The notes under the pieces: model-generated
The model's input: the letters and a program-made list of their open reading frames with translations, nothing else
The model's database searches: none
What the model was told of the DNA's origin: nothing
In this document: positions 1 to 64,000 of the stretch, piece by piece
Layout: each line of letters begins with the position of its first letter
Position numbering within the stretch: the first letter of the stretch is position 1
Assembly: GCF_041821065.1 (NCBI RefSeq)
Contig: NZ_JBGUAX010000003.1
Coordinates: 1-64,000, forward strand
Length of the DNA: 64,000 nt
Reading direction: 5' to 3'
DNA from: Egicoccus sp. AB-alg2
GTDB taxonomy: Bacteria; Actinomycetota; Nitriliruptoria; Nitriliruptorales; Nitriliruptoraceae
Made by a program: the position numbers and the translations under genes

Positions 1-8
1 CCCGTGCG

Positions 9-36
9 GGGCCCCTCGGCGCTCTCCGAGGGGCCC
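9..36 (+). terminator. Intrinsic-type hairpin upstream of rpsJ
   Basis: An 11-bp perfect inverted repeat (9-19 with 26-36, loop 20-25) precedes the S10 operon. It has no U-tract. It most likely ends the gene to the left of the window; a translation factor gene is usual there, but that is inference. Confidence 0.6.
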
Positions 37-57
37 GGCACGAGAACGTCGCAACGC

Positions 58-63
58 TTGACA
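58..63 (+). promoter_or_regulatory. Candidate -35 of the S10 operon
   Basis: A perfect TTGACA lies 76 bases upstream of rpsJ and just after the terminator hairpin, where the S10-operon promoter should be. No good -10 hexamer follows at 16-18 bases, so the call rests on the -35 and the position alone. Confidence 0.35.
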
Positions 64-139
64 AACGCCAGCCGAACCACCGGGGTCGCTGGGCATCTCA
101 CGGCTCAGCGCTCGCAGGTGGAGACGAAGAAGACGAGAC

Positions 140-451
140 ATGGCTGCTGATCAGAAGATTCGGATTCGCCTCAAGGCGTACGACCACGAGGTCCTGGACC
201 GTTCCGCGCGCGAGATCGTGGACACGGTCGAGGCGACCGGGGCGCACGTCACCGGGCCGGTCCCGTTGCCGACCGAGCGCAACGTGTGGGCCGTCATCCG
301 CTCGCCGCACAAGTACAAGGACTCGCGCGAGCACTTCGAGATGCGCACCCACAAGCGCCTCATCGACATCCACCAGCCGACGCAGAAGACCATCGACAAG
401 CTGATGGGTCTCTCGCTGCCGGCCGGCGTGGACATCGAGATCAAGCTCTGA
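140..451 (+). CDS. rpsJ: 30S ribosomal protein S10
   Basis: First gene of the S10 operon. The 103-residue product has the normal S10 length and the conserved start [15 protein letters not shown]10 sits in the 30S head and in other bacteria also partners NusB in antitermination. The ATG at 140 follows a purine-rich GAGACGAAGAAG stretch. Gene order S10-L3-L4-L23-L2-S19-L22-S3-L16-L29-S17 follows without interruption, which confirms the call. Confidence 0.98.
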
Positions 452-580
452 CCGACCGGTCGGAGCAGGGGAACCTCCCCGCACGAACACCCGCCGTCCG
501 CTACGGACCTCGCCGCGACGCCCACACCACCACAGCTCGCACGAGGCCGCATGACGGCCAACTGGTAGGAGACGCCACCG

Positions 581-1231
581 ATGGCTTCCAAGGGCATCTT
601 GGGGACCAAGCTCGGCATGACCCAGGTCTTCGACGAGGACAACCGCATCGTCCCCGTCACCGTGGTCCAGGCCGAGCCCAACACCGTGACCCAGGTCAAG
701 ACGACCGAGACCGACGGCTACGTCGCGGTCCAGCTCGCCTACGGCACGCGCAAGCACACCACCAAGCCGCTGGCGGGACACCTCGCCAAGGCCAACGTCG
801 ACAGCGCTCGCGTGCTGGCCGAGTTGCGCCTCGACAACGGCGACGAGCTGCCCGAGGTGGGAAGCAACGTCTCCGTGGAGACGTTCGCCAAGGGTGACGT
901 CATCGACGTCACCGGCACCAGCAAGGGCAAGGGCCACGCCGGCGTCATGAAGCGGCACAACTTCCGCGGCATGGGCGACGGCCACGGTGTCAAGAAGAAG
1001 AACCGTCACCCCGGCTCGGTCGGCAACGCCTCCACCCCGGGGCGCACCTTCAAGGGCCAGCGCATGGCGGGTCGCATGGGTGGCGAGCGCGTCACCGTGC
1101 AGAACCTCGAGGTCGTTGACGTCGACACCGAGCACAACCTCATCCTCGTCAAGGGCGCCCTGCCCGGCGCGGACGGCGGCGTGGTGTTCCTCAAGTCGGC
1201 GGTCAAGGCCCGGAAGGGCGGTGAAGCCTGA
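581..1231 (+). CDS. rplC: 50S ribosomal protein L3
   Basis: 216 residues, normal for bacterial L3, beginning [17 protein letters not shown] and containing the conserved GxGxxGxxKRHNF and [11 protein letters not shown] segments that reach the peptidyl-transferase region. Its stop codon TGA shares a base with the next ATG (TGATG at 1229-1233), so rplD is translationally coupled. The 129-base spacer after rpsJ shows nothing I recognise except the Shine-Dalgarno TAGGAG at 567-572. Confidence 0.98.
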
Positions 1232-1887
1232 TGACCCAGGTAGACGTGAAGGACCTGCAGGGCACGACGGTCGACACGATCGACCTGCCCGCGGCGTGGT
1301 TCGAGGGCGAGGTCAAGGTGCACGTGATGCACCAGGTCGTGACCGCGCAGCTCGCCGCCGCCCGCCAGGGGACCCACAAGACCAAGACCCGCGGCGAGGT
1401 CGCCGGCGGTGGCGCCAAGCCGTGGCGCCAGAAGGGCACCGGTCGCGCCCGCCAGGGCTCGATCCGCGCCCCGCAGTGGGTCGGCGGTGGCGTCGCCCAC
1501 GGCCGCACCCCCAGCGACTGGTCGGTGCGGGTCAACAAGAAGGTGAAGCGCTCCGCGCTGCGCTCCGCGCTGACCGACCGCGCCAACAACGGGCTGGTCA
1601 ACGTCGTCCGCGGCCTGCAGTTCGCCACCCCGAAGACCAAGGACGCGGTCGCCGCCCTGGCGGCACTCGGCCTGGCCGAGGGCAAGGTCCTGGTCGTGCT
1701 CGCCGACCGTCACCAGGAGACGCTGCTCTCACTGCGCAACCTGCCGCGGGTGCACACCCTGACCGTCGACCAGCTCAACACCTACGACGTGCTCGACAGT
1801 GACGTCGTGGTGTTCGACGAGGCCGCCATCGCCCTGATCGGCACCGGTCGCCTCGCGAGCCAGGACACCGAGGAGGTCTCCCAGTGA
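1231..1887 (+). CDS. rplD: 50S ribosomal protein L4
   Basis: 218 residues. It shows the L4 exit-tunnel loop region ([20 protein letters not shown], then [16 protein letters not shown]). L4 binds 23S rRNA at the tunnel constriction. In E. coli it autoregulates the S10 operon; no equivalent leader is evident here. The start overlaps rplC by one base and the end overlaps rplW by four (ATGA-like GTGA). Confidence 0.98.
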
Positions 1888-2174
1888 AGGACCCCCGCGA
1901 CATCATCCGGCGCCCGGTGATCTCCGAGAAGACCTACGGGCTGCTCGACGAGAACAAGTACACGTTCATCGTGGACCCGCGCAGCAACAAGACCGAGATC
2001 AAGCAGGCGATCGAGAAGATCTTCGACGTCAAGGTCGTCAGCGTGAACACGATGAACCGGCCCGGGAAGCGCAAGCGCCGCGGGTGGATCGTCGGCAAGC
2101 GTCCCGACACCAAGCGCGCCATCGTGACCCTGGCGCCGGGTGACGAGATCGAACTCTTCGAGGCCGGGCTCTAA
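1884..2174 (+). CDS. rplW: 50S ribosomal protein L23
   Basis: 96 residues starting at GTG 1884, four bases inside rplD. It contains [20 protein letters not shown] and a basic [10 protein letters not shown] segment typical of L23, which lies at the tunnel exit and docks trigger factor and SRP. The length is standard. Confidence 0.97.
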
Positions 2175-2207
2175 GCCCGCCCGAGCGACCTCCCAGAGGT
2201 TCCCACC

Positions 2208-3041
2208 ATGGCCATTCGCAAGTTCAAGCCGACGTCGCCCGGGCGGCGTGGCGCTTCGGTCAACGACTTCGGCACCGTCACGAAGTCGACGCCCGAGCGC
2301 TCGCTGCTGGCGCCCCTGTCCAAGAAGGCCGGTCGCAACACCCACGGCCGTATCACCAGCCGCCACCGCGGCGGTGGGCACAAGCGCAAGTACCGCGTCA
2401 TCGACTTCCGTCGCAACAAGGACGGCGTGCCCGCCACGGTCGCGGCGGTCGAGTACGACCCCAACCGCTCGGCGCGGATCGCGCTGCTGCACTACCACGA
2501 CGGCGAGAAGCGCTACATCCTGGCGCCGAAGAACCTCGTCGTCGGCGCGGTCGTGGAGTCGGGCCCCGGCGCCGACATCAAGGTCGGCAACGCCCTGCCG
2601 CTGGTGAACATCCCGGTCGGTACCACCGTCCACGCCGTGGAACTGCGGCCGGGCGGTGGCGCCAAGCTGGGCCGCTCGGCCGGCACCTCGATCCAGCTGC
2701 TCGCCAAGGAAGGCAAGATGGCCGCGCTGCGGCTGCCCTCCGGTGAGATCCGCCTGGTCGAGAACCGCTGCCGCGCCACCATCGGCGCCGTCGGCAACGA
2801 GGAGCACGAGCTCCTCAACCACGGCAAGGCCGGTGCGACCCGCTGGCGCGGCCAGCGTCCGCAGACCCGCGGTGTCGCCATGAACCCGGTCGACCACCCG
2901 CTCGGCGGTGGTGAGGGCAAGTCCTCCGGCGGCCGCCACCCGGTCGACCCGTGGGGCAACCCCGAGCGCCGCACCCGTCGGGGCAAGAAGGCCTCCGACC
3001 AGTACATCATCCGCCGTCGCGGCAAGAACCGGAGGCGCTGA
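2208..3041 (+). CDS. rplB: 50S ribosomal protein L2
   Basis: 277 residues, normal for L2. The N-terminal [14 protein letters not shown], the [18 protein letters not shown] segment and the C-terminal [22 protein letters not shown] are all intact. The last includes the conserved histidine near the peptidyl-transferase centre. Shine-Dalgarno AGAGG lies at 2194-2198. Needed for subunit association and peptidyl transfer. Confidence 0.98.
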
Positions 3042-3044
3042 CAC

Positions 3045-3332
3045 ATGCCCCGCAGCCTGAAGAAGGGTCCGTTCGTCGACGACCACCTCATGAAGAAGGT
3101 GGACGCACAGAACGAGGCCGGCGAGAAGCGCGTCATCAAGACCTGGTCGCGGCGATCGACGATCTTCCCGGAGATGGTCGGTCACACGATCGCGGTCCAC
3201 GACGGTCGCAAGCACGTGCCGGTCTTCATCTCCGAGTCCATGGTCGGCCACAAGCTGGGCGAGTTCGCTCCCACCCGCGCCATCAAGTGGGGCGGGGCTG
3301 GCGAGAAGCAGGCCCAGAAGAAGCGCCGATAG
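3045..3332 (+). CDS. rpsS: 30S ribosomal protein S19
   Basis: 95 residues beginning [15 protein letters not shown], the family signature. It contacts S13 in the 30S head. It starts three bases after the rplB stop, over the Shine-Dalgarno GGAGG inside the rplB end (3031-3035). Confidence 0.98.
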
Positions 3333-3396
3333 GGAAGTCGCCCCCTCGGGGCGCGAGAAGGATTCGCCTCCACAGGGGCGCGAGAAGGACTTGCAC

Positions 3397-3747
3397 ATGA
3401 TCACCAAGGTCAAGGCGACCGCGAAGTACGTGCGCGTCTCGCCGTACAAGGTCCGCCAGCTGACCCCGCTCATCGTGGGGCAGTCGGTGGCCGAGGCGCA
3501 GCGCATCCTGTCCTTCACGGACAAGAAGGCCGCTGCCGCGCCGCTGCTCAAGGTCCTGAACTCGGCGATCGCGAACGCGGAGAACAACGACGGGCTCGAC
3601 CCCGACGAGCTGATCGTCCACACCGCCTACGCCGACGAGGGCCCCACCCTCAAGCGCTACCAGCCGCGCGCCCTCGGTCGCGCCTACCGCATCCGCAAGC
3701 GGACGAGCCACATCACCGTGGTGGTCTCGCCCGCGGAGGAGAACTGA
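3397..3747 (+). CDS. rplV: 50S ribosomal protein L22
   Basis: 116 residues starting [21 protein letters not shown] chose ATG 3397 over the in-frame TTG at 3391 because the Shine-Dalgarno GAGAAGGA (3382-3389) is seven bases from the ATG but only one from the TTG. The C-terminal beta-hairpin motif [16 protein letters not shown] lines the exit tunnel, where macrolide-resistance changes map in other species. Confidence 0.96.
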
Positions 3748-3748
3748 C

Positions 3749-4909
3749 ATGGGTCAGAAGGTCAACCCGTACGGCTTCCGTCTCGGCGTCACCACGGACT
3801 GGAAGTCCAAGTGGATCGCGGACAAGAAGGAATACGCCGCGTACCTCCACGAGGACGACCGCGTGCGCAAGTACGTGCGTCAGCGCGTGCGTCACGCCGG
3901 CATCAGCCGCATCGACATCACCCGCACCCGTGACAACGTCGAGGTCAGCGTCCAGGCGGCGCGTCCCGGCATCGTCATCGGTCGCCGTGGTGCCGAGGCC
4001 GACGCGATCCGGGCGGATCTCGAGAAGCTGACCTCGAAGAAGGTCAAGCTCAACATCATCGAGATCAAGAACCCCGAGCTCGACGCGCAGGTCGTGGCGT
4101 TCAACGTCGCCGAGCAGCTGCGTGGCCGGGTCTCGTTCCGTCGCGCCATGCGCCGCGCGGTGCAGTCGGCCATGAAGGCCGGCGCCAAGGGCATCCGGAT
4201 CCAGGTCTCGGGCCGCCTCGGCGGTGCGGAGATGAGCCGGACCGAGTGGTACCGCGAGGGTCGCGTCCCGCTGCACACGCTGCGCGCCAAGGTCGACTAC
4301 GGCTTCGACGAGGCCCGGACCACCTACGGCCGCATCGGCGTCAAGGTGTGGGTCTACACCGGTGAGCAGATCGGCACCGGCGAGGAGGCCGAGGCCCAGC
4401 GCGCGATGGACCGTGCCAAGGCGCTGGCCGAGGGCCGCCCGGTCGACGACCGTCCGCGCCGCAAGTCGGCCCGCAAGGCCGCCAGCGTGGCCAAGAAGGT
4501 CACCGGCGTCGGCTCGCGGCAGCAGCCCGCCAAGACCGCCCCTGCCGAGGCCGCCCCAGCCGACACCTCGGACACCGCCGGCTCGCCGGCGACGCCGGGT
4601 GGCCCCGGCCACACGGTGCCCACCTCGGTGACCGAGCCGGGCCAGACCCCCAAGACCGACGTCGAGCAGGCCACCACCGAGTCCCTGCCGCCGCAGTCGG
4701 GCCCGATGGACGTCAGCGCCGTGACCGAGGCCGACGTGACGCCGGGCGAGGAGTCGGCGCCGACCGACGCCGTCCCGGCCGGCTCGCCCGAGGGCGCGAA
4801 CGCCGAGGCCGACACCGACAAGCCGTCCACCGCCGTCACCGACGTCGAGCAGTCCGGGGACGCCCCCGCTGCCGGCACGGAGGGCGACGCCGAGGAAGGG
4901 GAGAGCTGA
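3749..4909 (+). CDS. rpsC: 30S ribosomal protein S3 with long acidic C-terminal tail
   Basis: The first 208 residues are a complete S3: [13 protein letters not shown], a KH domain with GRRG around residues 78-81, and the C-terminal domain ending near [11 protein letters not shown]. Residues 209-386 are an extension: first Lys/Arg-rich to about residue 255, then rich in Thr, Ala, Pro, Glu and Asp with no fold I recognise. Bacterial S3 is usually 210-280 residues. S3 lines the mRNA entry channel and has helicase activity with S4. The stop overlaps rplP's ATG by one base, so the tail belongs to the real reading frame. Confidence 0.96.
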
Positions 4910-5331
4910 TGCTCGCTCCCAAGCGCGTCAAGCACCGCAAGCAGCACCGGCCGCGCCCGCTGAAGGGCCTGTCCAAGGGCCACACCCAGGTCTACGTGGG
5001 TGACTACGGCCTGATGGCGACCACGCCGGGCTGGATCACCGCACGGCAGATCGAGGCCGCCCGTATCTCCATCACGCGTGCCATCAAGCGTGGCGGGAAG
5101 GTGCGCATCACGATCTTCCCGGACCGTTCCATCACCAAGAAGCCGCTGGAGACCCGGATGGGTTCCGGCAAGGGCTCGCCGGACCACTGGGTCGCGGCGG
5201 TCAAGCCCGGCCGGATCATGTTCGAGCTGTCCGGCGTCCCCGAGGAGCTGGCCCGCGAGGCCATGCGCAAGGCGTCGCACAAGCTCCCCGTCAAGACCAA
5301 GTTCGTCAAGCGCGAGGAGGGCGGCGAGTGA
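4909..5331 (+). CDS. rplP: 50S ribosomal protein L16
   Basis: 140 residues, [16 protein letters not shown] start and conserved GYGLMA-like and [18 protein letters not shown] segments, as in all L16 proteins at the tRNA elbow contact. The length is standard. It overlaps rpsC by one base and rpmC by four. Confidence 0.98.
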
Positions 5332-5543
5332 GCACCGCGACCGAGCTGCGTGAGCTTCCCGACGACGAGCTGCGTCAGGCGCTGACCGAGAGCAAGGAGG
5401 AGCTGTTCAACCTCCGCTTCCAGGTCGTGACCGGGCAGCTCGACGACCCCCGTCGAATCAAGACCGTCAAGCGCGAGATCGCGCGCATCCTGACCGTGAT
5501 GCGGGAGCGCGAGATCGCCGCCGCACGTGACACCGAGGCCTGA
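5328..5543 (+). CDS. rpmC: 50S ribosomal protein L29
   Basis: 71 residues from a GTG start overlapping rplP by four bases. Conserved [12 protein letters not shown] and [16 protein letters not shown] helices identify L29, which sits by L23 at the tunnel exit. Confidence 0.97.
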
Positions 5544-5548
5544 TACCC

Positions 5549-5818
5549 ATGGCAGAGACCACCGAGCGCAGCACCACCCGCAAGGAGCGCCAGGGCGTCG
5601 TCGTGTCCGACGTGCAGGACAAGACCATCGTCGTGCGCGTCGACCGGCGGACGACCCACCCGCTGTACGGCAAGACGATGAAGTCGTCGAAGAAGTACCA
5701 CGTCCACGACGAGACCAACGACGCCAACGTCGGCGACACGGTCCGCATCGTCGAGACCCGTCCGCTGTCGAAGCTCAAGCGCTGGCGCCTGGCCGAAATC
5801 GTCGAGCGCGCGAAGTAA
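5549..5818 (+). CDS. rpsQ: 30S ribosomal protein S17
   Basis: 89 residues with [20 protein letters not shown] and KYHVHDETN, the S17 OB-fold signature. It is the last gene of the S10 block. An 87-base spacer then separates it from rplN, the first gene of the spc block. Confidence 0.97.
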
Positions 5819-5905
5819 TCACCCGTCCGGACGGGTGCCCCGGCCGGCGTGTGACACGCCACGAGGCACCGCGCCCCGACGAACGAAGCAGAGAGACGAT
5901 CAACG

Positions 5906-6274
5906 ATGATCCAGCAGGAATCGCGGCTGAAGGTCGCGGACAACTCGGGGGCACGCGAAGTGCTGTGCATCCGGGTGCTCGGCGGGTCCGGACGGCGCTA
6001 CGCGTCCGTCGGTGACGTGTTCGTCGGCACCGTCAAGAACGCGATCCCCCAGTCCAACGTCAAGAAGGGCGAGGTCGTCCGCTGCGTGGTCGTGCGCACC
6101 GCCAAGGAGCGCCGGCGGCCGGACGGTTCCTACGTCAAGTTCGACGACAACGCGTGCGTGATCATCCGCCCGGACGGCAGCCCGCGCGGGACCCGCATCT
6201 TCGGGCCCGTCGCTCGCGAGCTGCGCGACAACAAGTTCATGCGGATCATCTCGCTCGCGCCGGAGGTGCTGTAG
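5906..6274 (+). CDS. rplN: 50S ribosomal protein L14
   Basis: 122 residues, exact family length, starting [19 protein letters not shown], with [13 protein letters not shown] and [14 protein letters not shown]14 forms an intersubunit bridge and binds RsfS. A purine-rich AGAGAGACG element precedes the ATG. Confidence 0.98.
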
Positions 6275-6277
6275 ACC

Positions 6278-6607
6278 ATGCGTCGCATTCGCAAGGACGA
6301 CCAGGTCCAGGTGATCGCCGGCAAGGACGCGGGCCGCTCCGGCCGCGTCATCAAGGTGTTCACCGACCGCGACCGCGTGCTGGTCGAGGGTCGCAACTAC
6401 GTCAAGAAGCACGAGCGGATCCAGGCCCAGCGTGGTGGCGCCCAGGAGGGCGGCATCATCGAGACCGAGGCCCCGATCCACATCTCCAACCTGATGCCGA
6501 TCTGCCCCTCGTGCGATGCCCCGACCCGCGTCGGCTACCGCTACGAGAACGAGGGCGACCGTCGCAGCAAGGTCCGCGTCTGCAAGAAGTGCGACAGCAC
6601 CTTCTGA
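6278..6607 (+). CDS. rplX: 50S ribosomal protein L24
   Basis: 109 residues. A KOW motif ([21 protein letters not shown]) lies at the N-terminus, followed by the conserved [11 protein letters not shown]. The C-terminus carries two CxxC pairs (CPSC, CKKC) as in zinc-type L24 of actinobacteria. L24 starts 50S assembly. Confidence 0.97.
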
Positions 6608-6738
6608 GCCGCCGCCGACACCAACGACCCCACACCGCGAGCCGGCCCGGCCTGTGACAGGCAGCGGGATCGGCGCCACACCGCCCGACGCGAGCGGTGC
6701 GGCCGAGTCGGCCGCGACGAACGAGGAAGACGCTTCCC

Positions 6739-7338
6739 ATGAGCGACACCGAGACCACCACCGCCCCGACGGGCGGCACCGACCGGGTCGTGCCGCGCCT
6801 AAAGCAGCGCTACCTGGACGAGGTTCGCCCGCAGCTGCTCGAGCAGCTCGGCGTCAACGCGATGCGCATCCCCAAGCTCGAGAAGATCGTCGTCAACGTC
6901 GGTCTCGGCGAGGCGGTCAACGACTCGCGCGCGCTCGAGGGCGCGATCCGCGACCTGCAGACGATCACCGGCCAGAAGCCGCGCGTGAACCGGGCCCGCA
7001 AGTCCATCGCCGGGTTCAAGCTGCGCGAGGGCATGCCGATCGGCGCGAAGGTGACGCTGCGCGGCGACCGGGCGTGGGAGTTCTTCGACCGGCTGCTGTC
7101 GGTCGCCTTCCCCCGCATCCGTGACTTCCGTGGCCTGAAGGCGACCTCCTTCGACGGCAACGGCAACTACACGTTCGGGCTCACCGAGCAGCTGGTGTTC
7201 CCGGAGATCGACTACGACCAGATCGACGCCGTGCGTGGCATGGACATCACCATCGTCACCACCGCGGACGACGACGAGCATGCCCGCGCGTTCCTGGACG
7301 CCTACGGCTTCCCGTTCGTCCGCGACACCCAAGGTTAA
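6739..7338 (+). CDS. rplE: 50S ribosomal protein L5
   Basis: 199 residues from ATG 6739, chosen because GAGGAAG (6723-6729) lies nine bases upstream; a 14-codon in-frame extension upstream has no ribosome site. The core begins [18 protein letters not shown] and shows [11 protein letters not shown] and the C-terminal FRGL and [11 protein letters not shown]5 binds 5S rRNA and forms a bridge to S13. About 17 N-terminal residues, Thr/Pro-rich, precede the usual L5 start. Confidence 0.95.
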
Positions 7339-7347
7339 GGAAGAGAC

Positions 7348-7533
7348 GTGGCGAAGAAGTCAAAGATCGCCCAGCAGCGCCGCGGCATGAAGTACGGCGT
7401 GCAGAACTACACGCGCTGCGACCGGTGTGGTCGTCCGCGCGCCGTGTTCAAGCGCTTCAAGCTGTGCCGGGTCTGCTTCCGCGAGATGGCACACGCCGGC
7501 GAGCTGCCGGGCATCAAGAAGGCCTCCTGGTAA
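7348..7533 (+). CDS. rpsZ: 30S ribosomal protein S14, zinc type
   Basis: 61 residues from GTG 7348 with the two CxxC zinc pairs (CDRCGR and CRVC), which define the short zinc-containing S14. No zinc-free paralogue occurs in this window. Nine bases follow the rplE stop, with Shine-Dalgarno AGGAAGAG. Confidence 0.97.
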
Positions 7534-7572
7534 CGGATGCGGGTGGGGCTGCGCCCCCCCGCAGGCCCCCCC

Positions 7573-7653
7573 AAGGTCAAGGGCCAAGGTCAAGGGCCAA
7601 GGGCAAGGGCAAATGCAAGAGCCAGGTCAAGGACATCACCCGCTGCGCGGGTG
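7573..7653 (+). repeat. Short AAGGTCAAGGGCC-type repeat and hairpin between rpsZ and rpsH
   Basis: From 7573 to about 7632 the DNA is built from imperfect copies of CCAAGGTCAAGGG, AGGGCAAGGG and related units, strongly purine-biased on the plus strand. A 7-bp hairpin follows (7637-7643 with 7647-7653). It is non-coding in the operon's frame. It may be slippage-generated or a processing site. Confidence 0.6.
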
Positions 7654-7706
7654 ACTGACACGGGAAGTGCCGGGATGCGTCCCGGGAACCCCGAGGAGCA
7701 CCGAAC

Positions 7707-8105
7707 ATGACGATGACCGACCCCGTGGCGGACATGCTGACGCGTGTCCGGAACGCGTCGATCGCATACCACGACACGACCACCATGCCGTCCTCGAAGA
7801 TCAAGGTGAACATCGCCCGGATCCTCGAGCAGGAGGGCTACATCACCGGCTGGTCGGTCGACGACGCCACGCCGCAGCCGAACCTGACCATCCGGATGAA
7901 GTACGGCCCCAACCGCGAGCGCGTGATCACCGGTCTGCGCCGCATCTCCAAGCCGGGCCTGCGCGTCTACGTGAAGAAGGACGAGATCCCCCGCGTGCTG
8001 GGTGGCCTCGGCGTCGCGATCCTGTCCACCAACGCCGGCCTGATGACCGACCGCACCGCGCGCCAGGAAGGCCGCGGCGGCGAAGTCGTCGCCTACGTCT
8101 GGTAG
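7707..8105 (+). CDS. rpsH: 30S ribosomal protein S8
   Basis: 132 residues, [17 protein letters not shown] start and the C-terminal GVGGE-like block ([21 protein letters not shown]), which is the S8 signature. S8 binds helix 21 of 16S rRNA. Shine-Dalgarno GAGGAGC lies at 7693-7699. Either of two ATGs six bases apart could be the start. Confidence 0.97.
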
Positions 8106-8113
8106 GAGAAACC

Positions 8114-8656
8114 ATGTCCCGCATTGGCAAGCTCCCGGTTCCCGTGCCGGACGGCGTCGACGTCACGATCGATGGCCTGACGGTCACCGTGAAGGGGCCC
8201 AAGGGCGAGTTGACCCGCACCATGCCCGAGGGCGTCACCCTGTCGCGTGACGAGGACGGCGCCGTCGTGGTCACCCGCAACGGCGAGACGCGGACCGAGC
8301 GGTCGCGTCACGGCCTGGTGCGCACCCTGATCAGCAACATGATCGTCGGCGTCACCGACGGCTACCGCAAGGCGCTCGAGCTGGTCGGCGTCGGGTACCG
8401 CGCTGCCGCCAAGGGCTCGGACGTCGAACTGCAGGTCGGCTACAGCCACCCGGTACTGATCGAGGCGCCCGACGGCATCACCCTCAACGTGCCGGCCCCG
8501 ACGCGGATCGAGGTCAGCGGCATCGACAAGGTGCTCGTCGGCCAGGTCGCCGCCAACATCCGCAAGGTGCGTCCGCCGGAGCCCTACAAGGGCAAGGGCA
8601 TCAAGTACGAGGGCGAGCGCATCCGCCGCAAGGCCGGCAAGGCCGCGGGCCGCTAG
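8114..8656 (+). CDS. rplF: 50S ribosomal protein L6
   Basis: 180 residues from ATG 8114 (Shine-Dalgarno TAGGAGA overlapping the rpsH stop). [17 protein letters not shown] and the closing [16 protein letters not shown] are diagnostic. Two repeated domains, as in all L6. The open frame continues far upstream without a start signal, so the short form is right. Confidence 0.97.
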
Positions 8657-8822
8657 GCCTGCCGCCCACCCGGCGTACCGCAACGACAACCAACCGCCAG
8701 CGGTGCCGCGGGCTTCCCAGCCGCGGTGCCGCCGCCCCGAGCGAGGCCCCTCGCGACGGGCTCGTGGCCGCCCTCTCGACCGCACCCGGTCCGGGCGGCT
8801 GCACGAGGAGGAGAAGACCTTC

Positions 8823-9182
8823 ATGGACGCGAGCAAGAAGCGCCTCGCCCGCCAGCGGCGGCAGAAGCGCATCCGCAAGCACGTGCGTGGCACGGCCGTC
8901 AAGCCGCGCCTGTCCGTGTACCGCAGCAACACCCACATCTACGCCCAGCTCATCGACGACGTGAGCGGCCACACGGTGGCCGCGGCGTCCTCGCTGGAGA
9001 CCGGGGTGGCCAAGGGCGACGACGGCAAGGTCGGCGTCGCCAAGCAGGTCGGCACCCTCGTCGGCCAGCGCGCCAAGGACGCCGGCATCTCGACCTGCGT
9101 CTTCGACCGCGGCGGCAACCGCTACGCCGGCCGGGTCGCGGCCCTCGCCGAGGGCGCGCGCGAGGCGGGGCTCGAGTTCTAG
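8823..9182 (+). CDS. rplR: 50S ribosomal protein L18
   Basis: 119 residues from ATG 8823, preceded by GAGGAGGAG (8805-8813). [20 protein letters not shown] and [21 protein letters not shown] are the conserved L18 ends; it carries 5S rRNA with L5. The 166-base spacer after rplF shows no further element I recognise. Confidence 0.97.
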
Positions 9183-9224
9183 AGAGGTCTCCCCGGCACT
9201 TGCCGGGGCACAAAGGAGTAACCC

Positions 9225-9824
9225 ATGGCAGCCAACAACCGTGGAGGCGGGGGTCCGGGTCGCGGTCGCGGCCGGGACGACCGTCGCGGGCGGGGTCGCG
9301 AGCAGGAGCGCGAGCAGTACGACGAGCGCGTCGTCGCGATCAACCGCGTCGCCAAGGTCGTGAAGGGTGGTCGCCGCTTCCAGTTCACCGCGCTCGTCGT
9401 CGTCGGTGACGGCAAGGGCATGGTGGGCATCGGCCACGGCAAGGCCAAGGAAGTGCAGTCGGCCATCCAGAAGGGCGTCGAAGAGGCCAAGAAGAACTTC
9501 TTCAAGGTCCCGATGGTCGGCAACACCATCGTGCACCCCGTCGTGGGTCGCGCCGGCGCCGGTCAGGTCATGCTCAAGCCGGCCGCCCCGGGTACCGGGG
9601 TCATCGCCGGTGGTCCGGTCCGCGCCGTCATCGAGGCCGCCGGTATCCACGACCTGCTCGCGAAGTCGCTGGGCACCGCCAACCCGATCAACGTCGTGCA
9701 CGCGACGGTGGCCGGGCTGAAGAGCCAGCGCTCCGCCCACGAGATCGCCACCCTCCGGGACAAGGCGGTCGAGGACGTGGCCCCCAAGAAGATGCTGGAG
9801 ACGATGCGACAGGGTGGGAAGTGA
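9225..9824 (+). CDS. rpsE: 30S ribosomal protein S5
   Basis: 199 residues. A Gly/Arg-rich N-terminal tail of about 30 residues precedes the S5 double-stranded RNA-binding domain ([19 protein letters not shown]) and the C-terminal domain ([18 protein letters not shown]). S5 acts in decoding accuracy. The stop overlaps the rpmD start by one base. Confidence 0.97.
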
Positions 9825-10048
9825 TGGCTGACAAGCTGCTGCGCATCACCCAGACGCGGTCGGTCATCGGCCGCACCCAGGACCAGCGCGACACCGTGCG
9901 GTCCCTGGGCCTCAAGCGCATCCGTCACACCGTCGAGCAGCCGGACCGCCCGGAGATCCGTGGGATGCTCCGCAAGGTCCCGCACCTCGTCGAGTGGGAA
10001 GTCGTGGACGCGGCGAAGCCGAACACGCGGCCTGAAGTGGAGGCCTGA
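9824..10048 (+). CDS. rpmD: 50S ribosomal protein L30
   Basis: 74 residues, [17 protein letters not shown] and [15 protein letters not shown] being typical. About 14 residues longer than usual because of a C-terminal tail. I chose ATG 9824; a GTG one codon upstream (9821) is also possible. Coupled to rpsE by TGATG. Confidence 0.95.
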
Positions 10049-10049
10049 G

Positions 10050-10490
10050 ATGACCATCAAGCTTCACCACCTGAAGCCCGCCGAGGGCGCGAAGACCGAC
10101 AAGAAGCGGGTCGCCCGTGGTGACCGTGGCCGTGGCGGCAAGACCGCCGGTCGTGGCACCAAGGGCACGGGCGCGCGCGGCACCGTGCCGGCCGGGTTCG
10201 AGGGCGGCCAGATGCCCCTCATCCGTCGCCAGCCCAAGCAGCCCGGCTTCAACAACCCGAACAAGATCGACTACGCGGTCATCAACGTCTCGCGACTCGA
10301 GGAGGCCTTCGAGGCCGGCGACGAGGTCACGGTGGCGACACTGACCGCCAAGGGCCTGGTCAAGAAGAAGCGTCCGGTCAAGGTGCTCGGTCACGGTGAG
10401 CTGTCCAAGGCGCTCACCGTCGACGTCGACGCGCTGACCGCCACCGCGCGTGAGAAGATCACCGCGGCCGGCGGGACCGTCCGCGACTGA
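10050..10490 (+). CDS. rplO: 50S ribosomal protein L15
   Basis: 146 residues beginning [19 protein letters not shown]. The Gly/Arg-rich segment [16 protein letters not shown] and the [18 protein letters not shown] block identify L15. It starts two bases after the rpmD stop codon ends, over GTGGAGG. Confidence 0.97.
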
Positions 10491-10501
10491 CACGCCCCAC
10501 G

Positions 10502-10601
10502 CCCTTCGTGAGCGTCACGGCCGCCGGCGGCGGCGGGTGCGCCCGGGTCGGCTCGATGCCACTCGCGCGCCTCGCGGCCACCGGCGGCTTTTCACGAAGG
10601 G
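10502..10601 (+). repeat. Long inverted repeat between rplO and secY
   Basis: CCCTTCGTGA (10502-10511) is perfectly complementary to 10592-10601, and an inner pair (10520-10527 with 10581-10588) extends it. Together they give a roughly 100-base stem-loop that opens just after rplO. It could end part of spc transcription or be a processing site. The remaining spacer to 10727 shows no firm promoter. Confidence 0.6.
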
Positions 10602-10727
10602 CGGTGTCCGTTCGAACCGATAGCATCATGGCCCGCGACCGTGTCCGTCGCGTGGCGCCCGGGGGAGCGACGCCGACGTCGCGAGCAGGCCTAGTGCCCC
10701 GGGCCGTGAAATAGCCCCGAGGACCCC

Positions 10728-12026
10728 ATGCTCCGAGCGTTCGTCAACGCCTTCAAGATCCCCGACCTGCGGCGCAAGCTGCTGTTCACGCTGGGGATCA
10801 TCGCCATCTACCGCCTCGGGGGCTGGATCCCGGTGCCGGGTGTCGAGGTCGACCTGCTCCGCGACGCCGTCGCGGGCGCCGGCGCCGGTGGCATCGTCGG
10901 CATCATCAACCTGTTCGCCGGCGGCGCCCTGCAGCAGATGGCGGTGTTCGCGCTCGGCATCATGCCCTACATCACCGCCAGCATCATCATGCAGTTGCTG
11001 GCCGTCGTGATCCCCAAGCTCGAAGCGCTGCAGCGCGAGGGCGAGCAGGGCCGCAAGAAGATCACGCAGTACACGCGCTACATCACCATCGGCCTGGCGC
11101 TGCTGCAGTCGACCACGCTGGTGACGTTGGCCCGCAACGGGGTGGCGTTCGGCGTCGACGTGATGCCGCAGGCGGGGACCGGCACGATCGTGCTGATGGT
11201 CCTGACGTTGACCGCCGGCACGGGCCTGATCATGTGGCTCGGTGAGCTCATCACCCAGCGCGGTGTCGGCAACGGCATGTCGCTGCTGATCTACGTGTCC
11301 ATCATCAGCCAGTTCCCCTCGCAGCTGTACGCGCTGCAGGCGGAGAAGCAGCTCGAGTCCCCCTTCCAGGGCTGGGAGTGGGTGGCCGGCGTGCTGCTGA
11401 TGGGCATCTTCCTGACCGTGGCCGTGGTGTTCATGGAGATGGGCCAGCGCCGCATCCCCGTGCAGTACGCCCGCCGTCAGGTCGGCCGGCGCAGCTACGG
11501 CGGCCAGTCCACCTACATCCCGCTGAAGGTCAACCAGTCCGGCGTCATCCCGGTCATCTTCGCCTCGTCGCTGATGTACCTGCCGGGCCTGATCGCCAAC
11601 ATCTCCGGCAGCGAGCGGATGCGGGTCTGGACGGAGACCTACCTGGCGGACGCCAGCAACTGGTTCTACATCCTGACCTTCGCCGCGCTGACGATCTTCT
11701 TCGCCTACTTCTACACCGCGATCGCCTTCAACCCGGTCGAGGTCGCGGACAACATGAAGCGCTACGGCGGGTTCATCCCGGGCATCCGTCCGGGCCGTCA
11801 GACGGCCGAGTACCTCGACCGCGTCCTGACCCGGATCACGCTGCCGGGCTCGCTCTACCTCGCGGTCGTGGCGGTGCTGCCGTTCATCCTGCTGGCGGTC
11901 GGCAACGTGACCGCGTTCCCGCTCGGTGGCGTCAGCCTGCTGATCATGGTGGGCGTCGCCCTGCAGACGATGCAGCAGATCGAGAGCCAGCTCATGCAGC
12001 GCAACTACGAGGGCTTCCTGCGCTGA
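10728..12026 (+). CDS. secY: Preprotein translocase subunit SecY
   Basis: 432 residues, ten predicted membrane helices. The N-terminus has FKIPDLRRKLLFTLGIIAIYRLGGWIPVPG (split here by the family's first helix). LITQRGVGNGMSL and the cytoplasmic loop FIPGIRPGRQTAEYL, contacted by SecA and ribosomes, are present. SecY is the channel of the Sec translocon and would export the surface proteins encoded further along. ATG 10728 is preceded by CCCGAGGACCCC, a modest ribosome site. Confidence 0.97.
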   Translation: MLRAFVNAFKIPDLRRKLLFTLGIIAIYRLGGWIPVPGVEVDLLRDAVAGAGAGGIVGIINLFAGGALQQMAVFALGIMPYITASIIMQLLAVVIPKLEALQREGEQGRKKITQYTRYITIGLALLQSTTLVTLARNGVAFGVDVMPQAGTGTIVLMVLTLTAGTGLIMWLGELITQRGVGNGMSLLIYVSIISQFPSQLYALQAEKQLESPFQGWEWVAGVLLMGIFLTVAVVFMEMGQRRIPVQYARRQVGRRSYGGQSTYIPLKVNQSGVIPVIFASSLMYLPGLIANISGSERMRVWTETYLADASNWFYILTFAALTIFFAYFYTAIAFNPVEVADNMKRYGGFIPGIRPGRQTAEYLDRVLTRITLPGSLYLAVVAVLPFILLAVGNVTAFPLGGVSLLIMVGVALQTMQQIESQLMQRNYEGFLR

Positions 12027-12108
12027 CCCGCCACGCCGGCGGATCGACCCGGTCCGCCGCGGACGTCGACGCCCCGCGGTGGCGACGCATCCACGAGAGG
12101 ACGACCAC

Positions 12109-12759
12109 GTGCGCGTGATCCTGTTGGGACCCCCGGGCGCCGGGAAGGGGACGCAGGCCGGCCGCATCGCGCAGGCCTTCGACATCCCGCACATCTCCAC
12201 GGGAGACATCCTGCGTGCGAACGTGCGCGAGGGGACGCCGCTCGGGCAGCAGGCGAAGGGTTTCATGGACGCCGGCGAGCTGGTGCCCGACGACGTGATC
12301 CTCGGCATGGTCGGCGACCGGCTCGCGGAGCCCGACGCGAAGGACGGCTTCCTGTTCGACGGCTTCCCGCGCACGGTCCCGCAGGCCGAGGCGCTCGAGC
12401 AGCTGCTGATCGAGCGCGAGCAGCCGCTGGACGCCGTGCTGCGGATGCTCGTGGACACCAAGGAGATCGTGCAGCGGCTCACGGGCCGGCGTACCTGCAG
12501 CAACTGCGGGGCCGTGAAGCACATGGTCTACGACCCGCCGGCGGTCGACGGGGTGTGCGACCGGTGCGGCGGTCAGCTCGTGCAGCGGCCCGACGACGCC
12601 GAGGACGTGGTGCTCAACCGCCTCGAGGTGTACCGGCGCTCGACCGAGCCGCTCGAGGAGTTCTACTGGGGCCGCGGCCTGCTGCGTGACGTGGAGGCGG
12701 TCGGCACCGTTGACGACGTCGCCGCCCGCATGGACGCCATCCTCCGGGACTTCGCCTAG
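12109..12759 (+). CDS. adk: Adenylate kinase
   Basis: 216 residues from GTG 12109; MRVILLGPPGAGKGTQA is the P-loop start. The NMP site HISTGDILR, the FDGFPRT motif and a zinc-type LID (CSNC at about residues 129-132, CDRC near 151-154) are visible. It interconverts ATP+AMP and 2 ADP in the cytoplasm. An in-frame ATG ten codons upstream would put a stretch before the P-loop that the family lacks. Shine-Dalgarno GAGAGGACG precedes the GTG. Confidence 0.97.
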   Translation: MRVILLGPPGAGKGTQAGRIAQAFDIPHISTGDILRANVREGTPLGQQAKGFMDAGELVPDDVILGMVGDRLAEPDAKDGFLFDGFPRTVPQAEALEQLLIEREQPLDAVLRMLVDTKEIVQRLTGRRTCSNCGAVKHMVYDPPAVDGVCDRCGGQLVQRPDDAEDVVLNRLEVYRRSTEPLEEFYWGRGLLRDVEAVGTVDDVAARMDAILRDFA

Positions 12760-12819
12760 GCGAGGCAACGAGCGAGCGTCAGCGAGCAAGACGACCGGGG
12801 CTGGCGGGCGGGATCGAAC

Positions 12820-13623
12820 ATGATCATCAAGAAGTCGAGGGACGAGATCGCCCGGATGGCGCGGGCCGGGGCCGTGGTGGCCAAGGTCCACGAGGAGCTC
12901 ATGGCGGCGCTCGAACCGGGCATGACGACGCTGGATCTCGACCGCATCGCGGAGAAGATCGTGACCGCCGAGGGTGCGGTGCCCTCGTTCAAGGGCTACC
13001 GCGGTTTCCCCGCCACCCTCTGCACGTCGAAGAACCACGAGATCGTCCACGGCATCCCGTCGAAGGACGTGGTCCTCGAGGAGGGCGACGTCATCTCGAT
13101 CGACGCCGGCGCGATCGTGGACGGCTTCCACGGCGACTCGGCCACGACGCTGATCGTCGGGGGCGAGCAGGCGGTCGACCCGGCGGTGGCGGCGCTGGTC
13201 CGCGAAACCCGCAACGCCCTGTGGCGCGGACTGGGCCAGGTGCGTGACGGCAACCGGTTGGGAGACGTGGGCGCCGCGATCGAGGCGGTCGCCGACGAGC
13301 ACGGCTACGGGGTCGTGCGCGAGTACGTCGGCCACGGCATCGGGCGGGCGCTGCACGAGGACCCGTCGGTGCCCAACTACGGCCAGCCCGGCCGCGGGAT
13401 GAAGCTGACCCGTGGGTGGGTGATCGCCGTCGAGCCGATGTTCAACCTGGGCACCGAGGAGACCGAGACCCTCGACGACGGGTGGACGGTCGTCACGGCC
13501 GACGGTGCGGTGTCGGCGCACTGGGAGCACACGATCGCGGTGACGGCCGACGGCCCGGTCGTGCTGACGGCGCGCAGCGACGAGCCGTCGAACCTGCTGG
13601 AAGCCGCGATCCCGACCTGGTAG
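12820..13623 (+). CDS. map: Methionine aminopeptidase, type I
   Basis: 267 residues. The five metal ligands of MetAP-I are recognisable: Asp in [15 protein letters not shown] (two), His in [12 protein letters not shown], Glu in VEPMF and Glu in WEHTIAVT. It removes initiator Met. Sits in the usual secY-adk-map-infA order. No SH3-type N-terminal extension. Confidence 0.96.
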
Positions 13624-13642
13624 CACCGGCGCCAGCGTCCAG

Positions 13643-13672
13643 TTGCCCCACACCGGACCGCCTGGGTACCCT
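13643..13672 (+). promoter_or_regulatory. Candidate promoter for infA-rpmJ-rpsM
   Basis: TTGCCC (13643-13648) and TACCCT (13667-13672) are 18 bases apart, in the 262-base space between map and infA. The long leader that follows has no other gene. A separate alpha-operon promoter here is common in actinobacteria. Confidence 0.45.
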
Positions 13673-13885
13673 GTGCCCTCGTCCTGCCTGCGCAGGGCGT
13701 GCCTCTACTGTGGGGCAACGATTCGTTCCGTCCGGCGTGCCGGCAACTCGAGACCTCGAACCGCCACGCGCTCGGACCTTCCGCCTCCTCGATCCACGGG
13801 CCTGCCCGTGCTCGCGGTGCGCGGGCGACCACCGGATCCGCCGCCTGGCGGTCCGGGCACCACCACGAACCGACCCGGAGACGGC

Positions 13886-14107
13886 GTGGCAGAGAAGGAA
13901 GAGTCCATCCAGGTGGAGGGCACCGTCACGGAGGCCCTCCCGAACACGCAGTTCCGTGTGGAGCTGGAGAACGGCCACAGCGTGCTCGCCCACATCAGCG
14001 GCAAGATGCGGATGCACTACATCCGGATCCTGCCGGGCGACAAGGTGGTCGTGGAGCTCTCTCCCTACGACCTGTCCCGCGGGCGGATCACCTACCGCTA
14101 CAAGTGA
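13886..14107 (+). CDS. infA: Translation initiation factor IF-1
   Basis: 73 residues from GTG 13886, exact IF-1 length. The single S1/OB domain is intact: [39 protein letters not shown], then [15 protein letters not shown]. It binds the A site during initiation. Longer in-frame upstream starts would add non-conserved sequence. Confidence 0.97.
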
Positions 14108-14367
14108 GACACCACGCTCGGCCACGCAGGGCGCGCGTCGCTGCCACGACGTGACCACCGCCCCGGTCGAGTGACAACGTGCCGCCCGGTCCCGGGTGTG
14201 CGCCACAGATCGGCCGGCCGTCGCCGACCACGGCCCCATGGGGTCCGTGCACAGGCGACGACGAGCGTCCACCCGCACCGGGTCCGGACGCGGCCCCGGT
14301 GCGAGGCAGGCAGGCCCCGCGCCGCCGACGACCAGCCGGGTCGTCGGACCAGCCGAAGGAGAGCAAC

Positions 14368-14481
14368 GTGAAGGTCCATCCTTCCGTGAAGAAGCAGTGC
14401 GACAAGTGCAAGATCATCCGTCGTCGCGGCAGCGTGCGTGTGATCTGCGAGAACCCGCGCCACAAGCAGCGCCAGGGCTGA
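14368..14481 (+). CDS. rpmJ: 50S ribosomal protein L36
   Basis: 37 residues from GTG 14368 ([20 protein letters not shown]), with the zinc ligands CDKC, a later Cys and His. Exact family length. Shine-Dalgarno AAGGAGAG lies at 14356-14363. The longer open frame upstream in the 260-base spacer after infA has no other support. Confidence 0.96.
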
Positions 14482-14498
14482 CGGGAGGCTGATCGAAC

Positions 14499-14882
14499 AT
14501 GGCACGTATCGCTGGCGTCGACGTCCCGCGCGAGAAGCGCGTGGTCATCGCCCTCACCTACATCTACGGGGTCGGCAAGTCCCGCGCCCAGGCCACCCTG
14601 GCCGCGGCCGAGATCGACCCGGACACCCGTGTCCGTGACCTGACCGACGACGAGGTGGGCCGCCTGCGCGCCCACATCGAGAACGAGTACCGCGTCGAGG
14701 GTGACCTGCGACGCGAGGTCGCGAACAACATCAAGCGCAAGATCGAGATCGGGTCCTACCAGGGCATCCGGCACCGCCTGGGCCTGCCGGTCCGCGGTCA
14801 GCGCACGCACACCAACGCGCGCAGCCGCAAGGGCCCGAAGCGCACCGTCGGCGGCATCCGCAAGCCGACGCGCAAGCACTGA
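14499..14882 (+). CDS. rpsM: 30S ribosomal protein S13
   Basis: 127 residues, [21 protein letters not shown]-type start, helix-two-turn-helix [11 protein letters not shown], and the basic C-terminus [17 protein letters not shown]. It contacts the P-site tRNA and L5. First gene of the classical alpha operon. Confidence 0.97.
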
Positions 14883-14905
14883 TCCAGCGACCGAGGTAGC
14901 TGAAC

Positions 14906-15298
14906 ATGGCAGCACAGAAGAAGCAGCGCGGTCGCCGGCGCGAGCGCAAGAACGTGATGCACGCCCAGTGCCACATCAAGGCGACCTTCAACAACACGAT
15001 CATCACCTTCACCGACCAGCAGGGCAACGTGCTGGCGTGGTCGACGGGTGGCAACGCGGGCTTCAAGGGCTCGCGCAAGTCCACGCCGTTCGCCGCCCAG
15101 GTCGCCGCCGAGTCCGCCACCAAGGCGGCCATCGACAACGGCGTGCGCAAGGTCGACGTGCTCTGCAAGGGCCCGGGCGCCGGTCGTGAGACCGCGATCC
15201 GGACCCTGGCCGCCGCCGGCATCGAGGTGCTGTCCATCAAGGACATCACCCCCGTGCCGCACAACGGCTGCCGCCCCCCGAAGCGCCGCCGCACCTGA
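14906..15298 (+). CDS. rpsK: 30S ribosomal protein S11
   Basis: 130 residues with [30 protein letters not shown] and the C-terminal [12 protein letters not shown]. It forms part of the platform near the E site. It starts 23 bases after rpsM with the Shine-Dalgarno GAGGTAG. Confidence 0.98.
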
Positions 15299-15418
15299 CA
15301 CCCGTCGGACGCGGCGAGGAGCGCGTGTCGTCGCGCCGGCCCTCGGGCCGGCCCGGCGCGCTCCCGTGGCACCTCGAGACGTGCTCGGGGTGACCGAGGA
15401 AAGAAGGAACACGACAAG

Positions 15419-16024
15419 ATGGCTCGTTACACCGGCCCGATGACGAAGAAGTCACGCCGCCTCGGCGTCGACCTCAAGGGCAACGACAAGAACTTCGAGA
15501 AGCGCCCCTACCCGCCGGGTGAGCACGGCCGCGGCCGCATCAAGGAGTCGGAGTACCTGCTCCAGATGCGCGAGAAGCAGAAGGCCCGCTACTACTACGG
15601 CGTGCTGGAGAAGCAGTTCCGTCGCTACTACGAGGAGGCCACCCGCAAGGAGGGCCTGACCGGCGAGAACCTGCTGATCCTGCTCGAGCTGCGCCTCGAC
15701 AACGTGCTCTACCGCGGCGGTTTCGGCCGTACCCGCGCGGAGTCGCGCCAGCTGGCCAGCCACAAGCACGTGATGGTCAACAACCGTGCGACCAACATCC
15801 CGTCGTACCGGGTCAAGCCGGGCGACGTGATCGAGATCCGGCAGCGTGCCCGCGAGTCCCAGGCGGTCATCGGTTCGCTGGAGGTCTTCGGTTCGCGCGA
15901 GGTGCCGGGCTGGCTGCAGTCCGACCCGAACCAGTTCAAGATCCACGTGGTCGACGTCCCGGTGCGTGCCCAGATCGACGCCCCGGTGAACGAGCAGGCC
16001 ATCGTCGAGCTCTACTCGAAGTAG
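15419..16024 (+). CDS. rpsD: 30S ribosomal protein S4
   Basis: 201 residues: MARYTGPMTKKSRRLG, the zinc-free N-terminal form, and an S4 RNA-binding domain (LDNVLYRGGFGRTRAESRQLASHKH). S4 nucleates 16S assembly and in E. coli represses the alpha operon. Shine-Dalgarno GAGGAAAGAAGG lies 15390-15410. Confidence 0.97.
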   Translation: MARYTGPMTKKSRRLGVDLKGNDKNFEKRPYPPGEHGRGRIKESEYLLQMREKQKARYYYGVLEKQFRRYYEEATRKEGLTGENLLILLELRLDNVLYRGGFGRTRAESRQLASHKHVMVNNRATNIPSYRVKPGDVIEIRQRARESQAVIGSLEVFGSREVPGWLQSDPNQFKIHVVDVPVRAQIDAPVNEQAIVELYSK

Positions 16025-16032
16025 GCGTGTCC

Positions 16033-16080
16033 GGCGGCGCGACCGTCCCGTCCCACCCGGCGGGAAGCGGTCGCGCCGCC
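16033..16080 (+). promoter_or_regulatory. Strong intercistronic hairpin between rpsD and rpoA
   Basis: GGCGGCGCGACCG (16033-16045) pairs perfectly with 16068-16080, and TCCCG (16046-16050) with 16061-16065, giving an 18-bp stem with a 10-base loop. It has no U-tract. It could be an attenuator that sets rpoA level, a processing site or a site for S4 control; which is not visible. Confidence 0.65.
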
Positions 16081-16270
16081 CACGCGCGTCCACAACACCG
16101 TCGCCGCCACGACCCGTGCGGCGACCCGCGGACCGGCCCGGGATCACCGGCCCGCGGTCCGACGAACGCACCGCCGATGGCCCCGGGATCGAGGGCGGTG
16201 CGTGGCGGGGGGACGTCCCCGCCGAACAGCCGCCTCGTGTACGGGGCGCAGAAGGATCAGAGGAGCACCT

Positions 16271-17311
16271 GTGTCGGACTTCGGTTTCTACGACGAGGAC
16301 GGCGTGATGAGTCTTGGCGAGACCGCCTCGGGCTCGCCGTTCATCGCCTACCGCCCACGCCTCGAGGAACAGCCCGTCGAGGAGGGCACCCGCTCGCGGT
16401 TCACGATCGACCCGCTCGAGCCGGGCTTCGGCTACACCATCGGCAACTCGCTGCGTCGCACCCTGCTGAGCTCGGTGCCCGGCGCCGCGGTCACCCGCAT
16501 CCGGTTCACCTCCGCCCAGGCCGCCGGCCCCGAGGGCGGCTCGGTCCTCCACGAGTTCTCGGCCATCGAGGGCGTCAAGGAGGACGTGACCGACATCATC
16601 CTCAACATCAAGGACCTCGTGGTCCGCTCGGACTCCGACGAGCCGGTGGAGATCTTCCTCGGCGGTGACGGCCCGGGTGTCCTGACCGCGGAGAACATCT
16701 TCGCGCCCTCGCAGGTCGAGGTCGTCAACGAGGACCTGCACATCGCCACCCTGAACGCCAACGGTCACCTCGAGATGTACCTGACCGTCGAGCGGGGTCG
16801 CGGCTACCGCACCGCCGACGCCAACAAGCGGTCCAACGACCCGATCGGCGTCATCGCGATCGACTCGGTGTTCAGCCCGATCCGGCGCGTCGCGTACCGG
16901 GTGGAGTCCACCCGCGTCGAGCAGATGACCAACTACGACAAGCTCGTCCTCGACGTGGAGACCGACGGGTCGCTCACGCCGGCGCAGGCGCTGTCGTCGG
17001 CCGGTGAGACCCTCAAGGGCCTCTTCGAGCAGTTCGCGGGCTTCGAGACCTCCGGCCCCGGCGGCATCGTGGTCTCCCCGGAGGAGGCGCTGGCCTCGAT
17101 CGGGTCCGACCCGATCAAGCAGATGGCGATCGAGGACCTCGACCTGTCGGTGCGGTCCTACAACTGCCTCAAGCGTGAGGGCGTCGCCACGGTCGGCGAG
17201 CTGATGGAGAAGACCGAGCAGGACCTGCTCGAGATCCGCAACTTCGGCTCCAAGTCCGTGGACGAGGTCAAGGACAAGCTGGCCGAGCTGGGCGTCGCAC
17301 TGCGCGAGTGA
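16271..17311 (+). CDS. rpoA: RNA polymerase alpha subunit
   Basis: 346 residues from GTG 16271, with AGAGGAG at 16259-16265. The N-terminal dimerisation domain shows the FTIDPLEPGFGYTIGNSLRR signature and the C-terminal domain IEDLDLSVRSYNCLKREG plus RNFGSKSVDEVKDKL, used for UP elements and activators. A 16-residue acidic N-terminal lead is somewhat longer than usual; an internal ATG at 16307 lacks a ribosome site. Confidence 0.96.
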   Translation: MSDFGFYDEDGVMSLGETASGSPFIAYRPRLEEQPVEEGTRSRFTIDPLEPGFGYTIGNSLRRTLLSSVPGAAVTRIRFTSAQAAGPEGGSVLHEFSAIEGVKEDVTDIILNIKDLVVRSDSDEPVEIFLGGDGPGVLTAENIFAPSQVEVVNEDLHIATLNANGHLEMYLTVERGRGYRTADANKRSNDPIGVIAIDSVFSPIRRVAYRVESTRVEQMTNYDKLVLDVETDGSLTPAQALSSAGETLKGLFEQFAGFETSGPGGIVVSPEEALASIGSDPIKQMAIEDLDLSVRSYNCLKREGVATVGELMEKTEQDLLEIRNFGSKSVDEVKDKLAELGVALRE

Positions 17312-17318
17312 CCGGCCC

Positions 17319-17351
17319 CGTGGGGGAGGGCGCGCGTCGTCGTCCCCCACG
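17319..17351 (+). terminator. Hairpin between rpoA and rplQ
   Basis: CGTGGGGGA (17319-17327) pairs perfectly with 17343-17351. A second small stem follows at about 17353. No T-run, so it probably tunes rather than stops transcription into rplQ. Confidence 0.45.
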
Positions 17352-17413
17352 CCACCAGGCGTGGTGGGAGCGCCGTCCGCGCCCCCACGAGAAGAGTTGA
17401 AAGAGAGCACATC

Positions 17414-18046
17414 ATGCCGACCCCGAAGCGTGGCCCCCGGCTCGGTGGTAGCCCGGCGCACCAGCGGCACCTGTTGGCCAACCTGGCCAAGGACCTGTTC
17501 CGTCACGGTCGCATCAAGACGACCGAGGCCAAGGCCCGTGCGCTGCGTCCGTACGCCGAGCGCCTGATCACCAAGGCGAAGCAGGGCGACCTGCACGCCC
17601 GCCGCCAAGTGCTGGCCAAGCTCAACGACCGCGACGTCGTGGCCTACCTCTTCGAGGAGGTCGCACCGCGGTTCGCCGACCGCAACGGCGGCTACACCCG
17701 CCTGCTGAAGCTCGGTCCGCGCAAGGGCGACAACGCCCCCATGGCGCTGGTCGAGCTGGTCGAGCTGGGCCAGCAGTCCGGCGAGGACGTCATCGAGGAG
17801 GCCAAGGTCAGCCGCTCGCGTGGCCTGTTCGGCCGCCGTCGCCGCCGCACCGCCGAGGCCGCGGCCGGGACCGCCGTCCTCGACTACGACCTCGCGGCCG
17901 AGGACGAGGGCGTCGAGGAGGCGTCCCCGGAATCGCCCGAGTCGCCCGAGTCCCCGGAGTCGGTGGACTCGCCGGAGTCGGTGGACTCGCCGGAGTCGGT
18001 GGACTCGCCGGAGGACGCCGAGACCGACGACGACGAGGAAAAGTAG
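17414..18046 (+). CDS. rplQ: 50S ribosomal protein L17 with repeat-containing acidic tail
   Basis: Residues 1-118 are a normal L17 ([42 protein letters not shown]). Residues 119-210 are an extension: first basic ([12 protein letters not shown]), then acidic and Ser/Pro-rich, with three copies of ESVDSP coded by 18-bp DNA repeats near 17956-18013. L17 is usually about 120 residues, though actinobacterial forms vary. L17 sits near the exit tunnel, so the tail could reach nascent chains; that is inference. Confidence 0.95.
17956..18013 (+). repeat. 18-bp tandem repeat in rplQ
   Basis: Three nearly exact 18-bp units reading GAGTCGGTGGACTCGCCG follow shorter 9-bp GAGTCGCCC-type units. They stay in frame and encode the acidic L17 tail. 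This kind of repeat can change copy number by slippage. Confidence 0.8.
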
Positions 18047-18055
18047 GACGCACCC

Positions 18056-18883
18056 GTGTCGGACGGTGCGCGCCCGAGCGTGAGGCTGCGGCTCGACCTC
18101 GCCTACGACGGCGCACCGTTCGCCGGGTTCGCCCGCCAGCCCGACCAGACCACCGTGCAGGGCACGCTCGAAGGTGCGGCCGCACGGATCCTCGGGCAGC
18201 CGATCGAGACGACCTGCGCCGGGCGCACGGACCGAGGGGTCCACGCGCTGGCGCAGGTCGTCCATTTCGACGCCGATCCGACGCTGGAGCGCACCCGGCG
18301 TGCCCTGCAGGACCTCGAGGCGTTCCGTGACCGTCTCGACCGCCTCGTCGGTGCGGCCATCACGATCTGGCAGGCGCGAGCGGTACCCGACGCCTTCGAC
18401 GCCCGCTTCTCCGCCACCTGGCGCCGCTACCGCTACCGGGTGGCCGACACGCCGGCGCTCTCGCCGCTGCTGCGCCACGCCTGCTGGCACGTGCGCGAGC
18501 CACTGTCGCTGACAGCCATGCGCGCGGCTGCCCGCCACGTCGTCGGCGAGCACGACTTCGCCGCGTTCTGCAGGAAGGTCCCGGGCCGCACCTCGGTCCG
18601 CCGGTTGGACACGTGCACGATCCGGCGTGCGGAGGACGGCCTGCTGCACTTCCGGTTGGTCGGCAACGCGTTCTGCCACAACCAGGTGCGTGCCCTGGTC
18701 GGCAGTCTCGTCGAGGTGGGACGGGGCCGCCGCGACCCGGCCTGGATCGCCGAGGTCCTGGCGTCCGCTGACCGTCAGCGGGCCGGTCGCGTGGCGCCGC
18801 CGGACGGCCTGGTGCTGGAAGGTGTCGGCTACGGCCGCCGATGGCCCAGCGCCCCGCCGGCGACGGTCCACACGGGGCTCTGA
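18056..18883 (+). CDS. truA: tRNA pseudouridine(38-40) synthase TruA
   Basis: 275 residues from GTG 18056. The N-terminal LRLDLAYDGAPFAGFARQP and the catalytic-Asp motif AGRTDRGVHALAQVVHF are intact. FRLVGNAFCHNQVR matches the conserved TruA FLYHMVR region but is altered. It isomerises U38-40 of the anticodon stem. It follows rplQ by nine bases, the usual arrangement. Confidence 0.95.
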   Translation: MSDGARPSVRLRLDLAYDGAPFAGFARQPDQTTVQGTLEGAAARILGQPIETTCAGRTDRGVHALAQVVHFDADPTLERTRRALQDLEAFRDRLDRLVGAAITIWQARAVPDAFDARFSATWRRYRYRVADTPALSPLLRHACWHVREPLSLTAMRAAARHVVGEHDFAAFCRKVPGRTSVRRLDTCTIRRAEDGLLHFRLVGNAFCHNQVRALVGSLVEVGRGRRDPAWIAEVLASADRQRAGRVAPPDGLVLEGVGYGRRWPSAPPATVHTGL

Positions 18884-19083
18884 GGGCTGACCGCTCGTCG
18901 GTGAGGGGCAAAGTGGGCGTCCGATGCCCCGGTCGCACCTCGGCGGCAGCCGTGCGTTCTCCACCGTGCCAGCGGCAAACCGGTGGCGGCGGCGGTCGCC
19001 GTACGGTCCACTGTCCACCGCGTCCCGCGGGACGTGCGGCGTCCCGGGCGCGGGCCGTCGGACAGCGGGGCAGGGGCAGGTGG

Positions 19084-20790
19084 ATGGGTCTCAGGGTGCG
19101 AGCGGTGCATCGGCTGCGAGCGGGTCTGGTCGGCGCGCTGACCGCCAGCATGGTGCTGGCCGGGCTGGCATCGGCGTCGGCGGACGAACTCGTGACGCCC
19201 CGGCTGGAGCCCGGAACGCTCACCACCCGCGCCGAAGCCGGAGCTGACACCGCCTCGGAAGGGGCCGGCGCCGCACGGGCGACCGGTGGCGGGGAAGCGA
19301 CCGCGGCGACGTCCGCGCCGGCGCTGCGGACGCTGGACGCGGCCTGCCCCGCCGGTCGGGTGCCCGCCGCGGGGTTCCGCGACCTGGCCGGCTCGGCGTT
19401 CGTCCGCGAGGTCGACTGCCTGGCCTGGTACGGCGTCACGCAGGGCCGCACGCGCACGACGTTCGCGCCGGGCGACACCGTGACCCGCCGCCAGATGGCG
19501 CAGTTCCTGTACCGCCTGCTCGACCACAACGTGGTGTTGCCGCGGTGGGACGGCGAGTCGCCGTTCCCGGACGTTCCCGCCACGGCGGCCGGAGCCCAGG
19601 AGATCGCGGTCCTGGCCTCGCCGCAGGTGCGCAGCCTGTTCGGCACGTCGGTCGTCGCCGGCGGGACCGATGGTCGGTTCCGGCCCAACGACCGCGTGAC
19701 GCGCGCCCAGATGGGGTCCTTCCTGGCGCGGGTGGCGCAAGGCGTGGCACGGGTCAAGGGCGCGACCCTCGAACGGGGCGCGTGCCGGTTCACGGATGAC
19801 GCGGCGATCGCCGCTGCCCATCGCGACAACGTCCACCTGCTGTGCGAGCTGGGCGTCGCGGCCGGGCGCAGCGGCGGCCGGTTCGACCCCGGAGCGGACG
19901 TCACGCGCGGGCAGATGGCGGCGTTCCAGATGCGGCTGCAGGACGTCGTCGTCGACGAGTCGTTGGGCGTGCCACCGGATCTGGTCGTGCCGCTGTGGGT
20001 CGACAACGTCGACTGCGTCGGCCACCGCGCCGACGGGACGTCCCGGCGGGCGTTCTGCACGATCCAGGCCGCTGTCGACCACGCCGCCGCGCGCCACTCG
20101 GACGCGTATCCGGTGCTGCAGGTCGTCAACAACAGCACGGACGAGGTGAGCAGGTTCTACGACGAGGACGTCGTGATCCCCTCGGGCCTCCACCTGGCCG
20201 TCGTCGGCGACGCCGAGGACGAGACCTACGGCTACACGCCGATGTACGGCTCGTTCACCGTGCGAGGTGCGTCGACCGAACTGGACCTCGCGCACCTGGC
20301 GATCCACACGCGCAACCGGGACCAGGCCGGTCCCGACGGGGTCGGGCTGGACGTGCCCGACGGCGGCGCGGTCGGCGTCCACCAGAGCTTCGTCTTCAAC
20401 CGCGGCACGGCGATCAGCCTCGACCGCGGCGCCTTCCTCGTGATGCTCCAGGCCAACGCCGGCGACGGTGTCGTGGGGGTGCACCTCGCCGACGGTGACG
20501 CGCTGCTGGTCGACGCGACCCTGGCCTTCGCACAGACCGGCTTGGAGCTGTGGCCGGGCAGCAGCCTGGTCTCGCTCGGCACGCACTACGAGCGGCTCGA
20601 CGTCGGCCTCAGCCTCGGCGACACCGACGTGGTGGTCGCCGACGGCGAGTTCCACGAGGTCGCGCACGCCTACGTGCACGACCACACCGGCGGCGTCGAC
20701 CTCCGCGCGGTCCGCGACGCCAACCGGTTCGACACGCCCACCCGCATCGGCGAGCACAACGGGGTGCGGTCGTTGCTCCCGCGCCGTTGA
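19084..20790 (+). CDS. Secreted SLH-domain protein with probable beta-helix domain
   Basis: 568 residues from ATG 19084 (Shine-Dalgarno GGGGCAGG). A signal peptide covers about residues 1-33 with an AxA-type end. Three S-layer-homology domains follow at roughly 97-150, 155-220 and 228-280, each ending in a phased motif like FxPxDxVTRxQM. Residues 290-568 contain FCTIQAAVDHAA and repeated short beta-like segments, suggesting a right-handed parallel beta-helix as in pectate-lyase-like surface proteins. No catalytic residues are evident. SLH domains usually bind pyruvylated wall polysaccharide; a CsaB-like gene lies 5 kb away. Function beyond wall attachment is unknown. Confidence 0.88.
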   Translation: MGLRVRAVHRLRAGLVGALTASMVLAGLASASADELVTPRLEPGTLTTRAEAGADTASEGAGAARATGGGEATAATSAPALRTLDAACPAGRVPAAGFRDLAGSAFVREVDCLAWYGVTQGRTRTTFAPGDTVTRRQMAQFLYRLLDHNVVLPRWDGESPFPDVPATAAGAQEIAVLASPQVRSLFGTSVVAGGTDGRFRPNDRVTRAQMGSFLARVAQGVARVKGATLERGACRFTDDAAIAAAHRDNVHLLCELGVAAGRSGGRFDPGADVTRGQMAAFQMRLQDVVVDESLGVPPDLVVPLWVDNVDCVGHRADGTSRRAFCTIQAAVDHAAARHSDAYPVLQVVNNSTDEVSRFYDEDVVIPSGLHLAVVGDAEDETYGYTPMYGSFTVRGASTELDLAHLAIHTRNRDQAGPDGVGLDVPDGGAVGVHQSFVFNRGTAISLDRGAFLVMLQANAGDGVVGVHLADGDALLVDATLAFAQTGLELWPGSSLVSLGTHYERLDVGLSLGDTDVVVADGEFHEVAHAYVHDHTGGVDLRAVRDANRFDTPTRIGEHNGVRSLLPRR

Positions 20791-20806
20791 CCCGCTACGG
20801 GGCCGG

Positions 20807-20836
20807 TTGACCGGTCCACGGGGTCGGGGGTACTCT
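20807..20836 (+). promoter_or_regulatory. Candidate promoter of rplM-rpsI
   Basis: TTGACC (20807-20812) and TACTCT (20831-20836) with an 18-base spacer. About 250 bases of leader follow before rplM; I see no further gene or clear riboregulator in it. L13 operons are autoregulated in some bacteria. Confidence 0.55.
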
Positions 20837-21095
20837 TGCCCGCCGCGGTCCCCTGTGGACCGCACGTTCGTGCTCGCGCGCCGGAACCCGGCCCGTCGGT
20901 TCGGCCCGAGCCTCGGCGGCCCAGCGCCTCCCGTCGGACGACGAGGGCAGCCGGACCACCTTCGACGACCCGACCACCGCGTCGTGTGGGCGGCGTCGTC
21001 GCCCGCAGCACGAGCAGCACCGACCGAGCAACCGCCACGCACCGACCCACCGCTTCTCGCCTCGCGACGAGCAACCCGTGGCCACCGAGGACGAC

Positions 21096-21530
21096 ATGCG
21101 CACCTACTCGCCCAGCGCCAAGGACATCACGCGCGACTGGTACGTGGTCGACGCCGAGGGGCAGACCCTCGGCCGGCTCGCGACCCGCGTCGCCACCGTC
21201 CTGCGCGGCAAGCACAAGCCGACCTACACCCCGCACCTGGACATGGGTGACCACGTCATCGTGATCAACGCGGACAAGGTCGTCCTGTCGGGCACGAAGG
21301 CCGAGCAGAAGGTCTACCACGCCCACTCCGGCTACCCCGGCGGTCTGCGCTCGGTGCCCTTCGCCACGATGCTGGAGAAGAAGCCGACCGACGTCGTCGA
21401 GAAGGCCGTGAAGGGCATGCTGCCCAAGAACAAGCTCGGCAACGCCATGGGCCGCAAGCTCAAGGTCTACGCCGGTGCCGACCACCCGCACGCCGCTCAG
21501 CAGCCCAAGCCGCTGCCCGACCACGTCTGA
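21096..21530 (+). CDS. rplM: 50S ribosomal protein L13
   Basis: 144 residues from ATG 21096 ([19 protein letters not shown]), which matches the family start; a GTG six codons upstream (21078) is an alternative. Conserved [15 protein letters not shown] and [13 protein letters not shown]13 is an early 50S assembly protein. rpsI follows after 14 bases. Confidence 0.96.
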
Positions 21531-21544
21531 GGACCGACTGCATC

Positions 21545-21934
21545 ATGGCGGACACCAAGATCTTCACCGGACGTCGCAAGTCGGCCGTCGCCCGCGCCCG
21601 CGTCACCCGCGGTTCCGGGCAGTTCACGCTGAACGGCCGCCCGCTCGAGGACTACTTCACCACGGAGAAGCTCCGGGCCGCCGTGCTCGAGCCCTTCGCG
21701 GTGCTCGAGCAGGCCGGACAGTGGGACGTCAAGGCCCGCATCCACGGCGGTGGCACGACCGGGCAGGCCGGCGCGCTGCGCCTGGCGATCGCCCGCGCCC
21801 TGGCCGAGGACAGCCCGGAGTGGCGTACCCCGCTCAAGCAGGCGGGCCTGCTCACCCGTGACGCTCGCAAGGTCGAGCGCAAGAAGTACGGGCTCAAGAA
21901 GGCCCGTCGCGCGCCGCAGTTCTCCAAGCGCTGA
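21545..21934 (+). CDS. rpsI: 30S ribosomal protein S9
   Basis: 129 residues: [17 protein letters not shown] near the start and the C-terminal [17 protein letters not shown] whose last residues touch the P-site tRNA. Usual partner of rplM. Confidence 0.98.
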
Positions 21935-21950
21935 CCGGCCCATACACCAG

Positions 21951-21981
21951 GTCGATGCCGCCCCACGTGGGCGGCATCGAC
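21951..21981 (+). terminator. Terminator hairpin after rpsI
   Basis: GTCGATGCCGCC (21951-21962) is perfectly complementary to 21970-21981 with a short loop. It lies 17 bases after the rpsI stop. Only a weak T content follows. Confidence 0.75.
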
Positions 21982-22109
21982 GTTCCTGGCGCGGAATCGA
22001 TTTGGTTCCCGACGGGCGCGGGGACGGACGGGCACCGGCCGGTGGCTGTGTGGCCCCGCAGACGCTCCTAGGCTGCCGCGCCATCCTGAGCGCGAGGAGA
22101 CGCGACAAC

Positions 22110-23450
22110 GTGGGCTCGATCTTCGGCACCGACGGCGTGCGCGGGAAGGCCAACGCCGACCTGACGCCCGAACTCGCGCTCGCCCTCGGGCGTGCCCTGG
22201 TCACGGTCCTGCGCGAGGAGGGCGCGAAGCGGCCCTCGATCCTGATCGGGCGCGACCCGCGCTGGTCGGGCGAGATGCTGGAATCCGCCCTGATCGCCGG
22301 GATCACCTCCGCCGGTGGCGACGCCGTGTCCGTCGGCGTGCTGCCCACGCCGGCCGTCGCGCACCTGACCGCGAACTCGGCCGCCGCCGCCGGCGCCATG
22401 ATCAGCGCCTCCCACAATCCCGTCGGCGACAACGGCATCAAGTTCTTCGGTCCCGGTGGCCACAAGCTCACCGACGCCGAGGAGGACCGCCTCGAGCAGC
22501 TGATCGCCCGCGACGGCGGCGACCGGCCGCTGTCGACCGCCATCGGGCGGCGCCTGCGCGACCACGCCGCCGTGGCCCGCTACGTGGAGTACCTCGCCTC
22601 CATCGCCGACGTGGACCTCACCGGGCTGCGCATCGTCGTGGACGGCGCCAACGGTGCCGCCTCCAACGTCGGGCCCCAGGTCTACCGGCAGCTCGGCGCC
22701 GACGTCGTCACCATCCACTGCAAGCCCGACGGTGCGAACATCAACGACGGCTGCGGCTCGACGTACCCCGACGTGATCGCCGCGGCGGTGGTGGCCCACA
22801 ACGCCGATGCGGGCATCAGCCACGACGGCGACGCCGATCGGCTGATCGCGGCCACCCACGAGGGGTCCGAGGTCGACGGCGATGTGATCCTCGCCATCCT
22901 CGCCCGCGACGCCAAGCACCGCGGCGTGCTCAAGCAGGACGCCGTCGCGACCACCGTCATGACCAACCTCGGCTTCAAGCGGGCGATGTCCGAGCTGCAC
23001 ATCGACGTGGTGGAGACCAAGGTCGGCGACCGCTACGTGCTCGAGGCGATGCTCGAGCAGGATCTCAACCTCGGCGGCGAGCAGTCGGGCCACCTCATCG
23101 ACCTCGACCACGCCACCACCGGTGACGGCATCCTGTCGGCCATCCGCCTGCTGTCGGTGGTGCGCTCGACCGGCGCGTCGCTGCGCGAGCTGTCGACCGT
23201 GATGTCGCGCCTGCCGCAGGTGCTCGTCAACGTCAAGGGCGTGGACAAGTCCCGCCTGGCCGACACGGACGCGATCTGGAAGGTCGTGCGCGCCGAGGAG
23301 GAGCGTCTGGGTGACGGTGGCCGCGTGCTGCTGCGCCCGTCGGGCACGGAGGCGCTGGTCCGGGTCATGGCCGAGGCCGAGACCCACGACGACGCCCAGC
23401 TGGCCGTGGACCGGATCGCCGACGCGGTGCGCGACCACCTCACCGTCTGA
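22110..23450 (+). CDS. glmM: Phosphoglucosamine mutase
   Basis: 446 residues from GTG 22110. IFGTDGVRGKAN opens the protein, the phosphoserine loop is MISASHNPVGDNGIKFF, the metal loop is DGDADR and the C-terminal phosphate-binding segment is LLRPSGTEALVRVM. It makes glucosamine-1-phosphate for UDP-GlcNAc and so feeds peptidoglycan. glmS, the preceding enzyme, is 18 kb away in the same window. Ribosome site GCGAGGAGA at 22092-22100. A TAGGCT hexamer at 22069 could be the -10. Confidence 0.97.
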   Translation: MGSIFGTDGVRGKANADLTPELALALGRALVTVLREEGAKRPSILIGRDPRWSGEMLESALIAGITSAGGDAVSVGVLPTPAVAHLTANSAAAAGAMISASHNPVGDNGIKFFGPGGHKLTDAEEDRLEQLIARDGGDRPLSTAIGRRLRDHAAVARYVEYLASIADVDLTGLRIVVDGANGAASNVGPQVYRQLGADVVTIHCKPDGANINDGCGSTYPDVIAAAVVAHNADAGISHDGDADRLIAATHEGSEVDGDVILAILARDAKHRGVLKQDAVATTVMTNLGFKRAMSELHIDVVETKVGDRYVLEAMLEQDLNLGGEQSGHLIDLDHATTGDGILSAIRLLSVVRSTGASLRELSTVMSRLPQVLVNVKGVDKSRLADTDAIWKVVRAEEERLGDGGRVLLRPSGTEALVRVMAEAETHDDAQLAVDRIADAVRDHLTV

Positions 23451-23617
23451 GCGCGTCCGGCGTGCCCGGTTCCGCCTCCGAAAGTTCGTCTCGGCGAAGG
23501 GCCGGCTGAATCCGGGATGAGAGATCCCTCAGCCAGGCCCTCCGGACAGGCGCGCCACCCGGTGGGGTCCGTATCGTCGCGGCGGTCAGCCGTCCCGCGA
23601 CCGTGAGTGCTTCGACC

Positions 23618-24397
23618 ATGCGACCACCCCGCCGTCTGCTCGCGATGAGCGTCGCCGCCGCCGTCCTCCTCGGCTGCTCCGGGGACGAGGGCGGTGTGGA
23701 CTCGGTCGACCTCGGTGAGGACGCGGCCCCGCAGACCGGGGACACGTCCGGCGAGCCGGCCGACGAAGAGGATCCGTCCGACACGGCCGCGGGCGACGAC
23801 ACCGCCGACGACGATGCCGCCGACGACCCCGCCGACGACGCGGCGGGCGACCCCGACGCCGGCACCGGTGCCGATGAGGACGAGGCGGCAGCGGACCTGG
23901 TCGACACGACGCAGGCGGTGCCCGGGACGTGGCCGGTCGGCGACGCCGGGACGGTCACGTGGGACGTGCGCGACGGCGCCCTGGTGCTGGTCGACGTGTC
24001 CCCGAGCGAGGGCTGGGACGCCACCGTCGACGAGGAGGGCGACGACGAGGTCGAGGTCGACTTCCGCCGCGGCGACGAGGGCTGGGACTTCGAGGTCGAG
24101 GTCGACGACGGACGCCTCGAGATCGACGTGTACTACGACCGGCGCAACGCCGATCCCGGCGCCTACGACCTGCCTGACGGTGGCAGTTTCGTCTTCGACG
24201 CGAGCGGCGACGCGCTGACGCTCACGAGCATCGAGGCACCACCCGGCTGGGAGGTCACCGAGCGCGAGGAGGAGCGCGACGAGTTCTCCTTCACCCTCGT
24301 CGCCGGCGATCGCCGGGTCGAGGTCGAGGTGGAACTCGACGACGGCCGCATCGAGGTGGAGATCGACTACCGGGTCGCCGGGCCGCTGCCCGGCTGA
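23618..24397 (+). CDS. Putative acidic lipoprotein with duplicated domain
   Basis: 259 residues from ATG 23618; a GTG at 23603 is the alternative. The N-terminus MRPPRRLLAMSVAAAVLLGC is a lipoprotein signal with lipobox LLGC. An Asp/Glu-rich linker follows to about residue 100. The rest is two copies of a roughly 70-residue unit, each with GW(D/E)xT, a central charged strand and EVEVxxDDGRxE. No family recognised. Probably a membrane-anchored extracellular protein. A TATCGT hexamer at about 23572 may be its -10. Confidence 0.75.
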   Translation: MRPPRRLLAMSVAAAVLLGCSGDEGGVDSVDLGEDAAPQTGDTSGEPADEEDPSDTAAGDDTADDDAADDPADDAAGDPDAGTGADEDEAAADLVDTTQAVPGTWPVGDAGTVTWDVRDGALVLVDVSPSEGWDATVDEEGDDEVEVDFRRGDEGWDFEVEVDDGRLEIDVYYDRRNADPGAYDLPDGGSFVFDASGDALTLTSIEAPPGWEVTEREEERDEFSFTLVAGDRRVEVEVELDDGRIEVEIDYRVAGPLPG

Positions 24398-24531
24398 CGC
24401 CACGAGGCCGTCACCACTCGGCCGGGACGCCGGTCGGGCGTCCCGCTCCGCCCGCGTCGCCTCACGTCCCCATCGGCAGGCCGACTACCGTGCGCCGGAC
24501 GTGGTCGACGCCAGCGGCGAAGGGGACGGAC

Positions 24532-25551
24532 ATGGCGACCAAGGGCGTGGCACTGGGCGGGCCCTACGCGTTCCTGCCGGAGCTGGCGCGGCAGGTGGAG
24601 GCCAAGGGCTTCGACGCCGCCTGGGTGTCGGAGACGACCCAGAACGCCACGATCCAGGCCGCCGTGCTCGCGCAGGCCACCGAGCGCATCGACATCGGCA
24701 CCAACATCACGCTGGCGTTCCCGCGCTCGCCGGTGGTCACCGCGATGGAGGCGTGGGACCTCAACGAGCTGACCGGTGACCGCTTCGTCGTGGGCCTCGG
24801 CAGCCAGGTGAGGCGCATCATCGAGGAGCGGTTCTCGGCCGACTTCGACCGGCCCGCGAAGCGGATGGCCGAGTACGTGCAGGCCATGCAGACCGCCTGG
24901 CGGATGGAGCGCGGCGAGGACGTCACCTTCGACGGCGAGATCTACCGCGTCCTGCGCCCGGGCCTGGGCGGGCGGGGCCGGGCAGCGGACCGCCGGTTGC
25001 CTCGCGTGTACGTGGCCGCGGTCGGCCCGCTGATGACGAAGGCCGCCGCGACCCACGCCGACGGCCTGCTCGGCCACCCCTTCACCTCGGAGCGCTACCT
25101 CACCGACGACGTCCTGCCCCGGGTGGACGCCGCACTGGCCGAGGCCGGCCGGGACCGCGACGAGTTCACGATCAGCCAGGGCGTGATCCTGTGCATCGCC
25201 GACGACCGCGACGTCGCCGTGCGCGAGGCCAAGCAGCAGATCGCCTTCTACGGCACCACGCCCAACTACCAGGGCGTGTTCGCCTCGTACGGCGACGAGG
25301 CCCTGACCGACCGGCTGCGGCAGGTCTGGAAGGACACCGGGCAGGACCTCGACGCGCTGGTGGCCGCGGTTCCCGACGAGGCGGTCGAGCGCTACGCCGT
25401 CGCCGGCACCCCCGACGAGGTCCGCGACCGGCTGGCGGCCATCGAACGGCACGTCGACCACCTGATCCTCGGCGGCGCCTGGTACAAGGTCCCGCCCCAG
25501 CGGCTGGCCGAGAACCTGTGGGCCATCCTGGAGACCTTCGGGACCGCCTGA
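24532..25551 (+). CDS. Luciferase-like F420-dependent oxidoreductase
   Basis: 339 residues from ATG 24532 (ribosome site AAGGGGACGG). A TIM-barrel of the luciferase-like monooxygenase superfamily: FDAAWVSETTQNATIQAAVLAQATERIDIGTNI (shown here across the 20-residue active face), RFVVGLGSQV, and VYVAAVGPLMTKAAATHADG. Members in actinobacteria use reduced F420 or FMN. The substrate cannot be read from sequence. It stands alone between the lipoprotein gene and csaB, which is convergent. Confidence 0.8.
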   Translation: MATKGVALGGPYAFLPELARQVEAKGFDAAWVSETTQNATIQAAVLAQATERIDIGTNITLAFPRSPVVTAMEAWDLNELTGDRFVVGLGSQVRRIIEERFSADFDRPAKRMAEYVQAMQTAWRMERGEDVTFDGEIYRVLRPGLGGRGRAADRRLPRVYVAAVGPLMTKAAATHADGLLGHPFTSERYLTDDVLPRVDAALAEAGRDRDEFTISQGVILCIADDRDVAVREAKQQIAFYGTTPNYQGVFASYGDEALTDRLRQVWKDTGQDLDALVAAVPDEAVERYAVAGTPDEVRDRLAAIERHVDHLILGGAWYKVPPQRLAENLWAILETFGTA

Positions 25552-25567
25552 CGGCCGAACCCGGGCG

Positions 25568-25585
25568 CCCGCCGAGTTCGGCGGG
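25568..25585. terminator. Bidirectional terminator-like hairpin
   Basis: CCCGCCGA (25568-25575) faces its complement at 25578-25585, between the convergent oxidoreductase and csaB genes. The loop is formed by opening the inner pairs. Compact and well placed, but no T-runs. Confidence 0.5.
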
Positions 25586-26665
25586 TCAGCGGGCAGCCGC
25601 GGTCAGCAGACGTTCCAGGACCTCGCGGTTGCCGCCCTGCCGGATGCGCAGGTCCTGGCGCGCCGCGGCCACGGCCGCCCCGTTGGCCAGCACCTGCTCG
25701 AGTCCGTCGGGCACCCGGCGCAGGTCGTCGGGATCCCAGCCCAGGGCGTAGCCGCCGCTCTCGAGTTCATCGGCCAGGGCCTCGACCTTCGGGGCGTAGC
25801 CGATCAGCACGGACGGTACGCCGGCCAGCGTCGCGGCCACCCCGCCGTGGTAGCGCATCGCGACGACGGCACGGGACCGCGCGATGGTCGGCAGCAGCTC
25901 GGCCAGACTGGGCGTCACGCGGGTGGACGGCGTGCGCATCCGCTCGGCCACGCGGGCGTGGACCTCGTCGTCGCGGTCGGCCTGCAGGGCGACGAACTCG
26001 ACCGCCAGCCCGGTCCGGTGGGCGACCTCGTCCAACGCGGCGGCGAGCGCGTCGAGGTGCTCGGGCGAGGTCCGGTCGCCCTGCGCCGCGGCGGGCAGCC
26101 GCGAGTGCTCGGTGCTCCAGGGCCGCAGGCACACGGCCAGACGGTCGCGGGCGCCGGCCGTCACCGCGGGCGGCTCGACCGCGAAGGCCAGGTCGGCGGA
26201 CACGACGGCGCCGGGGACGCCCACCTCGTCCAGCAGCCGCCGGCTGTCACGGTCGCGGACGGCGATGCCGACGGCGTTCTGCATGACCGCCCCCACCAGC
26301 CCGCGTCCGAGGCCCGTCGACAGGCCACCGACCCCCAGCCCCACAGCGGCGAACGGCGTGCGCCGCAGGCGGGCGAGCCCGACCCGCGACAGGTGGTAGG
26401 GGAGGTTCAGGGCGCTGGAGTCGTCCTGCAGCAACCCGCCGCCGCCGAAGACCAGCGCGTCGGCCTCGGCGACGGCTCGCAGCAGCGTGGGGACGTCGAG
26501 GTGGCCGACCGCACCGACGCCGTGGACGTCCCGGGTCGCCGCTGGATCGATGGAGATGGCGCCGATCCGGACCCCGTAGGGCGCCAGCAGCTGGCGCAAC
26601 CCGAGGAACACCAACTCGTCACCCAGGTTGGTGGAGCCGATCCAGCCCGCCACCAGCACGTTCAT
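25586..26665 (-). CDS. csaB: Polysaccharide pyruvyl transferase, CsaB-like
   Basis: 359 residues from ATG 26665 (MNVLVAGWIGSTNLGDELVF). The GxxGxxNxGDE opening, FGGGGLLQDDSSALNLPYH, and the MRYHGGVAATLAGVPSVLIGY motif define the pyruvyl transferase family. CsaB adds a ketal pyruvate from PEP to wall polysaccharide, the ligand of SLH domains in Bacillus; the gene symbol follows that best-studied member. An in-frame extension to 26830 would overlap the divergent operon and its operator, so I reject it. The SLH protein gene nearby supports the role. Confidence 0.82.
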   Translation of the reverse strand: MNVLVAGWIGSTNLGDELVFLGLRQLLAPYGVRIGAISIDPAATRDVHGVGAVGHLDVPTLLRAVAEADALVFGGGGLLQDDSSALNLPYHLSRVGLARLRRTPFAAVGLGVGGLSTGLGRGLVGAVMQNAVGIAVRDRDSRRLLDEVGVPGAVVSADLAFAVEPPAVTAGARDRLAVCLRPWSTEHSRLPAAAQGDRTSPEHLDALAAALDEVAHRTGLAVEFVALQADRDDEVHARVAERMRTPSTRVTPSLAELLPTIARSRAVVAMRYHGGVAATLAGVPSVLIGYAPKVEALADELESGGYALGWDPDDLRRVPDGLEQVLANGAAVAAARQDLRIRQGGNREVLERLLTAAAR

Positions 26666-26753
26666 CCGGCGTCCATTCCGTTCCCTGCGCGTTTTTCCCA
26701 CCGAGGCTAACGCGCGGTTCGTCACCGGTTGACGGTGATGTCCAGTCAGCCGC

Positions 26754-26794
26754 TTGACGCACTTGTACGTATCTGTTTGCATCTTGTACGTACA
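26754..26794 (+). promoter_or_regulatory. Promoter and tandem palindromic operator of the sugar operon
   Basis: A -35-like TTGACG (26754-26759) is followed 17 bases on by TTGCAT (26777-26782). Two copies of TGTACGTA(C/T)(A/C) lie at 26764-26773 and 26785-26794, centres 21 bp apart; the second is a perfect 10-bp palindrome. One sits in the spacer and the other just past the -10, a typical repressor layout. The core GTACGTAC resembles HutC-type GntR sites (GTxTAxAC). The GntR/UTRA-aldolase in this operon is the obvious candidate; csaB diverges from the same 146-base gap. Confidence 0.65.
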
Positions 26795-26811
26795 TCCTGG
26801 CGGGAGTAGGG

Positions 26812-27570
26812 ATGGCGGGAGAGGACGCACGGCGCGTCGCGCTGGTGACCGGCGCGACGAGCGGCATCGGCCGCGCCACGGCGGAACGACTCCATGCCGA
26901 TGGTTGGTCCGTGGTCGCCACCGGCCAGGACGACCGGCGCGCCGACGAGATCGCCGCCGTCCTGCGGGATCGAGGTCACGTGGCGAGGGTCGACCTCGCC
27001 GCGTCCGATGCGGCCACGCGACTCGTCGCAGCGACGGTCGAGCGGTTCGGTCGCCTCGACGCCCTGGTCAACAACGCCGGCGTGCACACCCTGGCCACCG
27101 CCGTCGAAACCGACGACGCCACCTGGGACCGCGTGCTCGGCATCAACCTGCGTGCAGCCTTCCAGTTGGCCCGTGAGGCCATCCCGGTCATGGCGCGCGG
27201 TGGCGGCGGCACGATCGTCAACGTCGCCAGCGAGGCAGGCCTCGTCGCCGTGCCGGGTCAGGTGGCCTACAACGTGTCCAAGGCCGGCATGGTCATGCTC
27301 ACCCGCAGCCTGGCCATCGACCACGCCGACCAGGGCATCCGCGCGGTCTCGGTCTGCCCGGGGACGACGGAGACGCCGCTGGTCCGCGAGGCCATCGACG
27401 CGGCGCCGGACCCGGCGGCGCACGCCCGCACGCTCGCAGCTTCCCGGCCGGCGAAACGGCTCGGTCGGGTCGAGGAGATCGCCGCTGCGATCGCCTTCAC
27501 CGTCGGGGGAGAGGTCGGGTTCCTGACGGGTTCCGAGTTGGTGATCGACGGCGGTTACACGGCCCGATGA
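26812..27570 (+). CDS. Short-chain dehydrogenase/reductase
   Basis: 252 residues, classical SDR: TGATSGIG cofactor loop, NNAG, and the YNVSK catalytic pair with Ser in NVASEAG. First gene of the 14-gene sugar operon; GGGAGTAGGG precedes ATG 26812. It probably oxidises or reduces the imported sugar or a polyol intermediate with NAD(P). An acyl-carrier reductase role is possible by family but not by context. Confidence 0.85.
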   Translation: MAGEDARRVALVTGATSGIGRATAERLHADGWSVVATGQDDRRADEIAAVLRDRGHVARVDLAASDAATRLVAATVERFGRLDALVNNAGVHTLATAVETDDATWDRVLGINLRAAFQLAREAIPVMARGGGGTIVNVASEAGLVAVPGQVAYNVSKAGMVMLTRSLAIDHADQGIRAVSVCPGTTETPLVREAIDAAPDPAAHARTLAASRPAKRLGRVEEIAAAIAFTVGGEVGFLTGSELVIDGGYTAR

Positions 27571-27595
27571 CCACCGCAGCGATGGGAGACGCATC

Positions 27596-28852
27596 ATGAG
27601 AACGTGGAGGACGCGAGCCGCCGGAGGCGGTCTCGCCATGGCACTGGCACTCACCGCCTGCGGCAACGGCGGTGACACGACCGATCCGGGCGCGACCGAG
27701 GACGCGGGTGCCGACCCGGCCGGGGAGGGTGCCGACACCGAAGGCGGGGCGACCGACGGCGAGGCGGCCGGCGGCATCGAGGGCACCATCCGGATCGGTT
27801 GGACGCCCCCCGACGTCACGGGGGTCTTCCAGACGGCGACCAGCTTCTTCGAGCAGGCGGCCGAGGAGGCCGGGCAGCACGGGATCGACGTGCAGATCGA
27901 GACCCGGTCGCCGGCGACGCACACGGACTTCGCCGATCAACTCGCCATCGTCGAAGACTTCATCAGCGTCGGCGTGGACGTGATCGCCATCTCGCCCGCG
28001 GACACCGAGGCGATCCTGCCGGCGATCCAGCAGGCGAACGCCGCCGGCATCCCCGTGATCATGGTCAACCTCCTCGAGGAGCTCGAGGGCGTGGACATCG
28101 CGTCGTACGTCGGGTTCAACAACAGCGACGCCGCGGAGGTGTCCGGCTATGCCGTCCTCGACTACTTCGGCGGGCCCGGCGTGCTCGGGGAAGGCGAACA
28201 GGTCGACCTGCCGGAGGACGGCTATCTCGATCTCGAGTGGTGGCGATCGGTCTACGAGGACGCGGACCTGAGCCAGGTCGAGGCGTCCGGTGCGATCATC
28301 GAGGGCATCGCCGGCACCTTCTTCTCGCAAGCCCGCCTCGACGGTTTCGACGCGGCCATCGGGGAGGTCGACGGCATCGAGATCGTCGCCGAGCCGATCG
28401 CGGCGGACTGGAACCGCGAGCAGGGAACATCTGCCGCGGAGACGTTCCTGAGCCGTTTCGGTGAGGAGGAGCTCGACTTCATCTGGGCGGCGTCCAACGA
28501 GATGGGGCTCGGCGCGGCTGCCGCCGCTGAACGCGCCAACCGCTTGGACGACAGCGGCGGTGAAACCCCCCACGAAGAAGGCTCTGTCGCGATCTTCACC
28601 AACGACGTCACGCCGGAGTCGGTGGACGCTATCCGCGAGGGGCGGATCGTCGCCGAGACCCACCACGGGTTCGCGGAGTGGGGCTGGTTCGGCACCGCGT
28701 TCGGGGTCCAGCTCGCCTGCGGCATCGAGGTGCCGCAATTCCAGGACATCCGTCCGCGCACCGTTTATGCCGGGAACGCCGACGACTTCTACCCCGACCC
28801 TGCGCTGCCGGAGATCGATTGGGACGAGATCGTCGCCAACTGCCAGCGTTGA
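27596..28852 (+). CDS. Sugar ABC transporter substrate-binding lipoprotein
   Basis: 418 residues. The lipoprotein signal ends in LTAC. An acidic Gly/Asp linker leads into a two-lobed periplasmic-binding-protein fold of the ribose/galactose type (GVDVIAISPADTEAILPAI, IPVIMVNLLEE). Longer than typical RbsB-like proteins by roughly 80-100 residues, mainly from the linker and an insertion near residues 195-225. It would capture the sugar outside the membrane for the next two gene products. Confidence 0.88.
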   Translation: MRTWRTRAAGGGLAMALALTACGNGGDTTDPGATEDAGADPAGEGADTEGGATDGEAAGGIEGTIRIGWTPPDVTGVFQTATSFFEQAAEEAGQHGIDVQIETRSPATHTDFADQLAIVEDFISVGVDVIAISPADTEAILPAIQQANAAGIPVIMVNLLEELEGVDIASYVGFNNSDAAEVSGYAVLDYFGGPGVLGEGEQVDLPEDGYLDLEWWRSVYEDADLSQVEASGAIIEGIAGTFFSQARLDGFDAAIGEVDGIEIVAEPIAADWNREQGTSAAETFLSRFGEEELDFIWAASNEMGLGAAAAAERANRLDDSGGETPHEEGSVAIFTNDVTPESVDAIREGRIVAETHHGFAEWGWFGTAFGVQLACGIEVPQFQDIRPRTVYAGNADDFYPDPALPEIDWDEIVANCQR

Positions 28853-28867
28853 GGACGGGGGACGGTC

Positions 28868-30352
28868 GTGCCACTGCTCGAGCTTCGCGAGGTGAGCAAG
28901 TCCTATCCGGGTGTGCAGGCGCTCACCGGCGTCGACCTGACCGTCGACGCCGGTGAGGTCCACGGGCTGCTCGGCCAGAACGGGGCCGGCAAGTCCACGC
29001 TCATGAAGATCATCGCGGGAGCTGAGATGCCGGACGCGGGGCGCATGCTCCTGACCGGCGAGCCGGTCGGGTTCGGTTCGCCGGGCGAGGCCCGCGCCCG
29101 CGGCATCGGCATCGTCTACCAGGAACTGTCGCTGGTGCCGTCGATGTCCATCGGCGAGAACGTGCTGCTCGGCCGGTGGGCGCGTCGTGGTGGCCTGGTC
29201 GATCTCGGCCGAACCCAGGAGGAGGCCCGGCCGTACCTGCAGCGGGTGGGTCTCGACCTCGACCCCATCACCCGCACCTCGACGTTGGGGATGGCGGAGC
29301 GGCAGCTGGTGGAGATCGCCAAGGCCCTGTCGACGGATGTCCGCATCCTGCTGCTCGACGAGCCGACCTCGGCCCTGTCGGATCGCGAGTCGCGTCGGCT
29401 GTTCCAGGTCATCCGTGATCTCACGGGCGACGGGGTCGCCGTCATCTACGTCTCGCATCGGTTGCCCGAGGTCCTGGAGATCTGTGACCGCGTGACGGTG
29501 TTGCGCGACGGCATGCGGGTCGGAGACCTCGAGGTCGCCGGCGTCGACGAGGGACAGTTGGCGCGACGCATGGTCGGTCAGAGCGTGACCCTCGACGAAC
29601 CACCTGCAGGTCGAACCGCGACCGACGCCGAGGTGGTGCTCCGAGCCCGCGGCGTCGGCCGCCCACCGCGGCTGCGAGCATTCGATCTCGAGCTGCGGGC
29701 GGGCGAGGTGGTCACGGTCTTCGGGCTCGTGGGCGCCGGTCGGAGCCGTCTGGCGAACACCCTGTTCGGCATCGAACCCGCCACGGAGGGCAAGCTGGAG
29801 CTGTTCGGGCGCGAGGTCCGACTCCGCTCGCCGCAGGACGCCATCGCCGCCGGCGTCGGGTATGTCGGCGAGGACCGCGCCGCCGGGTTGGTCCCCCGTA
29901 TGACGGTCGCGCAGAACATCGTGCTGGCGTCGTTGCGTCGGCTCGGTCGAGGCCCACTGCACGACCGCGCCGAGGAGCGCCGGCTCGGGGAGCGTTACGT
30001 CGAAGCGCTCAACATCCGCACGCCGTCGGTGGACCAGCCGGTGGCGAACCTCTCCGGCGGCAACCAGCAGAAGGTGTTGCTGGCGCGCTGGTTGTGCTGC
30101 GAAGCCCGCTTCCTGATCCTCGACGATCCCGTGCGCGGTGTCGACGTCGGGGCCAAGGAAGAGGTCTTCCGCCTCGTGCGCGAACTGGCCGATGACGGCG
30201 TGGCGATCCTGTACATCACCTCCGAGCTACGAGAGGCAAAGGCTCTGGGGGATCGCGTGCTGGTCATGGCCGATGGACGCATCAGCGCAGAACTGCCGCC
30301 GACGAGCAGTGAGGACCAGATCATGACGAGCGCGGGAGGCGTCCATGTCTGA
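28868..30352 (+). CDS. Sugar ABC transporter ATP-binding protein (two ABC domains)
   Basis: 494 residues from GTG 28868. The first ABC domain has GQNGAGKSTL, the Q-loop YQELSLVPSM and Walker B LLLDEPTSAL. The second has a degenerate Walker A (VFGLVGAGRSRL), signature LSGGNQQKVLLARWL and ILDDPVRGVDVG. This is the RbsA/XylG/MglA architecture of CUT2 importers for monosaccharides. It overlaps the permease gene by eight bases. Confidence 0.93.
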   Translation: MPLLELREVSKSYPGVQALTGVDLTVDAGEVHGLLGQNGAGKSTLMKIIAGAEMPDAGRMLLTGEPVGFGSPGEARARGIGIVYQELSLVPSMSIGENVLLGRWARRGGLVDLGRTQEEARPYLQRVGLDLDPITRTSTLGMAERQLVEIAKALSTDVRILLLDEPTSALSDRESRRLFQVIRDLTGDGVAVIYVSHRLPEVLEICDRVTVLRDGMRVGDLEVAGVDEGQLARRMVGQSVTLDEPPAGRTATDAEVVLRARGVGRPPRLRAFDLELRAGEVVTVFGLVGAGRSRLANTLFGIEPATEGKLELFGREVRLRSPQDAIAAGVGYVGEDRAAGLVPRMTVAQNIVLASLRRLGRGPLHDRAEERRLGERYVEALNIRTPSVDQPVANLSGGNQQKVLLARWLCCEARFLILDDPVRGVDVGAKEEVFRLVRELADDGVAILYITSELREAKALGDRVLVMADGRISAELPPTSSEDQIMTSAGGVHV

Positions 30353-31385
30353 GCAGGTGTCTGGCACCACCACCGCGGGGGGCCGGCTGGGGCGGGCCGG
30401 AGGTGTGGTGCGCCGAGCGACCGTCGGCGCCGGTGGACTCGGCGGCGCGTTGGTGATGCTCGCCGTTCTCATCATCATCTTCTCGCTCGCGTCTCCGAGC
30501 TTTCTCACCCTCAACAACCTGATCAACATCCTGCGCCAGTACTCGGTGGTGCTCGTGCTGGCTGTCGGTCAGACGCTCGTGATCATCTCCGCAGGCATCG
30601 ACCTGTCCGTTGCGGCAACGGCGGCCCTGGCCGGCAGCGTCATGGGCATCGCCTATGCGCATGCCGGTATGCCGTCCGCGGCCGCGATCGGGCTGGGGCT
30701 GCTGTCCGGTTTTCTCGTGGGCATGTTGAACGGCCTCGCGATCACCAAGTGGAAGGTGCCCGACATCATCGCGACGCTCGGCACGCTCACGGCCGTCCGC
30801 GGCGTGGCGCTGCTGTTCACCGGTGGGTTGCCCGTGCCCGACTTCAGCCAGGCCGTCGAGGGCCGTCGGATGCCGCCGCTGATCTCCACGCTCGGTGCGG
30901 GCAGCCTTGGCCGGCTGCCGATGATCATCATCGTGGCCGCCGCCTGCTGCGCTTTCGGGTGGTTCGTGCTGAACAGGACCACGCTCGGACGTTCGATCGT
31001 CGCCGTGGGTGGCAATCGCGAAGCCGCGCACGTGTCCGGCGTCAACGTGGACCGGACGAAGCTGCTGGTCTACGTGATCTCGGGAACCCTCGCCGCGATC
31101 GGCGGGATGCTGCTCGCCGGTCGCCTCAACTCCGCCAACGCCCTGATGGCCAACCTGATGGAGCTCGACACCATCGCGGCGGTCGTGATCGGTGGCACGG
31201 CGCTCTTCGGTGGTGAGGGGCGAGTCAGCGGCACGGTCGTGGGCATCTTCATCATCGCGGTGCTCGCCAACGGCCTGAACATCCTCGGCGTGTCCGACTT
31301 CTGGCAGCGCGTCGTGACGGGTCTGATCATCGTCGTGGTGGTCGCCATCGACCAGTGGCGTCGACGCGCCGCGGCCGCGGCCTAG
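30345..31385 (+). CDS. Sugar ABC transporter permease
   Basis: 346 residues, eight to ten hydrophobic helices, CUT2 permease like RbsC/XylH: VGQTLVIISAGIDLSVAATAAL and AVGGNREAAHVSGVNV, GGTALFGGEGRVSGTVVG. A 30-residue Gly/Arg-rich N-terminus lies in the cytoplasm. Completes the importer with the two preceding genes. Confidence 0.93.
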   Translation: MSEQVSGTTTAGGRLGRAGGVVRRATVGAGGLGGALVMLAVLIIIFSLASPSFLTLNNLINILRQYSVVLVLAVGQTLVIISAGIDLSVAATAALAGSVMGIAYAHAGMPSAAAIGLGLLSGFLVGMLNGLAITKWKVPDIIATLGTLTAVRGVALLFTGGLPVPDFSQAVEGRRMPPLISTLGAGSLGRLPMIIIVAAACCAFGWFVLNRTTLGRSIVAVGGNREAAHVSGVNVDRTKLLVYVISGTLAAIGGMLLAGRLNSANALMANLMELDTIAAVVIGGTALFGGEGRVSGTVVGIFIIAVLANGLNILGVSDFWQRVVTGLIIVVVVAIDQWRRRAAAAA

Positions 31386-31403
31386 CCGCCAGGGAGACAT
31401 CGG

Positions 31404-32429
31404 ATGACCGCACTTCGAGTCGTGCTCGTCGGCGCCGGACGCGCCGGCATGGTGCACGGACGCAACTTCGCTGCTGGGGTCCCCGGGGCGACGCTGATTG
31501 GCGTGGCCGACCCCGATCGACAGGCTCGGGAGGCCGCCGCACACGAACTCGGCGTGGACCGGGCCTTCGCCGACCCGTCCGAGGCCGTGACCGACGACCG
31601 GGTCGACGCGGTAGTCATCGGCGCCCCGACGTTCACCCATGCCGACACGGCGGTCGCGGCCCTGAAGGCGGGCAAGCACGTGCTGTGCGAGAAGCCCATG
31701 GCCACCACCCTCGACGAGGCCCACGCCATGGCCGACGCGGCCGAGCAGTCCAGCGCGGTCTTCCTGATGGCGTTCATGCGCCGGTTCGACGCCGGGTTCC
31801 GACGCGCCGCCGAGCGGATAGCCGCCGGGGACATCGGGAAGCCGGTGCTGGTGCGCTCCACCGGCCGTGGGCCGGGACTGCCGCCCGAGTGGGCTTGGGA
31901 CACCAGCGTCTCCGGCGGGCTGGTCGCCGAGGTGAACTCGCACGACATCGACACCATCCGCTGGCTGTCCGGGCAGGAACCGACGCGCGTGTTCGCCGTC
32001 GGGCGTGCGGCCAAGCGGCCCGACCTCGCCGAGCGGTACCCCGGCTTCGTCGACACCCTCGTGGCGACCCTGGAGTTGTCGGACGGTGCCATGGGCCAGT
32101 TCGACGGTGCGTGCCCCGCCGACTACGGCTACGACGCCCGCGTCGAGGTGTACGGCACCGAGGGCACCGTGCTGGTCGGCGGGCCGACCAGCGGGCCGCT
32201 GCTGGTCCGCGCTGGGGGAGGCGAGGTGGACCCAGTGCGGTCGTGGCGGACGCTCTTCGCCGACGCCTACCGCGAGGAGGACCGTCACTTCGTGGCCGTC
32301 GCCCGGGGCGAGGAGGCACCGCTCACCGGTGCGTCCGACGGCGTGCGGGCGCTCGCCACGGTGGCCGCGGCCAACCGCTCGATGGCGACCGGACAACCCG
32401 TGGCGCTGGCGGAGGTGCTCCCGGCGTGA
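31404..32429 (+). CDS. Gfo/Idh/MocA-family oxidoreductase
   Basis: 341 residues. Rossmann start VVLVGAGRAGMVHGRNFAAG, the EKP motif (HVLCEKPMATTLDEAHAM) and the catalytic-type His in VNSHDIDTIRWLSG. Members oxidise a hydroxyl of inositols, sugars or keto-sugars with NAD(P). The stop overlaps the next GTG by four bases. Exact substrate not deducible. Confidence 0.87.
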   Translation: MTALRVVLVGAGRAGMVHGRNFAAGVPGATLIGVADPDRQAREAAAHELGVDRAFADPSEAVTDDRVDAVVIGAPTFTHADTAVAALKAGKHVLCEKPMATTLDEAHAMADAAEQSSAVFLMAFMRRFDAGFRRAAERIAAGDIGKPVLVRSTGRGPGLPPEWAWDTSVSGGLVAEVNSHDIDTIRWLSGQEPTRVFAVGRAAKRPDLAERYPGFVDTLVATLELSDGAMGQFDGACPADYGYDARVEVYGTEGTVLVGGPTSGPLLVRAGGGEVDPVRSWRTLFADAYREEDRHFVAVARGEEAPLTGASDGVRALATVAAANRSMATGQPVALAEVLPA

Positions 32430-33388
32430 GGGCACTGCGGATCGTGGGGCCGGGCGCGGCGACCATCGAGGTGGTCGAGCCGCCCGTGCCCGCCGAAGGC
32501 GAGGTCCTCGTGGACGTCGCCGTCGCCGCCGTGTGCAACACCGATCGCAAGCTCGTCCGTTGCGGCTTGCCGCCGGGCCGCACGCCCGGCCACGAGGTCG
32601 CCGGCAGGCTCGCCGACGGCACCGCCGTGGGGGTCCACCCCGACGTCGGTTGTGGACAGTGTCCGTGGTGCCTGCACGGGCAGACCAACCGGTGCCCCTG
32701 GAAGTGGTCGCTGGGGATCGACCGTGACGGCGGACTGGCCGGCCGGCTGGTGGTGCCGCGCGACCATGCCGTACCGCTGGACGGCGTGCCGCTCGAACTC
32801 GCGCCGCTACTCGAACCGCTGGCCTGCTGCGTGCACGCCCACCACCGGCTGGGCTCGGTGACCGGCCCGGCCGTGGTCGTCGGCGGTGGCGCCATGGGCA
32901 TCCTGACCACCTGGGTCCTGCAAGCCGCTGGCCATCGCACGGCCGTGTGCCAACGCAGCCCCGGGCGCCGGCGGCTGGCGGCTGGGCTCGGCGCTGACGC
33001 CGTCCTCGGACCCGACGAGGACCCTGCCGCCGTACTGGGCGAGCCGGTCTCGGCGATCGTGGTCACCGCCCCCGGGGCCGAGCCGCTGCGATGGGCTCTG
33101 GAGCACGTCGCCGAGGGCGGTGTGGTCCACGCCTTCGCCGGCACTCCCGGCGGCGCCGACGTCGACGCCAACGTGGTGCACTACCGCCACCTCGACCTCG
33201 TCGGCAGCACCGGTTCGGGCCTGCGCGACTACCGCGAGGCCATCGCCCTCGTGTCCGGTGGCTCGGTCCCGCTCGACCGGTTTCCCGTCGTTCGCACCGA
33301 CCTCGACGGCGCCGTGACCGCCGTCACGACCCCTGCGGAGCGGCAGCACCTCCGCACCGTCATCGACCTCGCAGGAGACGACCGATGA
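32426..33388 (+). CDS. Zinc-dependent medium-chain alcohol/polyol dehydrogenase
   Basis: 320 residues from GTG 32426. Catalytic-zinc Cys in AAVCNTDRKLV, PGHEVAG, and a four-Cys structural zinc loop CGQCPWCLHGQTNRC. Rossmann loop VVGGGAMGILTTWVL. Sorbitol- or threonine-dehydrogenase-like. Somewhat shorter than the usual 340-350. Overlaps both neighbours by four bases, so translated as part of the operon. Confidence 0.86.
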   Translation: MRALRIVGPGAATIEVVEPPVPAEGEVLVDVAVAAVCNTDRKLVRCGLPPGRTPGHEVAGRLADGTAVGVHPDVGCGQCPWCLHGQTNRCPWKWSLGIDRDGGLAGRLVVPRDHAVPLDGVPLELAPLLEPLACCVHAHHRLGSVTGPAVVVGGGAMGILTTWVLQAAGHRTAVCQRSPGRRRLAAGLGADAVLGPDEDPAAVLGEPVSAIVVTAPGAEPLRWALEHVAEGGVVHAFAGTPGGADVDANVVHYRHLDLVGSTGSGLRDYREAIALVSGGSVPLDRFPVVRTDLDGAVTAVTTPAERQHLRTVIDLAGDDR

Positions 33389-33951
33389 TCCCCAACCAGG
33401 ACCCCTTCACGACCTGGGCCGACCTGCGCACCGGCGCGCTGCAGCCCGAGCGCGACCTCGCCGAACGGCGTCTCGCCGACATGAAGGGCTACTACCTCGA
33501 CGGGGACGGGATGGAGGACCGGTTGATCTACCGCGTCTCGGCCATCCCGGTGCCGGCGACCAACGACGAGATCGCCTCGTCGACGACGGTGATCGAGCCG
33601 GGCACGGTCGGACGCGAGTACCACATGACCAAGGGCCACTTCCACGCGACGTGGACTCGGTCCGAGATCTACGTCGGACTGGCCGGCGAGGGGCTGCTGC
33701 TGCTGGCCCGTGAGGACGGCGAGCATCGGGAGGAGCCGCTGCGTCCGGGCAGCATCAACTACATCCCGGGTGGCTGGGCCCACCGCAGCGTGAACGTCGG
33801 CGACGAGCCGCTGGTGTTCCTGGCGACCTACATCGGTGACGCCGGCTACGACTACAAGACCATCGAGGAGCAGGGATTCCCGCAGATCGTCGTACGCGGT
33901 GACGACGGCCGTCCCGAGGTCGTCGCCAACCCGCGTTACCGCACGCGTTAG
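33385..33951 (+). CDS. Cupin-type glucose-6-phosphate isomerase-like protein
   Basis: 188 residues. The cupin motifs HMTKGHFHATWTRSEIY and PGSINYIPGGWAHRSVN match the metal-dependent archaeal-type phosphoglucose isomerases (Pfam GPI), which interconvert aldose and ketose phosphates. Here it may act on the operon's own sugar phosphate. Start ATG 33385 overlaps the upstream stop by four bases. Confidence 0.82.
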   Translation: MIPNQDPFTTWADLRTGALQPERDLAERRLADMKGYYLDGDGMEDRLIYRVSAIPVPATNDEIASSTTVIEPGTVGREYHMTKGHFHATWTRSEIYVGLAGEGLLLLAREDGEHREEPLRPGSINYIPGGWAHRSVNVGDEPLVFLATYIGDAGYDYKTIEEQGFPQIVVRGDDGRPEVVANPRYRTR

Positions 33952-33964
33952 GGAGGCGGGGGAC

Positions 33965-35479
33965 GTGGTCGTCTTCGTCGGCTGCGACCTCGGCACCATG
34001 GGCAGCAAGGCGGCCGTGGTGGACGAGGAGGGCCGCCTGCTCGGCGAGGCGTTCGAGGAGGTGCCGCTCGAGCGTCCCCGTGCGGGATGGGTCGAGCAGG
34101 ACCCGCTGCGCATCGAGGCCTCTGCCCATCGTGTGGTGCACGAGGCCGTCGCTGCCTCGGGACGGGCGGACGACGTGGCCGCCATCGCCTTCTCCGGGCA
34201 GATGTCGGGTATCGGCACCGCGGACGCCGGCTTCCGCCCAGCCACACACTACGACTCGTGGCTGGACACCCGGTGCGAGCCCTACATCCAGCGGATGTCG
34301 GAACACGCCGACCGGGTGGTCGCGCTGGCCGGCTGCCCGCCGACCTACTGCCACGGCCCCAAGCTGCTGTGGTGGCGCGAGGAGCGACCCGACGTCTACC
34401 GCCGCATCCGCCGGTTCCTGCCCATCGGCTCGTTCGTCGCGGCCCGCGCATGCGGGCTGTCGGTCGACGACGCGTTCGTCGACCACACCTACCTCCACTT
34501 CTCCAACCTCGCCGACACCGCGGCCGGCACGTGGTCCGACGAGCTGCTCGAGCTCTTCGGCGTCGACCCCGAGGTCCTCCCGCGGATCGTCGAACCGACG
34601 GCCGTGGTCGGCGAGCTGACCCCGGACGCGGCCGCGGCCACCGGTCTGGCCCCGGGCACACCGGTCGCCGCCGGCGCCGGGGACACCGCCGCCGCGGCAC
34701 TCGGTGCCGGCGTCGTGGGACCTGGACGGGCGTTCGACCTCGCCGGCACCGCGAGCGTCCTGGCGATCGGGGTCGACGGCTTCCACCCCGACCATGCCGC
34801 CCACACCATGATGGCGACGCGCGGGGTGGTACCCGGCACGTTCGTCAACCTCGCGTTCATCAACGGCGGCGGGCTGGCCCTGCGCTGGTTCCGGGACGAG
34901 ATCGCCACGCACCTCGCTGGCGATCCGGAGGCCTACCGCAAGCTCGACGAGGCGGCCGCGGACGTGGCCGTCGGCGCCGAGGGGCTGCTGTGGTTCCCCC
35001 ACCTGCAGGGCCGGGTACTGCCACCGGCGCCGCACGCTCGCGGCAGCTGGGTGGGGCTGACCAGCCGCCACAGCACGGCACACCTGTACCGGGCTCTGCT
35101 CGAGGGCATCGCGTTCGAGTACGCCGAGTGGGTGCGCCTGGCCGACCAGGCCGGGGGGCAGCGGGTCACCGAGGCCCGCGCCCTCGGCGGCGGCGCCGCC
35201 AGTGTCCTCTGGAACCAGATCAAGGCCGACGTGCTCGGCATCGACTGGATCCCGACCCTCGTGCAGGAGTGCGGTGTGCTCGGCGACGCGCTGATCGCCG
35301 CGATCGCCACGGGCCACGTGACGGACGCGCAGGCCACGATCGAGCGCTGGCAGGCGACAGGCGACGCGGTCGGGCCGGACCCCCACCGTCACGCCCGCTA
35401 CGTGGCGCTCCAGCCCGCCTACCGCGTGATGGCCGAGTCCCTCGGCCCCGTGTTCGACCGACTCGCGGAGACCACGTGA
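33965..35479 (+). CDS. FGGY-family carbohydrate kinase
   Basis: 504 residues from GTG 33965. The N-terminal FVGCDLGTMGSKAAVVD and the catalytic-Asp segment VAAGAGDTAAAALGAG with a downstream ATPase fold place it among xylulokinase-like FGGY kinases. It would phosphorylate a ketose or polyol produced by the dehydrogenases or epimerase. Stop overlaps the next ATG by one base. The substrate group (xylulose, ribulose, erythritol, others) cannot be assigned by eye. Confidence 0.88.
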   Translation: MVVFVGCDLGTMGSKAAVVDEEGRLLGEAFEEVPLERPRAGWVEQDPLRIEASAHRVVHEAVAASGRADDVAAIAFSGQMSGIGTADAGFRPATHYDSWLDTRCEPYIQRMSEHADRVVALAGCPPTYCHGPKLLWWREERPDVYRRIRRFLPIGSFVAARACGLSVDDAFVDHTYLHFSNLADTAAGTWSDELLELFGVDPEVLPRIVEPTAVVGELTPDAAAATGLAPGTPVAAGAGDTAAAALGAGVVGPGRAFDLAGTASVLAIGVDGFHPDHAAHTMMATRGVVPGTFVNLAFINGGGLALRWFRDEIATHLAGDPEAYRKLDEAAADVAVGAEGLLWFPHLQGRVLPPAPHARGSWVGLTSRHSTAHLYRALLEGIAFEYAEWVRLADQAGGQRVTEARALGGGAASVLWNQIKADVLGIDWIPTLVQECGVLGDALIAAIATGHVTDAQATIERWQATGDAVGPDPHRHARYVALQPAYRVMAESLGPVFDRLAETT

Positions 35480-36366
35480 TGCCCATCACGAACCTGCTCG
35501 GCGTCCACGCCCTGGTGTGGACCGCCGCCGCCGACTCGGCCAGCATCGACGCCGCCTGCCGCAGCACTGCGGCCGTCGGCTACGACCTGCTCGAGGTCCC
35601 GCTGCTGGAACCCGCCGAGGTCGACCCCGTTGCGACCCGCGCGTCGCTGGGCGCGGCGGGGATCACGGCCAGCTGCTCGCTCGGGCTCGACTTCGACACC
35701 GACATCTCGTCCACCGACGCGGGCACGGTCGAGCGGGGCGCGCGTCTGCTTATCGACGCGCTGGAGGTCACTTCCCGCCTGGGGGCCGACTACCTCGGCG
35801 GACCGATCTACAGCGCGATGGGCAAGTACACCCGACCGGCTACCACGCGGGGCCGAGCCAACGCCGTTCGCGTCCTGCGCGAGCTGGCGTCCGAGGCCGC
35901 GACGAGCGGCGTGACGATCGGGCTCGAACCGGTCAACCGCTACGAGTCCAACGTGCTCAACACCGTCGACCAGGCGCTGGCGCTCATCGACGAGATCGGT
36001 GCGGACAACCTCGTGGTCCACCTCGACACCTACCACGCCAACATCGAGGAACGTGCCATCGTCCGGGCTGTCCACACCGCGGCCACGGCGGGCCGGCTGG
36101 GGTACGTGCACGTCGGCGAGAGCCACCGTGGACACCTCGGCACCGGGTCCATCGTGTGGGAACCAGTGTTCGCGGCCCTCGGCGAGAGCGACTACCGCGG
36201 TCCGATCGTCTTCGAGAGTTTCTCGTCCGCCGTCGTCTCGCCCGCCTTCGCGGCCGCGCTCGGTGTCTGGCGGGACCTGTGGACGGACTCGCACGAACTG
36301 GCCGGCCACGCCCACGACTACCTGACGCGCCACCTGACGGCCGACGTGGTCGGGGGTGCCGAATGA
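35479..36366 (+). CDS. Ketose 3-epimerase / sugar-phosphate isomerase (AP-endonuclease fold)
   Basis: 295 residues from ATG 35479. The metal-ligand set of D-tagatose/D-psicose 3-epimerases is seen in order: Glu in IGLEPVNRYE, Asp and His in HLDTYHANIEE, His in YVHVGESHRGHLGTG, Glu in VFESFSS. So it likely epimerises a free ketose at C3, before the kinase step. The length is right for the family. Confidence 0.87.
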   Translation: MPITNLLGVHALVWTAAADSASIDAACRSTAAVGYDLLEVPLLEPAEVDPVATRASLGAAGITASCSLGLDFDTDISSTDAGTVERGARLLIDALEVTSRLGADYLGGPIYSAMGKYTRPATTRGRANAVRVLRELASEAATSGVTIGLEPVNRYESNVLNTVDQALALIDEIGADNLVVHLDTYHANIEERAIVRAVHTAATAGRLGYVHVGESHRGHLGTGSIVWEPVFAALGESDYRGPIVFESFSSAVVSPAFAAALGVWRDLWTDSHELAGHAHDYLTRHLTADVVGGAE

Positions 36367-36743
36367 GGACCACCCGCTTCGACGCCACGCCGGACGGCGG
36401 CGTCCGCGTCGTCGTCGACGAGGCGCCCGCGTTCGCGCCGATGCCCGACTGGAACGGCGAAACGTTGAACGGGGTGCGCCTGCACGAGATTGAGCGGCGC
36501 GGCGACATCGAGCTGCAGCTGGTAGAGATCGCCGCCGGCGGCTCCTTCGTCATGCACGCCAGCCCGAAGCTCGCCTTCTGCCACGTCGTGCGTGGTGCCG
36601 GCCGGCTCGGGCTGCCGGGCGGCGAGTCGCTGGCCTACCGCGGCCCCGAGACCTACGTCTTCCACCCCGGCGCCCTCCACGACTGGCACGACGTCGAGGA
36701 GGACACCCTCCTGGCCGTTGCGATCGTGCCGGACGCGACGTGA
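36363..36743 (+). CDS. Small cupin-domain protein
   Basis: 126 residues, single cupin barrel. GSFVMHASPKLAFCHVVRG and the second motif PGALHDWHDVEEDTLL. Possible metal-dependent sugar isomerase or binding protein; no exact family recognised. Overlaps the genes on both sides by four bases. Confidence 0.7.
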   Translation: MRTTRFDATPDGGVRVVVDEAPAFAPMPDWNGETLNGVRLHEIERRGDIELQLVEIAAGGSFVMHASPKLAFCHVVRGAGRLGLPGGESLAYRGPETYVFHPGALHDWHDVEEDTLLAVAIVPDAT

Positions 36744-38230
36744 CGCCCGCCTCGACACCAAGGACCCTGCCGATGACCGACACGGTTGCCGACGGCGGCA
36801 CGATCGACCGGACCTCCCCGACGCCGCTCTACCACCAACTCGAGCAGATCCTGCGCACCGACATCCAGGGCGGGGTGTACGCCCCCGGTGACCTGCTGCC
36901 GTCCGAGAACGAGATCTGCGAGCGCTACGACGTGTCCCGGTCCGTCGTGCGCCAGACGCTGCAGAACCTGGCCCGCGCCGGCTTCATCCACACCGAGCGT
37001 GGCCGCGGCAGCTTCGTCGTGGAGAGCAAGGTGTCCGAACGCTTCGTCCAGCAGGCGGCGGGGTTCTACGAGGACCTGACCCGGATGGGACTGGAGGTGA
37101 CCACCGAGGTCGTGCGCCAGGGGATCGCACCGGTGCCGCTCGAAGTGCGCGAGTTCCTGGGCGTCGACAGCGCCGTGCGCATCGATCGCGTGCGCTCGGT
37201 CGACGGCCGGCGGTTGCTCTACGTCACGACGTACATCCCCGTCGAGCGCTGCCCGGGTCTGGAGGCGCACGATCTCACCGACCGCTCGCTCTACGCCCAC
37301 CTCGAGGAGGCCTACGGCTTGCGCGTCCACTCGGGACGCCGCTCCATCGAGGCGGTGCCCGCCGAGGAGGACGCCGCCGAACACCTCGGGATCCCGCCCG
37401 GCGCCCCGGTGCTGCTGCTCCGATCGGCGAGCCGCTCCGAGGACGGGCAGCCGCTGGAGTGGTTCGCCGCCTGGCACCGGGCCGACCGGACCCGGTTCGA
37501 GGTCGAGATCGTCGACGGCAAGGCGGCCCAGCCGGTCCAGCAGACGGTCATCGCCGCGGCGACACCGCCCATCCCGGCCACGGCCGAGACCGACGTCCGC
37601 GACGGCTTCCGGCAGCACCTCGAGCGCGAACGCGTCATCGCCGTCGTGCGCGCGCCGTCGTACGGGGACGGGGCGGCGGTGGCCGGCGGGCTCCTTGACG
37701 GTGGGGTGTCGATCGTCGAGTTCACGCTCACGGGCACCAACGCGCTCCAGGCCATCGAACAGGCTCGGGCCGGCGTGCCGGACGCCCTGATCGGGGCCGG
37801 CTCCGTGCTGACGCTGGAGGACGCCCGCCGCGCGGTCGAGGCGGGAGCGCAGTTCCTCGTTTCGCCGGCACGGCTGCGGGAACTGGTCAGCGTGGACCTC
37901 GGCGTGCCGGTCGTGCTGGCCGGCTACACCCCGTCGGAGGTGCTGGAGGCCTACCGCCTCACCCGGGGGTCGCCGGTCAAGGTGTTCCCCGCATCCGCGG
38001 GCGGGCCCGGCTACCTGCGGGCGCTCGCCGCACCGATGCCGAAGGTCCCGTTGATGCCCTCGGGCGGCGTCGACGAGACGAACCTGGCCGAGTTCCTCGC
38101 CGCCGGCGCGTTCGCGTTGAACCTCGGCTCCTCGCTGTGCCCGGTGCCCGCCGTCGTCGAGGGTGACGCCGCCCAGCTGCGACGCCGGGCGACGACCGTG
38201 CGGGCCCGGGTCGACGAGGCCCTGGGATGA
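36740..38230 (+). CDS. GntR/UTRA transcription regulator fused to a KDPG-aldolase domain
   Basis: 496 residues in one uninterrupted frame. Residues 22-95 are a GntR winged helix (TPLYHQLEQILR, LPSENEICERYDVSRSVVRQ split here by the turn). Residues 105-257 are a HutC-type UTRA ligand domain. A 30-residue linker leads to a complete Eda-type aldolase, residues 290-496: VIAVVRA, Glu327 in VEFTLTG, IGAGSVLT, FLVSPA, Schiff-base Lys414 in SPVKVFPA, and MPSGGV. Eda cleaves KDPG to pyruvate and glyceraldehyde-3-phosphate. GTG 36740 overlaps the cupin gene; ATG 36773 is an alternative start. Probably represses its own operon. Confidence 0.88.
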   Translation: MTPASTPRTLPMTDTVADGGTIDRTSPTPLYHQLEQILRTDIQGGVYAPGDLLPSENEICERYDVSRSVVRQTLQNLARAGFIHTERGRGSFVVESKVSERFVQQAAGFYEDLTRMGLEVTTEVVRQGIAPVPLEVREFLGVDSAVRIDRVRSVDGRRLLYVTTYIPVERCPGLEAHDLTDRSLYAHLEEAYGLRVHSGRRSIEAVPAEEDAAEHLGIPPGAPVLLLRSASRSEDGQPLEWFAAWHRADRTRFEVEIVDGKAAQPVQQTVIAAATPPIPATAETDVRDGFRQHLERERVIAVVRAPSYGDGAAVAGGLLDGGVSIVEFTLTGTNALQAIEQARAGVPDALIGAGSVLTLEDARRAVEAGAQFLVSPARLRELVSVDLGVPVVLAGYTPSEVLEAYRLTRGSPVKVFPASAGGPGYLRALAAPMPKVPLMPSGGVDETNLAEFLAAGAFALNLGSSLCPVPAVVEGDAAQLRRRATTVRARVDEALG

Positions 38231-39171
38231 CCGTGGTCGTGGTCTCGTCGCGGTCGTTCGGGTCAGGTTGCGCGGACCCGGAGGCGCGCCTGCGCGAGGC
38301 CGGTGTCGAGGTGCGCCGGATCCCGTCCGACCACGATCTCGCCAGGTGCGGGCCACAACTCGCGGACGCCGACGGCTGGATCGCCGGGACCGGCCCGATC
38401 CGAGGCGAGCACCTGCGGGCCGCCCCACGGCTGCGGCTGGTCGCCCGCTACGGCGTCGGCGTCGACAGCGTCGACCGCGCCGAGGCCGCGGCCCGTGGCG
38501 TCCTCGTCACCAACACGCCAGGAGCGAACACCCGGGCGGTCGCCGAGCACACCCTTGCTCTGCTGCTCGGCGCACTCCGCCACGTCGTGGCGGGCGACCG
38601 GGCGGTTCGGGCCGGCGACTGGGCGCCGCGCCGCGGCCGCGAGCTGGCCGACTGCCGGGTCGGGATCGTCGGGTACGGCGCCATCGGGCGGGCCGTCGGG
38701 CGGCTGGTCGCCGCCTTCGGCGCCGAGGTCGCCGCGCACGACCCCTGGGTGACCGACGCCGACGTCGACCTGGTGGACCTCGACACGCTGGCGGCCAGCT
38801 GCGACGTGCTGAGCCTGCACGCACCGGCCGGGGACCGTCCACTGGTCGACACGGCGCTGCTCGGCCGGATGCGGCCCGGCGCCGTGTTGGTGAACACCGC
38901 CCGTGGCGGCCTGGTGGACGAGGCGGCGGTCGCGACCGCGCTCCGCGACGGCCGGCTCGCCGGGTTCGCCGCGGACGTCCTCGCCGACGAGCACGGCGCC
39001 AGCAGCCCCCTCTTCGACGCCCCCAACGTGACCGTCACGCCGCACGTGGCCGGGCAGACCGTGCAGGCGATCGACCGCATGGGTGCGGCGGCCGCCGACG
39101 AGTGCCTGCGGGTGCTCGTCGAGGGACGCCCCCCGCGCCATCCCGTCCCGCCGCCCCGAGCCGAGGAGTGA
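38227..39171 (+). CDS. D-isomer-specific 2-hydroxyacid dehydrogenase
   Basis: 314 residues. NAD loop VGIVGYGAIGRAVG, catalytic Arg in NTARGGLVDEAAV, and His in VTPHVAGQT. Related to phosphoglycerate dehydrogenases but in a catabolic operon, so it may act on a sugar-acid or hydroxypyruvate-like product of the aldolase. Overlaps the regulator-aldolase gene by four bases. Confidence 0.85.
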   Translation: MTVVVVSSRSFGSGCADPEARLREAGVEVRRIPSDHDLARCGPQLADADGWIAGTGPIRGEHLRAAPRLRLVARYGVGVDSVDRAEAAARGVLVTNTPGANTRAVAEHTLALLLGALRHVVAGDRAVRAGDWAPRRGRELADCRVGIVGYGAIGRAVGRLVAAFGAEVAAHDPWVTDADVDLVDLDTLAASCDVLSLHAPAGDRPLVDTALLGRMRPGAVLVNTARGGLVDEAAVATALRDGRLAGFAADVLADEHGASSPLFDAPNVTVTPHVAGQTVQAIDRMGAAAADECLRVLVEGRPPRHPVPPPRAEE

Positions 39172-39176
39172 GCACC

Positions 39177-40115
39177 ATGTCGCAGTCGGACCGTCGCCAG
39201 ACCTTCGGTTTCGTCGGCGTGACCGCCACGCGGTCGTCGATCAACCGGGTGTTCCCGCGATGGGCCGACGTTCTCGGGCTGGGCGAGGTGGTGTTCGACC
39301 CGATCGACCTCGACGTCGACGTGGACTCGGCGGCCTACCGCGAGGTGGTCGGCCGGATGGCGCAGGACCCCGGCTACCGCGGGGCGCTGGTCACGACGCA
39401 CAAGGTGCGTCTGCTCGAGGCGTGCCGCGACCTGTTCGACGAGCTCGACCCGTACGCCGAGCTGCTCGGCGAAGTGTCCTGCATCGCGTCGAGCGACGGG
39501 CGGCTGCGTGGCTCGGCCAAGGACCCGATCACGTCGGGGCAGTCGCTCGCGGACTTCGTCCCGGCCGGTCATTTCGAGCGCACCGGCGGTCACGTGCTGT
39601 GCCTCGGGGCCGGCGGCGCCGGACTGGCGATCACGGTCCACCTGCTGACGGGGGCGCCCGCCTGCGGACGCCCGGACCGTGTCGTCCTGGTCAACCGCGG
39701 CGAAGCGCGCCTCGAGGAGTGCCGTCGCGTGCTGACGCAGCTCGACGTCCTCGACCGTGTGGACCTGGTCGCCAACTCCGACGTCGAGGTCGACGACGAC
39801 CTGTGCGCCGAGTTGCCCGACGGGTCCCTGGTCGTGAACGCGACCGGCATGGGCAAGGACCGCCCGGGGTCGCCGATCAGCGACGCCGCCGTCTTCCCCC
39901 GCGACGGGCTGGTGTGGGAGCTCAACTACCGGGGCGACCTCGACTTCCTCCATCAGGCCCGTGCCCAGCAGCAGGGCCGCAACCTCACGGTCGAGGACGG
40001 CTGGCGCTACTTCGTGTACGGCTGGTCGGCCGTGGTCGCCGACGTGTTCGGGCTCGACCTCGACGCCGCGACCCTCGCGCGGCTCTCCGACGAGGCGGCG
40101 GTGGTCCGCTCGTGA
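39177..40115 (+). CDS. Shikimate-dehydrogenase-like oxidoreductase
   Basis: 312 residues from ATG 39177. The layout is that of AroE: an N-terminal substrate domain with SSINRVF and ALVTTHKVRLLE (compare NVTxPxK), KDPITSGQSL in place of NTD, and a Rossmann loop LCLGAGGAGLAI. The substitutions at the shikimate-binding positions and the operon argue against aromatic biosynthesis. Likely NAD(P)-dependent oxidation of a sugar acid or polyol. Overlaps the lactonase gene by four bases. Confidence 0.75.
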   Translation: MSQSDRRQTFGFVGVTATRSSINRVFPRWADVLGLGEVVFDPIDLDVDVDSAAYREVVGRMAQDPGYRGALVTTHKVRLLEACRDLFDELDPYAELLGEVSCIASSDGRLRGSAKDPITSGQSLADFVPAGHFERTGGHVLCLGAGGAGLAITVHLLTGAPACGRPDRVVLVNRGEARLEECRRVLTQLDVLDRVDLVANSDVEVDDDLCAELPDGSLVVNATGMGKDRPGSPISDAAVFPRDGLVWELNYRGDLDFLHQARAQQQGRNLTVEDGWRYFVYGWSAVVADVFGLDLDAATLARLSDEAAVVRS

Positions 40116-41062
40116 CCGACCGCGTCGTCCGCACCGTGCTCGGCGACCTGCCGGCGAGGTCCCTGGGACGCACGGACTACCACGAACACCTGCTGCAGGT
40201 GACCCCGCTGCTGCCGGGCGACGAACTCGACGACGTCGACGTGTCCGCGGAGGAGACCGCGCGCCTGCGCGACAGCGGCTTCGACGCGCTGGTCGATCTC
40301 ACGCCGATCGGGCTGGGTCGCGACCCCACCGGGCTCGCCGAGATCTCGCGCCGCACGGGCGTCCACGTCGTCGCGGCCACCGGCGTGCACCGCGAAGGGC
40401 ACTATCCCGACGACCACCCGGTCCGCCGCTGGGACGTGGCCCGCCTGAGCGAGGTGTTCGAGGCGGAGATCACCGCGGGCCTGCTCGTCGACCCGTTCGC
40501 CGACGGCCCGGTGGGCACGACCGTCCGCGCCGGCGTGATCAAGGTGGGCACGGACTACTGGCGGATCGGGGCCTTCGAGGCGGCCGTGCTCGAAGCCGCC
40601 GGCGTCGCGCAGGCGCGCACCGGCGTGGCCGTCGTGTGCCACCTGGAGCTCGGGACGGCGGCCTGGGAAGCCGCGGACGCCCTCGAGCGGGCCGGCGCGG
40701 ACCGCCGGCGCATCGTGCTGGCACACGCCGACCGTAATCCCGACCCGGGTCTGCACCTGGAACTGATCGCCTCTGGTGTCACGCTCGGCTACGACGGTGC
40801 CGGTCGCACGAAGTACTGGCCCGACTCCGTGCTGCTGGACTGTCTCGCCGTCGTGGTCGAGGGCGGCGGCGGCCACGGGCTCCTGCTCGGGGGCGACGTC
40901 GCGCGAAGGTCGTCGTTCGAGGCATGCGGAGGCCTGCCGGGCATGGCCTACCTCGGCCGCCGGTTCGTGCCGCGCATCGCCGTCCGCTGTGGTGAGCGGG
41001 TGGTCGAGCAGTTGCTGGTGGAGAATCCGGCGCGCGTCTTCGCCGTACCTCGGCGCGGCTAG
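40112..41062 (+). CDS. Phosphotriesterase-family lactonase
   Basis: 316 residues from GTG 40112. Metal-site residues follow the PTE order: HEH (RTDYHEHLL), bridging Lys in GVIKVGTDY, His in VVCHLELGT, His in VLAHADRN, Asp in LLGGDVARRS. Relatives hydrolyse sugar lactones or phosphofuranose lactones. That fits a pathway in which one of the dehydrogenases makes a lactone. Last gene of the operon; 153 bases separate it from glmS. Confidence 0.82.
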   Translation: MTDRVVRTVLGDLPARSLGRTDYHEHLLQVTPLLPGDELDDVDVSAEETARLRDSGFDALVDLTPIGLGRDPTGLAEISRRTGVHVVAATGVHREGHYPDDHPVRRWDVARLSEVFEAEITAGLLVDPFADGPVGTTVRAGVIKVGTDYWRIGAFEAAVLEAAGVAQARTGVAVVCHLELGTAAWEAADALERAGADRRRIVLAHADRNPDPGLHLELIASGVTLGYDGAGRTKYWPDSVLLDCLAVVVEGGGGHGLLLGGDVARRSSFEACGGLPGMAYLGRRFVPRIAVRCGERVVEQLLVENPARVFAVPRRG

Positions 41063-41215
41063 CGGCGGGCAGGGTCCGGCAGGTTCCGGCTGCGCGGTCG
41101 GGCAGGCTCCCCCGGGACGGGAACCCGCGACGGCTACCCTCCGGGCAACCTCCGGGCGGCCCGGTGCGTCGAGGAGTCCGGGACCACGTCCGGGACCAGA
41201 GAAGGAGCCCCTGCA

Positions 41216-43047
<1,832 letters not shown>

Positions 43048-43051
<4 letters not shown>

Positions 43052-44658
43052 GCCTGCCCCCGCTCAGCGGGGTCGCGGCCGTCGTCCAGGACGCGGCGGA
43101 CGCCGTGCCGCTGCTGGACGCCGCGGCCGCGCGGGCGGGGGACCAGGCCGCGGTCGCGGCGGGTGACACCTGGCACGGGCTGATGGAGCGCGCCGGAGGG
43201 CACCTGGCCCGCGGTGTGCTGCGGCTGGCCGGGCACGGCTACGGGCTGCGGGTCGCCATCCTGGTCGGTCGCGGCAACAACGGCGGTGACGGGTGGGTGG
43301 CGGCGCGTCGGCTGACCGCCGCTGGGGCGCAGGCCTGGGTGGTCGCGACCCACGGCCCGGACGCCGAGGTGTCCGACGAGGCGGCCGACATGCGCGACCG
43401 GTGGTTGGTCGCGGGCGGGCGCGTGTCGTGGGAGCTGGCCGAACTGGACGGGGCCCTGGCATGGGCGGACGTCGCGGTCGACGCGCTGCTGGGCACCGGC
43501 GTCTCCGGCGCACCGCGCGGTGCGGTCGGTCAGGCGTGCTCGGCGCTGTTGCGCGCCCGCGAGGAGGGCCTGCCGGTGGTCGCCTGTGACGTGCCCTCCG
43601 GCGTCGGCAGCGACGACGGTTGGGCGTCGGAGGGCGCTGTCGTCGCCGACCTCACCGTCACGTTCGGCGGGCTCAAGCGCGGCCTGCTGCTGCACCCGGG
43701 GGCGGCACACGCCGGCACCGTCACGATCGGCGGGCTCGGCCCGTGCTACGCCCCGCCCGCGGGCAGCTGGTCGGCCCTCACCGCCCGTGGTGCGGCGCCG
43801 GTCGCGCTGGGCGCGGCGGCCGACAAGCGCCAGCGCGGCGTGGTGCTGGTCGTCGCCGGCGCCGTCGGCACGTCCGGGGCGGCCGCGCTGTGCAGCGCCG
43901 GCGCGCTGGCGGCCGGTGCCGGGCTGGTGACGGTCGCCGTACCCGAGCCGGTGCGTGCCGAGGTGGCGGTCCACCACCCGTCGGCGATGGTCCACGGCCT
44001 GCCCGCCGGCGACGACGGCGCGCTGTCGCCCGACGCGGTCGACGCCCTGCCGGACCTGGCGACGTTCGATGCGGTCGTGGCCGGCCCCGGCCTCGGCCAC
44101 GGCCCGGGTGCCGCCGCGGTGGTCGCGCACCTGCGTCGCCACGCCCGCCGCCTCGTGCTGGACGCGGACGCCCTGAACGTCCACCGCGACGACCCCGACA
44201 CGCTGGCCGACCACGCCGGCGCGCTGGTGCTCACGCCGCACCAGCGCGAGCTCGCCCGCATCGGCGGCGGCGAGGACGGCGACGACGCCTGGCGGCAGCG
44301 CGTCGTACGAGTCCCCGACCTGGCCGCCCGTTACGGCGCCGTGCTGGTCGCCAAGGGCCCCGGCACGATCGTGGCCGCCCCCGACGGGCCGGTCTGGGTC
44401 GCCCCCAACGGCGGGCCGGCGCTGGGCAGTGGCGGGACCGGCGACGTGCTCGCCGGCGTCGTCGGCGCCGCCGTGGCGAGCACCGACGACGACGAGGTGG
44501 CACGCCAGGTCGCGCGGGCGGTCTGGTGGCACGCCGCCGCCGGCGTCCGGGCCGGGCAGGCGTGTGACGCCCGTGCGACCGCCGTCGACCTGCTGGCCGC
44601 CCTGCCGGGCGTGCTCGGCGAACTGGCCGGTCATCGTCCACGGCAGGCACGCGCATGA
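43048..44658 (+). CDS. nnr: Bifunctional NAD(P)H-hydrate repair enzyme
   Basis: 536 residues from GTG 43048. The N-terminal YjeF epimerase domain (VGRGNNGGDGWVAARRL, DALLGTGVSG) comes first, then the ribokinase-like ADP/ATP-dependent dehydratase (AGPGLGHGPG, LTPHQRELARI, GSGGTGDVLAG). It repairs NADHX and NADPHX. Overlaps alr by four bases; the glmS-nnr-alr order is common in actinobacteria. Confidence 0.95.
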
Positions 44659-45773
44659 TCCGGCCGACCCGCATCGAGGTGGACGCGGCCGCCATCTGCC
44701 ACAACGCGGCCCGGCTGCGCGAACTGTCTGGCGCCGAGGTGTGCGCCGTGGTCAAGGCCGACGGCTACGGCCACGGGGCGGTGGAGGTGGCCCGCGCGGC
44801 GCTGGCCGGGGGCGCGACCTGGCTCGCGGTCGCGCTGGTCGAGGAGGGCCTGGCCCTGCGGGCGGCCGGGGTCGACGCGCCCGTGCTGGTGCTCGCCGAA
44901 CCGCCCGTGGCGGCCGCCGCCACGATGGTCGCGCAGGCGCTGACGCCGACCGTCTACCGGCCGCCGCTGCTGGCGGCCCTGGACGCGCTCGGGCGCGAGC
45001 GCGGCGAGCCGGTCGCCGTCCATCTCAAGGTCGACACCGGCATGGGCCGGGTTGGCGTGCCCGAGCCCGACTGGGACGCCGTGCTGCGCCAGGCCGTCGC
45101 GGCCGAGGGGGTGCGCGTCGAGGGGGTCTTCACCCACCTCGCCCGCGCCGACGAGCCCGATCAGGACACGACCCGGCAGCAGCTGGCGGGCTTCGACCGG
45201 TTCCTCGCCCGTGCGGCCCGGGCGGGCCTGCCGGCGCCGAAGTGGCGGCACACCGCCAACAGCGCCGGCACGCTGCTGCACGCCGACGCCCGCTACGACC
45301 TGGTGCGCCCCGGCATCGCGCTCTACGGACTCTCGCCGGCCCAGGACGTCGACGCGGCCGCGTTCGGGTTGCGCCCCGCCCTGCGGCTGGTCACCGAGGT
45401 GTCGTTCGCCAAGCGGGTGACGGCGGGTACCTCGGTGTCCTACGGGCACCGGTGGTCCGCGCCGGCCGACGGTTGGCTCGCCACGCTGCCGCTCGGGTAT
45501 GCCGACGGCGTGCCGCGAGCGCTGACCAACTTCGGCGAGGCGCTGATCCACGGCCGTCGCCGCCCCTTCGCCGGCACGGTCTGCATGGACCAGATCCTGG
45601 TCTGGTGCGGTGACGACCCGGTCGAGGTGGGCGACGAGGTGGTGCTGCTCGGCCGGCAGGGCGACCAACGGGTCCGCGTCGAGGAGTGGGCGGCCCACGC
45701 GGACACGATCACCTACGAGATCGTGACCCAGCTCACGGCACGGCTGCCGCGCACACCGGCAGGCCAGCGCTAG
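44655..45773 (+). CDS. alr: Alanine racemase
   Basis: 372 residues. PLP Lys in AVVKADGYGHGAVEVARA, the second catalytic Tyr region VSYGHRW, and the C-terminal CMDQILV. Makes D-alanine for peptidoglycan. ATG 44655 overlaps nnr by four bases. Confidence 0.97.
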   Translation: MIRPTRIEVDAAAICHNAARLRELSGAEVCAVVKADGYGHGAVEVARAALAGGATWLAVALVEEGLALRAAGVDAPVLVLAEPPVAAAATMVAQALTPTVYRPPLLAALDALGRERGEPVAVHLKVDTGMGRVGVPEPDWDAVLRQAVAAEGVRVEGVFTHLARADEPDQDTTRQQLAGFDRFLARAARAGLPAPKWRHTANSAGTLLHADARYDLVRPGIALYGLSPAQDVDAAAFGLRPALRLVTEVSFAKRVTAGTSVSYGHRWSAPADGWLATLPLGYADGVPRALTNFGEALIHGRRRPFAGTVCMDQILVWCGDDPVEVGDEVVLLGRQGDQRVRVEEWAAHADTITYEIVTQLTARLPRTPAGQR

Positions 45774-45790
45774 CGTCGTCGGCGCGCGTT

Positions 45791-45831
45791 CGTGCATCCG
45801 GACCCGGTGGTCGTGCGCGCCAGGATGCACG
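45791..45831 (+). promoter_or_regulatory. Inverted repeat before the S58 peptidase gene
   Basis: CGTGCATCC (45791-45799) is repeated inverted at 45823-45831 in the 85-base gap between alr and the peptidase. Could be an operator or a weak terminator; nothing decides between them. Confidence 0.35.
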
Positions 45832-45858
45832 TATCGAGCGGACGACGAGGAGTGGCGC

Positions 45859-46860
45859 ATGGCGCTGGGTGTGGCGGGCGTCCGTGTCGGCACGTGGACC
45901 TCACCCGACGGCGTGTCGGGCTGCACGGTCGTGCTGCCGCCGGCGGGCACGATCGGTGCGCTGGCGGTCCGCGGAGCGGCGCCCGGCACCCGTGAGGCCG
46001 CCGCGCTCGGACCGTCGGGCAAGGTGACCGTCTGCCACGGGGTCGTGCTCAGCGGCGGGTCGGCGTTCGGGCTGGCCAGCGCCGACGGCGTGATGCGCTG
46101 GCTCGAGGAGCGCGACATCGGCTACCGGCTGCGTACCGGCGTCGTGGTGCCGATCGTCGGGGCCGCGATCGTGCTGGACGAGTCGGTTATGGTCCGCTCC
46201 GCGCGGCCGGGGCCGGACCAGGGCTACGCCGCCTGCGCGGCCGCGGTGACCGACGACCCGCCGGAGGGTGGCGTGGGCGTCGGGGCGGGGTGCACGGTCG
46301 CGAAGGTCGCCGGGCTCGAGCACGCCTGGCGCGGCGGGCAGGGCGTCGCGGTGCGGTCGGCCGCCGGCGTGACGGTCGGGGCCCTGGTGGCCAACAACGC
46401 CGTCGGCGAGGTGGTCGGCGACGACGGTCGCTGGATCGCCCGGGCGCGGGTGCCCGCCGACGCCCCGCGCTGGCCGACCGACGGGCGGCTATTGGGCGCG
46501 CGTGACGACGAACCGCCCGGCGGCGACGACGGCCCGGAGGGCGTCCCCACCGGCGCCGGCCAGGCCGGCGGCCCCAGCGGCAACACGGTGCTCGGCTGCG
46601 TCGTCACCGACGCCCGCCTGACCAAGCGCGACGCCCACCGGGTCGCCGACCTCGGCCACTCCGGGCTGGCCCGTGCCCTGCGGCCGGCCCACACGGAGTC
46701 GGACGGCGACGCGCTGTTCTGCCTCGCCACCGGCGAGGTCACCGCCAGCGTCGACCTGGTCGCCCACCTCGCCGCCGAGGCGGTCGCCGAGGCGGTGCGC
46801 CGCGGTCCGCTCCTGGCGGCCGGCCGTCGTGGCCTTCCGGGTCTCGCCGACGGCCACTGA
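45859..46860 (+). CDS. S58-family peptidase (DmpA/P1-like)
   Basis: 333 residues from ATG 45859 (GACGAGGAG eight bases upstream). HGVVLSGGSAFGLASADGVM, GALVANNAVGEV and the autoprocessing site GNTVLGCVVTDA are the DmpA family landmarks; the nucleophile Thr follows Asn. About 30 residues of Gly/Asp/Pro-rich linker precede the cleavage site. Self-cleaving N-terminal-nucleophile aminopeptidase; may act on D-amino-acid peptides or beta-peptides. Next to alr, so wall-peptide turnover is possible but unproved. Confidence 0.85.
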   Translation: MALGVAGVRVGTWTSPDGVSGCTVVLPPAGTIGALAVRGAAPGTREAAALGPSGKVTVCHGVVLSGGSAFGLASADGVMRWLEERDIGYRLRTGVVVPIVGAAIVLDESVMVRSARPGPDQGYAACAAAVTDDPPEGGVGVGAGCTVAKVAGLEHAWRGGQGVAVRSAAGVTVGALVANNAVGEVVGDDGRWIARARVPADAPRWPTDGRLLGARDDEPPGGDDGPEGVPTGAGQAGGPSGNTVLGCVVTDARLTKRDAHRVADLGHSGLARALRPAHTESDGDALFCLATGEVTASVDLVAHLAAEAVAEAVRRGPLLAAGRRGLPGLADGH

Positions 46861-47005
46861 CGCGGCATCGAACGCTTGCAGGAGTGAGCGTTCGGTGAGA
46901 CGACTGCGCGCTCATCGTTCCGTTCCGTCGCATCTGCGCCTCGCCCGCTAGCGTGTCGCACACGGTGCACCGGTCGGTGGCTCACCCCTTCCGGTGTGGG
47001 GAGGG

Positions 47006-47662
47006 ATGAGCGTGGCCAGCGATCTGATGACGCCGGCGGCCGTGTCACCGGCCCGCCTCAAGCGGGAACTCGAGCGAGCAGTTCGTGCCTGCACGGCCTG
47101 CGAGCTGTACAGCGGCCGGACGACGCCGGTGGTCGGCGAGGGCCCCTTCGACGCCCGGCTGATGGTCGTCGGCTCCAAACCGCGTCGGCACGAGGACCTC
47201 CAGGGCCGCCCGTTCGCCGGCGGGACCGGCAACGTGCTCGACCAGGCGTTGCAGGTTGCCGGCCTGGACAAGCAGGACGTCTACCTGACCACGCTCGTGA
47301 AGTGCCGCCCGGGCGACGACCGGCCCGCCACCGCCAGCGAGGTCGAGGCCTGCTCCCAGCACTTCCGCACCCAGCTCCGGCTCGTCCGCCCGGAGGTCAT
47401 CGTGGCGCTGGGCTCGTTCGCCGCCAGCGTGCTGCTGCGCCGTCCCGTCTCCATCGAGCGCGTGGCCGGCTACCGTCTGGACATCCAGGGGATCACGCTG
47501 ATCCCGACGTACCACCCCGCCGACGCGGTCCGGGGCGTGCCGCAAGCCGCGGTGACGCTCCGCCGCGACCTCACCGCCGCCAAGGCGGTGCTCGACGGGC
47601 GGTTGCCGACCGGCGCGCAGACCCTGGCCGAGCTGCGGTCCCGGACGGCCGTCGGCTCCTAG
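47006..47662 (+). CDS. Divergent family-4-like uracil-DNA glycosylase
   Basis: 218 residues from ATG 47006. Four cysteines placed as in Fe-S family-4 UDGs (C29, C32, C100, C116), ED..GRPFAG, and IPTYHPADAVR with the motif-2 His. The usual GEAPG of motif 1 is GSKPRRH (56-62) and the expected Asn in VYxTNVVKCRP is Thr96. It may still bind DNA and the cluster, but activity or base choice may differ. A TAGCGT about 55 bases upstream could be the -10. Confidence 0.78.
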   Translation: MSVASDLMTPAAVSPARLKRELERAVRACTACELYSGRTTPVVGEGPFDARLMVVGSKPRRHEDLQGRPFAGGTGNVLDQALQVAGLDKQDVYLTTLVKCRPGDDRPATASEVEACSQHFRTQLRLVRPEVIVALGSFAASVLLRRPVSIERVAGYRLDIQGITLIPTYHPADAVRGVPQAAVTLRRDLTAAKAVLDGRLPTGAQTLAELRSRTAVGS

Positions 47663-47735
47663 CGGCCCACGCGTCTCGTCGACGACGCCGGCGGCCGCCC
47701 CGCCCGTCGACCCCGACCTGACGAGAACCGCCGCC

Positions 47736-48239
47736 GTGCTGCCCGTGCTGACGCTGCGCTCCAAGGCGCCGGAACAGACCCGCGAGCTCGCGGCCGCGCT
47801 GGCGCCGATGCTCGCGCCCGGTGACGTCGTCGCCCTCAGCGGCGAACTGGGCGCCGGCAAGACGTGCTTCGTCCAGGGGGCCGCCCGGGCGCTCGGCGTC
47901 CACGACCGCGTGACGTCGCCGACGTTCACCCTGGTGCGCACCTATCCCGAGGCCGACGTACCGATCGTGCACTGCGACGTCTACCGGCTCGACCGCCTGC
48001 AGGACGTCCTGGACCTCGGCGACGAGGTGCTGGCGCCGGACGTGGTCACGTTCGTGGAGTGGGGTGACGCCGTGGCGTCCCTGCTGCCCGACGACCGGCT
48101 GGACGTCGAGCTCACGCTGGCCGACGACGAGGACCTCGACGGCGACCGGCTCGTGCGCCTGCGCCCGACCGGGCCGCACTGGCAGCGGCGGCTCGAGGAC
48201 CTCGCCGACGCGTGCGCCGCCTGGCGCGTGGAAGGGTGA
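47736..48239 (+). CDS. tsaE: tRNA t6A-synthesis ATPase TsaE
   Basis: 167 residues from GTG 47736. P-loop GELGAGKTCFVQG, then SPTFTLVRTYPEA and HCDVYRLD. The ATPase that completes threonylcarbamoyl transfer by TsaBD. Start overlaps nothing; stop overlaps tsaB by four bases. Confidence 0.95.
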   Translation: MLPVLTLRSKAPEQTRELAAALAPMLAPGDVVALSGELGAGKTCFVQGAARALGVHDRVTSPTFTLVRTYPEADVPIVHCDVYRLDRLQDVLDLGDEVLAPDVVTFVEWGDAVASLLPDDRLDVELTLADDEDLDGDRLVRLRPTGPHWQRRLEDLADACAAWRVEG

Positions 48240-48958
48240 CCGACGTGCTCGTCCTTGGTCTGGAGACCTCGACCGGCCAGTCCTCCGTGGCGCTGGTCGG
48301 CAACGACGGCGTGGTCGCGTCGGCCTCGCTGGGCGTCGCGCGGCGTCACGGCGAGTTCCTGGCGCCGGCCATCCGGTTCTGCCTGACGCAGGCCGGCGTC
48401 GACGTCGAGCGCGTGACGGGGGTCGCCGTCGGCCTCGGCCCGGGGCTGTACACCGGCCTGCGTGTCGGCATCGCGACCGCGCAGGCGTTCGCGGCCGCCC
48501 GCGACCTGCCCGTGGTCGGCCTGTCCGGGCTGGACGTGATCGCCTTCCAGGCCCGCCACGTCCGCCGGCTGATCTGCGCCGTGATCGACGCCCGCCGTGG
48601 CGAGCTGTTCTGGGCGCTCTACCGCGCCGTGCCCGGCGGGGTGCAGCGCCAGACCGAGCTGCGCGTCGGCACGCCGCCGCAGCTCGCGGCCGAGCTGGAG
48701 GCGGCCGGCGAGGACTGCCTCGTCATCGGCGACGGGCTCGCCCGGGCCCGCGACGACCTGCGACGCGTCGGCGTGGACGCGTCCGACCTGTTCGACGCCA
48801 GCCCCGACGCCGCGCACCTCGCGGAGCTGGCGGTCCCGCGCTTCGAGCGCGAGGAGACCACGCGGCCCACGGACCTGCTGCCGATCTACCTGCGTCAGGC
48901 CGACGCGAAGATCGGTTGGGAGACGCGCGGCCGCCTCCGCGGTGGCGAGGCGTCGTGA
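48236..48958 (+). CDS. tsaB: tRNA t6A-synthesis protein TsaB
   Basis: 240 residues from GTG 48236 (a second GTG at 48245 is possible). LGLETSTGQSSVAL and GVAVGLGPGLYTGLRVGIAT are the ASKHA-fold TsaB signatures. Pairs with TsaD to form the t6A catalytic complex. Coupled to tsaE and rimI by four-base overlaps. Confidence 0.95.
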   Translation: MTDVLVLGLETSTGQSSVALVGNDGVVASASLGVARRHGEFLAPAIRFCLTQAGVDVERVTGVAVGLGPGLYTGLRVGIATAQAFAAARDLPVVGLSGLDVIAFQARHVRRLICAVIDARRGELFWALYRAVPGGVQRQTELRVGTPPQLAAELEAAGEDCLVIGDGLARARDDLRRVGVDASDLFDASPDAAHLAELAVPRFEREETTRPTDLLPIYLRQADAKIGWETRGRLRGGEAS

Positions 48959-49443
48959 GTCCGCCGGCGCCCGACGTCGGCACCGGCCGTGTCGAGGTGC
49001 ACGTGGAGCCGGCCGGCCCGGCAGACCTGCACGAACTCCGCACCCTGCCCGGCCTGGCCGAGTCCACCCGTCGGCAGCTGGCGGCCGACCTCACCCGTGG
49101 TGACCGTCGCTGCCTGCTCGCACGCACCGACGGCGGCGAGGTGGTCGGCTTCGTGGCGGGCCTGCGCCAGCTCGACGACGTGCACGTCCTGGACGTCGCG
49201 GTGGCACCGGCCGTGCGCGGCCGGGGGATCGGTCGGCGGCTGCTCGAGGAGCTGATCGTGCAGGAACGTGCCGCCGGCGCGGCCGGGGTCACCCTGGAGG
49301 TGCGGCGTTCCAACGTGCCGGCCATCGCGCTGTACCGTCGACTGGGTTTCACCGTCGAGGGGCAGCGTCCGCGCTATTACCCCGACGGCGAGGACGCGCT
49401 GCTGATGTGGCAGCACGCCTCGGCCGGCGGTGCGCAGCGGTGA
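48955..49443 (+). CDS. rimI: Ribosomal-protein-alanine acetyltransferase RimI-like
   Basis: 162 residues from GTG 48955, one GNAT domain: LDVAVAPAVRGRGIGRRLL (acetyl-CoA loop) and ALYRRLGFTVEGQRPRYYP. The conserved tsaB-rimI-tsaD order supports RimI, which acetylates the N-terminus of S18. Other GNAT substrates are not excluded. Confidence 0.88.
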   Translation: MSPPAPDVGTGRVEVHVEPAGPADLHELRTLPGLAESTRRQLAADLTRGDRRCLLARTDGGEVVGFVAGLRQLDDVHVLDVAVAPAVRGRGIGRRLLEELIVQERAAGAAGVTLEVRRSNVPAIALYRRLGFTVEGQRPRYYPDGEDALLMWQHASAGGAQR

Positions 49444-49470
49444 CGAGCCGGCGAACGAGGACGGACTGAC

Positions 49471-50478
49471 GTGTTGGTACTGGGGATCGAGACGTCCTGT
49501 GACGAGACCGCCGTCGGCATCGTCGAGGACCGCTTCACCCTGCGCGCCAACGTCATCGCCTCCCAGGTCGACCTGCATGCGCCGTTCGGTGGGGTGGTGC
49601 CCGAGGTCGCCGCTCGCGCCCACCTCGAGGCGCTGCTGCCGACCATCGACCATGCGCTCGTGGAGGCGGGCTGTCGCCTCTCCGACGTGGACGCCATCGC
49701 CGTCACGGCGGGGCCCGGGCTGATCGGCGCGCTGCTCGTCGGGGTGTCCGCCGCGAAGGGTCTGGCGCTCGCCCACGACAAGCCGCTGGTCGGTGTCAAC
49801 CACCTGCGCGCCCACGTCGAGGTGGCACAGCTCGAGCACGGTGAACTCGAACCGCCGCTGGCGGCGCTGGTCGTGTCCGGCGGCCACACCTCGATCGTGG
49901 CGATGGGCGAGGACGGCCGGTTCCGGCAGCTCGGTTCCACCATCGACGACGCCGCCGGGGAGGCCTTCGACAAGATCGCCCGGTTCATCGGTCTGGGCTA
50001 CCCAGGTGGGCCGGAGATCGACCGGCTGGCGCGGCAGGGTGACGCCCAGGCGATCGCCTTCCCGCGGGCGATGCTGCACGACGACACCTACGACCTGTCG
50101 TTGTCGGGGCTCAAGACGGCCGTGATCCGCTACCTGCGCAAGCTCGAGGCCGCCGGGCAGGAACCCGACCTGGCCGACGTCGCCGCCTCGTTCCAGGAGG
50201 CGATCGTCGACGTGCAGGTGAAGAAGACCCTGCGAGCCGCCCGCGACCAGGGCCTCGAACGTGTCGTGCTGGCCGGCGGCGTGGCCGCCAACAGCCGCCT
50301 CCGGGCCCGCTTCCAGCAGGCCTGCGAGGAGGCCGGGCTGGGCCTGCTGGTGCCCTCGATCCCGCTGTGTACGGACAACGGGGCCATGGTGGCCGCGTCC
50401 GGTGCCAACCAGCTGGCCGCCGGCGTCGTCGCCGACCTCGAGCTCGGCGTCGACCCCAACCTGCCGCTGGCCGGATGA
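49471..50478 (+). CDS. tsaD: tRNA t6A threonylcarbamoyltransferase TsaD
   Basis: 335 residues from GTG 49471. [16 protein letters not shown] and the metal-binding His pair in [12 protein letters not shown] are present, as is [13 protein letters not shown]. It transfers threonylcarbamoyl to A37 of ANN-decoding tRNAs. 27 bases after rimI, with GAGGACG as ribosome site. Confidence 0.97.
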
Positions 50479-50527
50479 TGCACGACCCGCGGTCCGGGCG
50501 GCCGCACCTGCGACGGGGGAGCCAGTG

Positions 50528-51373
50528 ATGCTGCGGCGGTTGCGGTGGCGGCGCGCCGGGGCGGGTGAGCTGGAGACGATCGTGTCCCGGCTCGAACAGT
50601 GGCCCTGCGAGGTCGGCGGTGCCACCCGTCACATGTTCGCGCTCTCGGTCATCGAGGCCCAGGGCGTCGCGTCGCTGCGGCTGGCGTCCGACGACCACCG
50701 GTGGGCGGCCGCGGTCGTGTTCCCCAACCGCCTCGTCGTGCCCTGCGGCGACGCGAGCGTCATCGAGGAGGCCGGCAGTCCGGCCCGCCGCTGGCGGCTG
50801 CTGGTCGGCGACCGCGCCACCGGCGACGCCGTGCTGCACCACACCCCGCCCGACCCGGCGCTGATCGTGCACGACCAACGGTTCTTCGTCGTCGACGTGG
50901 ACCGGGTTCCCGGTCCCACCGAGCTGCCCGACCCGGGCCTGCGGCGGGCCGAGGCCGCGGATCTGGACGTCCTGGCCGATCTGGCCGTGCAGCTGCACGT
51001 CGACGACCACTTCGGTCCGGATCCCGGCCGGCTGGGCTGGCGTGGTTACCGGCAGCGTCTGGAGGGCAGCGTGCGGCAGGGGCTGGCGTACTGCGTCGGC
51101 CCCGTCGGCAAGCCGGTGTTCAAGCTGGAGCGGTCGGTGTCGTCGCGCCGCTGGGGAGTCCAGCTGGCCGGCATCGTGGCCGCGCCGGAGGCGCGGGGCC
51201 AGGGGCTGGGGCGCGCCGCGGTGGCCGCCGCCGTCCGTGCCGCCCTGGCCGAGGGGCCACGCGGTCGGCGGATCACGCTGCACGTCCGTGCCGACAACCC
51301 GGCGGCGCACGCCGCCTACCTCGCCGCCGGTTTCGTCGACCGCGAGGCCTGGCGGTTGGCCGTGCGCTCCTGA
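50528..51373 (+). CDS. Two-domain GNAT acetyltransferase
   Basis: 281 residues from ATG 50528 (GGGGGAG upstream). An N-terminal domain of about 130 residues resembles the DUF4081-type region; a GNAT domain follows (LAGIVAAPEARGQGLGRAAV, LHVRADNPAAHAAYLAAGF). Substrate unknown; trails the t6A cluster. Confidence 0.8.
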   Translation: MLRRLRWRRAGAGELETIVSRLEQWPCEVGGATRHMFALSVIEAQGVASLRLASDDHRWAAAVVFPNRLVVPCGDASVIEEAGSPARRWRLLVGDRATGDAVLHHTPPDPALIVHDQRFFVVDVDRVPGPTELPDPGLRRAEAADLDVLADLAVQLHVDDHFGPDPGRLGWRGYRQRLEGSVRQGLAYCVGPVGKPVFKLERSVSSRRWGVQLAGIVAAPEARGQGLGRAAVAAAVRAALAEGPRGRRITLHVRADNPAAHAAYLAAGFVDREAWRLAVRS

Positions 51374-51454
51374 GGCCCACGTCCGCGACACGGTCGGCGG
51401 TCACGTGAGCCCGGGGGGGCGAACGTGCCGACGGGCCCGGCGTGGGCCAGGGTG

Positions 51455-51982
51455 TCAGGCGGTGCGCTCCTCCGCGGCAGCCGCCGGGTCGGGCAGCACG
51501 GCGCCGTGGTTGCGCAGGCTGTCGAGCAGCTGTAGCGGCTCGTGACCGCTCGCGACGGCGACCGTGTGCAGGTCGTCGCGCCGCACGGTCAGCAGGGTGC
51601 CGTTGTGGTCGCCGCGGCGACGCCGGACGTCGGCGGCGAACCGCGCCGTGGCGCGCACCGGTGCGGGCGTGCCCTCGCCGTCCTCGAGGCGGCGCAGGTC
51701 GAGGACATGGCGCCGGACCGACGCCCCCGCGGCATGCTCGACGGGCTCCGGCCGGTGCACCGGGGTGAGGAGGTCCTGCAGGGGGACGCCGTAGAAGTGC
51801 GCGAGTTGCGCCAGCCGGGCGATCGTCAGATTGCGTTGCCCGCGTTCGTACGCGCCGACGGCGACGGCCTTCCACACGCCGTCACTACGGACTTCGACGT
51901 CCGCGAGCGACAGGCCCTGTTGGCGGCGGATGTCGCGCAGCCGGCAGCCGAGTCGTGCCGCAGGGGTCGAGGTGTCGCTCAT
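51455..51982 (-). CDS. BldD-like c-di-GMP-responsive transcription regulator
   Basis: 175 residues from ATG 51982. The N-terminal HTH (RLRDIRRQQGLSLADVEVRS, then WKAVAVGAYERGQR and FYGVPLQDLL) is the BldD core. The C-terminal domain has RGD-HNGTLLTV-RRDD (residues about 138-152), the exact RGD-X8-RxxD signature by which Streptomyces BldD binds tetrameric c-di-GMP. It overlaps the LPXTG gene upstream by four bases, so the two are co-translated. Its paralogue lies at 55681-56295. Confidence 0.9.
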   Translation of the reverse strand: MSDTSTPAARLGCRLRDIRRQQGLSLADVEVRSDGVWKAVAVGAYERGQRNLTIARLAQLAHFYGVPLQDLLTPVHRPEPVEHAAGASVRRHVLDLRRLEDGEGTPAPVRATARFAADVRRRRGDHNGTLLTVRRDDLHTVAVASGHEPLQLLDSLRNHGAVLPDPAAAAEERTA

Positions 51983-52914
51983 GCCGCACTCCCTCCAGCG
52001 CGTCGACGAAGACCTCGGCGTGCACGTCGAGCCGGGCTTGCGGCGCGCAGCAGTCCCAGGCCACCGGCAAGCGTCAGCAGGCCCGTGCCCGCCAGCCAGC
52101 GCGGCCGCTCGGCCGGGCCGGTCGCCGGCAGGGTCGGTGCACCGTCGCGCGAGTTGCCCTCGGCACCGACGGCGGGCGCGTCCGGCGACGCCGTCGGGTC
52201 GGCGGCCGGCAGGTCGGTCTCACCGCCGGCGTGGTCGTCGTTCGGCGACGCGGGCCGAGCACCGCACAGCGTCAGTTCGAGCACGTCGGTGGCGAAGCCG
52301 CGATAGGGGTCGGTCGCCTCTGCGACGTTGCCGTCGCGGTGGGTCAGCAACACCCGGGCGGCCTGGACCGCCGGATCGACCTCCCACTGCACGGCCACCC
52401 AGCCGGGCACGCCGGCGTCGCGTGTCTGCGCCGTGATGCTGACGGCGAACGGGTCACCCTCCACGGCGTCGGGCGTGAGCCGGGTCAGCGCGTGGCAGGA
52501 CCCGGCGGACGACCGGCCGGACGGACCGCCCCCCGGCTCGTCGGCCGCCTCGTCGGCCGGCTCGTCGGCCGGTTCGTCGGCCGACGGTGCCGGGCCTTCG
52601 GGGACCCCGGGCGCCGGCAGGTCGGTCACCGCGCCCGGCGGAGCGTCGGTTGGCGCGGCATCGTGGGCCATGGGGTCACCGGCCCCCGCCTCGCCGGTCA
52701 GGTCGCCGACGAGCCGGTCGTCGACCAGCCCCTCGTCGACGACCTCACCGCCGGGCGTCGTGTCGCCGTGGTCGGCCGCGGAGGAGGCCACGACGGACGC
52801 CGTCGCCTCGCGTGGTGCGTCGGCGGCCGCGGGAGCCACCAGGAGCGCCGAGAGACCCACCGTCAGGAGGGTGACGCGGCGCAGTGACGCGGATCGGGAT
52901 GTGAACGCGGCCAC
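51979..52914 (-). CDS. Secreted LPXTG-type surface protein
   Basis: 311 residues from ATG 52914. A signal peptide (about 1-31, TLLTVGLSALLVAPAAADAP) is followed by an Asp/Pro-rich stretch, then one domain of about 90 residues (SCHALTRLTPDAVEGDPFAVS to LELTLCG). The C-terminus has LPATG, a hydrophobic helix and an Arg-rich tail, so a sortase should link it to the wall. No family recognised for the middle domain. First gene of the two-gene unit with the BldD-like regulator. Confidence 0.82.
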   Translation of the reverse strand: MAAFTSRSASLRRVTLLTVGLSALLVAPAAADAPREATASVVASSAADHGDTTPGGEVVDEGLVDDRLVGDLTGEAGAGDPMAHDAAPTDAPPGAVTDLPAPGVPEGPAPSADEPADEPADEAADEPGGGPSGRSSAGSCHALTRLTPDAVEGDPFAVSITAQTRDAGVPGWVAVQWEVDPAVQAARVLLTHRDGNVAEATDPYRGFATDVLELTLCGARPASPNDDHAGGETDLPAADPTASPDAPAVGAEGNSRDGAPTLPATGPAERPRWLAGTGLLTLAGGLGLLRAASPARRARRGLRRRAGGSAA

Positions 52915-52975
52915 GAGCAGGTGCTCCGGACGGCCACCTCGCGGTGGCGACGGACACGTCGACGTGCCGGGGCGC

Positions 52976-53005
52976 GGACCCCGGGGCGTGATCGCCCCGG
53001 GGTCC
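52976..53005 (-). terminator. Strong terminator hairpin after the 753-residue surface-protein gene
   Basis: A 13-bp perfect stem (52976-52988 with 52993-53005) has a four-base loop. It lies 20 bases past the stop of the gene at 53025-55286 on the minus strand and before the next minus-strand gene, separating the two transcripts. GC-only stem without a U-run. Confidence 0.75.
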
Positions 53006-53024
53006 CCACCCGCGGGTCGTGCGG

Positions 53025-55286
53025 TCAGGCGTCGGCGTCGCGACGACGCGTCAGCCGGGACCCCAGTCCGAGCGCGGCCAGACCGGCGGCGAACAACGCG
53101 AGCAGCGAGGTGCCGGTGCGCGGCAGGTCGTGCGACACGCCGAGCACCTCCTCGTCGTCATCGTCGTCGTCCGGACGCGGCGCGGTCGGCGTGGACGGGG
53201 TGGGTTCGGGCTCGGGCTCCGGTTCGGGCTCGGGCTCCGGTTCGGGCTCCGGCTCCTCGACCGGCGGCTCGGGCAGGACGTCGTCGCACTCGTCCGGGAC
53301 GTCCTCGACGTCGAAGGTCAGCACCTGCTCGACGTCACCGAAGCGCACCGTCGCGGTGACCTCGGACCAGAACAGCTGGTCGTCACCGACCGGCCAGGGC
53401 AGCAGCGTCGTGCCGGCACCGATGGCGTGGCTCATCTCACCGCCGGCACCGTTGGTCAGGACGACCGTGCCCTCCTCGGCGCCCTGCAGGTCGGAGATCA
53501 CGATCTGCAGGTACTCCGTGAGGTCGACGCACGCCGCCGAACCGACGGCCACGAACGACACGGGCTCCGGGTCCGGGTCCGGATCGGGGTCCGGGTCAGG
53601 ATCGGGGTCCGGGTCGGGGTCCGGGTCGGGCAGACAGTCGGCCTCGAACTCACCCGTGGCGAGCACCTCGTCGCCTACGGAGACCGTCACCGTGGCCGAG
53701 CTTCCGGCCGCGAGCGCGACGACCACCTCGTCGGCGCCGCCGGCCGGGACGTCGACCTCCTCGAGGCCGTCGCCGTACTGGACGCGGAACCGCACGGTGC
53801 CGGAGGACCCGTCCGTGCCGTCGGAGGAAGCGCTGTTGTCCAGGTGCACGCGGACGCGGAACGCGCCGGTCGGCTCGTCGTCGACCGTGACGCACTCGCC
53901 CTCGAGCGAGGCCGCGGGCTCGACCACCGCGGGAACGGTCGGCTCGCAGCTGGCCGTGAACTCGCCGGAGGCGAGCGTCTGGCCCTTGGCCCGGATTTGC
54001 AGGTTCCAGGTCTCACCGTTGGGCACGTAGCCCGTCCACGAGTCCGTCTGCCCGGCCGCGACCTCGGTCGTGTCCAGGACGGTCTCGCCGCCCTCGGTGA
54101 TGCGCACGACGGTGAAGACGACGGCCCCCGACTCGATGGTGCCGTCGGTGGAGTCGCTGTTGTCGAAGGTGGCGGTCACGCGGGTGTCGTACTGCTGGTC
54201 GCCGTCGGCCGTGAGGCACTCGCCCTCGAGCGAGGCCGCCGGTTCGACGACCGCGGGGACAGGTGCGCAGTCGGCGGTGAACTCGCCGGAGGCGAGCGTC
54301 TGACCGCTGACGCGGACCTGCAGGCTCCAGGTCTCGCCATTGGGCACGTAACCGGTCCACGACGCGCTGGCGCCCGCGGCGACGGTCTTGGTGTGCAGGA
54401 TGGTCTCGCCGCCGTCACCGAGACGGACCACCTGGAACTCGACCGAGCCGGCGCCGGCGGTGGTGCCGTCGGTGGAGGCGGTGTTGTCGAGGGTGGCGGT
54501 CACGCGGGTGTCGTACTGGTGGTCACCGTCGGCCGTCAGGCACTTGCCCTTCAGCGAAGCCGCGGGTGCGACCTTCGGTGGCGTGCGCACGACGTGGTAG
54601 ATGCGGATGTGGCTGAACGCGGGCGTGTTGCCGTTGCCGACGGTCCAGCCGATCGTGCCCTGCGTGCCGGTGACCTTGCCGGAGTGGCTGTCACCCGCCT
54701 TGATGCAGAACTCGACGCTGATCGGGTCGCCGTTCACGTCGGTGAAGGAGACGGTCGGCCCGGAGTAGGCGATCTTGATCGTGACGCCGTCGATCACCAC
54801 GGAGCTGGTGTTCGGGCTGATCTCCGGCGCGTCCTGCGGGCAGTTGCCGTCGTAGCCCGGCAGTTCGATGGTCGTGGCCGGGAACGTGGTCGTGGAGGTC
54901 GCGGTGAAGGCAGCCGGCTCGTCACCGGCGGTCTCCTCGGCCTCCTCGGTGGCCTCGTCGGCCACGGTGTCGCCGTCCGACAGCTGGCCGTCCGCGTCGG
55001 CGTCGCCGTCCGACGTCTCGCCGTCGGTGTGGCCGGCCGACGTCTCGGTCGTCGCGTCGTCGGCCGCGGTGTCGCCGCCGTCGTCGGCGCTGGTCTCCTC
55101 GGCTGCGGGTGCCGCGAGCGCCGCGTCGGCGGGTTCGGTCTCGGTCTCGGTCGGTTGGTCGGCCCCCGTCTCTGCGCCGCCCTCGTCCGCGAGGGCCGCC
55201 AGCGACGACATGGGCAGGAGGATGCTCAGCACGAGCACCAGGCAGGCGGCGAGACGCAATGTTCGCCGTATCGATCGTCCCCTCAT
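53025..55286 (-). CDS. Large LPXTG surface protein with three repeat domains
   Basis: 753 residues from ATG 55286. Signal peptide about 1-34. An acidic Thr/Ala region runs to about 125, then a domain near 140-235. Three repeats of about 105 residues follow, each opening with AASLxGxC and ending with TLASGEFxAxC. A (DP)n spacer, another domain and an (EP)n spacer lead to LPRTG, a membrane helix and RRRDADA. The paired cysteines at repeat ends suggest one disulphide per domain, Ig-like in layout. The longer frame upstream is rejected because it runs through the conserved RNA leader. Confidence 0.85.
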   Translation of the reverse strand: MRGRSIRRTLRLAACLVLVLSILLPMSSLAALADEGGAETGADQPTETETEPADAALAAPAAEETSADDGGDTAADDATTETSAGHTDGETSDGDADADGQLSDGDTVADEATEEAEETAGDEPAAFTATSTTTFPATTIELPGYDGNCPQDAPEISPNTSSVVIDGVTIKIAYSGPTVSFTDVNGDPISVEFCIKAGDSHSGKVTGTQGTIGWTVGNGNTPAFSHIRIYHVVRTPPKVAPAASLKGKCLTADGDHQYDTRVTATLDNTASTDGTTAGAGSVEFQVVRLGDGGETILHTKTVAAGASASWTGYVPNGETWSLQVRVSGQTLASGEFTADCAPVPAVVEPAASLEGECLTADGDQQYDTRVTATFDNSDSTDGTIESGAVVFTVVRITEGGETVLDTTEVAAGQTDSWTGYVPNGETWNLQIRAKGQTLASGEFTASCEPTVPAVVEPAASLEGECVTVDDEPTGAFRVRVHLDNSASSDGTDGSSGTVRFRVQYGDGLEEVDVPAGGADEVVVALAAGSSATVTVSVGDEVLATGEFEADCLPDPDPDPDPDPDPDPDPDPDPEPVSFVAVGSAACVDLTEYLQIVISDLQGAEEGTVVLTNGAGGEMSHAIGAGTTLLPWPVGDDQLFWSEVTATVRFGDVEQVLTFDVEDVPDECDDVLPEPPVEEPEPEPEPEPEPEPEPEPTPSTPTAPRPDDDDDDEEVLGVSHDLPRTGTSLLALFAAGLAALGLGSRLTRRRDADA
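53204..53262 (-). repeat. Glu-Pro coding repeat
   Basis: Alternating GGTTCG/GGCTCC hexamer-like units encode an (EP)n wall-spanning spacer just before the sortase signal of the 753-residue protein. Confidence 0.75.
53566..53634 (-). repeat. Asp-Pro coding repeat
   Basis: Imperfect 6-bp units (GGGTCC/GGATCG type) encode about ten Asp-Pro pairs in the same surface protein. Likely a stiff, charged stalk and a slippage-prone tract. Confidence 0.8.
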
Positions 55287-55444
55287 GGGTCCAGAACCTT
55301 TGAGCTCGTGCGCCGACCCCGCGGGAGGGGGCCGACGCCTTCGTCGGTCCCGGGTCGGTCTCGCCACTAGCTCGCTCTGGACTCGGGCAGGCTTCGCCCG
55401 GGCGACCGTTGCAGTCCAAAGGTCAATGCGCCCCAGACGGTCAC
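55287..55444 (-). promoter_or_regulatory. Structured 5' leader RNA (copy B) of the 753-residue surface-protein gene
   Basis: Transcribed on the minus strand. Stem P1 pairs 55413-55421 with 55375-55383. The leader shares long blocks with copy A at 57929-58111: GTGACCGT, ACCUYUGGAC, CGGUCGCC and CCAGAGCGAGC-N-AGUGGCGAGACC. ACCUUU (complement of 55418-55423) is fully complementary to the Shine-Dalgarno AAAGGU (55296-55301). P1 formation and Shine-Dalgarno masking exclude each other. No riboswitch class I know matches. Confidence 0.72.
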
Positions 55445-55680
55445 GACGTGACCGCTCGCTGCGTGGTTGTTGCAGCGCTGTTGATCTTGCCCTGACCGTC
55501 ACGCTGGCGAGCGAGTTCTGCGCGTCCGGTTACGGCGAATGGGGCGTTCTCGCCCGTGCAGGCCCCTGGTCGCGCGATGTCTGCCCGTCTCGCGGCCGAA
55601 CGGCCTCTACGCAGCGTTCACGGCCGGTGACGCAGCGTTGCAGCCGTCGGCGGCTCCGATGTCTGGAGCGCGGTTCGGGT
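55445..55680. other. Intergenic stretch between leader B and the second BldD-like gene
   Basis: Holds the promoter region for the minus-strand 753-residue gene and two ACGCAGCGT boxes listed separately. I find no gene in it; the longer open frames are shadows. Confidence 0.5.
55609..55639. promoter_or_regulatory. Two tandem candidate BldD boxes
   Basis: ACGCAGCGTT occurs at 55609-55618 and 55630-55639, exactly 21 bp apart. Each contains ACnC(A/T)GnGT, the symmetric core of the published Streptomyces BldD site; only one flank base of the full site is met, in the second copy. They sit between a BldD-like gene and the surface gene it could regulate. Confidence 0.45.
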
Positions 55681-56295
55681 TCAGTCGGTGACGATGGCGC
55701 CCTGCTCGCGGAGCGCCGACAGGAGCGCCTCCGGGTCGTGGCCGACCGCGACCGCGATGGTGCGCAGGTCGTCGGCGCGGACGGTGAGGACCCGTCCGTT
55801 GTGGTCGCCACGTTGGAGGCGGATGTGCTCGGCGAACCGGGCGACCGCCTGCAGGGCGATCGGGTCGAGCGCCTCGTGGGCGTCGTCGTCGAGCCGTCGC
55901 AGGTCGAGGGTCACCCGACCGGAGCCCCGTGCGTCGGCCTCGTGACCTGAAGGCGGCGGAGCATGGGTCGCGCCGTGCGGCTCGGGCAACAGACTGGACA
56001 GCGGCACGCCGTAGAAGGCGGCCAGGCCCGCGAGGCGCGAGATCGTGACGGCACGGTCACCGCGTTCGTACGCCCCGACCACGACGGCCTTCCAGTGGCC
56101 GGCGCTGCGTTCCTCCACTTCGGCGAGGGACAACCCCTGCTGCCGACGGATGTCGCGAAGCCGCTCACCGACGAGATTGCCCGTGGGTCGGGCCGTCGAG
56201 GACACGACCTCGGAGGGGGCGAGGCCGACATCCGCTCCGAGGGCGAGCCGCACGGCGACGTCGACGTCGCCGGCGTCCACGACGGTGTCGCTCAC
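55681..56295 (-). CDS. Second BldD-like c-di-GMP-responsive regulator
   Basis: 204 residues from GTG 56295 (GGGAG four to six bases upstream). An N-terminal extension of about 35 residues precedes the HTH (ERLRDIRRQQGLSLAEVEER, WKAVVVGAYERGDRAVTI). The C-terminal domain ends with RGD-HNGRVLTV-RADD, again the BldD c-di-GMP signature. Close to the regulator at 51455-51982 across its whole length. It follows an LPXTG gene by 121 bases, repeating that arrangement. Confidence 0.9.
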   Translation of the reverse strand: MSDTVVDAGDVDVAVRLALGADVGLAPSEVVSSTARPTGNLVGERLRDIRRQQGLSLAEVEERSAGHWKAVVVGAYERGDRAVTISRLAGLAAFYGVPLSSLLPEPHGATHAPPPSGHEADARGSGRVTLDLRRLDDDAHEALDPIALQAVARFAEHIRLQRGDHNGRVLTVRADDLRTIAVAVGHDPEALLSALREQGAIVTD

Positions 56296-56376
56296 GGGGT
56301 CTCCCGGTCGGTGGTCGCTCGAAGTCAAGCCGTTCCGTGGCCGGCATGCGTGAGAACGAGCGGAACGGGTGCCGCC

Positions 56377-56404
56377 GGTGGCGGAGCCGTACGGTTCCGC
56401 CACC
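56377..56404 (-). terminator. Hairpin between the LPXTG gene and the second BldD-like gene
   Basis: GGTGGCGGA (56377-56385) pairs perfectly with 56396-56404 and can extend inward. It may limit read-through from the surface gene into the regulator gene. No U-run. Confidence 0.5.
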
Positions 56405-56416
56405 AGCGGGGACCTG

Positions 56417-57928
56417 TCAGCTGCGCCGGTACAGCAGGCCCGCACCGGTCAGCAGGCCGAAGAGCCCGGCCGCGAGGAGGCCGCCCAGTGGCAGACCCGT
56501 ACGCGGCAGCTGGCCGGCCGCGGTGCGCGTCGGCACGGCGACCGTCGGCGTCGGCCGGCGGTCGACGACCACCGGGAGTGCCGTCTCCGGCTCACGCTCG
56601 TCGGGAGCGTCGGTGCCGGGTCGGTTCGTGTCATCGTCCTCGTCGACGACCTCGTCGAGGACCTCGTCGCAGAGCGCGAGGACCTCGTCGACGTCCAGCG
56701 TGACCAGGTTGCTGCGGACGTCGTCGACCGTCACCCACACCACGAACGTGGGCAGGTCCAGGTCGTCCGCGCGGGGCCAGGCGAACGGCACGGCCTCGCC
56801 GAGCTCGACGTCGGTCGACCAGAACGGAGCGGCGGCGCCGCTGTGGGCGACGTGCAGCTGCGCGGCGGTCGTGTCGAGGTGGCGTCCCTGGGCGGTCACC
56901 ACGAAGCCGGCGGCACCCTCCGGGCAGACCACGCTCACCTCGAGGTCGACGCCGGCCTCAGGGCCCTCGTCGCCGTCGTCGTCGCCGGGCTGGTCGCCGT
57001 CGTCGTCGCCGGGCTGGTCACCGTTGTCGTCGCCGGGCTGGTCGCCGTCGTCGTCGCCGGGCTGGTCGCCGTCGTCGTCGCCGGGCTGGTCGCCGTCGTC
57101 GTCGCCGGGCTGGTCGCCGTTGTCGTCGCCGGGCTCGTCGCCCGTCACGTCACAGTCGTCGCGGTACGTGTCGCCGCCGGCCTTCACGTCGACCTGTTCG
57201 CCGTCGACCTTCAACCGGACGGTCTGCTTCCCGAAGGCCGTGAAGAACTCGGTCGTCGAGGCGGCAGCGACGGTGCCCTCGCCGGTGATGGCGGTGCCGA
57301 CCACCTCGTACGTGAAGGTCACCTCGACGTCGTTCGGGTTGCTGACGCGCCAGCGGACCTTGCCGTCGCGCTCCTCGACGTCCTCAGGGCACTCCTGCAT
57401 GAAGGTCAGGCGCAGCGGCGCGGGCTTCTCGTCGTCACCCGGGTCGTCGCCCTTGTCGTCGCCCTTGTCGTCGCCGTTGTCGTCGCCGTTGTCGTCGCCG
57501 TTGTCGTCGCCCTCGTCGTCGCCGGTCCCCTCGCAGTTGCTGATCGTCAGCACGGCGTTGCCGGAGCCCGTGTCGCCGGTGTAGGAGACCGAAGCGTCGA
57601 TGTCCGCTGCCGAGCTCGCGCCGGGGGTCGAGAAGTGCACCGCGCCGACGTGCTTGGTCGGCTGGTAGGTCGTCCCGTTGAACGTCAACTGCGCGCTGTC
57701 CACGGATCCGGCCGTGAAGACCCAGTGGATACCGTCGGGACACGGCAGGTTGTCGCTGCCGTTGCCGGTCCACGCGATGGTGCCGCCGTCGGCGGCGGGC
57801 GCGTCCCTCTCCGTGCCGTGGTCGTCCGCGTGTGCTGCCGCTGGTACGAGGGCGGGCGCGAAAGCCGCCATCACCAGCGCCAGCAACGCGACGAGGGAGG
57901 CGGCGTGCCTCCGTCGAATGTGCGTCAT
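56417..57928 (-). CDS. LPXTG surface protein with acidic Gly-Asp repeats
   Basis: 503 residues from ATG 57928 (Shine-Dalgarno AGAGG seven bases upstream). The signal peptide (about 1-33) ends AAAHA. Next come a domain (IAWTGNGSDNLPCPDG to LTISNCEG), a DDxG repeat tract, a second domain (LTFMQECPEDVEER to YRDDCDV), seven GDQPGDDD repeats, a third domain (VSVVCPEGAAG to VLALCDEV), and LPRTG with a membrane helix and RRS tail. Each domain holds one Cys pair. The extreme Asp content would suit high salt or calcium binding; that is inference. Confidence 0.84.
   Translation of the reverse strand: MTHIRRRHAASLVALLALVMAAFAPALVPAAAHADDHGTERDAPAADGGTIAWTGNGSDNLPCPDGIHWVFTAGSVDSAQLTFNGTTYQPTKHVGAVHFSTPGASSAADIDASVSYTGDTGSGNAVLTISNCEGTGDDEGDDNGDDNGDDNGDDKGDDKGDDPGDDEKPAPLRLTFMQECPEDVEERDGKVRWRVSNPNDVEVTFTYEVVGTAITGEGTVAAASTTEFFTAFGKQTVRLKVDGEQVDVKAGGDTYRDDCDVTGDEPGDDNGDQPGDDDGDQPGDDDGDQPGDDDGDQPGDDNGDQPGDDDGDQPGDDDGDEGPEAGVDLEVSVVCPEGAAGFVVTAQGRHLDTTAAQLHVAHSGAAAPFWSTDVELGEAVPFAWPRADDLDLPTFVVWVTVDDVRSNLVTLDVDEVLALCDEVLDEVVDEDDDTNRPGTDAPDEREPETALPVVVDRRPTPTVAVPTRTAAGQLPRTGLPLGGLLAAGLFGLLTGAGLLYRRS
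56971..57138 (-). repeat. 24-bp coding tandem repeat, about seven units
   Basis: Near-exact 24-bp units encode GDQPGDD(D/N). Units differ at few positions, mostly in one codon. High identity at DNA level suggests recent copy-number change. Confidence 0.9.
57431..57523 (-). repeat. 12-bp coding tandem repeat, about seven units
   Basis: GTCGTCGCC(C/G)TT units on the plus strand encode GDD(N/K) on the minus strand within the same surface protein, a second and separate spacer. Confidence 0.85.
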
Positions 57929-58111
57929 GCCAGAACCTCTCGAGCGTCGGCGTCGACTCCCGGGGAGCCGACGCGCTGGTCGGTTCCGGGGTCGGTCTCG
58001 CCACTCGCTCGCTCTGGACCCGAGGACGGCAGCCGGCGCCCTGTACGCGCCCACTGCCGGCTCCGGCGACCGCTTGTTGGTCCAGAGGTCCCTGCGTCCC
58101 CGTACGGTCAC
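57929..58111 (-). promoter_or_regulatory. Structured 5' leader RNA (copy A) of the 503-residue surface-protein gene
   Basis: The counterpart of 55287-55444. P1 pairs 58079-58087 with 58012-58020. ACCUCU (complement of 58084-58089) is fully complementary to the Shine-Dalgarno AGAGGU (57935-57940). Compared with copy B, both strands changed together in P1 (C-G to U-A at the inner end) and in the anti-Shine-Dalgarno pairing, so the structure is supported by covariation between just two sequences. CGGUCGCC could also pair with GGCGAGACCG as a pseudoknot. Confidence 0.74.
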
Positions 58112-58457
58112 CGCGGTTCGGTGTCCGACGCCGCGTTCTCCCATGGATTAGGCGGCGTACCGAGCACTCAAGCGGCTCGCGGCCATGCGGCCGATTGCGA
58201 ATGTCCCTGACGTTCGGCCGTCTTGGCGGCCGGGTCGGCCAGAGCGGGTAGCCCCTTCGGAGGGCTTGCGACCTAGTCCGATAACGCCTCGTAATCGATC
58301 GATCACGGAGCGCTCTGGCTGCGCGAGCTGTCGCCGAACGGGCGGCCGACCGGCGCATGCCTCGCGGGCGGTCGGAGCACGGTCGAGGTGGGCCGGGCCG
58401 GCGGAGCGGGGGTTGAGTCCCCGCCCCTCAACGTCGCGGTCGGTGCGCCGGGCAGCT
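58112..58457. other. Divergent intergenic region before groES
   Basis: On the minus strand CTTGAG and TAATCC, 16 bases apart near 58147-58174, may be the promoter of leader A. Nothing else is recognised; apparent open frames have no support. Confidence 0.4.
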
Positions 58458-58487
58458 CTTGCACTCCTCGAGGGCGAGTGCTAGCGT
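58458..58487 (+). promoter_or_regulatory. groES promoter overlapped by a CIRCE operator
   Basis: CTTGCACTC-N9-GAGTGCTAG (58458-58484) matches CIRCE, the site of the heat-shock repressor HrcA. Within it TTGCAC (58459-58464) and TAGCGT (58482-58487) form a -35/-10 pair with 17 bases between. So HrcA would block polymerase directly until heat stress. Confidence 0.9.
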
Positions 58488-58489
58488 CC

Positions 58490-58522
58490 GCGCTGGCACT
58501 CGGAATCCGGGAGTGCCAGCGC
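58490..58522 (+). promoter_or_regulatory. Second CIRCE-type inverted repeat
   Basis: A perfect 12-bp inverted repeat (58490-58501 with 58511-58522) with a nine-base spacer and the CACTC-N9-GAGTG core. It lies just downstream of the transcription start expected from the first site. Confidence 0.8.
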
Positions 58523-58668
58523 ACCTGACGCGCTGGTGTTCGGGACCGGCCCCTCGGGCCACCGAACCCGGATCCGGGACCCGCGCTGTTCCAGCGCGCC
58601 CACATTTCCGTCCGTCACGGGGTCGCGACTCGCGTCACCCCGCCGAAGACAGACCTAGGGAGGGCACA

Positions 58669-60656
<1,988 letters not shown>

Positions 60657-60689
60657 TCCACGCCCCCGCGGCGAGCACGTCGCACCGGG

Positions 60690-60716
60690 AAGGCCCCGCC
60701 ACACGGCGGGGCCTTT
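60690..60716 (+). terminator. Rho-independent terminator after groEL
   Basis: AGGCCCCGCC (60691-60700) pairs with 60705-60714, loop ACAC, with flanking A and TTT. The best intrinsic terminator in the window, 34 bases past groEL. Confidence 0.88.
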
Positions 60717-60891
60717 CCCGTGGCGGCAGCGCCCGTCGGTCGACCGCGGGTATCCTCCGCGACGCGCGTGGCAGCCACCGCGGTCCTCGATGCCCGTCGC
60801 ACCCCGTTCTCCCGCCCGGGGTGACGACGGTCGCGAACGGAACCGCTGTGATGCCCTTCGCGCGTGCCACGCAGCGGGGGATCGTGTACCG

Positions 60892-62532
60892 GTGGATGAA
60901 CGCAGTGTGCGCGGCGCCGGCGAGTCGTCGGCCGCGCTGATCGATCGGGCCGACGCCGAGCCGTCGGCCCCCGAGCCGTCGGGCCATGGCGCCGCGTGGA
61001 CGGCCACGCTCGTACGCGCCGCGGTGCTGCCGCTGCTGACGACCCTGCCGCTGCTCGGTATCGCCTTCCGGGCCGACAAGCGGTTCAACATCTATGCCTT
61101 CGGGGGCGAGTACCACGGTCGGCCCTGGGGGCTGCTCGTCGACACGGCGCGTGGCGTGCCGACCTACCTCAACAACCACGGCAACTTCCGGCCGCTGGGA
61201 CGGATTCTCGAGCGCAGCCAGGACCTGCTCACCTTCGAGCTGAGTTTTCTGCTCGCCCTGCCCGCGAACGTCACGTCGCGACTGCTCGGTTCGGTGTCGA
61301 TGGTCGCGCTGGTCGTGCTGAGCACGCTGCTGGCCGCCGCCGTCGCCTCGCGAACGCCGTTGCGGGCCGCACCCCCGTCGGCCGTCGCCCACCTCGTCCC
61401 GCTCGCCGCCGCCGGCCTGTTGATCGCCGCCGGTTCGCAGTCGACCGTGGTGCTGTTCACGGACATGTACTTCTCCACGGCGGCCGTGGTCGTCGGCGTC
61501 GCGCTCGTCGCCGTGCGGCACGGCCCCTTCGAACGGCGGCGGCTCGGGACCGGCGCCGTCGTCGGCGCGTTCCTGCTCGGTGCAGCGATGGCGTCGTTCA
61601 ACGAGCTGGCCTACCTCGTCGCGCCGGTGGCCGTGCTGGCCGTGGCCGGCCGCGGGCTGCTGACGCTGCGTCTGTCCGTCCGCGACCTCGTCGCCAGCGC
61701 CGCGGGTCGGCAGCTGGGCGCCGGCATGGCCGGTTTCCTGGCCGTGTTCGTGCCGCTGCGCCTGTACATCGCCCAGCGCTGCAGCGTCACGACGTGCTAC
61801 GCGCAGTCGGAGGTCCACCTCAGCAGCGACGTCCCCGGCGTGCTGGTCAACCGCCTCGGTTCCTGGCTGCCGTGGTCGGCCTGGGACGTGGCCGTCGGAC
61901 GCACCCCCGGGAACTGGTTCCTCACCAGCCGGGCCGCCGACCTGCTGGTGTGGGCCGTCATCGTCGCGCTCGCGGTCGTCATGGCACGCCGGGCGAGCGC
62001 GGCGCCGGTCGTCGGCGGTCGGGCACTGCTGGCGGTCGCGGCGACCGGCGCCGTGACGACGCTGTCCGCGGCGTTGCTCACCGCCCTCAGCCGCGAGGTG
62101 CAGCAGCGGGCACTCGACGGCTGGCCGCTCGGCCACGGCTGGCGCGAGTCCAACCTGCTGCTCGCGGGCGTGGCCATGGTGTTGGTCGCCGGGCTGCTCG
62201 CCCTGGCCGGCCGGGATCGCGGGCCTCGCCGCCGCGCTGTCGTCGCCGCCGGCACGGCCGTGCTTACGGTGGTCTGTCTCGTCACGGTGTCTGCCAACCA
62301 GACCTTCGCCCGTGCCGAGCGCACGTCCGCGGAGCCGCCGTTGCACGACCGCATCGCGCTGGAGATGCTCGCCTTCGTGCCCACGCCCGAGGGTGACGCG
62401 CGTCGGTGCGCCCTGCTCGAGGAGTTCTTCGAGGTCAACGGCAACGAACGCCACCACCAGCGGCTTCGTCATGCCGTCCGCAACGGTGCCCAGGCACAGT
62501 GGGGCCGTCCCTTCTGCGAGGCGGACGCATGA
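60892..62532 (+). CDS. Polytopic membrane protein, probable GtrC-like glycosyltransferase
   Basis: About 546 residues from GTG 60892; the start is uncertain. Ten or more hydrophobic segments begin near residue 40 (AAVLPLLTTLPLLGIAF). A periplasmic-type loop carries RFNIYAFGGEYHGRP. No conserved family motif is certain, but it is coupled to GT2 and GtrA genes, the usual gtrA-gtrB-gtrC set, so it may be the GT-C enzyme that moves sugar from lipid carrier to its outside target. Confidence 0.65.
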   Translation: MDERSVRGAGESSAALIDRADAEPSAPEPSGHGAAWTATLVRAAVLPLLTTLPLLGIAFRADKRFNIYAFGGEYHGRPWGLLVDTARGVPTYLNNHGNFRPLGRILERSQDLLTFELSFLLALPANVTSRLLGSVSMVALVVLSTLLAAAVASRTPLRAAPPSAVAHLVPLAAAGLLIAAGSQSTVVLFTDMYFSTAAVVVGVALVAVRHGPFERRRLGTGAVVGAFLLGAAMASFNELAYLVAPVAVLAVAGRGLLTLRLSVRDLVASAAGRQLGAGMAGFLAVFVPLRLYIAQRCSVTTCYAQSEVHLSSDVPGVLVNRLGSWLPWSAWDVAVGRTPGNWFLTSRAADLLVWAVIVALAVVMARRASAAPVVGGRALLAVAATGAVTTLSAALLTALSREVQQRALDGWPLGHGWRESNLLLAGVAMVLVAGLLALAGRDRGPRRRAVVAAGTAVLTVVCLVTVSANQTFARAERTSAEPPLHDRIALEMLAFVPTPEGDARRCALLEEFFEVNGNERHHQRLRHAVRNGAQAQWGRPFCEADA

Positions 62533-63509
62533 GCCCGGATCCTCGTCAGCGACCGACGCTCAGCGTCGTCAGCCCCGTCCACGACGAGGGCGACGGCGTC
62601 GCGGCCTTCGCCAAGCAGGTCGCCGCCGTCCTCGACGAGCACGGCATCGACTTCGAGGTACTGCTGGTCGACGACGGCTCGCGGGACGACTCCTGGCAGC
62701 ACATCACCGACCTCGCCGCACAGGACCCACGGGTCCACGGCCTGCGGCTGTCGCGGAACTTCGGCAAGGAAGCCGCGATGATCGCCGGCCTCGAGTCGGC
62801 GACCGGGCAAGCCGTCGTCGTCATGGACGCCGACCTGCAGCACCCACCCGACCTGCTGCCGCAGATGGTCGCCCAGTGGCGTGCGGGCGCCGACGTCGTC
62901 GAGGCCGTCAAGCGCACCCGCACCGGCCAATCAGTGCTGCACCAGGTGACGGCCCGCGGCTTCAACCGGCTGTTCTCGCGCGCCACGGGCGTGGACCTGC
63001 AGAACGCCTCCGACTTCCGGTTGCTGTCCCGGCCGGCGGTCGACGCGCTTTGCTCCCTGCCGGAGCGGGTGTTGTTCTTCCGCGGCACCAGCACCTGGAT
63101 CGGGTTCCGGCGGACACGCCTGGAATTCGACGTCGGTGACGTCGGCGAGCGCACGTCGCGGTGGAGCACCCGGTCGCTGCTGCGCCTCGCGCTGGACGGG
63201 TTGACCTCCTTCACGGCCGCGCCGCTGCACCTCGTGACCGTGGCGGCCGTCGTCTTCGCGGTCTTCGCCCTCCTGCTCGGCATCCAGACGCTCGTGCGCT
63301 GGGCGATGGGTGACACCGTGCCCGGCTTCACGACCCTGCTGCTGGTCCTGCTCGTGCAGGGCACGTTCGTGCTGATGGGGCTCGGCATCATCGGCAGCTA
63401 CCTGGCCCGCATCCACGACGAGGTGAAGGGGCGGCCGCGCTACCTCGTCGCCGAGCGCGTGCACGCGGACGACGCTCCGTCGCCCGGCCCGCACGACGGC
63501 ACGTCGTGA
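62529..63509 (+). CDS. GtrB-like polyprenyl-phosphate glycosyltransferase (GT2)
   Basis: 326 residues from ATG 62529. LSVVSPVHDEGDGVAAF, the DDGSRDDSW and MDADLQHPPDL motifs (DXD-like) define the DPM1/GtrB GT2 type. Two C-terminal helices (HLVTVAAVVFAVFALLLGIQ and LLLVLLVQGTFVLMGLGII) anchor it. It would load a sugar onto undecaprenyl phosphate. Overlaps both neighbours by four bases. Confidence 0.87.
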   Translation: MSPDPRQRPTLSVVSPVHDEGDGVAAFAKQVAAVLDEHGIDFEVLLVDDGSRDDSWQHITDLAAQDPRVHGLRLSRNFGKEAAMIAGLESATGQAVVVMDADLQHPPDLLPQMVAQWRAGADVVEAVKRTRTGQSVLHQVTARGFNRLFSRATGVDLQNASDFRLLSRPAVDALCSLPERVLFFRGTSTWIGFRRTRLEFDVGDVGERTSRWSTRSLLRLALDGLTSFTAAPLHLVTVAAVVFAVFALLLGIQTLVRWAMGDTVPGFTTLLLVLLVQGTFVLMGLGIIGSYLARIHDEVKGRPRYLVAERVHADDAPSPGPHDGTS

Positions 63510-63913
63510 GCGCCGGTCCACGAGGGGTCGTCCACCGGCTGGGCGAGCTTCGGCGTCTGGTGCGCTACGGCGTGGCCGGCGCCGCGAGTGCCGCCACCCA
63601 CCTCGGCGTGCTGTTCGTCCTCGTCGAGGTGGTCGGGGTGGTACCCGTGGCCGCCTCCACCGTCGGCTTCCTGTGCAGCGTGGCCGTGTCCTACACGCTG
63701 CAGAAGCGCTGGGTCTTCGCGTCGACGACCGCGACGCGGGTCGCGTTGCCCCGCTTCCTCGCGGTCACCGGCGTCGGGTTGCTCCTCAACGCCGGCATCA
63801 TGGCGGCCGGGACGGCCTGGGCGCAGGGCCATTACGCGCTCGTGCAGCTGGTCGCGTTGGTCGCCATCCCGATCAGCAACTACCTGCTGAACAGCCTTTG
63901 GACGTTCCGCTGA
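63506..63913 (+). CDS. GtrA-like membrane protein (lipid-linked sugar flippase)
   Basis: 135 residues from GTG 63506, four helices. LVRYGVAGAASAATHLGVLF and the closing PISNYLLNSLWTFR are the GtrA family signature. It likely flips the GtrB product across the membrane. Confidence 0.88.
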   Translation: MSAGPRGVVHRLGELRRLVRYGVAGAASAATHLGVLFVLVEVVGVVPVAASTVGFLCSVAVSYTLQKRWVFASTTATRVALPRFLAVTGVGLLLNAGIMAAGTAWAQGHYALVQLVALVAIPISNYLLNSLWTFR

Positions 63914-63965
63914 CACGCACCGGCCGCGCGGTCCGACGACGCGCGTCGGCACGTACGCTTCGCCC

Positions 63966-64000
63966 GTGACGCCTCCCATCCCTCCGGACGACGCGCTCGC
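63966..64000 (+). CDS. Possible start of a further gene, truncated by the window
   Basis: GTG 63966 opens a frame that runs off the end (12 codons visible). TACGCT lies 6 bases upstream (63954-63959), the spacing expected for a leaderless actinobacterial transcript. Too short to identify. Confidence 0.3.
   Translation, partial: MTPPIPPDDAL

Follow-up and report, generated by a model that had tools for sequence, protein, structure and literature searches.

Which protein recognizes the paired palindrome in front of the sugar operon described here, and does it serve that operon alone? In the window, by which we mean the whole stretch of 64,000 nucleotides that was analysed, a gap of 146 bp separates the start of a divergent csaB-like gene (26665) from the start of the sugar operon (26812), and TTGTACGTA occurs in it at 26763 and 26784. 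The operon comprises 14 co-directional and closely spaced genes (26812-41062, Table 1), a layout from which a single transcription unit is predicted. We consider it likely, with a probability of roughly 0.86, that the two boxes act as the operator for this operon and that the protein binding them is the GntR/UTRA-aldolase fusion encoded within it (36773-38230). With the regulator encoded by gene eleven of the same operon, the circuit would be one of negative autoregulation. As a control circuit this is ordinary. It ties a GntR/UTRA subfamily to a concrete candidate operator that is predictable from a short recognition-helix motif, and it offers a way into the study of an unusual repressor-aldolase fusion and of its sugar pathway.

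Table 1. Coordinates of the candidate operator, the promoter-like elements and the surrounding genes in the window
Feature	Position	Strand	Basis or remark
csaB-like polysaccharide pyruvyl transferase	25586-26665	-	divergent neighbour, probably outside the regulon
-35-like TTGACG (putative)	26755-26760	+	read from the sequence; consensus scan negative
Box 1	26763-26772	+	TTGTACGTAT; one good half-site, second half degraded
-10-like CATCTT (putative)	26780-26785	+	between the boxes, overlaps left end of box 2
Box 2	26784-26795	+	TTGTACGTACAT; holds palindrome TGTACGTACA (26785-26794)
Short-chain dehydrogenase (SDR), first operon gene	26812-27570	+	PF13561
Sugar ABC transporter binding protein	27596-28852	+	Pfam
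Sugar ABC transporter ATPase	28868-30352	+	Pfam
Sugar ABC transporter permease	30345-31385	+	Pfam
Gfo/Idh/MocA oxidoreductase, zinc dehydrogenase, cupin-type GPI, FGGY kinase, sugar epimerase-like TIM barrel, small cupin-like protein	31404-36743	+	
Small cupin-like protein, gene ten	36366-36743	+	named by sequence reading; without Pfam match
GntR-UTRA-aldolase fusion, proposed regulator	36773-38230	+	eleventh gene; frame open from GTG 36740
2-hydroxyacid dehydrogenase, shikimate-dehydrogenase-like protein, phosphotriesterase-family protein	38227-41062	+	
Shikimate-dehydrogenase-like protein	39177-40115	+	NCBIfam matches below cut-off only; without Pfam match

The box pair and its promoter region

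A first-pass annotation of this DNA had pointed to repeats 21 bp apart with one perfect 10-bp palindrome, and both features were recovered: TGTACGTA starts at 26764 and again at 26785, and TTGTACGTACA (26784-26794) contains the palindrome, TGTACGTACA. Between the end of box 2 (26795) and the operon ATG at 26812 lie 16 bp. The pattern is rare. All three matches of TGTACGTA in the window fall on the box pair (one is the palindrome read in reverse), compared with a mean of 0.10 and a maximum of 1 in 100 dinucleotide shuffles of the window. The genome search for the same double site that had been proposed returned one occurrence of TTGTACGTA-8 to 14 nt-TTGTACGTA in 4,835,776 bases, namely the sugar-operon site, and exact TTGTACGTACA is likewise found once in the whole genome (4.8 Mb). 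With one mismatch there are four further matches, the same number as for the reversed-pattern control: the reverse reading of box 2, window position 50368 and a site on contig C6 counted in both readings. The match in the window (50368-50378, TTGTCCGTACA, minus strand) lies inside the coding frame 49471-50478 and was taken as chance. Short palindromes do arise randomly and the promoter is weak, but given the rarity of the pair in window and genome and the recurrence of the box before operons of relatives (Prauserella, genome G038 and the two surveys below), a functionless chance palindrome is a very remote explanation.

The promoter itself has to be judged with more caution. The -10 of a reasonable promoter had been placed between the boxes; TTGACG and CATCTT are indeed present, but they lie 19 bp apart, a long spacer, and a sigma-70-like consensus scan of 26600-26900 found no promoter. 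We therefore treat the sugar-operon promoter as weak and unproven. The overlap of CATCTT with the box is identical in eight related loci (L014, L015, L125, L127, L128, L130, L131, L132) and absent in five (L126, L129, L134, L135, L183), a recurrence that is suggestive only as evidence for a -10 element.

Is the divergent csaB-like gene controlled as well?

The boxes sit in a gap shared by two divergent genes, and single and double sites in divergons are described as able to serve both sides (PMC4494728). Joint control of csaB, raised as an option by the first-pass annotation, is nevertheless improbable. Three genomes of the same genus (G001, G002, G003) lack the operon and have a luciferase-like gene, csaB and glmS in direct succession; their csaB-glmS gaps hold no box within 4 mismatches, and the fused protein has no match there at E <= 1e-30. 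Box and operon are thus missing together, so that one was gained or lost with the other, and the likelier role for csaB is that of a bystander. A -10-like element of csaB (26709-26704, by reading), common to the window and G002, is also over 50 bp away from box 1. The whole operon (26812-41062) separates csaB from glmS, genes that are direct neighbours in G001-G003; this reflects either a gain here or a loss there.

A putative repressor fused to an aldolase domain

The HutC-type protein that had been named as the eleventh gene is confirmed by gene order and by its domains, both above their Pfam cut-offs: a GntR winged helix (PF00392, 68.1 bits versus a cut-off of 27) and a UTRA ligand domain (PF07702, 124.3 bits versus 23.8). 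Its recognition helix reads SRSVVRQ, and among the 17 above-cut-off GntR HTH hits of the genome only the fusion carries RSVVRQ. By Pfam, these hits comprise 9 FCD, 3 UTRA and 3 aminotransferase proteins, 1 SBP_bac and 1 DeoR protein. On contig C8 a GntR HTH is joined to an extracellular solute-binding domain, SBP_bac_1 (L209:289-1689).

The C-terminal part of the regulator resembles KDPG/KHG aldolase (Eda), from which it differs in being joined to a DNA-binding GntR repressor. It matches PF01081 and, with E 2.9e-27, the KDPG aldolase structure 1wa3, where the VEFT and VKVFP stretches align, presumably the sites of the catalytic Glu and Lys. Against the NCBIfam Eda models the fused domain stays below the curated cut-offs. 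Of the 66 genomes of the class, only 3 matched the fusion (G000, which is the genome of the window, G006 and G038; E <= 1e-45), and a search of 396 genomes of the phylum gave the same 3 (E <= 1e-60). Genome G038 has two copies, and the fusion loci beyond the window are L094, L095 and L096. Titles and abstract openings in the literature yielded nothing on this GntR/UTRA-aldolase regulator, including its operator letters, the kdgT link and the aldolase fusion.

A more speculative and rather unlikely reading is that the fused aldolase is active and makes the repressor a trigger enzyme, which would sense flux through the cleavage of a 2-keto-3-deoxy-sugar-acid phosphate. The cleaved compound would then be the regulator's own ligand or compete with it. 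A dimeric repressor joined to a trimeric aldolase could build a multivalent assembly that holds several boxes at once.

The same box beside distant homologues

Among the best 80 of 124 relatives scanned, only two loci matched the GntR-UTRA part (by query ranges), L014 and L015 of Prauserella flavalba and P. endophytica. Their homologues are unfused, the reading frame stopping after UTRA, and their GntR-UTRA parts are 40% identical to that of the window regulator. At position 6722 both loci carry TTGTACGTACAACATGTACG and, at the same place, our reference 12-mer, TTGTACGTACAA. The KdgT gene of L014 begins at 6770, 48 bp from the box start, and is followed in the operon by a sugar-kinase-like gene (PF07005/PF17042, scanned in L015, which we take to be DUF1537), pdxA (scanned in L014) and gntR. 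Although gene content differs from that of the window operon, box and regulator remain together.

Genome-wide counts of TTGTNNGTACA were made in five genomes, G000, G006, G038 and the two of Prauserella. The pattern occurs 5 times in G038 (4.6 Mb), against 0 for the reversed-pattern control, and 4 of the 5 places lie inside the two fusion loci. Three of these head genes: L094:3572 before an SDR gene, L094:7212 before an ADH gene and L095:6946 before an SDR-led operon; the fourth, L095:6747, is within the preceding coding sequence. Counts elsewhere were 3 in G000 (one being the window site), 2 in each Prauserella genome (one each at the gntR operon) and 0 in G006, with reversed-pattern controls of 3, of 2 and 3, and of 1, respectively. 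The fusion locus of G006 has ATGTCCGTACAG, with 3 mismatches, 26 bp before the GPI-cupin gene; the boxes of G006 and L095 are the weaker ones, at 3 mismatches.

Two surveys extended the comparison. Six GntR-UTRA parts were aligned into a profile, A1, which was run against 298 genomes of the order of Prauserella; 27 matched at E <= 1e-45, and the first survey comprised 26 loci, with Prauserella itself left out. The helix motif RSV[VI]RQ had been noticed beforehand, and the limit of 2 mismatches was fixed in the survey script. A box within 2 mismatches of TTGTACGTACAA lay upstream in 10/10 RSV[VI]RQ loci and in 1/16 loci with other helices (L149, 6.2 kb away). In eight of the ten the distance from the regulator is 3.3-3.5 kb, and in L134 and L135 the box lies about 190 bp before the matched part. 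Markov random sequences contained an equally good match in 0 to 2 of 60 cases for the ten RSV[VI]RQ loci and in 2 of 60 for L149. In nine of the ten a second box follows 13 bp further on, a spacing that varies, being 21 bp in the window. Behind the box, kdgT was identified by Pfam in L014 and L129 and by similar start sequences in L125, L131 and L132. In L129 two adjoining boxes make up one long dyad (6064-6088, TTATACGTACAACATGTACGTATAA).

For the second survey, the prediction that RSV[VI]RQ loci have the box and others do not was written before the new loci were inspected. Searching 396 genomes of the phylum gave 18 matches at E <= 1e-50, 3 of them already known, hence 15 new loci. The single RSVVRQ locus (L183, genome G073) has its boxes at -173 and -160, again 13 bp apart; none of the 14 other-helix loci has an upstream box within 2 mismatches, 6 of these having less than 3 kb of upstream DNA. 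Pooled, the surveys give 11/11 for RSV[VI]RQ against 1/30 for other helices (Fisher p = 3.8e-9, uncorrected for relatedness), or 11/11 against 1/24 without the six short-upstream loci (p = 2.9e-8). The p-value overstates independence because many RSVVRQ loci are closely related, the boxes of L125-L128 and L130 being nearly alike; judged by eye, the loci represent perhaps six to eight separate lineages.

The box tracks the helix rather than overall similarity. Two loci with the helix RTVVRQ (L179 and L180, E 4.2e-74) have no box in more than 9 kb of upstream DNA, whereas three RSVVRQ loci with weaker E values do (L134, 8.9e-73; L135, 2.3e-72; L183, 9.3e-65). Locus L133 (RTAVRQ) has no box within its 3.2 kb of upstream DNA, a length that a box at 3.3-3.5 kb could escape. 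In another RTVVRQ locus, L182, TTGTAATTACAA occurs with 2 mismatches just downstream of the gntR match (+796) and TTGTAATGACAA upstream (-1016); perhaps the two represent a related operator with a different centre.

The comparison shows the candidate box travelling with the regulator subfamily and its RSV[VI]RQ helix across distant actinobacteria, where it heads different operons. Since distant relatives carry the same sites before their own operons, the boxes are very probably landing sites of the repressor. The idea of autoregulation, first put forward for the window alone, thereby gains strong support from comparative genomics, the box recurring before the operons of homologues in Prauserella, G038 and the surveys. 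In such a circuit one regulator dimer would bind each box. The window boxes would lie two helical turns apart on the same face of the DNA and be filled cooperatively, and the bound regulator would cover the -10/start region and thus repress. Binding of a sugar-acid intermediate of the pathway to the UTRA domain would release the repressor.

What type of box is it?

The window regulator shares its GntR winged helix and UTRA domain with the HutC proteins (NagR/YvoA, DasR, TreR, PhnF), from which the aldolase domain fused behind UTRA in the window, G038 and G006 sets it apart. The HutC consensus given in PMC4494728 is NyGTMTAKACNy; the same source describes GT and AC as 4 nt apart in most HutC sites and records double sites for the subfamily. 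The box had been called near this consensus, which is correct for the GT-4 nt-AC arrangement of TTGTACGTACA but not for its centre, where CG replaces the central TA. A standard HutC operator is ruled out by this CG centre. It occurs in 28-29 of 30 compiled boxes, a count that is biased because most of these were found by their likeness to TTGTACGTACAA.

A closer match is offered by AraR of Bacillus subtilis, whose box consensus is given as At(T/A)tGTaCGTAcaa(A/T)T, with paired boxes and cooperative binding (PMC4218819). The core of TTGTACGTACA agrees with it, that is, GTaCGTAc with outer TT/AA, while the outermost A/T bases match only in part. Judged from residue spacing rather than a computed alignment, E44, R55 and R59, which are invariant in A1, correspond to the Glu and two Arg of the AraR HTH. 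AraR has a LacI-type ligand domain, in contrast to the UTRA and aldolase domains of the window regulator, and at HTH position 39 it has His where the window regulator has Ser.

Could an AraR-like regulator encoded elsewhere in the genome bind the box instead? Besides the shared core and the use of paired boxes, there is a GntR protein with a solute-binding-protein domain (L209) that has Ser after the first helix Arg (ISRSPVNRAL). We hold this to be highly improbable, as none of the 17 above-cut-off GntR HTH hits has a LacI-type domain by Pfam and the box is found together with HutC-type proteins in other genomes.

HTH position 39 has been correlated with the central bases 12/13 of the operator (Suvorova et al. 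2015, PMC4494728). Residue counting puts Ser at this position, residue 56 in the numbering of A1, in the boxed proteins; the 30 other-helix homologues have Thr, Met, Ile, Gly or Leu there. We infer that Ser at this position may set the CG centre of the box.

A second HutC-type regulator with a similar box

The main alternative to binding by the fusion, and a possible one, is cross-talk between two HutC-type regulators. The boxes would be bound wholly or partly by the regulator on contig C6 (helix SRHTVRE), with the sugar promoter as a second or cross-talk target. This has to be treated as a live rival because a nearly identical box stands at that regulator's own sulfur operon: TTGTCCGTACAA occupies L097:7119-7130, with 56 bp left to the ATG at 7187, and the GntR-UTRA gene ends a persulfide-dioxygenase-like/TauE operon that is headed by AATTGTCCGTACAATT. 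Recurrence of the site ahead of unrelated genes that have a different regulator had been named as a finding that would speak against the fusion, and TTGTCCGTACAA at the dioxygenase operon goes part of the way. The C6 helix also has His at position 39, as in AraR. Relatives of the dioxygenase in G001, G007 and G005 have similar upstream 12-mers, and the one in G005 keeps the same TGTCCGTACA core, which implies that the core is used by a second regulator. Still, the sugar-type box accompanies RSVVRQ proteins in other genomes, and the inspected genes behind it are sugar-acid or sugar genes, none of them sulfur genes, so that we regard binding by the C6 protein as a minor prospect next to binding by the fusion.

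The C6 locus deserves a description of its own. At L097:7117-10910 (G000 contig C6, 107116-110909), the palindrome AATTGTCCGTACAATT heads a persulfide-dioxygenase-like gene, a TauE/SafE exporter and a HutC-type GntR gene, an arrangement that resembles another autoregulated HutC system. Relatives of the dioxygenase gene occur at 9 loci in 7/8 genomes. Upstream of those of G010 (L193, L201), G002 (L198), G004 (L197) and the second G001 copy (L200) no similar 12-mers occur, and they are present, with 2 or 3 mismatches, in G001 (L194), G007 (L195) and G005 (L196). For the dioxygenase of G038 (L199), one match lies at -32 with 4 mismatches and another on the start codon with 3.

Follow-up and report, generated by a model that had tools for sequence, protein, structure and literature searches.

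Two surface-protein genes in a 64,000-nucleotide stretch of Egicoccus sp. AB-alg2 (the window; contig NZ_JBGUAX010000003.1, positions 1 to 64,000) are each preceded by a leader with the same structured core. This raises the question to which class of RNA the leaders belong, how they act on translation and which signal they read.

Class and distribution of the leaders

Leader A (57929-58111) precedes gene A (56417..57928, ATG at 57928), which encodes a secreted protein that belongs to no Pfam family and carries an LPRTG sortase-type anchor at its C-terminus. Leader B (55287-55444) precedes gene B (53025..55286, ATG at 55286), coding for a secreted repeat protein that also ends in an LPRTG sortase-type anchor. 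Leaders and genes are all on the minus strand, and the genome has six sortase-domain matches. The blocks GACCUYUGGAC, CGGUCGCC, the CCAGAGCGAGC.AGUGGCGAGACCGACC core and a GCGUCGG hairpin are common to A and B. The positions, the strand, the common core and the LPXTG surface-protein gene behind each leader had been described in an earlier reading of the DNA (the sequence-only reading) and were confirmed.

The class was assigned with Infernal against Rfam 15. Both leaders contained a match to RF03169, the c-di-GMP-II-GAG family, at 57981..58108 for aptamer A (minus strand, 55.0 bits) and at 55344..55441 for aptamer B (minus strand, 55.2 bits), well above the cut-off of 40 bits. The matches were full-length and covered the model positions 1-86 of 86. 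The sequence-only reading had recognised no known class, had excluded c-di-GMP II and had proposed a candidate new riboregulator, to be given up if, among other outcomes, Rfam gave a match. Since such a match was found, and to a named variant of exactly the c-di-GMP II family, a new riboswitch class is ruled out, and leaders A and B are almost certainly new members of the known c-di-GMP-II-GAG class. The proposal that the leaders are riboswitches acting in cis, with a pseudoknot in the ligand pocket and an expression platform that works on translation, was upheld, and we regard translation as very likely the level at which these leaders act.

Aptamer A comprises P1, P2, the pseudoknot CGGUCGCC/GGCGAGACCG and an extra variable hairpin after the first pseudoknot strand. 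With P1, P2, the pseudoknot core and the position in the 5' leader, A and B resemble RF03169 throughout; they differ from it, as do many Nitriliruptoraceae copies, in the extra hairpin, which the model treats as an insert. Several non-standard pairs occur in the outer P1 of both in the Rfam alignment. The distance from the aptamer end to the ATG is 52 bases in A and 57 in B, which places the leaders near the start codon. Judged by our own reading of the family name and the consensus, both carry the GAG pocket triplet before ACCG, within GGCGAGACCG. The canonical c-di-GMP-II family RF01786, of the same clan, gave weak matches, all below its cut-off of 53.5 bits, with B (35.1 bits) and with two GAA-type copies of the genome (42.6 and 38.4 bits); aptamer A was not among the matches listed. 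At the place where the canonical pocket has A69, A and B have the GAG triplet.

These two GAA copies lie on the plus strand of the same contig, at 168367-168452 and 170057-170142, and also match RF03169, so that the genome has four copies, two of the GAG and two of the GAA type. The family was found in 48 of 120 relatives, mostly Nitriliruptoraceae MAGs (47 of the 48 above the cut-off), and was absent from all 14 control genomes searched. A scan of named genomes with the core pattern found it in Nitriliruptoraceae/Nitriliruptorales, Frankiales, other Actinomycetota and a few Chloroflexi, all of them MAGs. Nearly all homologous aptamers are followed by a gene for a signal-peptide protein, many with LPXTG tails, and GAG and GAA copies precede the same kind of gene.

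At two loci, L027 (G008:C243:3014-3205) and L024 (G004:C11:90598-90782), a single secreted-protein gene is preceded by two aptamers, one of the GAA type directly followed by one of the GAG type. This tandem, present in two genera, may be either a pseudo-cooperative or a two-input arrangement. Tandem c-di-GMP-II riboswitches with the same aptamer fold and surface-anchored targets are known from Paraclostridium (PMC9481103); there the hosts are low-GC Gram-positive bacteria, the aptamer is canonical and a BldD gene was not reported.

Pairing of the Shine-Dalgarno region

The Shine-Dalgarno (SD) regions are AGAGGUUCUGG for gene A (57930..57940, minus strand) and AAAGGUUCUGG for gene B (55291..55301, minus strand). 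To find the strand that competes for them, 101 homologous aptamers were collected together with the DNA that follows them, and the leaders with a credible start were retained. The pairing energy of an RNA region with its own partner was then compared with that of swapped partners from other leaders. The set was thinned to 41 leaders at <80% identity and further to 30 and 17; the strictest thinning (65% identity, tail and spacer) left 11 leaders and had little power. The P2 stem gave a z of -12.4 (41 leaders) and the P1 stem -3.6, -3.0 and -2.9 (41, 30 and 17 leaders), which shows that the method detects true stems.

According to the sequence-only reading, the 5' strand of P2 is a covarying anti-SD that is exchanged between the SD and the P2 3' strand. 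The strand reads ACCUCU in A (58084..58089, minus strand) and ACCUUU in B (55418..55423, minus strand). It is indeed perfectly complementary to the SD of its own gene, AGAGGU in A and AAAGGU in B, and the pairing is retained in the A orthologues of two relatives, G001 and G002. Predicted folds paired the SD to this strand at 78% in A and at 0.64 in the A orthologue of G001. Across the homologues the covariation was not observed: one comparison of cognate with swapped partners gave p = 0.07, and the thinned sets gave z -0.5 (41 leaders), -0.7 and +0.2. The pairing is also broken in the nearest B orthologues, with ACCUCU facing AAAGGG (G002:194566) and AUCCCU facing AAGGUC (G001:5536). The base change in P2 that had been called compensated between A and B is one-sided (C-G to U-G); one other P2 pair went from C-G to U-A, a true compensation. 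P2 itself is long and stable, with a mean cognate energy of about -17 kcal/mol, and would hardly be displaced by an SD hybrid. The P2 5' strand was thus rejected as an anti-SD feature of the family, and we consider it unlikely to be the switching strand. Because the folds of leader A also favour it, the SD may have different competitors in different leaders.

The P1 3' strand is the better-supported candidate. It reads CCGGAACC in A (57982..57989, minus strand) and CCGGGACC in B (55346..55353, minus strand), and in each leader it can form 8 pairs with GGUUCUGG of the SD region. The pairing of the consensus CCGGRACC with GGUUCUGG is kept in both A orthologues and in the B orthologue of G002. 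The cognate signal had z -3.3, -3.0 and -3.3 (41, 30 and 17 leaders) and equals the P1 stem in strength; because it was selected from seven regions, in two sets, its p of about 0.001 becomes about 0.01 when corrected for this choice. The same strand also gave a weaker signal with the initial 20 bases downstream (z -2.5, 41 leaders), which faded with thinning, so relatedness contributes something. Other candidates for the anti-SD, namely the P1 5' strand, the pseudoknot strands PK1 and PK2 and the first downstream bases, gave a weaker cognate signal or none and were rejected.

From the cognate pairing across homologues we propose the following switch. In the free RNA the P1 3' strand would pair with the SD region and block translation. 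On ligand binding the pseudoknotted aptamer would close, P1 would regain its 3' strand and the SD would be exposed. If P1 and the SD compete for this strand, closure of the aptamer by its ligand should release the SD and turn the surface-protein genes ON at translation, a direction to which the evidence leans slightly. The predicted SD accessibility rose when the aptamer was sequestered in 40 of 51 main-type leaders and in 10 of 11 leaders with P1 = GGUGUG, a gain that is partly trivial because the removal of partners raises accessibility anyway.

The GGUGUG-type leaders have a clear anti-SD, CCUUCCC, which lies where P1 ends on its 3' side and pairs with the SD GGGAAGG; in the GAA-type copies the same strand, next to P1, forms this pairing. 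Genome G010 has CCUUUCC and GGAAAGG instead, a compensated change. As only two of the CCUUCCC bases overlap P1, the switching direction is less certain in the GGUGUG type. The two GAA copies of the genome (L035) each lie before a secreted protein and have the SD-hiding hairpin CCUUCCC/GGGAAGG adjoining P1; a CACACC repeat between SD and ATG duplicates their P1 3' strand.

The leaders could also act in the opposite direction, if the ligand-bound aptamer favours a hairpin further downstream in which the SD is hidden, or at the level of transcription termination or mRNA decay. The conserved GCGUCGG hairpin between aptamer and SD would suit such an OFF switch, and some distant low-GC homologues have terminator-like hairpins with U-runs after the aptamer, which indicates that the platforms differ by lineage. 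After A or B, however, no U-run terminator was found, and the SD is predicted to be paired less often once the aptamer is out of play. We therefore regard an OFF switch or a non-translational mechanism as improbable for A and B.

BldD-family genes beside the aptamers

Between the two riboswitch units lies a gene for a BldD-family regulator (55681..56295, minus strand). Its product has an N-terminal HTH (PF01381/PF13560) and a BldD-like_C domain (PF21179, E 2e-15), all above the cut-off, and matched the PDB chains 5khd and 4oay of BldD-c-di-GMP complexes. The RXD-X8-RXXD signature for c-di-GMP, which was defined for Streptomyces BldD (PMC4151990), is intact as RGD-X8-RADD (RGDHNGRVLTVRADD). A second BldD-family gene (51455..51982, minus strand; PF21179, E 1e-12) encodes RGD-X8-RRDD, and its PDB matches were 2ewt, 2mc4 and others. 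For both proteins the best PDB matches were the DNA-binding and the c-di-GMP-bound C-terminal domains of BldD. Both genes come after LPXTG-type surface genes; the second adjoins a third secreted protein of this type (LPATG; 51979..52914, minus strand), before which no aptamer was detected in the Rfam search of the window. The gene between A and B thus shares the HTH and the C-terminal signature with Streptomyces BldD, and its product is a predicted c-di-GMP receptor. Unlike in Streptomyces (PMC4151990), several paralogues occur per genome, some beside riboswitch-controlled surface genes, and for these the binding of c-di-GMP is predicted from the sequence.

The neighbourhood was searched for in 37 genomes, from which 76 BldD-like places were used. 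Of these, 14 have an RF03169 aptamer at a distance of up to 5 kb; the 14 pairs come from 11 genomes, with gene and aptamer always on the same strand, against an expectation of about 0.4 pairs. The aptamers concerned are GAG-type in all 11 genomes but G035, which has the GAACCC type. On named contigs the arrangement was found in Nitriliruptoraceae; it was not found on those of Frankiales or Chloroflexi. A BldD-type repressor gene beside the aptamers, here and in many relatives, is the less expected part of these results. No paper on a BldD gene adjoining a c-di-GMP riboswitch came up in our literature search, which is weak evidence that none exists.

Ligand of the GAG-type aptamers

The ligand contacts in the c-di-GMP-II structure include C68, A69, A70, C71, C72 and G73 (PMC7288161). 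By our own mapping onto the homologues, the GAG type would have a G at the place of A69, and the ligand may therefore differ. Among the 101 hits, GAG stood before ACC in 46 (before ACCG in 44) and GAA before ACCG in 22. The signal of the GAG variant could accordingly be other than c-di-GMP within the same riboswitch class, for example another cyclic dinucleotide. The two GAA copies of the genome keep the A at the changed contact, and the GAA-GAG tandems in G008 and G004 would fit a pair of distinct inputs. That the GAG variants might recognise other signals or a changed ligand was reportedly proposed in the publication that introduced them.

Several observations point to c-di-GMP instead. The adjoining BldD has an intact c-di-GMP signature, the aptamers with a BldD neighbour are almost all GAG-type, and the target genes of both types are of one kind. 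GGDEF proteins were found in all 48 aptamer-bearing genomes, and the aptamer was absent from all six genomes of the same family that lack GGDEF; these six come from just two genera, so the correlation is suggestive only. Enzymes of the Hypr type, which make cGAMP, have a Ser where the usual GGDEF has an Asp. The GGDEF active sites that were readable in the genome have Asp at this base-specificity place, and none of the Hypr type was seen among them. The genome also encodes EAL proteins and has a c-di-GMP-I riboswitch match on another contig (G000:C2:98548-98640, minus strand, 40.3 bits, cut-off 35). We thus consider c-di-GMP the probable ligand of aptamers A and B and another signal for the GAG variant rather unlikely. 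Less likely still is a conserved Nitriliruptorales cassette in which an RNA and a protein receptor share one locus, the GAG aptamer reads a non-c-di-GMP signal and BldD responds to the same or a related cyclic dinucleotide, so that two inputs are integrated and the surface-protein output is set jointly.

With BldD and its intact signature between the units, c-di-GMP is probably sensed at two points of this locus, at a promoter through BldD and at the ribosome-binding site through the riboswitch. The whole explanation, that A and B are c-di-GMP-II-GAG riboswitches in which the P1 3' strand blocks the SD, the ligand turns the genes ON and c-di-GMP is read twice, is the one we favour, with some reserve.

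The neighbourhood of aptamer, surface gene and bldD merits the attention of specialists, as it points to c-di-GMP for this aptamer variant. c-di-GMP is the first-choice candidate ligand because a BldD gene is conserved next to the aptamers and GGDEF enzymes occur together with them. If this is true, one second messenger would act on a single surface-protein locus by two routes, a transcription factor and a riboswitch.
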